Under the pieces are notes generated by a model, which worked only from the letters and a program-made list of their open reading frames with translations, was not told where the DNA came from and searched no databases. Below are positions 1 through 42,979 of a stretch of DNA of 42,979 bases, piece by piece (positions within the stretch are counted from its first letter, which is position 1; each line of letters starts with the position of its first letter). Origin of the DNA: a virus. Made by a program: the position numbers and the translations under genes. The DNA is taken from IMG/VR virus record IMGVR_UViG_3300037180_000029, positions 1 to 42,979 of that record. One strand, written 5' to 3'.

Positions 1-392
1 TTAGAACCATCTCTATCTTTATCGTGCCTATCCTCATGGCATCCAGCGCACAGCAGGACGCACTTGCACAGCTCCCCTATTAACTGCTTCCAGGATCTAG
101 CTGTGCCGCTTGAGATGTTGAACATCTTGCCTTCTAGGTGGTGGAAGTGATTCGGCTCGTCAACCACCCCGCAGTCTTCGCATGGCCCTCGGCGCAGCTC
201 ATCTATAAACTCGCGCTTGCGTTTGCGGTCTAGATGCCTGTGCTCGGAGCGCGTGCGGCCTGGCGGTCGCGGATGGGGCACATATTGCGGGGCATTGATG
301 CCTCGCGGCAAGATGTCTCGCTTTTTAGCACGCTTCTCTCTACCGGTCGGCAGACCAAAGTACGCGCTTGCACTGGGGCATTCTTTCGGCAT
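1..392 (-). CDS. HNH endonuclease, 3' end beyond the window edge
   Basis: The frame opens with ATG at 392, after the ribosome site GGGAGAG, and runs 130 codons to the left edge without a stop. The C-terminal half shows the zinc-type HNH layout: CEDC (residues 71-74), FHHLEGK (83-89) and LCAGCHEDRH (114-123), whose histidines and cysteines form the metal site of the HNH fold. HNH nucleases of this kind cut or nick DNA and in phages often assist packaging or act as homing or host-degrading enzymes; which applies here is not visible. The basic N-terminal 60 residues may bind DNA. It is the last gene of the left operon and overlaps the preceding gene by 53 bases. If the window ends are joined, the frame continues 11 codons from 42979 to a TAG at 42946. 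Confidence 0.85.
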   Translation of the reverse strand, partial: MPKECPSASAYFGLPTGREKRAKKRDILPRGINAPQYVPHPRPPGRTRSEHRHLDRKRKREFIDELRRGPCEDCGVVDEPNHFHHLEGKMFNISSGTARSWKQLIGELCKCVLLCAGCHEDRHDKDRDGS

Positions 393-585
393 GAGCTGCT
401 CTCCCTTGCAGGCTATCCACGACCGGCGCACTGCAGGTTGAGCAGTATATCAAGGTTGAGCCAGTTGATCTAGTCGCGACAGTTGCGATCGCAGAGCCCA
501 GGCGCTTGGTTTCCGCCTTCGCTCCGCGGCGCACGCGATACTCGATCTCCATCGCGTGGGCGATGCCTCTATTCATGCCGCTCAT
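340..585 (-). CDS. small Cys-pair protein of unknown function
   Basis: This 81-residue frame starts with ATG at 585, overlapping the previous stop in an ATGA junction, as most genes here do. A more upstream start at 660 would lie inside the preceding gene and is less likely. The N-terminal half is basic and polar; the C-terminal half has CSTC (about residues 48-51) and a further Cys, suggesting a weak zinc-binding site. The 3' end overlaps the HNH gene by 53 bases in another frame, which is long for this genome, so the exact end or even the reality of the gene is less sure. No family recognised. Confidence 0.5.
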   Translation of the reverse strand: MSGMNRGIAHAMEIEYRVRRGAKAETKRLGSAIATVATRSTGSTLIYCSTCSAPVVDSLQGRAAHAERMPQCKRVLWSADR

Positions 586-878
586 TGAAGCAGGCTCCCA
601 GCCGCAAACTTCGCGTTCATGGCTGCGCGCAGCTGCGCAGCACGGGTTAACTCTAACCACTCGTCGTGATTCACGGCGGTCACGTATCTTGCTGTGATGT
701 GGCTATTTAGCTGCTGCTCCAACTCCTGCGCAACGTCGATATCGAAGGCATCTTGCAACACGAATTGCCAATAGCGGTGGTCCTGCACAAATTCAGCGGC
801 CGCTTCGTCGACCACCACATGCAAGTAGGCTTGCACACGGTAGAGCATCACGTATCCGAATAGGGCTTTAGCGTCCAT
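582..878 (-). CDS. hypothetical 98-residue protein
   Basis: The frame starts with ATG at 878 behind the ribosome site GGAAGG. The protein is rich in aromatic and acidic residues (YVMLYRVQAYLHVVVDEA near the start) and looks soluble and mostly helical; I see no catalytic motif. It is the second gene of the operon driven by the promoter/operator at 1112-1141 and stops in an ATGA overlap with the next gene. The position beside a repressor-type operator suggests an early-expressed host-takeover or defence-related gene, but this is only inferred from context. Confidence 0.65.
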   Translation of the reverse strand: MDAKALFGYVMLYRVQAYLHVVVDEAAAEFVQDHRYWQFVLQDAFDIDVAQELEQQLNSHITARYVTAVNHDEWLELTRAAQLRAAMNAKFAAGSLLQ

Positions 879-881
879 TGG

Positions 882-1091
882 TCACCTTCCGCCCATTTGG
901 CTGTTGATTTGCTCGGCCCAGAGGTTGCGATCTTCTGGGTACTCATAGCTGAAATCGATTGCTTTCAGCTGCCTGTAGACCTCGCCCAGCTTTGACCATC
1001 CATAGGAATGGCGCGGGAATTCGGACTGCGCTTGGTCGATGTGATTCAGCGCAGAGATTATATCGCCGAGAGCTTCATAGCTGGGTTTCAT
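882..1091 (-). CDS. hypothetical 69-residue protein, first gene of the left operon
   Basis: I place the start at ATG 1091, seven bases after GAGG; a GTG two codons upstream (1097) is possible but poorly spaced. The product is a small acidic helical protein with no motif I recognise. It directly follows the inverted-repeat operator and promoter at 1112-1141 and has a short leader with a clear ribosome site, unlike two other operator-controlled genes in this window. Three bases separate its stop from the next gene's start. Confidence 0.65.
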   Translation of the reverse strand: MKPSYEALGDIISALNHIDQAQSEFPRHSYGWSKLGEVYRQLKAIDFSYEYPEDRNLWAEQINSQMGGR

Positions 1092-1111
1092 GACCACACC
1101 TCAATGTCATA

Positions 1112-1141
1112 ACCATAGTACCAACATGGTATTATGGTCAA
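1112..1141 (-). promoter_or_regulatory. operator and promoter of the left operon (site A)
   Basis: An inverted repeat covers 1112-1138: ACCATAGTACCA, a 3-base spacer, then TGGTATTATGGT, with 11 of 12 positions paired. A minus-strand promoter overlaps it: TTGACC (1141-1136) and TACTAT (1120-1115) with a rather short 15-base spacer. The half-site TAGTACCA/TAATACCA recurs at 28661-28683, 42493-42508 and 42891-42898. I infer that the ribbon-helix-helix protein at 42515 binds here. Confidence 0.6.
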
Positions 1142-1180
1142 GTGTTTTCTGAGATGTCTTGCGGAAAGATTTGCACAGCC

Positions 1181-1189
1181 TGTGGATAA
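1181..1189 (-). promoter_or_regulatory. perfect DnaA box
   Basis: TTATCCACA on the minus strand matches the consensus DnaA box exactly. It lies in the AT-richer non-coding stretch between the left operon promoter and the end of the late genes. A single box can occur by chance, but two near-matches occur at 42907-42935, which is close by on a circular map. Confidence 0.4.
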
Positions 1190-1216
1190 TTATAGGACTG
1201 CTTCTATCTTAATGGT

Positions 1217-1249
1217 AATGGCGTGAAGGTGGGATTCCCTCACGCCATT
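1217..1249. terminator. 10-base-pair hairpin after the late genes
   Basis: AATGGCGTGA (1217-1226) pairs perfectly with TCACGCCATT (1240-1249) across a 13-base loop. It sits 16 bases past the stop of the last late gene (1266) and before the left operon, where a terminator is expected. There is no run of T after the stem on either strand, so it may be an imperfect or factor-assisted terminator, or an RNA-stabilising hairpin. Confidence 0.45.
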
Positions 1250-1265
1250 CGGAATTGCGGGTTTG

Positions 1266-1772
1266 CTAGGTGGTCTGCGCGAAGGTGAACGATGTTACAT
1301 CTGCAGATCCGGTGCCAGATGCGCCGAATACCTGGCTGGTGCTGCTGGCCACTACAGCGTCGGCGTTTGTGTAGGTTGTGGTCAGCGTGAAGCCGGCCGC
1401 AGTCTGCGCAACAGTGTTGACCGTAACCAGTAGGCCGGTTGGGTCTACTGAAATCGGGTAATTGGTTGGGTCAGAGCTGACTGTTACCGGTACTGGCTGG
1501 GTCGCACTGAGGGGGTTGTTCGGTGTGATTGTGATTACTGGTGCTGGGCTGGTGCCTGGTGTGAACGGTTGCATGGAATTCTCCTGTGTAAAAGTGAAAA
1601 ACTCTACATCTGCCAATTCGGGCAGAAGCTGGTCGATCTTTTTGCTGATTACGTGCAGCTCGTCGCAGCAGCAGCGTGCCTGCTCATTTGCCGCCTTCAT
1701 TTCTTCGAGAAGCCAGGTCAGCAGCTGGGACTCTTTGGTCTCGCCGGGCTTGAATGGTGGCTTGCTGGGCAT
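1266..1772 (-). CDS. hypothetical protein with coiled N-terminus and beta-rich C-terminus
   Basis: The 168-residue protein starts at 1772, directly after the previous gene. Residues about 14-55 are charged and helical with a Cys triplet (RCCCDELH); a Pro-rich linker follows, and residues about 75-168 are Thr/Ser/Val rich with the texture of an Ig-like beta-sandwich (PVTVSSDPTNYPISVDPTGL). That mix suits a small virion decoration or accessory fibre protein. It is the last gene of the long late transcript; the hairpin at 1217 follows. No family identified. Confidence 0.7.
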   Translation of the reverse strand: MPSKPPFKPGETKESQLLTWLLEEMKAANEQARCCCDELHVISKKIDQLLPELADVEFFTFTQENSMQPFTPGTSPAPVITITPNNPLSATQPVPVTVSSDPTNYPISVDPTGLLVTVNTVAQTAAGFTLTTTYTNADAVVASSTSQVFGASGTGSADVTSFTFAQTT

Positions 1773-1774
1773 GG

Positions 1775-2065
1775 CTAGGCTTTCACTGCTGGTTGCGCGG
1801 TTGCTGGCAGAATGGTTGCGCCTGCTGCTTTGGCGTGGGTGAGCGCCTGAATGATTGCCTGTATGCCAGTGGCCGCAGCGCCCGCGATCGCGGCGTCAGG
1901 GCCCGTCAGCACCGCGCCGGTAACGCCAGCTGCGAGCTGCAGCGCATCGGTCGCAATCTGGGTTTTGGTTTCGGTCGACGCGGTGGAATGAATCTGAAAT
2001 ACGCCTTCAACCATGTAGGGGGCTAGCTGTAGAATGCCCATCAAAGATTGCAAATTAAACTTCAT
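1775..2065 (-). CDS. small hydrophobic Ala-rich protein in the lysis region
   Basis: I choose the ATG at 2065, which has AAAGGA a suitable distance upstream; the open frame extends further but would run into the preceding gene. The 96-residue product has an amphipathic N-terminus (MKFNLQSLMGILQLAPYMVE) and an Ala/Gly-rich hydrophobic middle (about residues 40-75). It lies between a holin-like gene and the end of the late operon. It could be a lysis accessory or a minor virion protein. Confidence 0.65.
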   Translation of the reverse strand: MKFNLQSLMGILQLAPYMVEGVFQIHSTASTETKTQIATDALQLAAGVTGAVLTGPDAAIAGAAATGIQAIIQALTHAKAAGATILPATAQPAVKA

Positions 2066-2294
2066 TGGGTCCTTTCGCGGGGGTTTTGTGCGTGGAAGTA
2101 TACCAGCCGACCAGGCCCGCGACTGCGGGGATGGCTTCATGTAGGCCCGATGGGGTTTTTGCCCAAACATCAATCACAAACTGGTGAAACGGTGGAACTG
2201 CCGCATAGGCGATGAATGCCGAAGACCACACGCCAGCCACCACATGGGAGAACCCACCTTGCTTCGCAAACCAGCTAGATATCGCTTTCCACAT
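2055..2294 (-). CDS. probable holin-like membrane protein
   Basis: Starts at ATG 2294 after AGGTGG and encodes 79 residues. Two hydrophobic stretches (about residues 15-34 and 52-66) are joined by a short segment with WAKTPSGL, and the tail is charged (STHKTPAKGPNEV). Size, two membrane segments and position two genes after the endolysin fit a class II-type holin, the protein that makes the pore letting endolysin reach the cell wall. The assignment rests on architecture and context only. Confidence 0.55.
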   Translation of the reverse strand: MWKAISSWFAKQGGFSHVVAGVWSSAFIAYAAVPPFHQFVIDVWAKTPSGLHEAIPAVAGLVGWYTSTHKTPAKGPNEV

Positions 2295-2307
2295 AGCGCC
2301 ACCTATC

Positions 2308-2583
2308 CTACTCTTTTTCGATCGTCGGTCCATTGGCTTGCGTGATCCCGGCAGAAACAGCATCTTTGATCGCCTGCCTGTCCCGCTGCCGGTCCTCGCC
2401 CTTACCAAAAGCTACGGCTTGTTTTAGCGCTATAGTCTCAGTCAGCTGGCCGTCCACCTTGGTCTCCACGTGGCCCAGTCTGGCATATACCTTGGCAACA
2501 AAGTAGCCGATTACTCCTGTGGCCAGGGTACCGAGGAACGTTCCGATCGTGGTAATCAGCTGCATCTGAACCTGTGGCTCCAT
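2308..2583 (-). CDS. single-pass membrane protein of the lysis module (holin or inner-membrane spanin candidate)
   Basis: This 91-residue protein starts at 2583, immediately after the endolysin stop. It has one N-terminal membrane segment (about residues 9-31, ITTIGTFLGTLATGVIGYFV) followed by a long charged helix with likely coiled-coil character (GHVETKVDGQLTETIALK onward). One anchor plus a periplasmic-type coiled coil is the plan of an i-spanin; small anchored helical proteins next to endolysins are also annotated as holins or antiholins. I see no matching o-spanin lipoprotein beside it. Confidence 0.6.
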   Translation of the reverse strand: MEPQVQMQLITTIGTFLGTLATGVIGYFVAKVYARLGHVETKVDGQLTETIALKQAVAFGKGEDRQRDRQAIKDAVSAGITQANGPTIEKE

Positions 2584-3045
2584 TTACCCTAGTTCTCCTC
2601 GGTGGGCATCGTAAATCTCAAGTACCAGCTTACCCCGGTTTGGGTCCGTGCTCCACGTCTTGCTCACCCAGGTTACGAAATCAGCTCCGGTTTCTGCTTC
2701 GAGCGCGGCTGCGTAGTTCGGGTATTTCGCTGCGTCATCTTTTAGCAGTTGCATGCGCGCGGCAAACGACTCGGCAAGCGTGGGGAAGTTGACCCAGTTC
2801 GCCTGCACGGTTACGAATTTGCCTTGAATAAATTCCCTGGTCGGCAGGGCCAGGGTTGGAAATTCGGCGGTCGCTGTCGATTGCTTTTGCCCGAACACGT
2901 TGTTCGCTTGGCGGTAAAGCTGCGAGGTTCCCCAGGCGCTTTCTAAAACTCCCTCGCACGCGGCAAAGCTGGGCCAGATATGGTCCGAGGCTTTCGCTGC
3001 ATCGCGAAGGTGAAGCAGCACGGCGATTTGGGCGGGGGTGCTCAT
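2584..3045 (-). CDS. endolysin, glucosaminidase (FlgJ/GH73-like)
   Basis: The 153-residue protein matches the glucosaminidase fold of FlgJ-type peptidoglycan hydrolases, which cut the beta-1,4 bond between N-acetylglucosamine and N-acetylmuramic acid. The signature is CEGVLESAWGTSQL (residues 30-43), with Glu35 as the expected catalytic acid, followed by ANNVFGQK (47-54). No signal peptide is visible, so release probably needs the membrane proteins encoded just downstream. The start overlaps the stop of the giant fibre gene in a TAATG junction. Domain identity is clear; bond specificity is inferred from the family. Confidence 0.85.
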   Translation of the reverse strand: MSTPAQIAVLLHLRDAAKASDHIWPSFAACEGVLESAWGTSQLYRQANNVFGQKQSTATAEFPTLALPTREFIQGKFVTVQANWVNFPTLAESFAARMQLLKDDAAKYPNYAAALEAETGADFVTWVSKTWSTDPNRGKLVLEIYDAHRGELG

Positions 3046-6000
3046 TAGTTTGGGTTCCCAAACACGAACGCGCCCCAGGTTTCAGAGTTCAACACCGCCG
3101 AGGTGATAGTTACGGTCGTGCCAGATACCGTGCAGCCGACTGCCCCGCCCGTCAAGGTTGCGCTCTGCTGTGTAGCGATGCATACCGGCGTCGTATAAGT
3201 ATGGCCTAGAGTTATCGCGCAACTGGTGCTGGCAGACATGGCGCAGGTTCCGCCCGTACTGCTGGCAGCCGTCTGAACCATTGAAGGCAGCAGCGCACCG
3301 CTGCTAAAGGTCTGCGCAACGCTGAATGTCTGTGCGAGATTAATCCCGGCTAAAGTGATGGAGGCATCGGGGACCGTTAGCGTCCTAAGGTTGCTCGCAG
3401 TGATGCTGGCCGCAGAGAAGTGGAATTGCTTGGATGCTGTCGTGGTGTCGTAAAAGACGAAGTTGGGTGCAGGAACGCCTTCCGTCCCGCCCGTGAATGA
3501 GAACGGATTAAGTTGAATGGTGGTGCCATCGTCCAGCGCCAGATAGATCCCGTTCGCCTGCACTGAGATAGTAGAAGTGGTTCCAGCATTTTGAATCTTC
3601 ATGGCCCTGGCAGTGCCACCGTTGATTGTTATCGTCGAAGATCCGGTTGAAGCGTTGGCGAGCTTTACAAAGAAGAAATTCCCCGCCACGGTGCCTGTAT
3701 ACGACGTGTCTCCCAGCGTGATCGCATAGGCGTTAGCCGATCCGGTATCGACCGCGTACCCCTTGAACTGAAGCGAGTTCGCGTTGTCGTAGCGCTGGAG
3801 ATTATTGGTCGCGTCGGCCTTGACGGTGACGCCGGAATTGTTATTCGTGATCGCATTGTGGGTCGAAGTAAAACTCCCCGATCCATTCACGAATGACAGG
3901 CCGGCGACCACTAGGGCGGTATTGACCGTATTCGCCACCGTGATCCCGGTCGCCGTGCTGCTGGCAACTTCCGCCTTCATTACCTGGTTCTTGACATTCA
4001 CCGCGCCGCAGCCATCGATTTGCCAGATCGCCGTGGTGGTGTCCGAGTTGCTGGTCTCGGTGTAATCGTTGACAAAGTTGACAGTGGAGACATGGGCTCC
4101 GGTGTCATGGCAGTACATCGCAGGCAGCGCGGGTCCGGGGTGGACAATGCTCGAATCCGTAACCGAAAAGTCCGATTGCCCCAGCGTGCTATCGGCGAGC
4201 ACCAGCAGCGGCGTGGAAACGTAATTGCCGTTGATCTGGCTATGCTGAATAGAAGATCCGCAGCACGCGCCGTACACCTTCAGGTCGACAGCATCGATAT
4301 CGTCGAAGAAGACCATGTGATCCCATGTCGAACTGTCATACGCGGGGCCGAGGATATAGGCGTTAACCCCATTGGCAGTGGCTGCCCCTGATCCGGCATG
4401 GTTAAAGACGGCAAAATTCGCAGCGTAATAGTAATCGCTGCTTGAAGGCGAGGTGCAGTAGTTGTAGCCTAGATTCGAGCCACTGGCAGGCGAGATTTTA
4501 AACATGCTTCCAATCCCGCTGGCCGGCGATGTTCCGATGATGCTTGCCCCTCCATACTGCTTGATTGTGCAGGAAGTTCCATCGGTCATTCCTCCTAACC
4601 AAGAGCCGGTAGCAGGAAGAATTAGCTTTACCGGCGCACCACTGGAATTGCCAACTACAACCTGCGCCGCTTCGGTCAGCGTTCCACTCTCCTGGCTTGC
4701 ATCCACGATCCCTGTCGTGTTGCCGTTGGTCAACGCGATGGCGTCGGCCATGGCCGCGTTGACGCGTGCATCCACCGTACTGCCGGGGTATAGCGCGGAA
4801 ATGCTCACCCCGTTCACAACCTTTTGATTTACCGTGGACACCGCGCTTCCGTTTAGCGTAACCACGCCAGATGAAGGACGGCAAAGATAAGTGTCAGAGG
4901 CCGACTGTCCGTTCGTGGCGGAGCTCCACTGCAAGCAGGCGTTACTGGGGATTGCAGGTCCAGGGCTGGTGTTGAATCCTCCGATAGCATTGTTGAGTAT
5001 GTCCATCAGCCAATTTCCAGAAGTGCTGTCGTTTGCAATAAAGCGCGGGTACCCGCTATCAGAGATGCTTTGGATATTGTGATTGCCGCCGAATTGGATT
5101 AAGTCTCCGCTTGGAATCTGCAGGTTTGCGTTGACGGCAAGAGATCCGCTTATTCCGTTGATTGTGCCGGTTGTGATCGTGGCTGCCAGCGAAGGATTCG
5201 GATACGTCCCCGCGAGAGTCCCGCCCGCTGGTCCCGCTGGTGCACCTCCAGCCAACCCAGGCAGGTAGTCGCCCATGGTTTGCCCGCAACCCGTGTCGTT
5301 TGCCACAACATCAAGTCCAGCCAGAGCCTTTGACGTATAGTCCGATGGGTTAACTATGGGACCAGATTGGGTGACGAATTCCTGCCATCCCGTTGGGGCT
5401 CCGCCACCGGTACACAAAGACTTGGTGCCAATGATATTCACTTGGTTTATCGCAGAGATAGCTGATGCGAAATAGAATGTCGCTGATCCAGGACTGACGT
5501 TCCCACTCGTCAGACCACCTGTACCTTCGAACGTGGAGGCTTGGAGGGTGAAGGGTTGGGTGATCTCTACCCAATGCTGAAATATATTGTCGAATTCTGT
5601 CCCGATGAAATGATCGCCGCCGATTGTGGTGCCGCCAATCGGGATGAACGTCGGATGCAGGTGGATGTGAGTTGACTCTCCATCGCCAGTGAAGAACCCT
5701 GCCACCGATCCCTCGTAGATCACGATGTCTTTTGACGTGCTGTCTGAGTTGTAAAACTTGATGCCGTAGTTGACATTAGGAGTCTGGTAGACCTGCACAT
5801 AAAATGGCCCAACGCATCCGGTTGCGCCTGTCATCGGCGTGATTGCCGTCACCGCCCCGCCAGCAATCGTTGCCACGCCTCCGCCCGTCGGCATTGTCGT
5901 GCAAGGCTGAGGCGCAGAGCCACCTTGATATCCCTGCAAAAGCACCTTGGTTAGACCCGTGTAGGTGTTGGCATAGCAGCTCCCACCGCTCACAATGGTA

Positions 6001-7166
6001 AAAGTGATCGTCGTTGTGCCCGAAGCGGTGATATTCGCGCAGTTTCCAACGCTGAAGTCTGGGTAGATTCCGATGTTGATATGGCTGGGAAATACCTGAA
6101 ACGCGTCTCCTCCGGTAACACCAAACTCGATGACGTGATCTGATCCAGGCTTTACGTCTCCCACGCTCAGGTTTTCAAAGTAACTCTGGCCAATCTTGCT
6201 TTCATCGATGGCAGCAGAAGCTAGACCTCCTCCATCAATAGTCATGTTGGCGAGGCGCATGTTCGCGAAGGCTGCTCCGCCCGCAGGCCGGGAAAACACC
6301 GGAAGTGCTGCGGTCCCGTTGTAAACAATCTTCGTGCATGCGTCCCCGCACCCTTCTCCGCTCACCGCAAAGCTGTCATCAAAACTATTCCCATCCGTGG
6401 GAGAAATGAGGGGTTGGTTGGTGTGGTAGACGCTAGCACCCCAGACGACTTTTTGACTCATGTGATTCTGGAGCATGTCTGCAACTGCGGTGTACCATGC
6501 GCAGGTGCTGAGGTCAGATGGCAAGTTGTTTGTGACTGGGTACCAAATGAATCCATTGGTTCCCGGCGTGGTTGCATGGTTAGGCTCGCTGACCGCTATG
6601 TAGTTGGCCCCTGAATAACTTACCGTTTGGCACTGGGGCGCATCGACCGTAGAACTGTATGGAATCACGGCTTGCCCTATTCCTGAGTAGGCGAAGCCAT
6701 CGGCGTAGTAGACGTGGTTGAAGTGGTTGACATTGAACGATGTGCGAAGTCCGGCTAGCAGGGGCTGAACCACATATTGCTCTTGGTTCGCCGCAAAAGA
6801 CAGCGGCACCACCTGCAACGCTAAGGCATTCCCAGCTCCAGTGGTCACCGGCGTAAGTCCGTAAGAACCGGTGTTAATCCCCAGAAGGGTAGTGATGTCG
6901 TTCGATACTGCAGCGCGTGATGCTGTTGGACTAGTCCCAAAAACAACGGCATTCGTAGGGAGGGTCGCACCCCCACCGCTGCAGCCCGGGCAATCCACCA
7001 GCACATAGCCATTCGCGTCGACAGGAATGTAAAGCCAGTTTGCGCCCGCGGCGTTGTAGCCGATCATCGAACCGTTGGGGCCGGTTTTGCCGGTACCGGC
7101 TACTTGCTGGGCGGGTGCGCACAGGGTCATCGTAATTAAAAATAGAACCGGTTCTATTTTTCTCAT
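3045..7166 (-). CDS. giant tail fibre/spike protein with signal peptide (1373 residues)
   Basis: Starts at ATG 7166 in an ATGA overlap with the previous fibre gene. Residues 1-19 form a Sec-type signal (MRKIEPVLFLITMTLCAPAQ). Residues about 22-66 are a Gly-rich module ending PVDANGYVLVDCPGC, shared with two other fibre genes. The middle contains two long beta-rich regions typical of right-handed beta-helix spikes; one begins GSTVDARVNAAMADA, as in pectate-lyase-like spikes, and is preceded by a Gly/Pro fibre repeat (GGTLAGTYPNPSLA). The C-terminus is a small Cys-containing beta domain. Such proteins recognise or degrade surface polysaccharide. The first codons carry a perfect 24-base palindrome. 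A signal peptide on a virion fibre is unusual. Confidence 0.8.
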   Translation of the reverse strand: MRKIEPVLFLITMTLCAPAQQVAGTGKTGPNGSMIGYNAAGANWLYIPVDANGYVLVDCPGCSGGGATLPTNAVVFGTSPTASRAAVSNDITTLLGINTGSYGLTPVTTGAGNALALQVVPLSFAANQEQYVVQPLLAGLRTSFNVNHFNHVYYADGFAYSGIGQAVIPYSSTVDAPQCQTVSYSGANYIAVSEPNHATTPGTNGFIWYPVTNNLPSDLSTCAWYTAVADMLQNHMSQKVVWGASVYHTNQPLISPTDGNSFDDSFAVSGEGCGDACTKIVYNGTAALPVFSRPAGGAAFANMRLANMTIDGGGLASAAIDESKIGQSYFENLSVGDVKPGSDHVIEFGVTGGDAFQVFPSHINIGIYPDFSVGNCANITASGTTTITFTIVSGGSCYANTYTGLTKVLLQGYQGGSAPQPCTTMPTGGGVATIAGGAVTAITPMTGATGCVGPFYVQVYQTPNVNYGIKFYNSDSTSKDIVIYEGSVAGFFTGDGESTHIHLHPTFIPIGGTTIGGDHFIGTEFDNIFQHWVEITQPFTLQASTFEGTGGLTSGNVSPGSATFYFASAISAINQVNIIGTKSLCTGGGAPTGWQEFVTQSGPIVNPSDYTSKALAGLDVVANDTGCGQTMGDYLPGLAGGAPAGPAGGTLAGTYPNPSLAATITTGTINGISGSLAVNANLQIPSGDLIQFGGNHNIQSISDSGYPRFIANDSTSGNWLMDILNNAIGGFNTSPGPAIPSNACLQWSSATNGQSASDTYLCRPSSGVVTLNGSAVSTVNQKVVNGVSISALYPGSTVDARVNAAMADAIALTNGNTTGIVDASQESGTLTEAAQVVVGNSSGAPVKLILPATGSWLGGMTDGTSCTIKQYGGASIIGTSPASGIGSMFKISPASGSNLGYNYCTSPSSSDYYYAANFAVFNHAGSGAATANGVNAYILGPAYDSSTWDHMVFFDDIDAVDLKVYGACCGSSIQHSQINGNYVSTPLLVLADSTLGQSDFSVTDSSIVHPGPALPAMYCHDTGAHVSTVNFVNDYTETSNSDTTTAIWQIDGCGAVNVKNQVMKAEVASSTATGITVANTVNTALVVAGLSFVNGSGSFTSTHNAITNNNSGVTVKADATNNLQRYDNANSLQFKGYAVDTGSANAYAITLGDTSYTGTVAGNFFFVKLANASTGSSTITINGGTARAMKIQNAGTTSTISVQANGIYLALDDGTTIQLNPFSFTGGTEGVPAPNFVFYDTTTASKQFHFSAASITASNLRTLTVPDASITLAGINLAQTFSVAQTFSSGALLPSMVQTAASSTGGTCAMSASTSCAITLGHTYTTPVCIATQQSATLTGGAVGCTVSGTTVTITSAVLNSETWGAFVFGNPN
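7138..7161. repeat. perfect 24-base palindrome (TAGAAC element, copy 1)
   Basis: The core TAGAACCGGTTCTA is flanked by five A on the left and five T on the right, so all 24 bases are self-complementary. It lies within codons 2-10 of the 3045-7166 gene. Near-identical elements occur at 30117-30130 and 42283-42296. A palindrome with almost no loop suits a dimeric DNA-binding protein better than an RNA hairpin. Confidence 0.7.
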
Positions 7167-9484
7167 TGGTTTATCCCGCTGCCGCTCTGCCTTTGGTTGC
7201 CATTCATGAACACGTTCGCCCCTGCCACCGCCTGGGTATACACTCCGCTACCCACTGCGCTGTTCGCGTACCCAGCCGAAGTGGCGATGCACTTTATGGT
7301 GGTGGTCACGGTCAGTGAGAACGGGCCCGAATATACCGGCGACCCGGTGGTGGGCGTTGTGCCGTCTGTCGTGCAATAGATCGTTGGGCTGGGCGAGCTG
7401 TCAGAGACCGAGACTGAAAGCGTAGTGGTGAAAGCTTGCGACATCGGCGAAAGCACTGGCGTTGCGGCCTGGGTCTGGGTGTATACTCCGGTGCCGACTG
7501 CGCTGTTCGTTAGCCCCGATGCCGTCGCCATGGCCTTTATCGTCGTTGTGGTAGTTACAGAAATTGCGCCGGTGTAAGGTGTGGAACTAGGCGTCGGGGT
7601 GGTTCCGTCTGTCGTGTAAAAGATCGAAGAGCTTGGCGTGCTGTCAGTCACCGTTACCGAGAGCGTGCCGTTGAATGACTGCGAGGTTGGCGAAAGCACT
7701 GGCGTGGCTACTGTGCTGCCCCCGGTGTAGGCCGCAGAGACTACGGAACTCGCAGTGAATCCAAAGCCGGGTGGGTAGCTGACTGGCTGGTTCGCAGCTC
7801 CCCACATGCCAATTGCCTTCACTGTCGCGGGGCCGGAAATAACGAAGGTTCCACCGGTATCCAGCCTTAGCGCTGTTCCGGTTCCTTGAACCGGGGTCGA
7901 TCCATCGGTGGTGTACCAGATGCCCGTGTTTCCCAGCGGGAGGGTACCTGTCGTATAGCCTGCATCGGTGAGCGTCACCGTCAAGGGGTAGGTCTGACTT
8001 CCAGCTGAAGGAGAGATGGTGGGTGCCTGGCTGGCGAAGGGGGTTGGTGTAGACTGCTGCACGTTGCCGCTGATGGTCGGCGGTGGGCATGGGGTGACAC
8101 CGCCGCAACTACCGAATTCCGGGCCTATAAAGCCACCAGCACCGCCGCCAGCAAACGTACAGGTGGTGTTTTGGGCCATGATCGCGCCCTGCATCGTGTT
8201 GTTCGCGAATTGCGTGGCCGAAGTCACAAACCCGTAAACAGCACCCACGCACACGTATCCCTGCATTAGATTGTTGCTGTAGCTGCTGTTGCCCCATCCC
8301 CAGGCCTCATAGCCCCAACTGATTCCGTTGGTGGTGCTGCCCGTGGAATTCGGGTCGTAAATGATGTTGCTGGAAGCATCGACAAAGGTGTTTGTGGTGG
8401 CTCCGAACGTGGCTCCGAACTGGCAGCAGGGCAGGGAGAAAGCATATTGCCCCGCATTTGCCGAGCTGTAGTCGGGGGGCCCCATCACGTTATAGCGGAA
8501 GCGCAATGGATTATTGAGCATCTGCGCCTGGTACTCAACCTGGATTCTGCGAATCCCGCTGAACCAGTTGTACTGAATAAGGCAGCCGTTGCAGTAAGAC
8601 GTGGGCTGTCCACCGTTGAAGCCCACGTTTTGCATGTGAAAACCTTCTTCGAGGTGGAAGAAATTGTTGTATTGCAGGGTCAAATTGACCACGGCTCCGG
8701 GGTTCTGGGAAGCGATGATTAACCCCGCGCAGTTGCCAGGAAAGTTGTCTGAAGTCACATCGAAAGACACACTGCCGGCGCTGGCCAAGCATGAATTTGA
8801 ATCCCCAAAGGAATTGTATTCAATGTCAAGATTCGTCAGGCTGATTCCGGAATTGAAGTTGAAATAGATCGACTGGCAGCTTACGCAAGGCTGATTCCAT
8901 GCGTTCCAGCAGTTGCCCCCGCCGCATTGCGCACCAGAATTTGGAGTGTTGTTGATGTTTCCATTGACTGCTGATTGCCATAATCCTGCTGCCCCTGAAG
9001 ATGTGACTATTGCTCCAGCAGAATAGGTTGTTCTGGAGTTCCAAGCAGGGCAAGAGGTTGAGCCATTGCAATACTCCGATGGAACATTCGTCGTCTGATT
9101 GTTCCTGAAGACGAAGTTAGAGAAGCTGCTCCCATTGGTGTGGAGCGCTCCCGCGCCATCCAGCTGCAGATACTCGAAGCCCGTGGAAGCCCCGCCGGTG
9201 CAGTTATCGGCATAAAACAGAGAAATGTTCGCCGTGCTGGTGGTGATCTTGGCGGTGGCCGGAGTCGCGGTCGGTCCCTGGAGCACGACGTTGCAGGGCA
9301 AAGTCATCGTCGAGGTAATAGAAGTGCTTCCCGCGCCGACAAGCTGCGTTCCACCGCCGCCCGATGCGCAGCTGTTCAGCGCCGCCTGTAAGGTAGCTTG
9401 CGACGGGCTTCCACCGAGCGTGGTGCATGCCGCGTGTGCCGCAGAAGGAGCCAGCAGCAAGAGCAACCAAAGCAGCTTCCTCAC
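7163..9484 (-). CDS. beta-helix fibre protein with three chitobiase-type C-terminal domains
   Basis: The real start is probably GTG 9484 (GTGA overlap), giving 773 residues beginning with a signal peptide (VRKLLWLLLLLAPSAAHA, cleavage after AHA). Residues about 20-480 are Asn/Ser/Gly-rich with repeated LTNLDIEYNSFGD-like turns, typical of a right-handed beta-helix. Three repeats of the CHB_HEX_C_1 type follow, recognisable by IWYTTDGSTP, IFYTTDGTTP and IYCTTDGTTP with TTIKA(M)A; these are small beta-sandwich modules common in secreted carbohydrate-binding enzymes. It lacks the shared PVDANGY module of its neighbours. Likely role: host-surface glycan binding or degradation. Both neighbours overlap it by four bases. 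Confidence 0.75.
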   Translation of the reverse strand: MRKLLWLLLLLAPSAAHAACTTLGGSPSQATLQAALNSCASGGGGTQLVGAGSTSITSTMTLPCNVVLQGPTATPATAKITTSTANISLFYADNCTGGASTGFEYLQLDGAGALHTNGSSFSNFVFRNNQTTNVPSEYCNGSTSCPAWNSRTTYSAGAIVTSSGAAGLWQSAVNGNINNTPNSGAQCGGGNCWNAWNQPCVSCQSIYFNFNSGISLTNLDIEYNSFGDSNSCLASAGSVSFDVTSDNFPGNCAGLIIASQNPGAVVNLTLQYNNFFHLEEGFHMQNVGFNGGQPTSYCNGCLIQYNWFSGIRRIQVEYQAQMLNNPLRFRYNVMGPPDYSSANAGQYAFSLPCCQFGATFGATTNTFVDASSNIIYDPNSTGSTTNGISWGYEAWGWGNSSYSNNLMQGYVCVGAVYGFVTSATQFANNTMQGAIMAQNTTCTFAGGGAGGFIGPEFGSCGGVTPCPPPTISGNVQQSTPTPFASQAPTISPSAGSQTYPLTVTLTDAGYTTGTLPLGNTGIWYTTDGSTPVQGTGTALRLDTGGTFVISGPATVKAIGMWGAANQPVSYPPGFGFTASSVVSAAYTGGSTVATPVLSPTSQSFNGTLSVTVTDSTPSSSIFYTTDGTTPTPSSTPYTGAISVTTTTTIKAMATASGLTNSAVGTGVYTQTQAATPVLSPMSQAFTTTLSVSVSDSSPSPTIYCTTDGTTPTTGSPVYSGPFSLTVTTTIKCIATSAGYANSAVGSGVYTQAVAGANVFMNGNQRQSGSGINQ

Positions 9485-10620
9485 GGGGTAACCACCTGCG
9501 CGGTCACGCCGTAATAGGCGCCGCAAGATGGTGCGTTGGTCGATACATATACCCCTATGCTGTCTCCGGCTGCGAATGTGAGGTTTTGGCTGCCATTCAC
9601 TGTGGTTCCGGCCGGCGCGCCCGTAGACGATCCAGCTAGCCCCGTGCCGGTGGTCGAAGTGGTGTAGTCCTGCACGTTAAAAATTGGTTGGCTGCTGCAG
9701 GTGCCGGGCGAAGTGTTGGTCACTTGAATGTTAACGAAGTGGCCGGCATACTGCGCCTTTTCTCCGGCAAGGAAAGTTCCGGCGGTATAGCTTCCGTACG
9801 GGCCCACACCTCCGGGAATGTTGTGTGGCACGGCCTGCGGGCAGGTGAGCAGCTCGTTAATGTTGTCTGTGCCCACGAACGGGGCCCCGGCGAAAATGTA
9901 GCCCGATGCCGCCGTAGGGCAGGCTTTGTATCCATATGACGTTCCGCCGCTCGATGGTCCAACCCAGGCGAAAGAGTTTGCCGCTAGCCCTCCGGGTATC
10001 GCCCCCGTGCCGGTTGCCAGGTTCGAAATTCCGGCGGTGGTGGTAGTCAGCGTTATGCCGCCAGGGTCTGTGAATGTAACGGTGGTGCCGTTGTCTGAAG
10101 CGCTGGAACATGTAACCGTGCTTGCATTCGTGCCCTTGGGCATGCAATTGGTCGCAAGCGAGCCGAAGATTCCGGTGGTTCCTGTCGCTGAAATCTGGCC
10201 GCCTGCAAGTGAAATGCCTGCGCCGGCAGTGAAGCCTACCAGGGCGTTGCTGCCGTTCCAGCCCATGACCGTGTTAGTGCCGGTCGACTTTATGGCTGCT
10301 GATTCATTTCCTGTGCTGGCCGGGTTGGTGAACGCGATCGAGGCAGTGTCCAGAAAGTTGAGCACGGTTTGGCTACCGTTATTCGTCCCGTTCGTGCTCA
10401 GCGTCGGGCCACCTCCGCCGCCTCCGCCGCCTCCTAGGCCATCGACTATCATGTACCCATTCGCATCGACGGGTATGTACAGCCAGTTGATCGTGCCGTT
10501 ACGGCCGATCAGCGAACCGTTCGGCCCGGTTGCGTTGGTGCTGGCCACCTTGGGCAGCTGCGCGAGAGCGGTGGCGAAGCAGCATAAAAACGTTAAAGTG
10601 CAGTAACGTAGTCTTCTCAT
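9481..10620 (-). CDS. fibre protein with signal peptide and shared N-terminal module
   Basis: I place the start at ATG 10620 (ATGA overlap), giving 379 residues; a longer frame to 10752 would run through the preceding gene. Residues 1-20 are a signal peptide (MRRLRYCTLTFLCCFATALA). Residues about 24-60 carry a diverged copy of the shared module (TGPNGSLIGRNGTINWLYI, then PVDANGYMIVDG) followed by a nine-Gly linker. The rest is Thr/Ser/Gly-rich beta texture, with a C-terminal domain (about residues 240-379) containing paired Cys residues. It is probably a shorter receptor-binding or accessory fibre working with the two giant fibres around it. Confidence 0.7.
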   Translation of the reverse strand: MRRLRYCTLTFLCCFATALAQLPKVASTNATGPNGSLIGRNGTINWLYIPVDANGYMIVDGLGGGGGGGGGPTLSTNGTNNGSQTVLNFLDTASIAFTNPASTGNESAAIKSTGTNTVMGWNGSNALVGFTAGAGISLAGGQISATGTTGIFGSLATNCMPKGTNASTVTCSSASDNGTTVTFTDPGGITLTTTTAGISNLATGTGAIPGGLAANSFAWVGPSSGGTSYGYKACPTAASGYIFAGAPFVGTDNINELLTCPQAVPHNIPGGVGPYGSYTAGTFLAGEKAQYAGHFVNIQVTNTSPGTCSSQPIFNVQDYTTSTTGTGLAGSSTGAPAGTTVNGSQNLTFAAGDSIGVYVSTNAPSCGAYYGVTAQVVTP

Positions 10621-13600
10621 TTGCCTGACCATCCTGCCGACTGGCACACGTAAAACGCGTTCGGGCTTCCTGTCGAATTCGAGTAAATAGAGCTTACCGG
10701 GGTTCCGGCGCTGGGGCAGGTGGCCGATGGTGCGCCCGCTCCGTAAGTCCAATTAATTCCGCCTGGGAAAGAGAATTGCTTCGCTACAAAGTTCGCGGGT
10801 AGCGGGGTGAAGTCCAGAAACGCCTGCTGTACCTGCGTTGCCGATCCTGCGTTGGTGTAGCTCACCTGCAAAGCGCAGCCAGCTTGGCCGGTAAAGTCTA
10901 CCGGTATCGGCGGCCCACCTACGGGCGGGAATATCTGCCACCCGGTGCCCGTGGTGGTGATGGTGGCAGTGTACAGCGTGGCCCCGCTGCAGCCTGCGCC
11001 AATGTTGTGCGACGATACCGTGAAGGTAAAGGTATTTGCGCCGGCAGGCGTTTTGAAAGCTGTGCTCATCAGATATGGTGCGGCTGAAATTCTTTGGTCG
11101 GGGCCGATCTGCACCCGCGCGCCAGAGTTGAACTGGTAGGTGGTGCAACCGCCGCTGGTGGGCACGCTGCAAGCCGCGTAGCTATGCGATATTGGGGCGG
11201 TGTCATCGAAGATCCAACCGAGCGTCATCGGGTTGGTGTCGAAGCCAGTGCTGGTGTTGAATTCATCGGGGGTAATATAGCCGCCCAGCGGGTCTGCGTA
11301 CCAGTTGGCCAGGTTTCCAGTAGCGAAGGTGTCAGGGGTTTGGCCGCCGAATCTACGCTTGGTGTTGCCTGCGGCGATAATCTGTATCGCTCCGGACTGG
11401 GTTCCCGCGGCGGGGGTAGATGCATCAGTCCCTGGGCCCCAGTTGCAGAAAGAGCACGCGCCCCACACGTTCGAATTCGCTTGGCCGGTGTTGCTCAATC
11501 CCGCTACCCGGTCGAAGCTATTGTAACTGCCGTAGTTCACTACAGGTATGGTCGCGCCGCCGGCGAGGAAGCCTCCGTCGAATATCTGGTATCTTCCACC
11601 CACATAGGTCAGACCGCCAGACTTGGGCGTGAAAGAAGTGTAAGCGCAGTTGGCGCAATCCAGTTGGTACACGGGCGTGCTCAATGCCAGGGTCGGGGTT
11701 CCGCTGGTTTCCGCTTCCAGGTAGTGGCCGTTAAAGTGGGTGTCGACCATGGCGACCGAATTGTAGTTCATGTAGTCCACCTGGTCATCATAGGGGCCGC
11801 CCATGTACCAGGCTCCCAAAGCTCCAGAATAAGCGGTGGTGAACTGGGGCCAAAGGTGGTTTGGCGGCTGCCCACACTGTGAAAATATTTGCGATCCGGC
11901 CCAGATGCCCGAGCCTTCGCCAATCGTCCACAGGTCGTAACAAGCAGAATGCACCGTGATGCCCGTCCAGCGGTTCTCGTCGGCAGTGGGGAACCCATTC
12001 ACGAAATATCCGTGAGTGTTGGTGGCTGGCGTTCCTTCCGCAATGCCGTAGTACGGGTTCACGATCTCAATGTCGGTAAAGTGGCTGTTGAAGGGCAGGG
12101 GCACCAGGTACAAGCCGGCGGTGTCATTCTGCAGCTGAAAGCTGATCGCGTTTTGTCCGGAAGAAACGCTGATCGGCCACGCGGCGATAGATAGGTCCTC
12201 CCATGTGGCCTGGGCCAGGGTCGACGATCCGCCGTAGCTGGTCCCGTTCGCGATCGGGGCCGCTATGCCTGCATTACCCACTCCATTCGACGGGTAAAAC
12301 TCCGCGCCGGTTGGGGTCGTCGAGCCTGCGGCTAGCGGCGGGTTTACTGGCCATGGCAGCGCAGGGTTTAGCGGGTTCAGCGGGAAGATCGTTGCTCCGA
12401 TCGATGCCGCAGTTCCGGTTGAACCGGTTCCGTTTTGAATGCTGGAAGTCAGGGTGAACGTGGGCGAGGTAGCAGCCGTGGCGTTTGAGGTTTTGAAATA
12501 AGTGAACTGCTCTGCTCCCACCTGCACCACGCCGTACGGCGCAAATCCAGCACGCGCAAATTCCGGGTCGGGAATGATTGAATTGCCGAGCGCCAGCGTC
12601 ATCGGCCAAACTCGACCGGTCGCAGGTATCGCGGTTTGGATGGTCTGAAAACTTGTGCCCGCAAACCATTCTGTCGACGGTACACCCGCGGTTGCTCCCG
12701 CCGGGGTATAGCTTGCCGCCAGCGTCATGGGGTTGCCAGATCCACAGCTTCCTGCATAGCTTGCCACCGTGCTCTGAAACATTGCCACCGTGCTGGCTTG
12801 ATAGGGAAATATGATTGCGCTGCCAATCGCTGGGCGAGTGTAAGCCGTCGGCACGCACACCACCGCATTCGACGTTGCCGTGGTGGCTACACCGTTGGTC
12901 GCTCCAGTGTTGTAGGGTCCGGTTCCCTGAATCCACTGCGCGTTGATGGGGTTATTCGCTACTGCATCGCCAATTCCCAGCGGGCGGTATAGTCCCGCAC
13001 GGTTGGCGCAGCCGCTCGAAGTGCAGGCCGACCAAATTGCTGCATTGTCGCCCACGGCAGAATCCGAAGCGTCCAGCTCGGCGTCGAAGTAGATGGTGAA
13101 GTCGCGCAGGTGGCCGCCCGCCAACCCAGCCGATCCGCCGGCAGAAACGTCTGGGATGATCAGCGTATCGTCGCCAGCCGGGCCTACTACTCCGGATGCG
13201 CGTTCGCTTTGCCCGTAAATGCTTTGGCCCTGGTAAGGCAGCGGGGCAGAACTGTAGGAAACCCCCTGGGGCAAGGTTAGGGCAATGCCTGTTGAATTCG
13301 AAAAGCTCAGCGCGTCCAGCCAGGCCGCATTGTCGTCGTGTGCCAGAGTGAAGGTCCAGCCTGCAGCAGTTGAGAAAGGCGAGTTTCCTGTCATCACCGC
13401 GTTGCCACCCGAAACGCTTTGAATCACGGCGATGTAGCGGGTCGGCAAGCTGCTGCCGTTCGGGGCCACGGCTTGTATCGTTTTGCCCACGTCGGCCGCG
13501 GTGAAGGTATGGCCAGTAACCGTGTTCGTGCTTGAAGAAAACTGCCCCGTCACCGCCTGGGCATCGAAGACGGCGCCGCTCGAAGTGACAGGCCACGCCA

Positions 13601-14222
13601 TCACCGGCACGGCCATCGAGGTATCGAATACAAAGTTGTGGTTGGTGTTGACGAAAGTGGTTCCCACCCGCGAATTTTGCAGAATCGCGGCGATGCTTGT
13701 GTTTGCGAATAGCGCGTTTAGCTGGGTCGCGTTCAGTGTGGGTGGGGGGGCGTGCAGGTTCGAAGCCGGGCTGATCGTTGTGCCGGCAGAAAGCCAGGTG
13801 CCCATCTGGTACGTGGCTCCAGTCGCTACTGCTCCGCTCAGTCCACCACCGGCTTCAGTGTAGGTTGTGATGCCTCCCGCGGTGTTGACTGTCAAACCGC
13901 CGCCGGCCGCTTTAAACTGCTGCGCTGGTGTCGTATCTCCGTTAATCGATATAATACCTCCCGAGCTGCAGCCCGGGCAATCGACCAAAACGTATCCATT
14001 CGCGTCAACAGGAATGTACAGCCAGTTCGGGCCGGCGGCGTTGTAGCCGATCATCGAGCCAAGGGGGCCGGTTTTGCCGGTGCCGGCTATTTGCTGGGCA
14101 CCGCACTTTATCGCCACCAGCGCCCCCAGAACTAGGCCGAGCAGAATAATGAAAACCCGGTTCACTGCGCGGTCCAGCTTCGCTTGTTCGGCGCGCCACT
14201 GCCTCCACCGGTCGTAGGTCAT
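10617..14222 (-). CDS. giant fibre/spike protein with N-terminal membrane anchor (1201 residues)
   Basis: Starts at 14222 in an ATGA overlap with the small gene upstream. A charged N-terminus is followed by a hydrophobic segment (about residues 23-41, VFIILLGLVLGALVAIK), then CGAQQIAGTGKTGPLGSMIG and the shared module ending PVDANGYVLVDCPGC. The body is a long beta-rich repeat region with pectate-lyase-like features (HDDNAAWLDALSFSNSTGIA, then LTLPQGVSYSS), consistent with a trimeric beta-helix spike. The last 40 residues resemble a fibre tip with two Cys. Minus-strand coding is continuous for 3.6 kb; long open frames on the opposite strand are composition shadows. Confidence 0.8.
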   Translation of the reverse strand: MTYDRWRQWRAEQAKLDRAVNRVFIILLGLVLGALVAIKCGAQQIAGTGKTGPLGSMIGYNAAGPNWLYIPVDANGYVLVDCPGCSSGGIISINGDTTPAQQFKAAGGGLTVNTAGGITTYTEAGGGLSGAVATGATYQMGTWLSAGTTISPASNLHAPPPTLNATQLNALFANTSIAAILQNSRVGTTFVNTNHNFVFDTSMAVPVMAWPVTSSGAVFDAQAVTGQFSSSTNTVTGHTFTAADVGKTIQAVAPNGSSLPTRYIAVIQSVSGGNAVMTGNSPFSTAAGWTFTLAHDDNAAWLDALSFSNSTGIALTLPQGVSYSSAPLPYQGQSIYGQSERASGVVGPAGDDTLIIPDVSAGGSAGLAGGHLRDFTIYFDAELDASDSAVGDNAAIWSACTSSGCANRAGLYRPLGIGDAVANNPINAQWIQGTGPYNTGATNGVATTATSNAVVCVPTAYTRPAIGSAIIFPYQASTVAMFQSTVASYAGSCGSGNPMTLAASYTPAGATAGVPSTEWFAGTSFQTIQTAIPATGRVWPMTLALGNSIIPDPEFARAGFAPYGVVQVGAEQFTYFKTSNATAATSPTFTLTSSIQNGTGSTGTAASIGATIFPLNPLNPALPWPVNPPLAAGSTTPTGAEFYPSNGVGNAGIAAPIANGTSYGGSSTLAQATWEDLSIAAWPISVSSGQNAISFQLQNDTAGLYLVPLPFNSHFTDIEIVNPYYGIAEGTPATNTHGYFVNGFPTADENRWTGITVHSACYDLWTIGEGSGIWAGSQIFSQCGQPPNHLWPQFTTAYSGALGAWYMGGPYDDQVDYMNYNSVAMVDTHFNGHYLEAETSGTPTLALSTPVYQLDCANCAYTSFTPKSGGLTYVGGRYQIFDGGFLAGGATIPVVNYGSYNSFDRVAGLSNTGQANSNVWGACSFCNWGPGTDASTPAAGTQSGAIQIIAAGNTKRRFGGQTPDTFATGNLANWYADPLGGYITPDEFNTSTGFDTNPMTLGWIFDDTAPISHSYAACSVPTSGGCTTYQFNSGARVQIGPDQRISAAPYLMSTAFKTPAGANTFTFTVSSHNIGAGCSGATLYTATITTTGTGWQIFPPVGGPPIPVDFTGQAGCALQVSYTNAGSATQVQQAFLDFTPLPANFVAKQFSFPGGINWTYGAGAPSATCPSAGTPVSSIYSNSTGSPNAFYVCQSAGWSGK

Positions 14223-14560
14223 GGCTGTGCCAACAATTGGGTCAGACTGCTTAAGTCCTGGGTGCCTGATCCGGCCAGCTGGTAAATGCCTGCCTGCACT
14301 ACGTTGCCCTGCGCGTCAACCAGCGAAATGGCGTAGTAGGTACCGGCGGGGGTGATCACATCGTTGCCGTAAATCACGGTCGAGATGCTTCCGCTGGTCG
14401 CCAGCACTTTCTTGGTGATCTGGGCCAGCATGCTGGTCGAGGCTATTTTTGGCAGAGATTGCTTGTAGCCGCACAGCACAATCAGCAGCCAGCTTCCGGC
14501 TACAGGTACGCCGGCGCAGTCCTGCAGGGTTGCCGTCAAAGTAATGGCGGGGGTGGGCAC
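14219..14560 (-). CDS. small fibre-associated beta-sandwich protein
   Basis: The 113-residue product begins MPTPAITLTATLQDCAGVPV and contains VIYGNDVITPAGTYYAISLV. This pattern of a short Ig/transthyretin-like beta-sandwich is often found fused to or preceding fibre proteins in phages and Gram-negative genomes. It carries no signal peptide. It overlaps the start of the giant fibre by four bases and may be a connector or chaperone for it. I infer the role from position and fold texture. Confidence 0.65.
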   Translation of the reverse strand: MPTPAITLTATLQDCAGVPVAGSWLLIVLCGYKQSLPKIASTSMLAQITKKVLATSGSISTVIYGNDVITPAGTYYAISLVDAQGNVVQAGIYQLAGSGTQDLSSLTQLLAQP

Positions 14561-14604
14561 GGCTCAATAATGCGACGGGGGAGGGGTGTTCGTAAAGGAA
14601 AATG

Positions 14605-14763
14605 CTACCCGATGGGCCCACTTGCCGCCAGCACTATCGGGGTCACGCTGCGCGGGTCAATCTGAGCATTTAGGTATGCCGTAGTAATAAGCATCAGGAT
14701 GATCACTACAGCCAAGCTTGGCTGGCTGGCCAAGGTTTTGCCATTGCTCGATTGTTTTGTCAA
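14605..14763 (-). CDS. small single-pass membrane protein, TTG start
   Basis: A strong ribosome site (GGAGG within 14769-14780) lies eight bases before TTG 14763, giving 52 residues; an in-frame GTG slightly upstream is possible but overlaps the ribosome site. The protein has a polar N-terminus, one membrane segment (LAVVIILMLITTAYL, about residues 17-31) and a short tail ending VLAASGPIG. It could be a lysis regulator or a membrane-directed virion accessory. It fills most of the gap between 14561 and 14868. Confidence 0.5.
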   Translation of the reverse strand: MTKQSSNGKTLASQPSLAVVIILMLITTAYLNAQIDPRSVTPIVLAASGPIG

Positions 14764-14764
14764 T

Positions 14765-14860
14765 TTAATCACCTCCCCTCCAGGTGTAAACTGTGCGGCA
14801 AGGGGCGTCCGAATGTGGCCCTGTTGTCGACGGTTCGCCGCGATAAACGGAGAGAACCAT
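14765..14860 (-). CDS. possible 31-residue peptide
   Basis: An ATG at 14860 opens a 31-codon frame that stops at 14765, just before the TTG start of the small membrane protein. The upstream GGGCGG is only a weak ribosome site and the peptide has no motif. Its stop/start spacing fits the coupled gene style of this genome, which is the main reason to list it. Confidence 0.2.
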   Translation of the reverse strand: MVLSVYRGEPSTTGPHSDAPCRTVYTWRGGD

Positions 14861-14868
14861 TCCGCCCT

Positions 14869-15099
14869 TTACCCTATATCGTTGTTTAGTTGGGCCGTCG
14901 CCAGCAGGGCAATATTTAGTTGCTGGCGCACGGTTTCTGCATACGCCTGGGCCGATGCGATCGCGCCAGTAACTGCCGACAAGCCACCTTGTGCAAACTG
15001 CTCTGCCTGCGCGAGTTGCCCGCTAACGTCTTCGAAATATCCTTGCGCCTCGCGCACCGCATCCACTGCGACGAGCGACAGCTCTCCTGGCGTTGTCAT
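14869..15099 (-). CDS. small helical protein, unknown function
   Basis: The 76-residue acidic protein (MTTPGELSLVAVDAVREAQG onward) is predicted by eye to be almost entirely amphipathic helix with Gln/Ala repeats (QLAQAEQFAQGG, SAQAYAETVRQQL). No Cys and no membrane segment. Such short helical proteins between internal virion genes and fibres can be minor tail or ejection components; that is inferred from position only. Confidence 0.65.
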   Translation of the reverse strand: MTTPGELSLVAVDAVREAQGYFEDVSGQLAQAEQFAQGGLSAVTGAIASAQAYAETVRQQLNIALLATAQLNNDIG

Positions 15100-15109
15100 G
15101 GGTTTTCCC

Positions 15110-15544
15110 TCATTCGTAAAACACTATCATCCCAACCTGCGCTTTTCGCGGGTGGTCAGGGCTTCTGACTATCTGGTCCACAAACCAGGGCCTCGTTTCC
15201 TTTACCAGCAGGTTCTGCCAATAAAGCAGCGGCTTGCGTGGGGGGGGCGGGGAAACAATCTTGCGGGTCTCGTCGTCCCCGGTGCCAAAAAAGATGTCGT
15301 CGATGTCACGTAAAAGTCCCTGCAGGGTCGAGCTAGCAGAGGTTACTGGTACCGGTCTGGGGTCGTGCGCAGCGGCTGCGTCGGCCTGGGCCATCAATTC
15401 CAGCAAGTCATTCGACCAGCCGGCGCGCTGCCGGTTCAGCATCACCAGGCAGATGGCTTTCAGGCAGTTTACGCTGGCTGTTCCACCTACCTGCTGCAGG
15501 GCGAAGTTGGCGAGCTGGGCGCGGGTGTATTGTTCCAGGGTCAT
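15110..15544 (-). CDS. conserved-looking hypothetical protein, possibly SleB-like N-terminus
   Basis: Starts at ATG 15544 (ATGA overlap); 144 residues. The N-terminal half, LKAICLVMLNRQRAGW (about residues 28-43), recalls the helix with a VxLNR pattern in SleB-type cell-wall hydrolases, but I see no clear catalytic Glu, so activity is doubtful. The C-terminal half has PLLYWQNLLVKETRPWFVDQ and DHPRKAQVGMIVFYE. I have the impression of similar proteins in soil acidobacterial genomes, which I cannot check here. Function unknown. Confidence 0.65.
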   Translation of the reverse strand: MTLEQYTRAQLANFALQQVGGTASVNCLKAICLVMLNRQRAGWSNDLLELMAQADAAAAHDPRPVPVTSASSTLQGLLRDIDDIFFGTGDDETRKIVSPPPPRKPLLYWQNLLVKETRPWFVDQIVRSPDHPRKAQVGMIVFYE

Positions 15545-15714
15545 GCTTTGACTGGTCCCCTGTAGTCACAGCGGCCGATGTGGCCTCTCTTCATCCAGCA
15601 AAATCTTACCTCGCCATCGCTCAGCTTTCTCCGGCTGGCGCTAAAGCGCGGGCAGCCGTTGTAGCAGCCAGGCACAAATCGCTTGCTTCGCACCAGCTTC
15701 GGTTTAGTTGGCAT
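15541..15714 (-). CDS. 57-residue Cys-containing protein
   Basis: ATG 15714 opens a 57-codon frame ending in an ATGA overlap with the next gene; it overlaps the upstream gene's end by 11 bases. The protein is very basic with GCYNGCP, FCW and RCDYRG, giving four Cys that could hold one zinc. It is one of many tiny Cys-pair proteins in this genome. Coupled junctions on both sides support it as a real gene. Function unknown. Confidence 0.6.
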   Translation of the reverse strand: MPTKPKLVRSKRFVPGCYNGCPRFSASRRKLSDGEVRFCWMKRGHIGRCDYRGPVKA

Positions 15715-16483
15715 ATTTTCCTATCACGTGCTGGGCTTGGTTTTTGCTGCGCAACATCATCAGCTGTTCACGGTACCAGGCGCTGGCCGGGCCCTCGCCT
15801 ACGGGGAATGCCTTGTGGGCTTCCTTCTCGGTCAGCACGCCGAGGGTGATCATACTGAGCAGGGCGGTGCGCCAGCCAAGGTATTTGGCGGTGGTCGGTA
15901 CGCCATGTTCGTTGAACCGCAGAATCATCCACTCCGTTCCGAGCGGGTACTGCAGGGTGCCCACCTGCACTACGTCGCGGGTTCCTTTGGTCAGGTCCAG
16001 CTCGCGGGCTAAGAGTGCGGCTCTTTTGTTCACCGCAAAAGTGTTCAGCCATACCCTCTTTTCCGGTATGCCGCTCGCATAAAGTTTCTGCATAAATTTG
16101 AATGGCGAGAGCACCTGGCCCAGGCGCATAGCCTCGTTGTCTTTGCCGATCCAGCGGCCTTCGCCGTCCCAGTGGTCGGGTTGCTGCATCCTCTCGTTTA
16201 TTTCCCAGATCATCTGCGCTTTCTCTGCAGCCTCCTGAGAATTGCTCTCCTCTTTTTCGCTTTCCAGCTTAGCCAGCGCTTCCTGCACGCGAGGGTGACG
16301 GGCGAGAAATTGGGTAGGGCCATAGTTGAAGAATTCGTTCGGGTCCTGGGGTACCACAAATTGGCCGTTGTCAATTTCCTCAGCGGCTTTGCGTAGTTCC
16401 GCGTCGGCCCAGTGCTCTTTCGGGGCAGACTGGTGGCGGCGGGGAATTACCACCATCGGCGTCTCTATCTTTTCCTCACTCAC
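15704..16483 (-). CDS. hypothetical virion-region protein (259 residues)
   Basis: Starts at 16483, overlapping the end of the preceding large gene by eight bases. The N-terminal third is acidic and helical (KLESEKEESNSQEAAEKAQM). The C-terminal part is basic and more globular with Trp/Tyr-rich stretches (VWLNTFAVNKRAALLARELD, then LGWRTALLSMITLGVLTEKE). No enzymatic motif. It follows two very large internal-virion candidates and may belong to the same ejected set. No family recognised. Confidence 0.7.
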   Translation of the reverse strand: MSEEKIETPMVVIPRRHQSAPKEHWADAELRKAAEEIDNGQFVVPQDPNEFFNYGPTQFLARHPRVQEALAKLESEKEESNSQEAAEKAQMIWEINERMQQPDHWDGEGRWIGKDNEAMRLGQVLSPFKFMQKLYASGIPEKRVWLNTFAVNKRAALLARELDLTKGTRDVVQVGTLQYPLGTEWMILRFNEHGVPTTAKYLGWRTALLSMITLGVLTEKEAHKAFPVGEGPASAWYREQLMMLRSKNQAQHVIGKYAN

Positions 16484-18170
16484 TGGGTTGCTCCTGCTGG
16501 TCCCTGATCATCTGGCCAATAATGGGCGCGAAATATTCTGGCCGCGCGCCAGATTCCACGGCGAAGGTTAACTGCTGGCCTACTTTAGGGTTGGTGGCCA
16601 CAGCCTGCATCACTTTGCGAGCAGCCATGTATGCAGCTTCACCACCCACCGCGCCGCCCAACCCTCCCAGTCCAGTAAAGTGTCCGACAAGTGCACCAGC
16701 ACCCGCAGCAGTAGATTCGCGAGCCAGCCAGCCGCCCACCTTCTGGACGGCAGCTCCAAACTTAGCTCTGTCGGCATTGGTCCTCGTTAGCTCTGCGACC
16801 TTGCGCAGGTTGTCCATGTTATCGCGTCCTACTACACGGTTCAATTCCGGCTCGCCGATCGTTTGGGTAAGTCGGTTCAATCGCTGTCGCAGCATGTTCC
16901 CGTTAAACCCGCGATAGGTTCCGCTTCGCTGCGAAAACCCGGCGTCGGTGTCAAATGTGCTTTCCACTGCGTCGTGCACTTGACGTAAGGTTTTGCTGTT
17001 GGTCCAGGCAGTGTTGGCGTCCTTCCAGTCTTGCTGCGAGACTTTGCCGCCGCTGTCGTCGAAGAGCTGCCGCATGGCGGAAGTGGCGTTATCAAGTCGA
17101 AGCTGCGCCGCGTCTCGTTCAGAAACGCTTCCTGCTTTGTAAGCATCCTTACGAGCTTGGGTGAAATTGTCACGCACTTCACTGAACTTTCCTCCGGTCG
17201 CTTGGTTTAAATTGTCGTACGCACCCTTTGCGCTCTTTTCTACCTCGTCGGCCGCGTCTCCAAAACTGCTCACGCGAGCTACCGCGGCGGGCACGTCGGT
17301 GATGGGTGGCCGCGTAATCACCTTGGGGTTTGCACCACCGCTGCCCTGGTTGTTCAGCGGGCGCGTGTCATCGCCGAAGGCTTGCAGATTCTTCTCTGCT
17401 GCGCTCTGGGCGCTTTGCGCGATCACTTGCTTGCCGGCCGTCTGCACCTTCTGTACTCCTGGTGGCACTTCGGCCGGTCGGGGTGTGGTGAACTTTTGGC
17501 CGCCTACTTCACTTTCCACTGGGCTGGCGTGTGCGATCGCTTCGCCCAGCTTGGCAGCACCGCCTTCCAGCACGCCTCCGGTCACGGCTCCCGTGCCCGC
17601 GGCTTCTATGGTTGCCGGTACATCTCCGCCGGTCTTCACCGCAGTTTGGCCACCCGAAACAGCACCGGTGCGCATGGCGGCGCCCAGTGCCTTTTGCATG
17701 ACCGGGAATTTTTCGAGAGACTTCAATGCCGGCACAATCTGCTTCAGCTTGTCGGCGTAAGAAAGTCCCTTCAGCGCTTCATCGCCCATCAGAAATTCCA
17801 GGGCGTTTTCCATGAATTCTCCGCCGGTCTGCGCTGGGTTCGCATTCGGTTCCGCTGCAGCGGTCTGGGCTTGCGGTATCACTGGCACCGAAGGGTCCAG
17901 CTTGGTGACGCCCATGGCTGTTTTCGCCAGCCCGTGGGTTACACCTGTATACACATCGTTCATGAAGCCGGTAATGCCCTCCAGGGCGCTCTGGTGAGGT
18001 GAGGGAATATCTTCATCGCTTGGGGGTGGGGTACTGCCGATCGGCGAGACGGTGGCACCTGGTGGAAGGCCCTCGATCTGCGGGGTGGGCGCAGCTCCTC
18101 CGCTCAGCGGCGAGACCGTGGCGCCAGGTGGTAGGCCCTCGATTTGCGGGGTTACAGCTGCGGTGGTCAC
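16476..18170 (-). CDS. probable internal virion (ejection) protein with N-terminal duplication
   Basis: The start is GTG 18170 (GTGA overlap), giving 564 residues. A 15-residue segment, PQIEGLPPGATVSPL, occurs twice near the N-terminus (about residues 8-22 and 30-44) in a Pro/Gly-rich unstructured lead. The remainder is Ala/Gly-rich and helical, with a long charged central region (KSAKGAYDNLNQATGGKFSE) and a hydrophobic Gly/Ala segment near residue 495 (AAGAGALVGHFTGLGGLGGA). This profile, and its position between nozzle and fibre genes, matches podovirus proteins packed inside the capsid and injected with DNA. No peptidase motif seen. Confidence 0.65.
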   Translation of the reverse strand: MTTAAVTPQIEGLPPGATVSPLSGGAAPTPQIEGLPPGATVSPIGSTPPPSDEDIPSPHQSALEGITGFMNDVYTGVTHGLAKTAMGVTKLDPSVPVIPQAQTAAAEPNANPAQTGGEFMENALEFLMGDEALKGLSYADKLKQIVPALKSLEKFPVMQKALGAAMRTGAVSGGQTAVKTGGDVPATIEAAGTGAVTGGVLEGGAAKLGEAIAHASPVESEVGGQKFTTPRPAEVPPGVQKVQTAGKQVIAQSAQSAAEKNLQAFGDDTRPLNNQGSGGANPKVITRPPITDVPAAVARVSSFGDAADEVEKSAKGAYDNLNQATGGKFSEVRDNFTQARKDAYKAGSVSERDAAQLRLDNATSAMRQLFDDSGGKVSQQDWKDANTAWTNSKTLRQVHDAVESTFDTDAGFSQRSGTYRGFNGNMLRQRLNRLTQTIGEPELNRVVGRDNMDNLRKVAELTRTNADRAKFGAAVQKVGGWLARESTAAGAGALVGHFTGLGGLGGAVGGEAAYMAARKVMQAVATNPKVGQQLTFAVESGARPEYFAPIIGQMIRDQQEQPSE

Positions 18171-18346
18171 CGCGCTGCCTCATCTAAAAATCCAAGTATT
18201 TCGCAGTGGTAGCACCGTGCACACATATACCATGCCCGCTTTCGGTCGCCCACTTCGCGCGGGAGCGGGCCGCGGTCGACGGCGAACATGACCATCACGT
18301 GGCCGTGGATAATTCGGCACATGGCTTCGCGGATAAATTCCCTCAT
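18167..18346 (-). CDS. 59-residue zinc-ribbon-like protein
   Basis: ATG 18346 overlaps the stop of the preceding gene (ATGA), and the frame ends in a GTGA overlap with the next. It encodes 59 residues with a Cys knuckle near the C-terminus (MCARCYHCEILG) and an extra Cys at residue 10, enough for one zinc site. It sits between two large internal virion candidates. Coupled junctions on both sides make it convincing despite its size. Function unknown. Confidence 0.6.
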   Translation of the reverse strand: MREFIREAMCRIIHGHVMVMFAVDRGPLPREVGDRKRAWYMCARCYHCEILGFLDEAAR

Positions 18347-20172
18347 TGCACTGCCGTCAGAGGTACGTATTTTCCGTTAACAGCGTGGCCGATCAGTTTA
18401 CCGCTTTGGTCATGCACTTCGGCTGTGGCGCCCGGCGGGGCTTGCGTTGGTTGCGGGTGCCAGCGCTGCAAGTACCGGTTGTCGCCGATGATCTCTTGCT
18501 TTCGATTTGCCAGCAGTGGCCTGAGTGTCTTATTTGCCACAGCGGCGATCTGTCCGGCGTTAAAGTTTTTGTTTAACAATTCATTCGCCTGCTTCAGCTT
18601 CGCGTCAGACGTTCCGCCACCGCCACCGCCTTGCAGAATCTTCGCAATCTGGTCGCTGGTCTCTATCAGGGCCGCGTGGTAGGCCGCTACTTGCTTCGAT
18701 CCTGCATTCAGCCGGGCCCACTGGGCTACGTCGTTCAATGGCGGGAATTGTGTGTTACCCATCGTTTTCGACATCTCAACCACCTTGCCCAGGTTGCCAC
18801 TAGCGTTGTCGCGGCCAGTGAGCGAGTTCAGATAGTTCAGCGTGTCGGTGGTGCTCTTTTGGGTCGCGTACTTGTAATCGCCGCTGGCTTTCGCAATGTC
18901 GAAAGGCTTGCCCGTGGTTTTCATCGAGTAGTCGTTGGCGGCCGCTAATTTGGCGTCGTAGTCTTTCGAGCGCTTGCTCAGCTGCGAGGGATCCATGGTG
19001 CCCTCTACTAATCCCTGGGCGAGCGACTGGTTTTCTGGGCTGTTCGCGCTTGCGGCTGCCGTCTCTGCATTTGCCTTGCCGGCTTCCGCATAGTTCTTCG
19101 CGGTCTCGGCTCTGTTTTTCGGAACTTCCGAAAGATTCTTTTGCGTCTCTGCGCCCGTCAGCGCTTGCTTTTGCTGCGCGGTTTCCCAGTCCTGGTACCG
19201 CTTGTTGCTGGCAGCGTTGTAGCTGTCGATTTCGTTAATCGTATGCTGGCCCGATGGGGTTATCTCCTGGTAGCTGGGCTTTTCTCCAGGCTTCACTGGT
19301 GGCACGAATCGCCTTATTGTGGTTCCTTCGGGGGCTGGGGTATCGCCTACACCAGGCTGGCGCAGGAAAAGATGCACTCCTTTTCTGGTTCCGTCGGCGT
19401 CAAATACGGGTACGGCGCGAATGGCATTGTCGTCGAAGTGATGTTTCCAGAAATCAGGGTCAGCCTTCTTAACATCTGCCATTGAGTAGTGGTCCGGGAA
19501 AGTTCCCAGATCGGCGCTTTGCAGTTGCTTTTCGCGGTCTTCCTGTTCCTGCGAAAATTTCACGTCTTCCTGGCCGGCCTGCACGCCCATGCGCTTCAGC
19601 GCGAATTCATTCTTGGTTGTTTCCATGGCCAGAAGTTGAGAGTTGGCTTTCGCTAATTTCGCTTGCTTGTCTCTCTGGTAGTCCTGTTCCGCTTGCTGGT
19701 CCTGGCCCTGTTTCATTTGGTCTTGGGCTTGCGTCTGGGCCTGTACTCCCGCAAGCGCTGCACGGCCCATGTTCCCCGCACCTTTCCCGGCCGCCCACCC
19801 TGCAGTACCACCTCTTAAAGCTTCGCCAGCGATCTTCATCCATTGCTGTTTACCAGTTAGGTCCGGGTGCTGAACAAATTTCTCGCCAGTGTCGGGGTTT
19901 ATGTAAACTCCGCGGCCTTGGGTACCGGCTACCGCATCGCGGAATTCATCCACTATCCCAGCCAGGCCGCCGCGGTGCTGCTTTACCAGAACCGTGGGGC
20001 CAGCTTGCTGCGGGGTGGGCTGCACCTGGCCGGCATCCGGGGTCTGGGTTTCCGGCTGCGGGGTCGGCGCGCCAGCGTTCGCGGTTACAGTGTCGGGCTG
20101 TGAGCCAGCTTGCGCTATCGGGTCGGCTTCGCCCTGCGTTGCTGTGTCGGGGGCGGTTGCGGTGTCAGCCAT
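18343..20172 (-). CDS. probable internal virion protein, long coiled coil (609 residues)
   Basis: Starts at ATG 20172, directly after the previous stop. The first 60 residues are low-complexity Thr/Ala/Pro/Gln (DTATAPDTATQGEADPIAQA-like). Residues about 140-220 are a Gln/Lys-rich coiled coil (AQTQAQDQMKQGQDQQAEQD). A globular part follows (about 225-330, DVKKADPDFWKHHFDDNAIR), then more coiled coil and a C-terminal beta-type tail (SGKLIGHAVNGKYVPL). This resembles the large helical proteins ejected into the cell by podoviruses. Role inferred from architecture and position. Confidence 0.65.
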   Translation of the reverse strand: MADTATAPDTATQGEADPIAQAGSQPDTVTANAGAPTPQPETQTPDAGQVQPTPQQAGPTVLVKQHRGGLAGIVDEFRDAVAGTQGRGVYINPDTGEKFVQHPDLTGKQQWMKIAGEALRGGTAGWAAGKGAGNMGRAALAGVQAQTQAQDQMKQGQDQQAEQDYQRDKQAKLAKANSQLLAMETTKNEFALKRMGVQAGQEDVKFSQEQEDREKQLQSADLGTFPDHYSMADVKKADPDFWKHHFDDNAIRAVPVFDADGTRKGVHLFLRQPGVGDTPAPEGTTIRRFVPPVKPGEKPSYQEITPSGQHTINEIDSYNAASNKRYQDWETAQQKQALTGAETQKNLSEVPKNRAETAKNYAEAGKANAETAAASANSPENQSLAQGLVEGTMDPSQLSKRSKDYDAKLAAANDYSMKTTGKPFDIAKASGDYKYATQKSTTDTLNYLNSLTGRDNASGNLGKVVEMSKTMGNTQFPPLNDVAQWARLNAGSKQVAAYHAALIETSDQIAKILQGGGGGGTSDAKLKQANELLNKNFNAGQIAAVANKTLRPLLANRKQEIIGDNRYLQRWHPQPTQAPPGATAEVHDQSGKLIGHAVNGKYVPLTAVQ

Positions 20173-20304
20173 TTACCACTTCTCCGTTTTCTTCAGCTCT
20201 CCGCGCCCGATGAGATTTTTCACCCCGAAGAGTGCTGCGCGCCATCCCAGCGAAAACCCGACTAACATGCCGACAATGAACGCTTCTAGGGCGAATATTT
20301 TCAT
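20173..20304 (-). CDS. 43-residue single-pass membrane protein
   Basis: ATG 20304 overlaps the previous stop (ATGA); the stop at 20173 is immediately followed by the next ATG. The product has one membrane segment (about residues 4-21, FALEAFIVGMLVGFSLGW) and a basic tail (KNLIGRGELKKTEKW). Tight coupling on both sides supports it. It may anchor to the membrane during DNA entry or lysis; nothing more can be said. Confidence 0.55.
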   Translation of the reverse strand: MKIFALEAFIVGMLVGFSLGWRAALFGVKNLIGRGELKKTEKW

Positions 20305-20546
20305 CGTTCCACCTGCTCCATCAGCCAGTCGTACGCCAAATCCAGGGCTACGCCGGTCGCTTTCGCTTTTGATAGATCCATCTGGCCGCCGTGCAGCTGA
20401 ATGTACGGTTTTCCGTGCACGGTGTAGGCGAAGCAGATCTTGCTGTGCTCGTGCCAGAATTCGGCTACCAACAGGTCAGAGTGCTTGGGGCGGGTGATTA
20501 CGCGCTCTATCTGCACGTGGTGAAGCGAAATGGCGGTGACGGTCAT
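20301..20546 (-). CDS. hypothetical 81-residue protein
   Basis: The start is ATG 20546, in an ATGA overlap with the gene before it; the longer frame to 20657 lies inside that gene. The small globular protein (MTVTAISLHHVQIERVITRP, then VAEFWHEHSKICFAYTV) has alternating beta pattern and a C-terminal helix ending in YDWLMEQVER. No motif recognised. Confidence 0.65.
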   Translation of the reverse strand: MTVTAISLHHVQIERVITRPKHSDLLVAEFWHEHSKICFAYTVHGKPYIQLHGGQMDLSKAKATGVALDLAYDWLMEQVER

Positions 20547-20734
20547 GGTTTGACCGCCAGGCCGAGTGCGGGCTCCAGAAGATCCATCATGCACCTCACC
20601 TGCATATTCTGTGCGCCCAGCTTCATGACCGTCATCATCCCGCCGGGCACGTTCCAAACGATAAACCCTCCAGCCTCTTCCCCTGGGTTTTCGGCTTCGA
20701 TTGCAGCAACTGCCTCTTTAAGGTCATCAATCAT
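20543..20734 (-). CDS. hypothetical 63-residue protein
   Basis: The start is ATG 20734 in an ATGA overlap; an upstream extension to 20944 is a shadow of the preceding gene. The protein has an acidic N-terminal helix (MIDDLKEAVAAIEAENPGEE) and a Met-rich centre (GGMMTVMKLGAQNMQVRCMM). Unusually Met-rich for its size: 8 of 63 residues. Function unknown. Confidence 0.6.
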   Translation of the reverse strand: MIDDLKEAVAAIEAENPGEEAGGFIVWNVPGGMMTVMKLGAQNMQVRCMMDLLEPALGLAVKP

Positions 20735-21342
20735 CCGAATATGTCTCCCGGGTTCTCGCTCACCACTCCCGTGCCGATCGCGCCTGCAGCTCCCAGGGCT
20801 GCGTTCACCCAGCTGTTGTTTTCGCTCGCGATCTGGTTTGCGGTGTTGCCAGTTGCTTCGCCGGCTCCGGTAGCGGCTCCGCTGTACCCGGTCGGGTTTA
20901 GCAGGCCGGCCGTGTTCGTCAGGCCGCTGGCTGCCTGCTGCCACTGGTTGTAGCCCTGGGTGTAGTTCGCCTGGGTAATTTGCTGTTTTTGCTGGGCCTC
21001 AGAATTCGCTGCGCTCGACAGCAGTCCAGCTTGCTGTTGCTCCTGCGCGCCAGTTGGGGCGGCTACGCCGGTGGCTGCCTGTTGCTCTCTCAGGGCTTTG
21101 TCGGCCTGGTTAAAGCCTTCGGCTGTGCCTTCGGTGGCTTCGGTGTTCAGGTTGTTCGTTTCGCCTTCGGAAAAGCCTTCCTGGTTCGGGCCTGCGGCGA
21201 AAATGGGGGCGTAGCCGGCTTTCATGGCAGAGAGAATTTCCTGGTCCTCACCGTAGGTCTGGGTCTGCTGCTGGGTCGCTTCGTTGTAGAAGTCGGCCTG
21301 CGCGGTTTCGAGTTGGGTTTGTGCTCCGGTCGCGCCGCACAT
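20731..21342 (-). CDS. probable small internal virion protein (MCGA-start family)
   Basis: The 203-residue Ala/Gln/Gly-rich protein begins MCGATGAQTQLETAQADFYN. Many podoviruses carry, just before their large internal virion proteins, a short protein beginning MCG or MCxA with the same Ala/Gln/Gly helical composition and a Gly/Ala-rich C-terminal hydrophobic stretch (here WVNAALGAAGAIGTGVVS). This precedent is recalled from general phage genomics. The gene overlaps the previous one by one base (TGATG). Confidence 0.6.
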   Translation of the reverse strand: MCGATGAQTQLETAQADFYNEATQQQTQTYGEDQEILSAMKAGYAPIFAAGPNQEGFSEGETNNLNTEATEGTAEGFNQADKALREQQAATGVAAPTGAQEQQQAGLLSSAANSEAQQKQQITQANYTQGYNQWQQAASGLTNTAGLLNPTGYSGAATGAGEATGNTANQIASENNSWVNAALGAAGAIGTGVVSENPGDIFG

Positions 21343-21821
21343 CAGTGGGTCACCTGCAGTTGCTTTCTTAACACCGTGTCACCTTGGGTTGGCACCGGGT
21401 CGGCCACAAAGCCCAGGCGCTTCTCTGCGAACAAGATTAAGCCCGAAGTCTTACTTTTGAAGAATATTTCGCCAATGCCTGCAGTCTTCAGGGTTTTTTC
21501 CAACCACATCAGCCCTTCGGCCAAGGCTTCGGCGCGGCGTTTCTTCTCTGCCACATTCGCTTTGGGGCCGAATTGTATGTGTAGTTCAATCACACCTTTG
21601 CCCTCGGCGATCAGCTTTATAAAGAAGAGTGGGCTGTCTTTGTCCACGTCCATCAGCACATATGCGTCCTGGCCTGGTTCCTGGTGTATCCAAAAGGTCG
21701 GGTCTACCCGGCTGGCGTGGTCCGCATCCTTCGCGTTCCAGTCGCGGGCCAGGTCCAGGTCCTTTTCGCTGGCAGGGCGCAGGCAGTAGCCGTAAAACCA
21801 GAATTGATTGAAGGCGGTCAC
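21342..21821 (-). CDS. GNAT-like protein in the virion gene cluster
   Basis: The start is GTG 21821 (GTGA overlap), giving 159 residues. YCLRPASEKDLDLARDW (about residues 11-27) looks like the first strand and helix of a GNAT acyltransferase, and the following FWIHQEPGQDAYVLMDVDKD, FFIKLIAEGK and IELHIQFGPKANVAEKKRRA fit its beta-strands and helix. I do not see a well-formed acetyl-CoA loop (R/Q-x-x-G-x-G/A), so catalysis is uncertain. GNAT-fold proteins are common in podovirus tail and internal-protein clusters. Confidence 0.45.
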   Translation of the reverse strand: MTAFNQFWFYGYCLRPASEKDLDLARDWNAKDADHASRVDPTFWIHQEPGQDAYVLMDVDKDSPLFFIKLIAEGKGVIELHIQFGPKANVAEKKRRAEALAEGLMWLEKTLKTAGIGEIFFKSKTSGLILFAEKRLGFVADPVPTQGDTVLRKQLQVTH

Positions 21822-22423
21822 AGCGGCGGCTGGCCCACGGCTTCTGGTGCGGGACAGGTGGCCAAAGCTGCGAGCGCGTGGATCGGGTGAACTTTGTAGT
21901 ATCCGCACTGGCAATAGTCCCGACCCTCGTCGGTCTGGAATGGATGGATTTTCGCGTTGAATGCTCGTTCGATGGTCTCACGCAGTTGGCCCACGGTGGT
22001 CTGTAGCTGGACAATTTGCGCCTCGGCTTTGCTCAACTCCAAAATGTAGGCGTGTATCGCTGTGCCCTGATCGCCAAGCTTGGTGTTTAGCTGGGCAACC
22101 TGCTCCTCAAGCTTGTCTCGGTGCTCCGATGCCAGTCCCATTAAATACTTTTGCTCTGCCACGGTATCCCGCTCTTGGCGTAGCTGATTCTGCACATCCA
22201 CAACTTCGCTTTTGTATGTCGCTTCAAATTGCCGCGCTGTCTCTTCCCATGCGTCACGATCTTCTGTCATCCGCTGTAGCTGGGCCTCTAGCTCAGATAC
22301 CTTAGATCGAAGCGCAACAAGCTCCGAAGCCCACACCGTGATAACGATGTCTCCGTTCCGGGCATCATCCACTGCGGTTGTCTTGGCTGGCTCGGTCGGT
22401 TGAGTTGTGTCTATGGGTTTCAT
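21818..22423 (-). CDS. coiled-coil protein with C-terminal Cys motif
   Basis: The start is ATG 22423 (ATGA overlap), giving 201 residues. Residues about 37-150 form a long coiled coil (SKVSELEAQLQRMTEDRDAW; EEQVAQLNTKLGDQG). The C-terminus carries YCQCGYYKVHPIHALA, a possible metal site with CxC and His. It lies between the GNAT-like gene and the zinc-finger gene 22420. It might be a tail-length or ejection accessory; no family recognised. Confidence 0.6.
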   Translation of the reverse strand: MKPIDTTQPTEPAKTTAVDDARNGDIVITVWASELVALRSKVSELEAQLQRMTEDRDAWEETARQFEATYKSEVVDVQNQLRQERDTVAEQKYLMGLASEHRDKLEEQVAQLNTKLGDQGTAIHAYILELSKAEAQIVQLQTTVGQLRETIERAFNAKIHPFQTDEGRDYCQCGYYKVHPIHALAALATCPAPEAVGQPPL

Positions 22424-22797
22424 GGGAGTCCCTTCCACTTCATCCAGCGCTCGCGAAGATAAGTCTTTGCTTCCGGCGTGCTCAGCCTATCGAAGCAGGC
22501 TGAGTTGAGATCGTCCATCACCTCGTCCATGTCCTCCCACAGGCCACCGCCATACATGCGCCCATCGCCTCCGCAATAGAACGCATTGGCAATCTCCGCG
22601 CAGATCAGGCAGGTATAGATTGGCTTCTTGCGCTCATCATAATTCCATATGGCCTCTTCGATCTGCGCTCCAGCCGAAACGACCTTATTGCACTCGCTGC
22701 ACGTCTGATCTTTCTCTAGCGAAACAATAGACGTTCCGTCGATCATGCCTTCGCAATCGCTTGCATCCGAATAAAGACAAACTCCACATTCGCTCAT
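22420..22797 (-). CDS. zinc-binding hypothetical protein, 125 residues
   Basis: Starts at 22797 (ATGA overlap). Cys residues occur as CGVC (4-7), C15, CSEC (33-36) and CLIC (63-66), so one or two zinc sites are likely. The C-terminal half is acidic and helical (EDMDEVMDDLNSACFD). The first 20 codons are duplicated at 23194-23253 as a broken copy upstream. Because the intact gene follows the duplicated segment, it is the original or retained copy. Function unknown. Confidence 0.65.
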   Translation of the reverse strand: MSECGVCLYSDASDCEGMIDGTSIVSLEKDQTCSECNKVVSAGAQIEEAIWNYDERKKPIYTCLICAEIANAFYCGGDGRMYGGGLWEDMDEVMDDLNSACFDRLSTPEAKTYLRERWMKWKGLP

Positions 22798-23174
22798 TTT
22801 CCCTCCTGGCGCAGGACAGAGCCGCTCTTCTCTCTGGCTCGAGTTTCTGGCGCACGCAATTCCTTCGTCGATTCCAGCAGGGCTTGCGCGCGCCCTAGGG
22901 TACTAACCAGCGGCAACATGCGGATCGCCCAGTCGCTGCTACCGTCATCGCACACATTACGAACCAAAACTCCCTTGCCTATGAGATCCATGACTTCCTG
23001 CAGTGATCGGGCAAGATCTCTTACTAGGGATTCGGCTGTGCCCAGCTCCTCAATCACCTCCAAATAGACGTTCCAGCATATCGCCGTCTTTGGGCCGTAT
23101 CCGTCTCGCACGGCCTCTCGGGCCTTATTAGCAGCAGGCCGCCATCTCTCGGGTACAACTCTATCTGTGCTCAC
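22794..23174 (-). CDS. hypothetical protein, downstream duplicate copy
   Basis: The start is GTG 23174; 126 residues. The N-terminal about 57 residues and the C-terminal 13 (EKSGSVLRQEGK region) are the same as in the gene at 23250, but the centre (SLQEVMDLIGKGVLVRNVCD to RAQALLESTKELR) is different. The unchanged N-terminus begins MSTDRVVPERWRPAANKARE and is helical and basic. It is probably the product of a tandem duplication in which one centre was replaced by recombination with a relative. Function unknown. Confidence 0.65.
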   Translation of the reverse strand: MSTDRVVPERWRPAANKAREAVRDGYGPKTAICWNVYLEVIEELGTAESLVRDLARSLQEVMDLIGKGVLVRNVCDDGSSDWAIRMLPLVSTLGRAQALLESTKELRAPETRAREKSGSVLRQEGK

Positions 23175-23253
23175 TTGGCTGCCTCCTGGGATCGTCGATC
23201 ATGCCTTCGCAATCGCTTGCATCCGAATAAAGACAAACTCCACATTCGCTCAT
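23161..23253 (-). pseudogene. truncated copy of the zinc-binding gene at 22420
   Basis: An ATG at 23253 (ATGA overlap with the upstream gene) begins MSECGVCLYSDASDCEGMID, matching the first 20 residues of the protein at 22420-22797. It then reads through the duplication joint into out-of-frame sequence and stops at 23161 after 30 residues. It marks the seam of the tandem duplication. Whether the short peptide is made is unknown. Confidence 0.7.
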
Positions 23254-23591
23254 TTTCCCTCCTGGCGCAGGACAGAGCCGCTCTTCTCTCTGGCTGGAGT
23301 TTCTGGTGCGCTGAGATGCTTCGGAATCCCGGCCACAGCCGCATCGACGATCTTACAAACCTTGGGCCACGTAAGATTTCCCACCTGCCCGTCCGCGCAA
23401 ACCCTTTTCACGTCCCGCAGCGCTCGGGCAAGATCTCTTACTAGGGATTCGGCTGTGCCCAGCTCCTCAATCACCTCCAAATAGACGTTCCAGCATATCG
23501 CCGTCTTTGGGCCGTATCCGTCTCGCACGGCCTCTCGGGCCTTATTAGCAGCAGGCCGCCATCTCTCGGGTACAACTCTATCTGTGCTCAC
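23250..23591 (-). CDS. hypothetical protein, upstream duplicate copy
   Basis: The start is GTG 23591, in a GTGA overlap with the lipoprotein gene, giving 113 residues. It shares N- and C-termini with the gene at 22794, but the centre is unrelated (ALRDVKRVCADGQVGNLTWP to VDAAVAGIPKHLSAPE). Because its start is still coupled to the upstream gene as elsewhere in this operon, it probably occupies the ancestral left junction. No domain recognised. Confidence 0.65.
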   Translation of the reverse strand: MSTDRVVPERWRPAANKAREAVRDGYGPKTAICWNVYLEVIEELGTAESLVRDLARALRDVKRVCADGQVGNLTWPKVCKIVDAAVAGIPKHLSAPETPAREKSGSVLRQEGK

Positions 23592-24301
23592 TTGGCTGCC
23601 TCCTGGGATCGTGTGCCCCAATTTATGTGCAGCGTAGAAATCGTTGCCTGCGCGGCTGCAGTGGCTTCACTGGCGCCCAGCGCGTTGAACGTGAGCCCGT
23701 CATCGGTCCAGGCCGTAGCAGGGCTGGTGGGTGTTCCGCTGGTGGCCGCCTCAATATCTGTTACGGCGTTTTCTACCTGGGTGAACCCCAGGGTCATGAT
23801 GCGGTTGAAGTCGCCTTCGTTGATGAGTAGGAACTGATTTTCGTCTAGCACCGGAGTGCCAGCCGATCCAGCCTCAGTTTCCGCGAGCGTGCAGAATATC
23901 ACCTTGGCGCCGGCCGCATGGGCATCGGTTGCGATCAGGTCCAGGTTGTTACACGTTTGGTAGGTCGCGTCGCCACAAGGGGGGTCCCACATGGGGTCGG
24001 TCATATCGAAGATTCCGGCGTCCACCACCACCACGTCATAGCGGTTCGCGGCCAACAATGCCGGGAGCCTTGCCTCAATGCTTGAGGTTGCTTCCTGGGT
24101 TCCGATGGGCGAGCCGGCGAAGGTCCGCATTTGGTCAGTGTTCGAATTACCCCAAGATGTGACCGTTTCATCGCCTATGACCAGAATAGATGGTGTGCCC
24201 GCAAGATCTCTCCTGAATTGCGAGGTGTTCGCGGCTGGGTGGGGCATGGATGACGAGCATCCAGCCAGGAGAACGAGAGACAAGGCATAAAAGTGTTTCA
24301 T
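23588..24301 (-). CDS. SGNH/GDSL-like lipoprotein lacking the catalytic residues
   Basis: The 237-residue protein has a lipoprotein signal (MKHFYALSLVLLAGCSS; Cys15 in lipobox LAGC). The body follows the SGNH hydrolase plan: block I ILVIGDETVTSW (39-50), block III AGIFD (95-99) and block V DDGLTFNALGA (200-210). In active enzymes these read GDS, GxND and DGxHPN(x)xG. Here the Ser is Glu45, the Asn is Phe98 and the His is Thr204, so I expect no esterase activity. A membrane- or virion-linked binding role is possible. It precedes the duplicated genes. Confidence 0.6.
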   Translation of the reverse strand: MKHFYALSLVLLAGCSSSMPHPAANTSQFRRDLAGTPSILVIGDETVTSWGNSNTDQMRTFAGSPIGTQEATSSIEARLPALLAANRYDVVVVDAGIFDMTDPMWDPPCGDATYQTCNNLDLIATDAHAAGAKVIFCTLAETEAGSAGTPVLDENQFLLINEGDFNRIMTLGFTQVENAVTDIEAATSGTPTSPATAWTDDGLTFNALGASEATAAAQATISTLHINWGTRSQEAAK

Positions 24302-24504
24302 GGTTGTGCCTGTAACTTTTCGATCTCTAGCCGCAGAAGGTTCGCTACCTGGATCTGCAGGTTCAGGTTTTCTTTGTACGCGGTTAGTTTTTGCTCCAGC
24401 GCGGCAATTTCGTTCTGGTGTGTGCAGGCCGCGGCTCCGAAGGCGTGCAGGTTGTCAGTGTCGGTCCAGGTAATCTTGCTCTTGTTGTCAGTAAATACCC
24501 TCAT
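24298..24504 (-). CDS. small coiled-coil protein (68 residues)
   Basis: The start is ATG 24504 (ATGA overlap). Residues about 31-65 form a Leu/Glu/Gln heptad helix (QNEIAALEQKLTAYKENLNL). Stop/start overlap with the lipoprotein gene after it is again ATGA, so the two are translationally coupled and may act together. Function unknown. Confidence 0.6.
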   Translation of the reverse strand: MRVFTDNKSKITWTDTDNLHAFGAAACTHQNEIAALEQKLTAYKENLNLQIQVANLLRLEIEKLQAQP

Positions 24505-24734
24505 AGGCACCCTCGCCGCTGCAGTTCAATAAACTCTCCAAACTCGGGGTGTTTGGCCAGGAATTCGAGCGCACGCTTTCGGTTGGAAAGTTGCTCTTCC
24601 AGGTGCTTCACGTCGTTTTCTGCTTCGCGGAGTGGCGAGGGTCGATAGGGCGAGTTTCCCGTTGTTCCCAGCATGGCACCGCCCACGCTTTGCTGGGCGG
24701 CATAGTTCGCTTTTTCATAATCGCGATCGCACAT
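24501..24734 (-). CDS. hypothetical 77-residue protein with short coiled coil
   Basis: Starts at ATG 24734 following AAAGGAGAACC, a good ribosome site. The N-terminus MCDRDYEKANYAAQQSVGGA recalls the MCxx start of small virion proteins; the second half is a charged helix (EAENDVKHLEEQLSNRKRAL). The ATGA junction couples it to the next gene. No family known. Confidence 0.6.
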   Translation of the reverse strand: MCDRDYEKANYAAQQSVGGAMLGTTGNSPYRPSPLREAENDVKHLEEQLSNRKRALEFLAKHPEFGEFIELQRRGCL

Positions 24735-24749
24735 TTTTGGTTCTCCTTT

Positions 24750-24977
24750 TTATCGTGGGGTTATAAGTCGTCGGGTTGGTACCGTGCCGCGGCCGTTGAA
24801 TTGCCGGGTCACTCCATCCACGTTAGTGGCTATGCCTGGCAAGCTTGAGATCATCACCGTGCTGGGGCTTAGATCGGGCGGGTGCACGGGGGTTAGTGGT
24901 GGCGCAGCCGTGGGCTGCGGTTTTATTTGCTGGCGGCCCTCAAGGCTTACGCTGCGGCTAGCGGCTAGGGTTGGCAC
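24750..24977 (-). CDS. Pro-rich small protein, GTG start
   Basis: GTG 24977 follows GAGGAG at good spacing and gives 75 residues, overlapping the previous gene by 20 bases. The composition is Pro/Thr/Ser-rich and basic (KPQPTAAPPLTPVHPPDLSP; GTVPTRRLITPR). It looks disordered, perhaps a virion linker peptide. The strong ribosome site is the main evidence for it. Confidence 0.5.
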   Translation of the reverse strand: MPTLAASRSVSLEGRQQIKPQPTAAPPLTPVHPPDLSPSTVMISSLPGIATNVDGVTRQFNGRGTVPTRRLITPR

Positions 24978-25263
24978 TGGGCTCCTCTGAAATGGCCACC
25001 AGTTGGGCCTCTATCGTCTTGTACTCTTCCGGTCGGATGGCGAACAGCAGCCAGTCGCGCTCGGCGATCACGCGCTGCAGCTGTTTACGCAGCTCGTCGA
25101 TTTCCAACAGGGGCCCAGCGATCATTTCCACCTTGGTAACTATCATGCTGCTGAGGTTTGGCATGGTTAACTCGGAGCCGACCTTAACGGGTGGGTATGG
25201 CGGACCTTCGATTACGAACGTGCGCCGCTCGCGACCTTTCCCCGCTGTCACTCTCATGGCCAT
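24958..25263 (-). CDS. hypothetical 101-residue protein
   Basis: The start is ATG 25263 (TAATG overlap with the nozzle gene); the longer frame is a shadow. The N-terminal half is beta-like (RRTFVIEGPPYPPVKVGSEL), the second half a charged helix (EIDELRKQLQRVIAERDWLL). Position right after the nozzle protein suggests a tail accessory. No family recognised. Confidence 0.65.
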   Translation of the reverse strand: MAMRVTAGKGRERRTFVIEGPPYPPVKVGSELTMPNLSSMIVTKVEMIAGPLLEIDELRKQLQRVIAERDWLLFAIRPEEYKTIEAQLVAISEEPSANPSR

Positions 25264-28097
25264 TATTGCTGCTTCCTTTCTGAGTGCTTGGCGCCGTAGA
25301 TGGTGTGCGCCAGCAGCTCGTCCGGTACGTTCTGTACCGGGTACTGAATCAAAAGCTGGAAGTGTCGGCATTTTGGGCAGACACCGTTTTGCATCGCAAC
25401 GTACCGGTCGTTGAACAAGGTTTGCGCCTGGGGCAGGTTTTCGGGGTCGGCGCTCGATACCTGCAGCATGTCGAAAGGTACTTGGGGCGTGGCTTTTATT
25501 TCTCCCAGCAGCAAGCCGACCGTGGGCCTGGCTCCTATAGCTATCGAGTCCAGGGCTATGTGGGCTATCTCGGCAACTTCGCCGCTTTGGCACAGTTCGA
25601 TGTTGCCCATGGTTAAGTAACAGTTGCTGTAAGGTGTGCCGTTGTCCTGGTTCGTGGTGGTGTCGCGCATCAGTATCGGGCCACTGGCTCCGGGGGGTCC
25701 TACCAGCAACCGGTCGGGGAATTGGCCTGTCTGCACGCGCACGCTTTGCACCGCAGACGTTCCTACTTCGATGCGCGCGATGGGTGACCAGAGAAATCCG
25801 CTTTCCGGGCTTGAAACGGGCGAGTAGCGGAACCAGCCGTTTTGGCCGTCTGCGTAGTAAAGGCCGCTATCTCCCGAGCTGCCTTCGTACCAGGTCACAA
25901 AGGCGTTCACCGGCGAGAATATCTGGTTGTTCAGTCCGCCGGTGGTCGTTTTTAGAAACTGGTCTCCGATCGGGAATCCGATTTCTGCATAGCCGGCGCC
26001 GGGGTCAATCGAAACTGCCTTCAGATGGTTGTCGAGAAGGTAGAACGTTGAGCCAATCGGGCTTGCCGCGCTGTAATTTAACAGCCCAACGTCGGGAATG
26101 AAGGTCGACGGAGTGAAGGGGCTGGAAGTGGTTCCGTTTCCGGTTATCAGGCCGATGTAGCTGGTGGTCCAAACGATCAGCGCCGGCCCCGTGTTTAGAG
26201 TAACTGAATCGAAGCGCGTGATCGCAGATTTGAAGCGTATGAAGTTTGACGGGTTGAACGCGGTGTACCCGTTGCTGGCGCTGTTCGTGTCGGGTCCGGT
26301 CGAATAGTAAGCTGTCGCACCCACTGCGACAAATTGCCTCTGTAGGTGCTCGCATGGCGCCGTCGCTCCGACTGGTGGTGGGTTGTTTTCGTTGTCGATT
26401 GGGGCCTCGAGGAAGGCGTCCAGGTCTGCATCGGGCAGGGTGTCGAGGTAATTCCAGTTGCTCGCGCCGGTGTTCGGAATAATGTCTAGCTGCAGCAGAA
26501 TCGATCCGCCCTGCTCGATGCGGTAAATCACTATGCCGCTGTACTGCAGATCGGTTCCAGGGCCCGGGCCAGAAACGGCTACCTGGTAGCCGCCCGCCGC
26601 GCTGCCCAAAACTCCACCCACGATGAACGTGGTGGGCGAAGCATTGGTTATCGAACCGTCCAGGGCCTGGTAGGCATACGCGTAGCCAGATCCTGCGGTG
26701 GTCAACAGGGCGCCTGTGCCGATATTGTTCCAGGTCAGGCCACCGTCTGTCGTGGTGCCACCTACCGTCACATTCCAGGTGGGCACCGATCCGCCTGATG
26801 TTCCGGCGACAGAGGTCACCAGCTGAAAGTTGCCGTTCGAATCCAGAATCACTGCGGTGTTTTGAAATACCGTCGTCGGCACCCAGGAACCAGACGGTTT
26901 CCCGGCATTTGTCCAGCGCACCGTTCCGTCAAACGTGAAGCCCGCAAACGCCGCGTTGAACATGGGCACTTTTGAGCCGGTCACGCCGGTGGTGGTCAGT
27001 ATCTGAATGTTGCCGTTTTGGTCAAGGATGGAATAGAAGATGGTCGACAGGGTTGTGCTGGGCTGCCAGAAGCGGTTGTCTCCCAAGGTGCTAGGTACCA
27101 CTGTCGGCGCAATGGTGGGCGAAATTACGCCCAGGTTATAGACCCCGATCCCGCGGTTGGTCCACTGCAGGGTTCCGTCTGTGGTGGTTCCACCCAGCGT
27201 CACATTCCACGTCGGGGCCGAGCTGGCCGAGGTTCCGCTTTCGCCAGGTTCAAACGTTAGCCCAGTCACCGTGCCGGTATCTGCAGCTGGGCCGTATGCG
27301 GCGTGAGCGAAGGGCTGCACTTGAATCACGTTGTCGGCGTAAGTGGTGATATTGCCCAAGGTCTGGCCATTCAGAAAGGTCGCCGTCGTCAATCCCGCAA
27401 ACAGCAAGGTTGGCGTCGATCCCAAGCCAGGCGAAAATGCCGTGTCGGCCGCTAGGGCCACGCGCACATAGTTCACGCCTAAAATCGCTAGAACTTGAAT
27501 GCTGGCTATGTTGGCGGTTTCGGTGACGCCAGTCACCTGTTGAATGTTTCCGTTGGTGTCGCGAATGTAATCGCCAATGGTGAAGCTGGTGCTGCCTGCA
27601 TAAGCTTTTGATGGCTGCAGGTATTTCTTCGCGTCGGTACCGTTCATGAAGTAGAGCGCGTTGTTTACGCTGGCGAAGCGGGTGAAGCCTGCGTTCGCTG
27701 CCGAGGTGAACAGCAGCTGTCGGGTACTGGGGCCGGTGGCGTCGTAAATCCTGGTTGGATTGTCGGCTTCTTCCGCAATCACCTGAACGCTTTCAGTGTT
27801 ACCCACCAGCCAGCTGAAGCTGAAGAAAGAGTTGATTTTTGCCCACGCTGCAGAGTTGTAAACGCTTAACCCGGGGCGGCGCACTGTAGTCAGCTTGGCT
27901 GAAATTTCTCGGTTCAGTCCATCGATCAGCGAATCGAAGCGCGAAGCAGAATAGAACTTTGCCTGCAGGTAAGGCACCGCGGCGTCGCGCAGGGGCGAGC
28001 GCTGGGTCCACAGGCCAGTAATGGCTCGGTCCATGGAAATCGGCGCATATTCACTGGGTTCTGGCGATGCGCCGGCGGCTTGTAGGGGGCTGGTCAT
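25263..28097 (-). CDS. tail nozzle-type protein (tail tubular protein B-like), 944 residues
   Basis: The N-terminus, ISMDRAITGLWTQRSPLRDA then FDSLIDGLNREISAKLTTVR, and the beta-propeller-like body are what I expect of podovirus nozzle proteins, where a closing ring of repeated blades forms the tail tip. Inserted in residues about 255-480 are three similar Ig-like modules, each with a NGNxQ strand and a PTWNVTLGGTTTDG-type strand ending in a Trp. The same module occurs once in the adaptor gene at 30903. Length and position (after two adaptors, before internal proteins) support a nozzle role. Domain identity is judged by eye. Confidence 0.65.
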   Translation of the reverse strand: MTSPLQAAGASPEPSEYAPISMDRAITGLWTQRSPLRDAAVPYLQAKFYSASRFDSLIDGLNREISAKLTTVRRPGLSVYNSAAWAKINSFFSFSWLVGNTESVQVIAEEADNPTRIYDATGPSTRQLLFTSAANAGFTRFASVNNALYFMNGTDAKKYLQPSKAYAGSTSFTIGDYIRDTNGNIQQVTGVTETANIASIQVLAILGVNYVRVALAADTAFSPGLGSTPTLLFAGLTTATFLNGQTLGNITTYADNVIQVQPFAHAAYGPAADTGTVTGLTFEPGESGTSASSAPTWNVTLGGTTTDGTLQWTNRGIGVYNLGVISPTIAPTVVPSTLGDNRFWQPSTTLSTIFYSILDQNGNIQILTTTGVTGSKVPMFNAAFAGFTFDGTVRWTNAGKPSGSWVPTTVFQNTAVILDSNGNFQLVTSVAGTSGGSVPTWNVTVGGTTTDGGLTWNNIGTGALLTTAGSGYAYAYQALDGSITNASPTTFIVGGVLGSAAGGYQVAVSGPGPGTDLQYSGIVIYRIEQGGSILLQLDIIPNTGASNWNYLDTLPDADLDAFLEAPIDNENNPPPVGATAPCEHLQRQFVAVGATAYYSTGPDTNSASNGYTAFNPSNFIRFKSAITRFDSVTLNTGPALIVWTTSYIGLITGNGTTSSPFTPSTFIPDVGLLNYSAASPIGSTFYLLDNHLKAVSIDPGAGYAEIGFPIGDQFLKTTTGGLNNQIFSPVNAFVTWYEGSSGDSGLYYADGQNGWFRYSPVSSPESGFLWSPIARIEVGTSAVQSVRVQTGQFPDRLLVGPPGASGPILMRDTTTNQDNGTPYSNCYLTMGNIELCQSGEVAEIAHIALDSIAIGARPTVGLLLGEIKATPQVPFDMLQVSSADPENLPQAQTLFNDRYVAMQNGVCPKCRHFQLLIQYPVQNVPDELLAHTIYGAKHSERKQQ

Positions 28098-28100
28098 CTT

Positions 28101-28367
28101 TTATCCTGCATTAAACGAGGCACAATACACGCTCAGCTCTTCCGATGCCGCAGCTCCGATCAATACCGCCTTTACATTTTCCGGATCGGTCCACGTGTAG
28201 GTATCTGCGGAATATCCATCGTCGCTTTTCCATGCCTTACCGTCCCAAGAATAGCTGCCCGCCGGATGCGTTTCTCGCGCCTCCTTCTCGGTCAGCGCGG
28301 CGACTACGGCAGAGTCGTAGGTATCGTAGCCCCGATTTTTATCTTGCCTGATCAGCCACAAGTTCAT
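28101..28367 (-). CDS. small conserved phage protein (88 residues)
   Basis: The start is ATG 28367 (ATGA overlap). The sequence MNLWLIRQDKNRGYDTYDSA VV followed by EKEARETHPAGS is a pattern seen in small proteins of many phages, which sense no obvious substrate. The fold is probably a small alpha/beta sheet with Trp-rich face (SWDGKAWKSDDGYSADTYTW). It precedes the tail nozzle gene. Function unknown. Confidence 0.65.
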   Translation of the reverse strand: MNLWLIRQDKNRGYDTYDSAVVAALTEKEARETHPAGSYSWDGKAWKSDDGYSADTYTWTDPENVKAVLIGAAASEELSVYCASFNAG

Positions 28368-28663
28368 TCTTCTACCGCCTTCTTGCACCGGCCGCACAGT
28401 AACAGGGTTCTGGTTAAGCGTCCGCAGATGTTCTTATCGTGGAAGCATTCATTTTGCGCTGGGGCGAGGGTTTGTACAATCGCTGCTTCTGTGGGGGTGG
28501 CCTCGCGCACAAAAGCCGCCGTCGCATAGCTCAGGCTTCCGTCTGGTAGGCGGATCATTGCCCCAGGGCCCGGCTCATAGGTCACCATTTGGCCAATGGC
28601 GAGGAATAGTCCCGCCCCTGTCTCCGCCACGACCAGCATACCCAAACTGTCTTTGGTAATCAT
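28364..28663 (-). CDS. first gene after the internal promoter; Cys-pair protein
   Basis: The 99-residue product starts at ATG 28663, which lies inside the operator and only about seven bases from the proposed -10 box, so the message would be nearly leaderless; no ribosome site is visible. Residues 1-60 look like a small beta-barrel (MLVVAETGAGLFLAIGQMVT); the C-terminus has CGRLTRTLLLCGRCKK, a likely zinc knuckle. Being directly operator-controlled, it may be a regulatory protein, but that is inference. Confidence 0.6.
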   Translation of the reverse strand: MITKDSLGMLVVAETGAGLFLAIGQMVTYEPGPGAMIRLPDGSLSYATAAFVREATPTEAAIVQTLAPAQNECFHDKNICGRLTRTLLLCGRCKKAVEE

Positions 28664-28698
28664 GGTATTAAGTTAGTACCATGGTTTTCAGATGTCAA
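28661..28698 (-). promoter_or_regulatory. promoter and operator inside the late region (site B)
   Basis: The inverted repeat is CATGGTATTA (28661-28670), a 3-base spacer, and TAGTACCATG (28674-28683), 9 of 10 paired. The minus-strand promoter is TTGACA (28698-28693), a 17-base spacer and TAACTT (28675-28670). The -35 box is perfect, the -10 box poor. It would start transcription at or near the ATG at 28663. Confidence 0.6.
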
Positions 28699-28707
28699 GG
28701 GTTATTT

Positions 28708-29400
28708 TTAGGCTCGTGCGTAATAGGGCATCACGACGATGGTGCCGTTCATTTTTACTTGCGCGTAGCCGGTCGGGGTGGCTGGCAAGGCTGCGGCCCC
28801 GCCCGCAGCGCCTACCGTGGTCTGGGTGGGGTAACTGGTGAAGCCCAGCAGGCTCTGCAGTGCCACGCCGGTGCCTACGATCTGCAGGGCTGTGTCACCA
28901 CCGCCGCCCTGTGTCACACTCATGGGCGTGCCAGGGGTGGCGTTGGCAAGGCTGTTTGTACTTACGCCGGCAGAAGAGAGTATCGCGGCGCCGGTGATGT
29001 TTCCGCTGCAATTCAGCTGAGTAATGGTCAGCTGGCCATTCGACGACCAAAAGGTGTCGTGTACTCCGTCTGTCACCTCTATTGCTTTGTTGCTGTCGGT
29101 GCCGCCGCCAATCGTTATCCCGGTTCCGGCCGTGTGGCTCAGGGCGGTCAGCTGGGTAATGTCGGCGTTTACTCCGCTCTGCGCAGCAGAAAGGTTCGTT
29201 CGCGCTCCCGCGGCCGTGGTCGCGCTTGTGCCCCCTTGGGCTACCGTGACAGGAAAGGTGATGCTGCCGCCGCCCACCGGTTCCCACATCTGGGCCGATC
29301 CAGAAACGTATAGCTGTGGGGTGGTGGTATCCAGGCCCAGCGCTCCAGAGGGGGCATAGCCAGCCAGCGGGTTCGGGCTTACCTTGTCGTATGCCGGCAT
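28708..29400 (-). CDS. tail appendage/fibre protein with GGTSATT motif
   Basis: The 230-residue protein contains VAQGGTSATTAAGARTNLSA (about residues 53-72), a motif typical of phage tail-fibre shafts, and is otherwise Gly/Thr/Ser-rich and beta-like. The N-terminus (MPAYDKVSPNPLAGYAPSGA, LGLDTTTPQLYVSGSAQMWE) resembles the attachment segment of the appendage at 31885 (LGLDLATPALYIAGTSGVLT). It is probably a minor receptor-binding appendage. No signal peptide. It directly follows the adaptor gene. Confidence 0.7.
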   Translation of the reverse strand: MPAYDKVSPNPLAGYAPSGALGLDTTTPQLYVSGSAQMWEPVGGGSITFPVTVAQGGTSATTAAGARTNLSAAQSGVNADITQLTALSHTAGTGITIGGGTDSNKAIEVTDGVHDTFWSSNGQLTITQLNCSGNITGAAILSSAGVSTNSLANATPGTPMSVTQGGGGDTALQIVGTGVALQSLLGFTSYPTQTTVGAAGGAAALPATPTGYAQVKMNGTIVVMPYYARA

Positions 29401-30105
29401 CTAATTTCCCCTCGCGGCCACGCCGGAATTCACTCGGCCCTGGCTGCGGGCTATGGTTGAAAGATCGGCCATCCAGTTGCCTAAAAAGATGTTCTTCTCC
29501 TGCTCAGACATTCCGTCTTGCAGGCCCAGCAGCGAAGAGGCGAACCATTTTTCAAAGATGGGGAAGCGTGAATCGTTCACCAGCAGCGAGCTGAACGCAA
29601 GAAAGCCGAAGTTGAAGCAGAAGCTGAATTCATCGGGCACCGGGGCCCAGGGGCTTGCGACCGAGGTCAGCAGGGTCGCTTTCTTTTGGTAAACGCAGTT
29701 CACCGTGTAAACCGCGTCTGGGGCTTGCGCCAGGCGAAATATGATTGTGCCGGCACTGTTGTCATTCTGTGGCGCCATCTGAGTGGGGCGGGTTTGGCTT
29801 TTGTCCGGCACCAGCGATATTGCGCCGTTCAGCGGGTAGATCGTTCCTGCCGAGTCTACGATCCACTGGTCCTCAATAAACCCCAGGTCGGCCAGGGTGA
29901 CCGTGTAGTCGGTCTGCCCAACCACGGTCACAAAGGTAAAGGTGTTGCGGTTAAATCGCCAGCGACACGGGGCGGCCAGCATACGCTGCAGCACAATGTT
30001 GCCCACGGTTAAGGCTGGTTCCTGGTTACTCACCGTCAATGGCTGGTTTTTGAGCATCGGCCCAGCCCAGTTGATCGCGTTCTGTATGGTGAGCGTCGAT
30101 GCCAT
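29401..30105 (-). CDS. tail adaptor-like protein (234 residues)
   Basis: The helical N-terminus MASTLTIQNAINWAGPMLKN, a beta-rich middle (FTFVTVVGQTDYTVTLADLG) and a helical C-terminus (FSFCFNFGFLAFSSLLVNDS, then MSEQEKNIFLGNWMADLSTI) match the plan of podovirus tail tubular protein A/adaptors, which bridge portal and nozzle. A second adaptor-like gene (30903) lies 800 bases upstream, and the two could form successive rings. The start is just after the TAGAAC palindrome at 30117-30130. Confidence 0.6.
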   Translation of the reverse strand: MASTLTIQNAINWAGPMLKNQPLTVSNQEPALTVGNIVLQRMLAAPCRWRFNRNTFTFVTVVGQTDYTVTLADLGFIEDQWIVDSAGTIYPLNGAISLVPDKSQTRPTQMAPQNDNSAGTIIFRLAQAPDAVYTVNCVYQKKATLLTSVASPWAPVPDEFSFCFNFGFLAFSSLLVNDSRFPIFEKWFASSLLGLQDGMSEQEKNIFLGNWMADLSTIARSQGRVNSGVAARGN

Positions 30106-30116
30106 GGCGTTAAAAG

Positions 30117-30130
30117 TAGAACGTGTTCTA
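30117..30130. repeat. TAGAAC palindrome, copy 2, between genes
   Basis: TAGAAC, two bases, GTTCTA, flanked by AAAAG and six T as in the other copies. Here it is not in a signal peptide: it overlaps the TAG stop of the small gene 30128 and lies 12 bases ahead of the adaptor start. Occurrence outside the signal-peptide coding context shows that DNA, not only protein, sequence is conserved. Confidence 0.6.
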
Positions 30131-30271
30131 TTTTTTCGTTTTCTTTTCTTTGGCCTGCGAGTAGGCGATGGCTACGGCTTGCTTCTGGGGCTTCCCTGCG
30201 GCCATCTCGCGCTTGATGTTGGTTGATATGCCCTTCTTGGTTTTGGCGGGTTTTCCTTTAACTAGGGGCAC
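30128..30271 (-). CDS. small conserved phage protein (47 residues, GTG start)
   Basis: GTG 30271 gives MPLVKGKPAKTKKGISTNIK, followed by REMAAGKPQKQAVAIAYSQA. This is a pattern found in many tailed phages, always as a tiny basic protein of about 40-60 residues; its function is not established. It overlaps the upstream gene by ten bases and ends inside the TAGAAC palindrome. It resembles its family well, which is the strongest evidence for so short a frame. Confidence 0.75.
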   Translation of the reverse strand: MPLVKGKPAKTKKGISTNIKREMAAGKPQKQAVAIAYSQAKEKKTKK

Positions 30272-30531
30272 GGCTTATACCCCGCCTCGAACTGCTTGGC
30301 TGGCGAAAACGATAGATATCCGTCGGCGTAGACCACCATGTACCAGCCAACTTCAGGTATTGGCTTGTGGGCCAACTCTTCGGCCGTTACAATTTTGTCG
30401 GCATAAAGATCGCTGCGCACAAACGCTAGCTTGATCGCATCTCCAACGTGGTCAATTCGCTTGATTTGCAGCGCCCACACTTCCTTGTGTGAGACGTATT
30501 TTGGCATTTGCGCTTGGGCCTGCATATTCAT
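30262..30531 (-). CDS. small conserved phage protein, MPKYVSHKEVWAL type
   Basis: The 89-residue protein contains MPKYVSHKEVWALQIKRIDH and ends with PEVGWYMVVYADGYLSFSPA plus KQFEAGYK. This layout, a beta-strand with VWALKI, a short helix and a GYxxFSPAKAFExGY end, is common in many phage genomes without a known function. It starts at ATG 30531 by a TGATG junction with the DUF3309-like gene. Confidence 0.75.
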   Translation of the reverse strand: MNMQAQAQMPKYVSHKEVWALQIKRIDHVGDAIKLAFVRSDLYADKIVTAEELAHKPIPEVGWYMVVYADGYLSFSPAKQFEAGYKPCP

Positions 30532-30680
30532 CAGATCACCCTCAGCAGCAGCAAGATCAGAATAATCAGGATGATCAGCGAGATCCCGCCGCCGCCATAG
30601 TAGCCCAGGCCGGGGCCCAGACGGAATCCGCCGTAGCCGAACACGAGCAAGAGAATCACGAGAATTACGATGATGTTCAT
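30531..30680 (-). CDS. DUF3309-like tiny membrane protein
   Basis: The start is ATG 30680; 49 residues. Two hydrophobic stretches (VILVILLLVFGYGG; ISLIILIILILLLLRV) flank a Gly/Tyr-rich loop (RLGPGLGYYGGGG). This architecture is characteristic of the DUF3309 family of very short bacterial membrane proteins, whose role is unknown. In a phage it might affect the membrane during lysis or entry. Confidence 0.7.
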   Translation of the reverse strand: MNIIVILVILLLVFGYGGFRLGPGLGYYGGGGISLIILIILILLLLRVI

Positions 30681-30684
30681 TCGC

Positions 30685-30903
30685 TCACCTATTTTCAGAG
30701 GAATACACCCAATGGACGAAAGCGTTCGCCAGGTAGGTCGTGTTCGCGATTGTATCGCTGTCGGGGGCCTTCCAGATAATTCCACCGGCCTTCTTTTGCA
30801 TTAACACTAAAACTGTATCCACTTCTCCGGAAACGACGTGCTTTCGTGAATCGTCGAGAACTGCCAGCAATGCCGCCTGCTTGTCGATCGTCAACAATTC
30901 CAT
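30685..30903 (-). CDS. hypothetical 72-residue protein
   Basis: The start at 30903 overlaps the adaptor stop by one base (TGATG). It has a helical N-terminus (MELLTIDKQAALLAVLDDSR) and a short beta/alpha second half (IIWKAPDSDTIANTTYLANA). No motif is recognised. It sits between the adaptor and a group of tiny membrane and conserved phage genes. Confidence 0.6.
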   Translation of the reverse strand: MELLTIDKQAALLAVLDDSRKHVVSGEVDTVLVLMQKKAGGIIWKAPDSDTIANTTYLANAFVHWVYSSENR

Positions 30904-31880
30904 CAGTATGGCTCCGCAGGGTCCTGAGGGTTTCTAAGCCAGGGGTACACGGTATCGACAGGGTAGGTCGCTGGAAATAGACCGTAAGCGTTCACTTCCT
31001 TGTCGCCCTGCTTCGCCGCGTCGAGCAAGTCTTTCTGCCACAGCGGGTAAAGAGCGTTGGCTTCCTGCTTGTCCTTCGGGTTCGCGCTCGCGCCCTTGCA
31101 GGCTATTTCGTAACCGCGACGGAAGTATTTTGAATAGTTGTCGGGGATCGGGTTTATCAGCTGCTGCAGCTTTATGAATTGGGGTGCGATCACCTGGTAC
31201 TTCGGGGTCATTTGCCACACTGGGCCGGTGGCTCCGGGCAGCGGGAACACGCGCCAGCCTTGCGAGGTTGGGGCCGCCACGGTCCAGACACAGCTGCCGT
31301 CATTCACCGTGGTGCCTTCTGGTGAGCTTGCGGCGGCAGCCGGCTGGGTGCTTCCGGTGGTTCCAAAGGTGGTCAGCACGAGAATGTTTCCGTTCACATC
31401 GATAAACGCCATGGCGCCGTTTTGGGCGGTGGGGTTGGTGCCCAGCAGCGGGCTGTATACCTGGTTCGCTCCGGCCCAGTTGCCGTAACCCATGTCCGAG
31501 TTGTACATCCAGCAAATCTTGCCCACCGGGCCGCTGGTCCAGTTGGTGCGGCTTAGCTGCTTCACAAAAGTGATATTGCAAAGGGGCTTGGGGATCGAGG
31601 TGTTGTTTATGTCTACCCGGTCGCAATCCTCGCCCCAGTCTACGTTGGCCAGGCCGATCTGCGGGTAGTCCTGCTGGTAGCTGTTGGTGTAAAAGGGTGC
31701 GGCTACCTGCGAATTCCATTTCCAGTTAAAGCGTTCTGCGATGATGTCGGCCATCACGTCGTTCGCCAACTCCAGGGCTAAGGCGGTGCCGTAGCCCGAA
31801 GGCTGGCTTAACGGCGAAGCAGTCGCTTTCGCGCTTACGATGTCGATGACCGACTGCAGCGTCTTGGTGCTGTTTCCCAC
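30903..31880 (-). CDS. second tail adaptor-like protein with inserted Ig-like module (325 residues)
   Basis: The N-terminal helices (ALALELANDVMADIIAERFN) and the C-terminal helical end (FRRGYEIACKGASANPKDKQ) match tail-adaptor proteins, and the middle carries an inserted module at about residues 150-200 (DVNGNILVLTTFGTTGSTQP, then SCVWTVAA). The same module type appears three times in the nozzle gene. The two proteins may contact each other through these decorations. Gene neighbours (appendage, head) support a neck role. Confidence 0.65.
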   Translation of the reverse strand: MGNSTKTLQSVIDIVSAKATASPLSQPSGYGTALALELANDVMADIIAERFNWKWNSQVAAPFYTNSYQQDYPQIGLANVDWGEDCDRVDINNTSIPKPLCNITFVKQLSRTNWTSGPVGKICWMYNSDMGYGNWAGANQVYSPLLGTNPTAQNGAMAFIDVNGNILVLTTFGTTGSTQPAAAASSPEGTTVNDGSCVWTVAAPTSQGWRVFPLPGATGPVWQMTPKYQVIAPQFIKLQQLINPIPDNYSKYFRRGYEIACKGASANPKDKQEANALYPLWQKDLLDAAKQGDKEVNAYGLFPATYPVDTVYPWLRNPQDPAEPY

Positions 31881-31884
31881 TGAC

Positions 31885-32514
31885 TTAACTCAGCCCGTAA
31901 AGCGAGAACGTGCTGCCGGTGGCGAAGCTTGCCGCGGTCTCTACGCTTAGGGCGATCGTCGTAATTGCGGCCGCCGAAGCCCACTGCACCGATGCCAGTG
32001 TTATGCCCTGCGCGGAACTATTCATTGCCGTAACCGCTTTAGCTCCGGCCAGCGCTCCCGTGTAGGCGTAGATCATCGCTTCCGTGGCAGCCAGCAGCGC
32101 AGACGAGCCAGCGTATCCCAAGATTCCCACAGGCGTGGTCTCCACCTGTTGCGCCGTCGGCGTGGTGACCACGTTGTAAAGGTAGCTGTTGAAGTAGTTG
32201 TTACCCGTGTCCCCGTTGAAGTTAACGTTCAGTCTGATCGTGGTGCTGCCGCTGCCAGACGAAGAATTTATTACCAGCTTTAGGTTGGAATAGCTCTGTG
32301 GTATAGCCGAGAAGGTCACGGTTGCCGCAGGCGAGCCGAGCGTTTGTTTCTGGATCAGCGTTAGTGCGCCGCCACCGCCGCCAGCACCAACCTGGGTAAG
32401 CACGCCGCTAGTTCCCGCGATGTACAGGGCTGGGGTTGCAAGGTCTAGGCCGAGCGAGCCTGGCGCGGCACTGCCGGTTAGCGGCCCGTTCTTTTCTATG
32501 GCAAAGTTTCCCAC
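31885..32514 (-). CDS. virion appendage protein with beta-sandwich
   Basis: The 209-residue protein begins MGNFAIEKNGPLTGSAAPGS and shares LGLDLATPALYIAGTSGVLT with the attachment segment of the appendage at 28708. After a Gly linker (GAGGGGGAL) the body (residues about 55-209) is beta-rich with NFNGDTGNNYFNSYLYNV, typical of a globular phage appendage domain. It is probably a small receptor-binding or decoration protein docked through the same site as 28708. Confidence 0.65.
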   Translation of the reverse strand: MGNFAIEKNGPLTGSAAPGSLGLDLATPALYIAGTSGVLTQVGAGGGGGALTLIQKQTLGSPAATVTFSAIPQSYSNLKLVINSSSGSGSTTIRLNVNFNGDTGNNYFNSYLYNVVTTPTAQQVETTPVGILGYAGSSALLAATEAMIYAYTGALAGAKAVTAMNSSAQGITLASVQWASAAAITTIALSVETAASFATGSTFSLYGLS

Positions 32515-32516
32515 GG

Positions 32517-33077
32517 TCAGTAGCCTTTCTGGTCTGTAATTGCGCCCGCCATTTCAGGCACGAACGGTACTCCGTCCTTCATCCAGGCAAAGGTGGGGCC
32601 CTTGATAAAGTCGAGGTTGCTTTCCACCCACAACTCTTCCAGCTTGTCGGTCAACATCTTCTGTGTCCGGTAGGCTTCCGGGTCGCGGGCCAGAAGGTTG
32701 CGGTGCGGCGTGTATTCCTTCAGCCTGCAGCGGTTGCACTGGTAAAACGCTGTCACTCCGTCCGGCATGATGAACTTGGTCACGCAAGGCTTGCCGCCGC
32801 CAGAGTATAGCTGGTGGCGATATCCACCCTGCCGGTGCCTGCAGCCGCTTTGAATGTTCCGGTGCATCACGGCAATGCCGCGTAGTTCCGCCTGGCGCTG
32901 CGCATTCTGTAGCGAGCGCTGCTTTTTCATGGCCAACAGCTTCGCATGCGCTTCCTCGGTGTCTTCGAGGGTAAGGATCTCGCGCTGCATCTGCATGCGC
33001 AGAATGCGGGTTTGTAGTTCGGCGTTGGTTAGCTCTTCCAGGGGAAGGGCCATCAGGTCGCGGTCTTCTTTAGCCAT
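32517..33077 (-). CDS. zinc-binding protein downstream of the capsid (186 residues)
   Basis: The N-terminal 65 residues are a charged helix/coiled coil (LQTRILRMQMQREILTLEDT). The middle carries SGCRHRQGG, PCVTKF and YQCNRCRLKEYTPH: four Cys and several His for a likely zinc site. The C-terminal part is helical and acidic. The same family of short zinc proteins surrounds it. Position in the head/neck module suggests a structural or assembly role, not proven. Confidence 0.6.
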   Translation of the reverse strand: MAKEDRDLMALPLEELTNAELQTRILRMQMQREILTLEDTEEAHAKLLAMKKQRSLQNAQRQAELRGIAVMHRNIQSGCRHRQGGYRHQLYSGGGKPCVTKFIMPDGVTAFYQCNRCRLKEYTPHRNLLARDPEAYRTQKMLTDKLEELWVESNLDFIKGPTFAWMKDGVPFVPEMAGAITDQKGY

Positions 33078-33186
33078 TTTCCTTCTCCGGGCAGCCTCCC
33101 CGCATGCACTCGCGGCATACGAATCGGTTGCCCATTACCAGCCTCACGTTGAGGTTCGATTTGCACCACTCACAGAAGCGCAGCAT
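33070..33186 (-). CDS. 38-residue zinc-ribbon peptide
   Basis: ATG 33186 gives a 38-codon frame with FCEWCKS and CRECMRGGC, two CxxC knuckles about 17 residues apart, the plan of a minimal zinc ribbon. It directly follows the major capsid gene and overlaps the next gene's start by eight bases, with AAGGAAAATGG just inside its 3' end serving as that gene's ribosome site. Confidence 0.6.
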   Translation of the reverse strand: MLRFCEWCKSNLNVRLVMGNRFVCRECMRGGCPEKENG

Positions 33187-33189
33187 TTC

Positions 33190-34356
33190 TTATGTCGTCT
33201 GCGGCACAGCGTCCCAGCAGCGTGCGCGGCTGGTTACGTCGGGCGGCGGACCGAAGGCCAGAATAGTGTTGTAGCTGGTTCCGGCGCCGATCACGCCTGC
33301 CGGGTCAGCCACCTGGCCGGGCTTGTATTCGCCCATCCACAGGGTCATGTTCTGGTACTGGCCGTCGTCAATGTCGGTGCGATCGGGCCTGCTCAGCTTG
33401 ATCGCAATCACTGCATCCATGCCGGCCAGGTAGGTTCTGATCGCCGTGTTGCCGCTCGATAGGTAGTTGGCGGTTTGGGTGCAGTTGGTCGACATCATCC
33501 ACTTTACGCCCAGCAGCTCAATTACCTTCACCTCGTCGCCTTCGGCACCGTCCGGCAACTCTTCCAACTTCAGCAAGCCTTCCGGGGTGTGCTTCATAAT
33601 GTCAACGATCGAGTTGTTGGTGTTGTCGAGCGCAATCAGGTCGCCCACAAAGAAGGGGTGAATCTTGCCGTTGTACGCGCCGCCAATCATGCCGGGCACG
33701 TTCTGCCCCATCAAGCTGAAGGGTGCCTGCTCAATCATTTGCTTCAGGAACGGGTAGGGCGACACGGTGGCGTCTTGGTTCGCAGTCTTGGCGTCGAGCG
33801 TGCGCAGGTAATCGAACACGGCCATCACCAGGTCGTCGATCGACAGCCCCAAGCGGTATGCCATCTCTCGCCGCAGGTTCACCATGTCATCAGAAATCGA
33901 GGTCACCAGAGCCTTGTCCGACACGTTCATGTAGTCAGCCCATTGGCCAAGCTGGTAATCCTGGAAGTTGGCGGTGAGTGTAATGCCGGTACCTACCGTG
34001 CCTTCTGTCTGCTGGGTAGTGTTGCCCGGCAGAACAGGCCACATGAAGTTGCGGAAGATCTGCCCCGACTTTTCAGGCATCGGCATGCGCGTACACATGC
34101 GCAGCATCACCAACATAGCTTTCAGGTTCTCAAGGAACTTTCGGTTGTAGAAAGTCGAAAGGGCTGCCTGGGGCATGTTGCCCGACATCATCGAGGTTGG
34201 GGAAATGCCGTCCGAGAAGCCAGGGGTTCGCGCTTGGGCACTTGCCATCTGCAGAAAGGCTGAGCCGGTAAACAGCAGCGCCGTGCCTGCGGCGATAAGC
34301 AGGCAGACCACTGCGCGGAAGATGTGGGTTAGCGCTAAGGTTACGCGGTCAGTCAC
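33190..34356 (-). CDS. major capsid protein, N4 gp56-like, with N-terminal signal-like segment
   Basis: Residues about 60-388 match the N4-gp56 family of HK97-fold capsid proteins: TEGTVGTGITLTANFQDYQL, then YMNVSDKALVTS and MAYRLGLSIDD. The best ribosome site (GGGGAG, eight bases before) points to GTG 34356, adding 36 residues before the next Met. These contain a hydrophobic stretch (about 15-36, VVCLLIAAGTALLFTGSAFL) ending MASAQA, which reads as a Sec signal with an AxA cleavage site. A capsid protein with an export signal is very unusual. An alternative start at ATG 34248 (352 residues) has no ribosome site. The scaffold gene is directly upstream. Confidence 0.85.
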   Translation of the reverse strand: MTDRVTLALTHIFRAVVCLLIAAGTALLFTGSAFLQMASAQARTPGFSDGISPTSMMSGNMPQAALSTFYNRKFLENLKAMLVMLRMCTRMPMPEKSGQIFRNFMWPVLPGNTTQQTEGTVGTGITLTANFQDYQLGQWADYMNVSDKALVTSISDDMVNLRREMAYRLGLSIDDLVMAVFDYLRTLDAKTANQDATVSPYPFLKQMIEQAPFSLMGQNVPGMIGGAYNGKIHPFFVGDLIALDNTNNSIVDIMKHTPEGLLKLEELPDGAEGDEVKVIELLGVKWMMSTNCTQTANYLSSGNTAIRTYLAGMDAVIAIKLSRPDRTDIDDGQYQNMTLWMGEYKPGQVADPAGVIGAGTSYNTILAFGPPPDVTSRARCWDAVPQTT

Positions 34357-34376
34357 GAGACGTTCTCCCCAAAGCC

Positions 34377-35183
34377 CTAGGCCGTAGCCGAACGGGGCTG
34401 CGAGTACAGGTCAACGGCGCGGCGGAATTCTGGATCAGTGTTGTACTTTTCCAGCATCTTGTCCGCAGATAGCGCGTCAACTTGTGCACGGGTGTACTTC
34501 GGTTGGGTCGATGAAGATACCGGGGTAGTGGCCCGCAGGCCGTTCTTCCGGTAACTCGTCGCCTCTCTTTCCCGGGCCGGACGGGGAGCCGAAGTTTCGT
34601 TCGGTTGCCCAGCGGGGTTGTCTTCTACCAGCATGCCGCTCTCTGAAAGTTCAAGGTAAACGGCTTGCAGAATATCTTCCGTCACGTTTCCCAGTCCGCC
34701 GGCGCGCAGCGATGAAGAATCGGCCAGCATGCGCTTGTTCGCGGGGTGGGAAGGAAATTCGGGGTGTTTCAGGGCCCAGTTCGCAGCCGTTTGCGCAAAG
34801 CTTTCGGTGGCTACGCGACGCTTTCGCTCGAGCTGGAATTGCTCGAATTCACCGTTGGTAGCTTCGTCCAGCAGCGACCTTACCGCCTGGGGGGCCTTCG
34901 CCGGGTTTCCCAGATCGGCGGTGGCCTGCATTTGCTGGTCGGGGGTCATGGGTTTGCGCGGCGCTGGGGTGACCGGTTGCATGCCGTTAGTCCGTGGACT
35001 GGCAGTTGGCTGGGCCTTCAGCGCCGCGATATGGCGGCTGGCATGCTCTACCGTCCGCGATACCTTTTCCAGAATCTCGTCTTTGTCTTTGCCGTAAACG
35101 CGCTGGGGGTGGCCGCCGTCCTCGGGGTCAATCACGAGGCAGAGCCGGCCGTCCGTTCGGTTTTCTTCCCAGCGACGTGACAT
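34377..35183 (-). CDS. probable capsid scaffold protein (268 residues)
   Basis: Immediately upstream of the capsid gene, of suitable size, highly charged and mostly helical, without Cys-rich or catalytic motifs. Residues about 10-45 include a nucleotide-free beta start (LCLVIDPEDGGHPQRVYGKD), then a disordered Pro/Thr centre (TPAPRKPMTPDQQMQATADL) and helices to a C-terminus ending in YTRAQVDALSADKMLEKYNT. Scaffolds assist procapsid assembly and are then removed or cleaved. Identity rests on position and composition. Confidence 0.65.
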   Translation of the reverse strand: MSRRWEENRTDGRLCLVIDPEDGGHPQRVYGKDKDEILEKVSRTVEHASRHIAALKAQPTASPRTNGMQPVTPAPRKPMTPDQQMQATADLGNPAKAPQAVRSLLDEATNGEFEQFQLERKRRVATESFAQTAANWALKHPEFPSHPANKRMLADSSSLRAGGLGNVTEDILQAVYLELSESGMLVEDNPAGQPNETSAPRPAREREATSYRKNGLRATTPVSSSTQPKYTRAQVDALSADKMLEKYNTDPEFRRAVDLYSQPRSATA

Positions 35184-35567
35184 TTACTCCGCCTGCGCGA
35201 TCTCTTGCGTGATTTCTTTTTCCAGCTGCTCTTTGACCCCCCGGGCCATGGCAGCGTAGGCCCAAGCCTTCGCCACTTCAGCTGCATTTCCCAGGGGGTC
35301 CCCTTGGCTCAAGACTGTAGCAGAATTTTCAAATCTAAGCACAATATTATTTAACATGCGAAAAAGAATCAGGTAGCCAGGCTCGAATTGCAGGCGCTTC
35401 AGCCACTTCCGGTCATAGTCGGAAACGGGTCCGTGGCCAGCTTTCGACAGGGCTTCCTGGGCAGCCACCAGTTGCTTTTCGGACTCACCGTTGCTCTGCT
35501 CGTCGGCCTCCTCCAGGTTCACTGGGTTGCGCAGGTAGTCTTCGAGGGTAAGCTTGGTGGTGGTCAT
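35184..35567 (-). CDS. hypothetical head-region protein (127 residues)
   Basis: The start is ATG 35567 (ATGA overlap); the longer frame is a shadow. The protein is acidic and helical (KLTLEDYLRNPVNLEEADEQ; EQLEKEITQEIAQAE). The long helical C-terminal half might associate with scaffold or portal. It lies between the portal-side zinc gene and the scaffold. No family recognised. Confidence 0.65.
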   Translation of the reverse strand: MTTTKLTLEDYLRNPVNLEEADEQSNGESEKQLVAAQEALSKAGHGPVSDYDRKWLKRLQFEPGYLILFRMLNNIVLRFENSATVLSQGDPLGNAAEVAKAWAYAAMARGVKEQLEKEITQEIAQAE

Positions 35568-35833
35568 GCCGTGGTGGGCTCTTCCTGTCGCGTACCGTGG
35601 ATCCGCTCCCAATCTTCCAGGTGCCCGTTCCAGTCGATAGGTACTCTTGCTTTTTCAGGCTTCGAGGCTCTCAGTTTTGCGGATAGGGCTGCCTTGTTCG
35701 CCTTTAGCGCCGCGCAGCAACATTCGCATGTGCCGTGCTCGCAATGGTTATGCTTTCCATCCCAGCAGGGCCCGCATAGCTTCTGCTGCTTGTAGTCTTT
35801 TGCTCCACCGTTTGCCAACACATCGCACCTCAC
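35564..35833 (-). CDS. Cys/His-rich zinc-binding protein (89 residues)
   Basis: The start is GTG 35833 in a GTGA overlap with the portal stop. Residues 19-40 hold CGPCWDGKHNHCEHGTCECC, a dense Cys/His cluster for one or two zinc ions. A basic helical stretch follows (NKAALSAKLRASKPEKARVP). It lies between portal and scaffold genes. The role is unknown; one of the strongest zinc candidates in this window. Confidence 0.65.
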   Translation of the reverse strand: MRCDVLANGGAKDYKQQKLCGPCWDGKHNHCEHGTCECCCAALKANKAALSAKLRASKPEKARVPIDWNGHLEDWERIHGTRQEEPTTA

Positions 35834-37968
35834 ATTCCTTGCTGCAAAATTTTCTCGTCTGCGCCGCGCTCGGCTAACCCCTCGGCGCGCTCCAGCGGTA
35901 GGCCGTCTGAGGTCTTGCTCATGGCTAGCTCAGCGGCTTTGTTACCCAGGTCTACTTCGCCCTTGGCCTGTATCTGCTGTACCTTGCCCTGCGTTTTTGC
36001 TTGCTCCAGGGCCTGGGCACCTTGCACTTTTTGGGCTACCGGGTTCGACTGTTGTTGCGCCTGCAGTTCCTTCGGGGTCATTGGGCGGAATACGTCCGGC
36101 TGCTGGGCTAACTCTGAAACCTGCAAGAACAGGTCCAAGATTACGCCGAAATCGACCGTCTTTCCTTCTTCGTGCAGGAATTGCAACAGCTGCGGTTGTT
36201 GTACCACTTGCAACATAAACGGTATCAGCTGCTGAATTCCTGCTTTGGCTGCCAAACGCTGGCCAGCCAGTACGTCAATTTCAAATTCGGCGTCAAGGAA
36301 TTGCTCTTCCTCAATCGCGGTAAGAATGATCTTCGCTTTGTCGCGCTTTAAGATCCGCCGTATCTCTTCAAGCGGCATTTTTTCTTTCACCATTTTTACG
36401 AGGAAGAGAATGGTGGGCACAATCACGCCTTCGGCTACCGCGTCGACGGGGTCGGCGATGGTGTCGTCTGCCTTGTTCGCTACCCGGTTAGCGCCTGTGG
36501 CTGTTCGTGCGGCCGAGCTGCCCGGGCTGCCTATGTTGCCTTGCATCATGGCGCGGTCTGCGCCAGAAAGTGAGTCGGCGCTTTGCTGTGACAGCTGCAG
36601 CCACTGCCACGATTCTGGTGGTATCTTCGGCGGCTCCATGTAGCCGACCGATTTGTGCACATCGCCACCAGGTGGCATGTCCAGGGCCCAGAATCCGCCC
36701 AGCCGTTGAATCACGTTTTGCGTGGGCGCGTTGAGGCCGCGGTCAATCAGAATGGGCGCATTCATGGGGTACGCCAGCATCTTTAAGCTTTCGTTCGTTA
36801 CCCCTTGGTTGATTCTTTGGTCCGGTCCGTCCAGGCGGCCGATCCCCATCCCATAGCCACAGCTGTCAATGCTCCACCAGTTGGCGGCCACGTGCGGGTC
36901 CATGCCAAGGTCGTGCTCTTCGTTGCGAATTAGCAGCTGCCGGCCTTCGTACGAAATCAGCGTCTTCACGGTGCGGCAGTCCCACCGCTCAATCATCAAG
37001 ATTGGTTTTAGTAGTGGGTCCTCGCTCATCTGCCGGTTGCGGCCCTCGGCGTGGGTCACGGCAGAGCCTTGCGCTGTCATCGAGTCTTCTATTTGCGAGC
37101 CCGCGGGCGCCGATCCACTGGCGTTGTTGATCATCCAGGTTTTCAAGGTTTCGTCGGCGGGTATGTTTTTGTAGCAGCTGAGCATGCGCATCTCTTGCAG
37201 GTCCGCGAAGCACACATAGTCCACGTCGACTATGTATTCCGCGGAAGCTCCGATGTCGTTCGGCGTGCACCATTTAGGCCCTGGCAAGCTAGTACCTAGC
37301 CTCCTGTAGTCGAAGAATGGCCAGCTCTCGGTGCGCGTCTCAGTGACGGTTTCCATCTCATCACTTTCTTTGCTGGGTATGTCTGTTTTCCCAGTGACGG
37401 GCATAGTTACGCTGTCAACTGGGCGCTTCCGCTTGCGGGTTTTTATTTCAACCTTGCGCTCTTCCCATCCCAACTTTCCCATGCCGGTGCCCTGCAACAC
37501 TTGGCTGTCAATCAGCAGGCCGGTATGGTACTTGAATTTCATGCGCTTCAGCAGTTGCGCAATTAGGGCGGTCCAGGCGTCGGCTTCTTTTTGGGTGGTC
37601 TCGCCGATCGGGCGCAGGAAGAAAGGGTTTTGTTCCGCAAATAGGGCCCTCTTTACTTGGGTGGCCATGGTGCGCGTGTTCTTCGCCACCAGGTAGCGGC
37701 TTATGCGCGGCGGGCGTCCCTGCTCCACGCGTGGGTAGCGGTCGAGGGTGGGGCTTTGATAGAGAATGTCGCTGTGTTGCCACTCCAAAAGCCAGCTGTT
37801 GTTTTCAACGTAGTTCTTCGCGTTCTGATAGTCCTGCCAGATCAGCGTGGCGGCTGCGTCATCAGCCCAGATCGGTGGGACCTGGTTGCCCACTGTAGTG
37901 GTAACGTCACTCGGCCGTATCGGGTCACCGACACGGTTACCAATCGGCATTTGGGCGGTGCTAGCCAT
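35830..37968 (-). CDS. portal protein (712 residues)
   Basis: I place the start at ATG 37968, directly after GGAGGGGG; a further upstream frame overlaps another gene. The protein has the size and texture of podovirus portals: an N-terminal charged helical entry (WQDYQNAKNYVENNSWLLEW), a central alpha/beta wing (VDVDYVCFADLQEMRMLSCY), the region around GMGIGRLDGPDQRINQGVTN, and a Gln-rich C-terminal coiled barrel (QQSNPVAQKVQGAQALEQAK). Portals form a 12-fold ring that takes in DNA and joins the tail. Located between terminase and capsid genes as expected. Confidence 0.8.
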   Translation of the reverse strand: MASTAQMPIGNRVGDPIRPSDVTTTVGNQVPPIWADDAAATLIWQDYQNAKNYVENNSWLLEWQHSDILYQSPTLDRYPRVEQGRPPRISRYLVAKNTRTMATQVKRALFAEQNPFFLRPIGETTQKEADAWTALIAQLLKRMKFKYHTGLLIDSQVLQGTGMGKLGWEERKVEIKTRKRKRPVDSVTMPVTGKTDIPSKESDEMETVTETRTESWPFFDYRRLGTSLPGPKWCTPNDIGASAEYIVDVDYVCFADLQEMRMLSCYKNIPADETLKTWMINNASGSAPAGSQIEDSMTAQGSAVTHAEGRNRQMSEDPLLKPILMIERWDCRTVKTLISYEGRQLLIRNEEHDLGMDPHVAANWWSIDSCGYGMGIGRLDGPDQRINQGVTNESLKMLAYPMNAPILIDRGLNAPTQNVIQRLGGFWALDMPPGGDVHKSVGYMEPPKIPPESWQWLQLSQQSADSLSGADRAMMQGNIGSPGSSAARTATGANRVANKADDTIADPVDAVAEGVIVPTILFLVKMVKEKMPLEEIRRILKRDKAKIILTAIEEEQFLDAEFEIDVLAGQRLAAKAGIQQLIPFMLQVVQQPQLLQFLHEEGKTVDFGVILDLFLQVSELAQQPDVFRPMTPKELQAQQQSNPVAQKVQGAQALEQAKTQGKVQQIQAKGEVDLGNKAAELAMSKTSDGLPLERAEGLAERGADEKILQQGM

Positions 37969-38110
37969 GCAGCCCCCTCCAGTTGCGCTTCCAGCCCCAA
38001 CTTCTAGCTTCCTCAAAGGTGCTGAAGATGTGATCCACTATGCCAGGTATTTCGACGCGCCACGTCGGCCAGCGATAACCACCGTACTTAGCTAGCCGCG
38101 CTTTACCCAT
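37961..38110 (-). CDS. 49-residue basic aromatic protein
   Basis: ATG 38110 overlaps the terminase stop by eight bases and the frame ends inside the portal start. The sequence is basic and Trp-rich (MGKARLAKYGGYRWPTWRVE, then EEARSWGWKRNWRGLHG): seven Trp in 49 residues. Coupling to both large neighbours and its composition argue for a real gene, possibly a portal/terminase helper. No family recognised. Confidence 0.55.
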   Translation of the reverse strand: MGKARLAKYGGYRWPTWRVEIPGIVDHIFSTFEEARSWGWKRNWRGLHG

Positions 38111-39764
38111 CTAACCCTCCAAGCACGTCAGGCAGCCCATAGCTGTTACGCGGGTGCATCATGTTCATTTGGTCGCGCAGGCGTTGCTCTTCCATGGCCT
38201 GCTGGCCCGCGGCGCCGTACACCATGTTGCTTTCGAGTTGCTGGCGCTTGCGTCTCTGGGCGACCAATTCTTCCTCGTCGATCTCGGTGCGCAGCAGGCT
38301 TACCGGTATCTTTATCGCCAACCTGCTGATCGCGTCGATGATGCCGTTCTCAGAGATTAATCCGAAGTGTACGAATTGTCTCCGTGTTTCTGTCGACTTG
38401 CCGGCTGCGGTTGAAATTGATAGCCGGCCGCTGCGCATCATCGGTTCCAGTTGCTCGATGCGGCTGAAGCGGTCTCCGTCGCTTTCTTCAAATGGTATCC
38501 AGTTCAGGCATATCGAGACGTTCTTTTTGTAGCTCTCGTTCTTTATGTGGGCCTCAAGGTAGCGGGCACCGGGCACATCCTCGGCTGTCACCAGGCCGGC
38601 TTGGTGCTGGTGGCATTCCTTCACTACTTTTTCAGCCAGGCCCGTGGGGGTGTAGGCACCCTGCCAGGCGTCAAGAATATACAGGTGCCCGTTCACCACG
38701 CGGGCCGCGGACCCCTCGGCGTACTTCGCCATGAAGTCTTTGCCGCCGTAAGGGAAGCGCCAGAAGATGAAGGTTTCACCGAACTGCGGTATCCGGTCGG
38801 GCTGCACCAGGGCCTGGTCGTACAACTCGGGCGGAAATTTCACCATACTGCCGCCCTGGGGGTCGTTCATTTGCTGGCACATGAAGGTTTCATAGTCGTT
38901 GTCAAACTTGGCCTTCAAATCGTCGTAGGTTTCGATCTCGCTGAACAGCAGCTCCACTGCTTCTGGTGGCGGGAACTCTCCACCTTGCAAGCGCTCGCCG
39001 CTCTTCACTATCAGCGATGCACGTATCAACACTTTCCATCTGGCTCGGTCCATTTTTTCGAGCGTATACCCCCACAGCTCAAAGGGGTGGTAGCGGGTGC
39101 CCCTCATGTGCACATAGCCCCCGCGCTGCAGGGTGTTTAGGTTGGTGTTATGGTTGTCAATCACCGACTGGCGCACTTTGGGGCTAGCTTTGATGCCGCT
39201 GTTTTGTGTGTCAACACAATCGTCAGGGTTCAATACCCACGGGTGCCAACCGGATTGCGTTGAGTCGACCGAAGTGGATGCTATGGTCTCGTCGGGCTGT
39301 GCAGCTGTGCGCGCAGGCGAGCGATATTCACCGTCGATCTGCTTTGAAACTACGTGCTCTGGGAAGCATATTTGAAACAGTGACGGTTGCGCGCCCTTGG
39401 GCTGCAGAAATGCCCTGGCCACCGTGGTGTCTGTTAGGGCTTTCGATAGTGGTTTTGTCGCAGTTTCGTTCAGAATCGTTACGTCTGGGTCAATCGCGAT
39501 CCACTGTACAGTGTCGATTATTCCGAATGTGGTTTTATAGGTATTGCGGGGGTCGAGGTGAAGTCTAAACTTGATATCACTCTGCTGTTCGAGGGGCAGT
39601 CCAGGTCTCTTTGCCACATATAAATCGGCAACTGGTCGGTGAATTCGTTCGACAAATTTAGTATAGCCCAGCATTCGACCGAGGAAGAAGTGGTCGGTTT
39701 GGCAGCGGAACCTGGATTCGTCTCGGTATTCGGCATCGCCGATCAACCTTTCACGGTCGAGCAT
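38103..39764 (-). CDS. terminase large subunit (553 residues)
   Basis: The ATPase half has a Walker A-like LDPRNTYKTTF (70-80), DD at 181-182 followed by QNS, and GTRYHPFELWG (222-232), the conserved coupling segment of phage terminases. The C-terminal nuclease half contains VVNGHLYILDAWQG (356-369), the RNase H-like strand carrying an acidic residue. The enzyme pumps DNA into the procapsid and cuts it. Walker A deviates from the usual GKS/T form, as in many phages. No separate small terminase is identified with confidence; the genes at 40764 and 41257 are candidates. Confidence 0.8.
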   Translation of the reverse strand: MLDRERLIGDAEYRDESRFRCQTDHFFLGRMLGYTKFVERIHRPVADLYVAKRPGLPLEQQSDIKFRLHLDPRNTYKTTFGIIDTVQWIAIDPDVTILNETATKPLSKALTDTTVARAFLQPKGAQPSLFQICFPEHVVSKQIDGEYRSPARTAAQPDETIASTSVDSTQSGWHPWVLNPDDCVDTQNSGIKASPKVRQSVIDNHNTNLNTLQRGGYVHMRGTRYHPFELWGYTLEKMDRARWKVLIRASLIVKSGERLQGGEFPPPEAVELLFSEIETYDDLKAKFDNDYETFMCQQMNDPQGGSMVKFPPELYDQALVQPDRIPQFGETFIFWRFPYGGKDFMAKYAEGSAARVVNGHLYILDAWQGAYTPTGLAEKVVKECHQHQAGLVTAEDVPGARYLEAHIKNESYKKNVSICLNWIPFEESDGDRFSRIEQLEPMMRSGRLSISTAAGKSTETRRQFVHFGLISENGIIDAISRLAIKIPVSLLRTEIDEEELVAQRRKRQQLESNMVYGAAGQQAMEEQRLRDQMNMMHPRNSYGLPDVLGGLDG

Positions 39765-40088
39765 TTACATGCCGCCGGCCGCTGCGGGGGCAGCTGGTGC
39801 TCCTTCTCCCTGGTCCGGCTGGTCGCCTTCCTCTTCCTGGTTACCCTCGGCCTGGTCGCCAAAATGGTCTTCCATGTGGTCGTGCAGGTCTTTCATATCG
39901 GCGCTGGTGCCGCCAAAGCGGGGCGGCATGTGCTCGCCGTTCTTGCCTTGGTAGTGGTGCTCATGCACGTAGCTGCCATCGTCGGCCTTGGTGGTGGTGA
40001 TGGCGTGCAGTTTCAGCTTCGGCTTTTTTCCTGACTCTTTGCCTTTGCCTTCGCTGCCGGTTTCTTTCTTGTGCTCTTCCTTCGCCAT
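39765..40088 (-). CDS. acidic His-rich small protein before terminase (107 residues)
   Basis: The start is ATG 40088 behind AGGAGATG; the longer frame to 40133 lacks a ribosome site. The N-terminal third is Lys/Glu-rich, the centre has LKLHAITTTKADDGSYVHEH followed by HYQGKNGEHM, rich in His and Asp, and the C-terminus is Pro/Ala/Gly-rich. It may bind metal or act as a virion decoration. I have a loose memory of this pattern in soil phages, unverified. Confidence 0.6.
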   Translation of the reverse strand: MAKEEHKKETGSEGKGKESGKKPKLKLHAITTTKADDGSYVHEHHYQGKNGEHMPPRFGGTSADMKDLHDHMEDHFGDQAEGNQEEEGDQPDQGEGAPAAPAAAGGM

Positions 40089-40101
40089 CACATCTCCTGA
40101 A

Positions 40102-40156
40102 TTGCGGGCGGTGGCTCCCAAACACCGCCGCATGGCAACACTTGGGCCGCCCGCAA
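40102..40156 (-). promoter_or_regulatory. two competing hairpins before the gene at 39765
   Basis: TTGCGGGCGG (40102-40111) pairs with CCGCCCGCAA (40147-40156), ten perfect pairs. A shorter, stable stem uses part of the same arm: GGCGGTG (40108-40114) with CACCGCC (40123-40129). Both cannot form at once. The ribosome site of the next gene follows within ten bases of the arm, so the structures could tune transcription or translation between a structural gene and the terminase genes. Confidence 0.4.
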
Positions 40157-40158
40157 AC

Positions 40159-40749
40159 TTAGAACGCTACACAGAGGTCTTGCACGACCAGCGCGTTGCC
40201 GACAAAGCCTGCGCTAAAGGTGCCGCTTACGCCAAAGCTGGCCACCGGGTTGTTTTTGTAGTTGATCCCGGTCACCACGTTGCTTACAGCCACCGATGCC
40301 ACCAGCGTGTTGTTAATGGAAAATCCCACAGTACCAGTCAGTTTTCCGCTGACCGAGTCGAATACGAAATTTCCCTCTATCCAGTACGGGGCGCTGGCAC
40401 TGTTCTGCGCGACCGCGCCGCTCGAAGCCAACAGCATGTTGCTGCCAGGCGTGGCCGAGGTGCCCGAATAAAGCTTTAGCGTCACATTCGCGGTGCCGGC
40501 CGTCTTAATGAAGCCGGTTGCCTGCACAATAAACTTTCGCTGCTCCAGTTCGGTGCCGGAAGGGATCTGCACCAGCAGTGGAAGGGTTGGCTGCGCCGGG
40601 TTCAGGACCATCTGCTCAGTGGTCACCGTGTTGGCGGTGAGCGTGGCCGGCAAGGGAACTACGCCGCTGCCCGCCTGAACGTTGAGCGATAACGGGGTGG
40701 CCGGTAGTGGGGTGGCAATCGACGGCCCGTAAAGCCTGGTGCTGGGCAT
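40159..40749 (-). CDS. probable virion surface protein (196 residues)
   Basis: The protein is Pro/Thr/Ser/Val-rich with an extended N-terminus (IATPLPATPLSLNVQAGSGV), a beta-sandwich body (FIVQATGFIKTAGTANVTLK) and no charged coiled coil. Texture suits a small capsid decoration or fibre protein. It lies at the front of the head module, ahead of the terminase. A short hairpin region follows its stop. No family recognised. Confidence 0.6.
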   Translation of the reverse strand: MPSTRLYGPSIATPLPATPLSLNVQAGSGVVPLPATLTANTVTTEQMVLNPAQPTLPLLVQIPSGTELEQRKFIVQATGFIKTAGTANVTLKLYSGTSATPGSNMLLASSGAVAQNSASAPYWIEGNFVFDSVSGKLTGTVGFSINNTLVASVAVSNVVTGINYKNNPVASFGVSGTFSAGFVGNALVVQDLCVAF

Positions 40750-40763
40750 GGTGTTTCCTTTCC

Positions 40764-41291
40764 TTACGGCTGCGTAGGGGTTTGCGTATCCGCTGAGATA
40801 CTATCCCGCTCAGCCGGGGCGGTGTCAACAGGTTTCGGCGGTAGCTCGCCAACAATGAGCGCTAGGCGCGCCCTCTCTATCAATTCCTCGTATTCTTTCA
40901 CCTCGTCGGAATCTGGGCCGGGCATATCTCCCTGTTTAGTCCATTCGATTGCGTTCTCCAGTGCCGCCATGGTAACCGCGAGCGCTGCCGCTAGTTTCGA
41001 CTCTCGCTTAGGTGCCTTACCTCTTTTCTCTCGACGCCCCCTTGTTTCCTGGCGCCAAAGCTTGAACTCTTCGCGGTCTTTCGGCGTATTTGGAGTGAGG
41101 CAGGTAGGGCAACGCCATTGCTTAAATAGGCTGCCCTTGTAGTGGCGCAGCAGGTCGTAGCATTCCGGGCTGCAGGTGTCTTTGCGGCGCCGTACGCGGC
41201 CACCGGGTATCTCCTGCTTGCACACCACGCAGTTTAGGTGCATCGCGGCCAGCGTTTCAGGGCTCGGTGGTGGCGTTTTTACTCTTGGCAT
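40764..41291 (-). CDS. zinc-finger DNA-binding-type protein (175 residues)
   Basis: ATG 41291 follows GGAG at good spacing. Residues about 20-70 hold CVVCKQEI, CSPECYDLLR and WRCPTCLTPN, six to seven Cys in a compact array typical of a double zinc finger. The rest is helical and charged. Similar small zinc proteins are found near terminases in phages. It could be a small terminase or a transcription factor; I see no decisive motif. It overlaps the upstream gene by 35 bases. Confidence 0.65.
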   Translation of the reverse strand: MPRVKTPPPSPETLAAMHLNCVVCKQEIPGGRVRRRKDTCSPECYDLLRHYKGSLFKQWRCPTCLTPNTPKDREEFKLWRQETRGRREKRGKAPKRESKLAAALAVTMAALENAIEWTKQGDMPGPDSDEVKEYEELIERARLALIVGELPPKPVDTAPAERDSISADTQTPTQP

Positions 41292-41577
41292 TAAAATTTC
41301 TCCGCTTCGTGGCTTGCTCGTCCAGCGCCGATCGCATTAAGTACTTCCAGGCGTGCGACTCGATAAATGGGTTGTCTGCTCCCCAGATGCTCTTAAAGTA
41401 GTTTCCATGGCCATACTTCACGCGGCGACCACGCACCAACTCGAAGGCGTGTAGCCTGCGCTCTGACCGGCGTAGCACCTGCTTCGGTGTCATGCCGCGC
41501 TCTTTTGCCATAACCACGTAGAACTGCTCTGTTAGGTAGCGCGACTTTGAGCGTGGGCGACCAACCGGGTTAGGCAT
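41257..41577 (-). CDS. basic protein, possible small terminase or DNA-binding factor
   Basis: The start is most likely ATG 41577 (106 residues); ATG 41601 is an alternative. The product begins MPNPVGRPRSKSRYLTEQFY and is strongly basic, with a helical segment (MTPKQVLRRSERRLHAFELV) like a helix-turn-helix. GRPRSK is an AT-hook-like DNA-contact sequence. It follows the nuclease gene and precedes the zinc protein. Function unknown. Confidence 0.6.
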   Translation of the reverse strand: MPNPVGRPRSKSRYLTEQFYVVMAKERGMTPKQVLRRSERRLHAFELVRGRRVKYGHGNYFKSIWGADNPFIESHAWKYLMRSALDEQATKRRNFNAKSKNATTEP

Positions 41578-41581
41578 GCCT

Positions 41582-42016
41582 TCACGCTCTCCGCACGCCA
41601 TTGCGATTAAACCATTCGACCACCGGGTCTGCCGAGTCGCGGCATTCAATATAAACAGCCCCGCCTTGTTCCACGTCATCACGAAATGCCCTCTGTTCTG
41701 GCCTTAGTGCTCCCGACCCGGCTTTACACTCTACCCAAACAGCTGCTGCTATCTGAACAGTCAGCCCCAGAACGGAATAGCGGCTCTCGCACATCATCCT
41801 CGGCGTCAGTAGCAGATCTGCCATCCCTGCACTGTGCAGCGTTCCCTCCCGGTCGCGCCATTGGCCCATAAACATCGGCCGCGAGCGCCCCCCAGCGCCC
41901 ACGACCGTTATCGCTCTGGACTGCTGGCGATAACACCGCACGCCGTAGACGGCGCATGCCATCTCCACGGCTTTTACAACTGAATTTCCCAGCGCCGCTG
42001 CGCTCCTAGCACTCAC
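41582..42016 (-). CDS. VRR-NUC domain nuclease
   Basis: The start is GTG 42016 (GTGA overlap), giving 144 residues. The C-terminal two-thirds show the VRR-NUC form of the PD-(D/E)xK nuclease: GMADLLLTP with Asp67, VWVECKAG with Glu96 and Lys98, and LRPEQRAF with Gln108, followed by GGAVYIECRDSADPVVEWF. Single-domain VRR-NUC proteins are common in phages and can act as structure-specific nucleases, for example at junctions. It is the only DNA-metabolism enzyme apart from HNH and terminase. Confidence 0.8.
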   Translation of the reverse strand: MSARSAAALGNSVVKAVEMACAVYGVRCYRQQSRAITVVGAGGRSRPMFMGQWRDREGTLHSAGMADLLLTPRMMCESRYSVLGLTVQIAAAVWVECKAGSGALRPEQRAFRDDVEQGGAVYIECRDSADPVVEWFNRNGVRRA

Positions 42017-42306
42017 GGCTTCTTTTCTTCTTTGGGTTTCGGCGCGGCCGGCGGCGGTATGGGCACCAGTGAACCATTGCTGAATTCATACCCGGGGTGA
42101 GCCTTCCTCACCTCTTCCAGGAATTCGTTCACTAGCTGCTGCAGCTCGTCGTGCTTCGCTTGGATTTCTTTAACAATCGTCTGCTCAAGCTGGGTAAAAT
42201 TCGGGGTGGGATTTGGTGGGATCGCTGGGCTAGGTGATTTCGGGGCTGGCACCTGTGCAATCGCTGACACCGTAGTTAAAAGTAGAACTAGTTCTATTTT
42301 TCTCAT
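42013..42306 (-). CDS. small secreted-type protein with signal peptide and coiled coil (97 residues)
   Basis: The start is ATG 42306 (TGATG overlap). The signal MRKIELVLLLTTVSAIAQ is nearly the same as that of the fibre at 3045-7166 (MRKIEPVLFLITM), with likely cleavage after AIA or IAQ. A Pro-rich linker and a helix follow (NFTQLEQTIVKEIQAKHDEL), and the C-terminus is Pro/Lys-rich. No lipobox is present. Its place next to the nuclease is odd for a lysis gene. Role unknown. Confidence 0.6.
   Translation of the reverse strand: MRKIELVLLLTTVSAIAQVPAPKSPSPAIPPNPTPNFTQLEQTIVKEIQAKHDELQQLVNEFLEEVRKAHPGYEFSNGSLVPIPPPAAPKPKEEKKP
42283..42296. repeat. TAGAAC palindrome, copy 3, in signal-peptide codons
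   Basis: TAGAACTAGTTCTA is a perfect 14-base palindrome in codons 4-8 of the 42013-42306 gene, with AAAAG on one side and ATTTTT-type bases on the other. In the minus direction all three copies share AAAAATAGAAC, two free bases, GTTCTA, one base and TTTTAA. Confidence 0.65.
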
Positions 42307-42497
42307 CACGCCCTTTTTGGGTATTTCCATGCGGGAGATGCCGCGATATTACTAACGCCACTGTGGGGAATAGCGCGCACCGCCTTCTCGTAGTGGCAGT
42401 CCCAGCAAAGAGTGCTGCCCTCCACGGAAAACTTCGACGTGCAGGACTCGCACACGCCAACGGATACAAAATCCTGCTTGCTCATGAGCTTCATCAT
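42306..42497 (-). CDS. small zinc-ribbon protein next to the central operator
   Basis: The frame is 63 codons from ATG 42497; ATG 42485 (MSKQDFVSVGVCESC) is equally possible. The protein contains CESCTSKF and LCWDCHYEKA, two CxxC knuckles, the plan of a minimal zinc ribbon. No ribosome site is visible and the proposed -10 box ends seven bases before the first ATG, so the message may be leaderless. It is the first gene of the main rightmost transcript. Confidence 0.6.
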   Translation of the reverse strand: MMKLMSKQDFVSVGVCESCTSKFSVEGSTLCWDCHYEKAVRAIPHSGVSNIAASPAWKYPKRA

Positions 42498-42532
42498 GGT
42501 ACCATGATAATACTATGCCTGAAGCTGGTCAA
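42493..42532 (-). promoter_or_regulatory. central divergent operator and promoter (site C)
   Basis: ATCATGGTACCATGAT (42493-42508) is a perfect 16-base palindrome. The minus-strand promoter is TTGACC (42532-42527), 17 bases, TATCAT (42509-42504). On the plus strand, GATAAT (42506-42511) lies right in front of the ATG at 42515 of the divergent gene. The palindrome thus covers both start regions, a design for tight joint repression or autoregulation. Confidence 0.65.
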
Positions 42533-42691
42533 GAGAAAAAGACGCAGAATTACCTGTTTAAGAATTTTCGTTTTATTAGCGCGGAGCACCAGGCGATGGT
42601 TCGAGAGGCTGCAGAGCTGGCTGGGTTGTCAGTCAACGCTTGGATCGTGAGCGTTACCTTGCAGGCTGCGCGGAAGCAGTTGTCCAGATAG
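42515..42691 (+). CDS. ribbon-helix-helix (Arc/CopG-type) DNA-binding protein
   Basis: The only convincing plus-strand gene, 58 residues. It begins MPEAGQEKKTQN, then a beta-strand (YLFKNFRFI), helix A (SAEHQAMVREAAELAG), the turn LSVN and helix B (AWIVSVTLQAARKQL), the exact plan of a minimal Arc/CopG-type repressor that dimerises through the strands and reads DNA with them. Its start lies in the palindromic operator, with no ribosome site, suggesting autoregulation and perhaps leaderless translation. I infer that it binds the TAATACCA half-sites at four promoters. The short size kept it easy to overlook. Confidence 0.7.
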   Translation: MPEAGQEKKTQNYLFKNFRFISAEHQAMVREAAELAGLSVNAWIVSVTLQAARKQLSR

Positions 42692-42839
42692 CCCGTCTGG
42701 TTTTTGTTCTCCATCTCCATTGGACATAGAGGAGATGGAAGTCGCATAGATTCGTCTCTGGCTCGGCTGGGTGAACCCCACACATCACACACATGCCGGC
42801 AGATTTCCTGCGGGACCACTTCGATTGCGAACGCTCCAT
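42654..42839 (-). CDS. small zinc-ribbon protein, convergent with the repressor gene
   Basis: The 61-residue protein starts MERSQSKWSRRKSAGMCVMC and has CVMCGVHPAEPETNLCDFHL, a Cys/Cys/Cys/His zinc knuckle. A similar CxxCGxxPxEPxxxxC knuckle is common in tiny phage proteins. Its 3' end overlaps the repressor gene by 38 bases on the opposite strand. Site D lies about 50 bases upstream. An alternative frame across the same region has no recognisable domain. Confidence 0.55.
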   Translation of the reverse strand: MERSQSKWSRRKSAGMCVMCGVHPAEPETNLCDFHLLYVQWRWRTKTRRAIWTTASAQPAR

Positions 42840-42883
42840 TTTTCGAGCCGCATCCTTATTGGTTTTCTTACTTTTATTTATAT

Positions 42884-42902
42884 CATATTATGGTATTAGC
42901 AT
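42884..42902 (-). promoter_or_regulatory. operator half-site D with AT-rich promoter region
   Basis: TGGTATTA (42891-42898) is a single copy of the operator half-site, flanked by ATATTATGG. The region 42870-42890 is strongly AT-rich with several TAT(A/G)AT-like boxes suited to a -10 element facing the gene at 42654-42839. No good -35 box is visible. Confidence 0.4.
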
Positions 42903-42906
42903 GTCC

Positions 42907-42935
42907 TGTGGAAATCCTCGTAAATCTGTGGAAAA
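42907..42935 (-). promoter_or_regulatory. two DnaA-like boxes, 20 bases apart
   Basis: On the minus strand ATTTCCACA (42915-42907) and TTTTCCACA (42935-42927) are spaced 20 bases, two helical turns, in the same direction. The second fits the consensus TTWTNCACA. With the perfect box at 1181-1189 they flank the left operon on a circular map. Confidence 0.35.
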
Positions 42936-42979
42936 CAAGAGTAAACTATTGAATGCAAAGCCAGTTACACATATTTGTG

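Follow-up and report, generated by a model that had tools for sequence, protein, structure and literature searches.

Comparison with Known Regulators

Arc, the repressor of the Salmonella phage P22 and a member of the Arc/MetJ superfamily, binds over a promoter at two half-sites spaced by one helical turn and regulates its own gene. The DNA analyzed here, a linear virus record from IMG/VR (G000), is 42,979 bases long, and the whole of this stretch is referred to as the window. It encodes a small ribbon-helix-helix (RHH) protein of 58 aa, compared with 53 aa for Arc, which is its nearest solved structure by profile (E ~0.03) and by fold. As in Arc, the operator in the window has a pair of half-sites with a spacing of one helical turn and lies over the gene's own predicted promoter. 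Unlike in Arc, the operator has another sequence, the gene is divergent from the terminase operon rather than placed in an ant/mnt region, one word is found over several operons, and the start codon of the gene, which is probably leaderless, lies under the operator. Judging from the comparative evidence presented below, we consider it likely that the 58-aa protein acts as an autorepressor of the Arc type and governs a small regulon.

Three other kinds of system invite comparison. The repressor mRNAs of lambda and PY54 are leaderless (PMC4488713), and their CI/Cro switches share with this locus a repressor gene without a leader (predicted here) and operators over divergent promoters. The repressors of those phages are helix-turn-helix proteins, whereas the window has an RHH protein and no recognized lysogeny genes. 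Among the approximately 40 of its ORFs that were scanned, there was no match to CI, Cro, or integrase and no helix-turn-helix repressor; the record may be incomplete, and no replication genes were recognized in it. RHH antitoxins such as RelB (PMC2812701) and MazE6 (PMC9477884) autorepress via tandem half-sites. Together with TacA, they resemble the present system in RHH domain, tandem half-sites, and autorepression (predicted here), and differ from it in that no toxin partner is found here and operator copies lie at further operons. Bidirectional bacterial promoters (PMC12825309, PMC10268837) likewise have a symmetric −10 between divergent genes. At this locus, by contrast, the symmetry reaches past the −10, and one-way promoters carry the word as well.

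The nearest named phage was Tunturiibacter phage Tunturi_3 (PP885686; terminase 22%, major capsid protein 38%), a podovirus of 97.6 kb whose host is an acidobacterium (PMC11924767). Going by the annotation names in the stretches of Tunturi_3 examined, no gene beside its terminase is named a repressor.

Paired Boxes in the Window

The pattern TRRTAYYA-N3-TRRTAYYA was matched exactly three times in the window (Table 1), compared with 0.0 matches expected from 400 second-order Markov simulations. All three sites have the same architecture of two 8-bp boxes (8-3-8) with centers 11 bp apart. For the looser box TRRYRYYA, pairs within 40 bp occurred in the window at a center distance of 11 only, and no exact TRRTAYYA pairs were present at other short spacings. 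Every box is pseudo-palindromic (RRTAYY), and TGGTATTA and TAATACCA both match. The preliminary description had the half-sites in a different order from site to site, which turns out to be one architecture read on either strand. It had also described the third site as overlapping half-sites at 42493–42508; the arrangement there is actually the same 8-3-8, at 42497–42515. CAT and ATG flank all three sites in the form CAT..ATG, so that the third, flanks included, extends over 42495–42517. The A of the RHH start codon is the final base of operator 3, in agreement with the earlier claim that the gene starts within this site. A default-seed inverted-repeat search missed all three sites, the boxes being too short for such a search.

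The signal resides in the pairing of the boxes, not in single octamers. The octamer TGGTATTA was found three times in the window against 0.71 expected by chance, with two of the three within pairs, and single octamers with one mismatch were not enriched (17 found, 13.8 expected in the window). A second lone TRRTAYYA box, at 39572, lies inside the terminase gene. Lone boxes occur about as often as chance predicts, and the pairs are found at three promoters only. The half-sites themselves lie where they had been reported, and three of the four promoters of the regulon proposed from them have a paired site. The fourth, at 42891, was rejected because its box has no 11-bp partner, the adjoining TCATATTA is one mismatch off, and such a lone octamer is indistinguishable from chance.

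A chance likeness among the three remaining sites would be helped by the fact that the pattern was picked after the sites had been seen, and by the lack of enrichment of single octamers. We nevertheless give this explanation a vanishingly small probability: pairs occur at one spacing only, and the relatives contradict it, with other words recurring independently at corresponding places.

Box-like words were also seen past the RHH gene, toward the right end, at 42860–42900 in the window and, in two relatives, at 41257 (G001) and 31021 (G017). The latter is a perfect 19-bp palindrome, TAGTAGCATATTGCTACTA, at 31021–31039 (L065 11021–11039). These right-end words and the palindrome fit the regulon pattern poorly. 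Separately, the palindrome at 1112–1138, at site 1, also scored as an intrinsic terminator on the + strand.

Table 1. Positions of the operators, predicted promoters, and adjoining genes in the window.
Feature	Position	Strand	Remarks
Operator 3, TGGTACCA-TGA-TAATACTA	42497..42515	.	Common to RHH gene and leftward main operon; same place in relatives
Operator 2, TGGTATTA-AGT-TAGTACCA	28663..28681	.	Mid-late (tail) operon; counterpart in ~9 relatives
Operator 1, TAGTACCA-ACA-TGGTATTA	1116..1134	.	Left operon; within near-perfect palindrome 1113–1137
Lone TGGTATTA box, candidate fourth site	42891..42898	+	No partner at 11 bp; unsupported
RHH regulator gene P0001, 58 aa	42515..42691	+	Pfam TacA1 match marginally over cut-off; P22 Arc nearest among solved folds
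RHH gene −10-like hexamer CATGAT, −12 to −7 from ATG	42503..42508	+	Weak copy, 4/6; position conserved in 26 loci
Main-operon leftward promoter TTGACC-17-TATCAT	42504..42532	-	−10 within operator 3; consensus scan
Mid-late promoter TTGACA-17-TAACTT	28670..28698	-	−10 within operator 2, ATG at expected +1; by eye
Left-operon promoter TTGACC-18-TATGGT	1112..1141	-	Operator 1 fills spacer; consensus scan
Main operon first ORF P0002, 63 aa	42306..42497	-	ATG at operator 3 edge
Mid-late operon first ORF P0005, 99 aa	28364..28663	-	ATG overlaps operator 2
Left operon first ORF P0004, 71 aa	882..1097	-	
Terminator-like hairpin, RHH gene end	42684..42700	+	2 such in region vs. 0.7 expected

The RHH Protein

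P22 Arc ranked first by both profile and fold comparison with P0001, at modest scores. Profile A1 gave E-values of 0.02–0.03 against 1u9p and 1b28, compared with 0.57 for the single sequence. Foldseek returned Arc, NikA, and CopG as the nearest folds with weak E-values (best 0.12, probability 0.99). In the monomer model, helices at residues 23–36 and 40–56 were predicted at high pLDDT and the beta strand was unformed. A search of named phages with P0001 gave no match, and a search of bacterial genomes gave one distant match.

The Pfam TacA1 match could mean that the protein is the antitoxin of a toxin–antitoxin pair whose operator recurs elsewhere by accident. This reading was rejected as highly improbable: the RHH operon holds no partner toxin gene, the RHH gene is followed by a terminator-like hairpin and then by a gene on the opposite strand, and no co-transcribed toxin gene was seen in the relatives. 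The protein also has no tail of antitoxin length, its helix running to residue 56 of 58.

Promoters and Operons under the Paired Sites

All three paired sites overlap sigma70-like predicted promoters, two of them found by a consensus scan and the one at 28663 by eye, as the scan did not list the mid-late promoter. The register of operator to promoter differs, the center lying at −9 at sites 2 and 3 and in the spacer at site 1; a varying register is expected of an operator. The leftward main operon spans the terminase (38103–39764), portal (35830–38016), and capsid (33190–34356) genes, and its first ORF, P0002, had no family match above the cut-off.

Survey of RHH Loci

Terminase, portal, and capsid searches yielded approximately 70 loci, overlaps included, in which the RHH gene was sought by profile search. 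Wherever it was found (26 related loci), the gene was divergent from the terminase operon. The close relatives are all virus records from metagenomes, many of which are fragments, and share ancestry, so the counts given here are not independent. Across the 26 loci, the palindrome center peaked at −9 from the RHH ATG, with a mean of 6.15 of 10 pairs compared with ~2.4 elsewhere; start codons in 7–8 loci were picked by eye among in-frame ATGs, partly using the palindrome, which favors this peak somewhat, and most loci required no such choice. At least 6 of 10 pairs were found at −9 in 17 of the loci, while the other nine had fewer, some due to a shifted center.

The −10 hexamer of the RHH gene peaked at −12 to −7, and no Shine-Dalgarno word preceded the gene in any of the 26 loci. 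Given a −10 that precedes the ATG by approximately 6 nt and the lack of such a word, the RHH mRNA is probably leaderless.

The −10 signal was present on both strands, mirrored around −9, with mean scores of 4.42/6 rightward and 3.88/6 leftward and scores of at least 4 in 20 of 26 loci each. Bacteria often have bidirectional promoters (PMC12825309, PMC10268837), and the palindrome could be nothing else than a sigma70 promoter whose symmetric −10 serves both divergent genes, with no repressor involved. We consider this unlikely. The arms outside the −10 hexamer are palindromic too and, taken alone, also peak at −9 (4.15 of 7 pairs vs. 1.73). The word also occurs at promoters that serve one direction only; at site 1 it sits in the spacer rather than on the −10. 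In addition, the words co-vary within genomes. A bidirectional promoter may exist in addition to the operator, and part of the palindrome symmetry could be due to a bidirectional −10.

Recurrence of the Operator in Related Phages

In approximately 10 phages, the operator word is found again at the same tail-gene promoter downstream; approximately four of them also have it at the left operon. When the RHH operator of each locus was used as a query on its own sequence, the best other match fell within 160 bp after the homolog of window 29401–30105 in 8 of 21 loci (L080, L083, L078/G001, L085, L090, L013, L075/G017, and G011), with 0–1 equal matches elsewhere in 14–21 kb. The combined p was 9e-7, for phages that are not independent and conditional on operators defined from the RHH start, with the operator center hand-set for three loci. 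The window's own site was missed by this automatic 160-bp search because an extra gene (28708–29400) intervenes between 29401–30105 and operator 2. Mid-late sites ending in ATG were found in the window, G017, L083, L085, L013, and G026. In a permutation test, the mid-late site of a locus was matched better by its own operator than by the operators of others (p 1.5e-4), a result that comes mostly from divergent words, as the test ties within the TAGTG/TGGTA class and discriminates divergent words only. In the distant clades L089, L094, L111, L115–L130, and L122, the mid-late position yielded no copy of the RHH word.

Three relatives illustrate how the place of the operator is conserved while its sequence changes. 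G001 (IMGVR_UViG_3300036830_000163) is syntenic with the window; its RHH protein is 63% identical, and most shared proteins are about 32–66% identical. At the same place over its RHH start, it has the operator TGGTGCTA-TCT-TAATACTA. The octamer TGGTGCTA/TAGCACCA occurs exactly four times in G001, compared with 0.55 expected, and all four copies are in 8-3-8 pairs, two of them with one mismatch in the partner box. The pairs are located at 40457 (RHH start), 25056 (mid-late promoter, directly after the homolog of window 29401–30105), 5091 (left operon), and 29416. At 5091, TTGACA is followed by one base and the box, which is the register of window site 1. Between the window and G001, the operator word is changed and the predicted regulon is kept. 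In G017, the word TAGTGKYA was found at 30066 (RHH), 15375 (mid-late), 1504, and 23114. L096 gave a marginal mid-late match (p 0.045), and its whole contig, G026, has this mid-late site at 18859 and one more site, at 8003, directly after TTGACT. The latter and the G001 site at 5091 are counterparts of operator 1 at left operons, in the same register. A pattern scan for the auto-operator word also returned other viral contigs, which were discarded given that, G001 itself excepted, the ORFs downstream were unrelated.

The claim that one RHH regulator governs the left, mid-late, and main operons gains support from this comparative evidence, and the proposed link to a zinc gene is dropped. The boxes might instead be operators of another factor, either a regulator of the host or another protein of the phage; alternatively, the RHH protein might activate at them. 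RHH proteins are able both to activate and to repress (AmrZ, PMC3325190), and a winged-helix gene lies beside the RHH gene in G001. Against another factor, the strongest and most conserved copy lies over the RHH gene itself, which is the pattern of autoregulation, and the words differ among phages, which ill suits a fixed host factor. An activator would be poorly positioned at two of the three sites, where the operator lies over the −10 and start codon. We hold it improbable that either possibility accounts for the boxes.

Several features of these genomes were noted in passing. The winged-helix protein gene of G001 (40671–41024; L010 671–1024) adjoins the RHH gene as a possible second regulator and was not found in the window. 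The RHH protein of G001 (40475–40678; L010 475–678) has an apparent tandem duplication of the beta-strand segment (ASNFRYLIASNFRYVS). The homolog of window 28101–28397 is located in the left part of G001 (4042–4305), downstream of the left-operon operator and not in the tail operon, making it a gene that switched operon between phages. Short direct repeats (CAGTTCTCAGTTCA) were seen between the structural and tail operons in G010 (~5000–5150) and G012 (~5050–5190).

Proposed Circuit

We infer from sequence comparison that the RHH protein is the binder of the boxes, that binding there represses, and that the protein times the structural genes. Two RHH dimers would sit side by side, one per 8-bp box and one helical turn apart. 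At operator 3, the bound dimers would exclude RNA polymerase from the divergent RHH/main-operon promoter, and a single complex at 42497 would govern RHH gene and structural operon together. The dimers would also block the mid-late tail operon at operator 2 and the left operon at operator 1. For two genes, RHH and mid-late, the mRNA is probably leaderless, and the operator would mask its start codon as well as the −10.

It is plausible, and we suggest it tentatively, that an Arc-type RHH repressor, rather than a helix-turn-helix switch, times the structural operons across this phage group, with words that change together within each genome, a fixed promoter and start-codon geometry, and a natural series of matched RHH/operator pairs as the outcome. 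If binding is confirmed, this would provide a regulatory circuit for a phage group known only from metagenomes, apart from a distant cultured relative. If true, the RHH genes would also join the phage regulators with conserved leaderless geometry. About 20 naturally matched RHH proteins and operators, with distinct words on one fixed architecture, would likewise be available for reading the recognition code of beta-sheet DNA binders. A correspondence between beta-strand residues and operator word class is suggestive in this regard: the loci with an R-x-E/D beta strand (L013, L020, L085, and L113) carry YGGTA..TACCR words, and most others carry TAGTG/TGGTA.

In a Streptacidiphilus locus (L022 4560–4660), 5′ of a distant RHH-containing ORF, we observed TGGCACCA-AAG-TGGTGCCA in an 8-3-8 arrangement, together with further TGGCACCA words.
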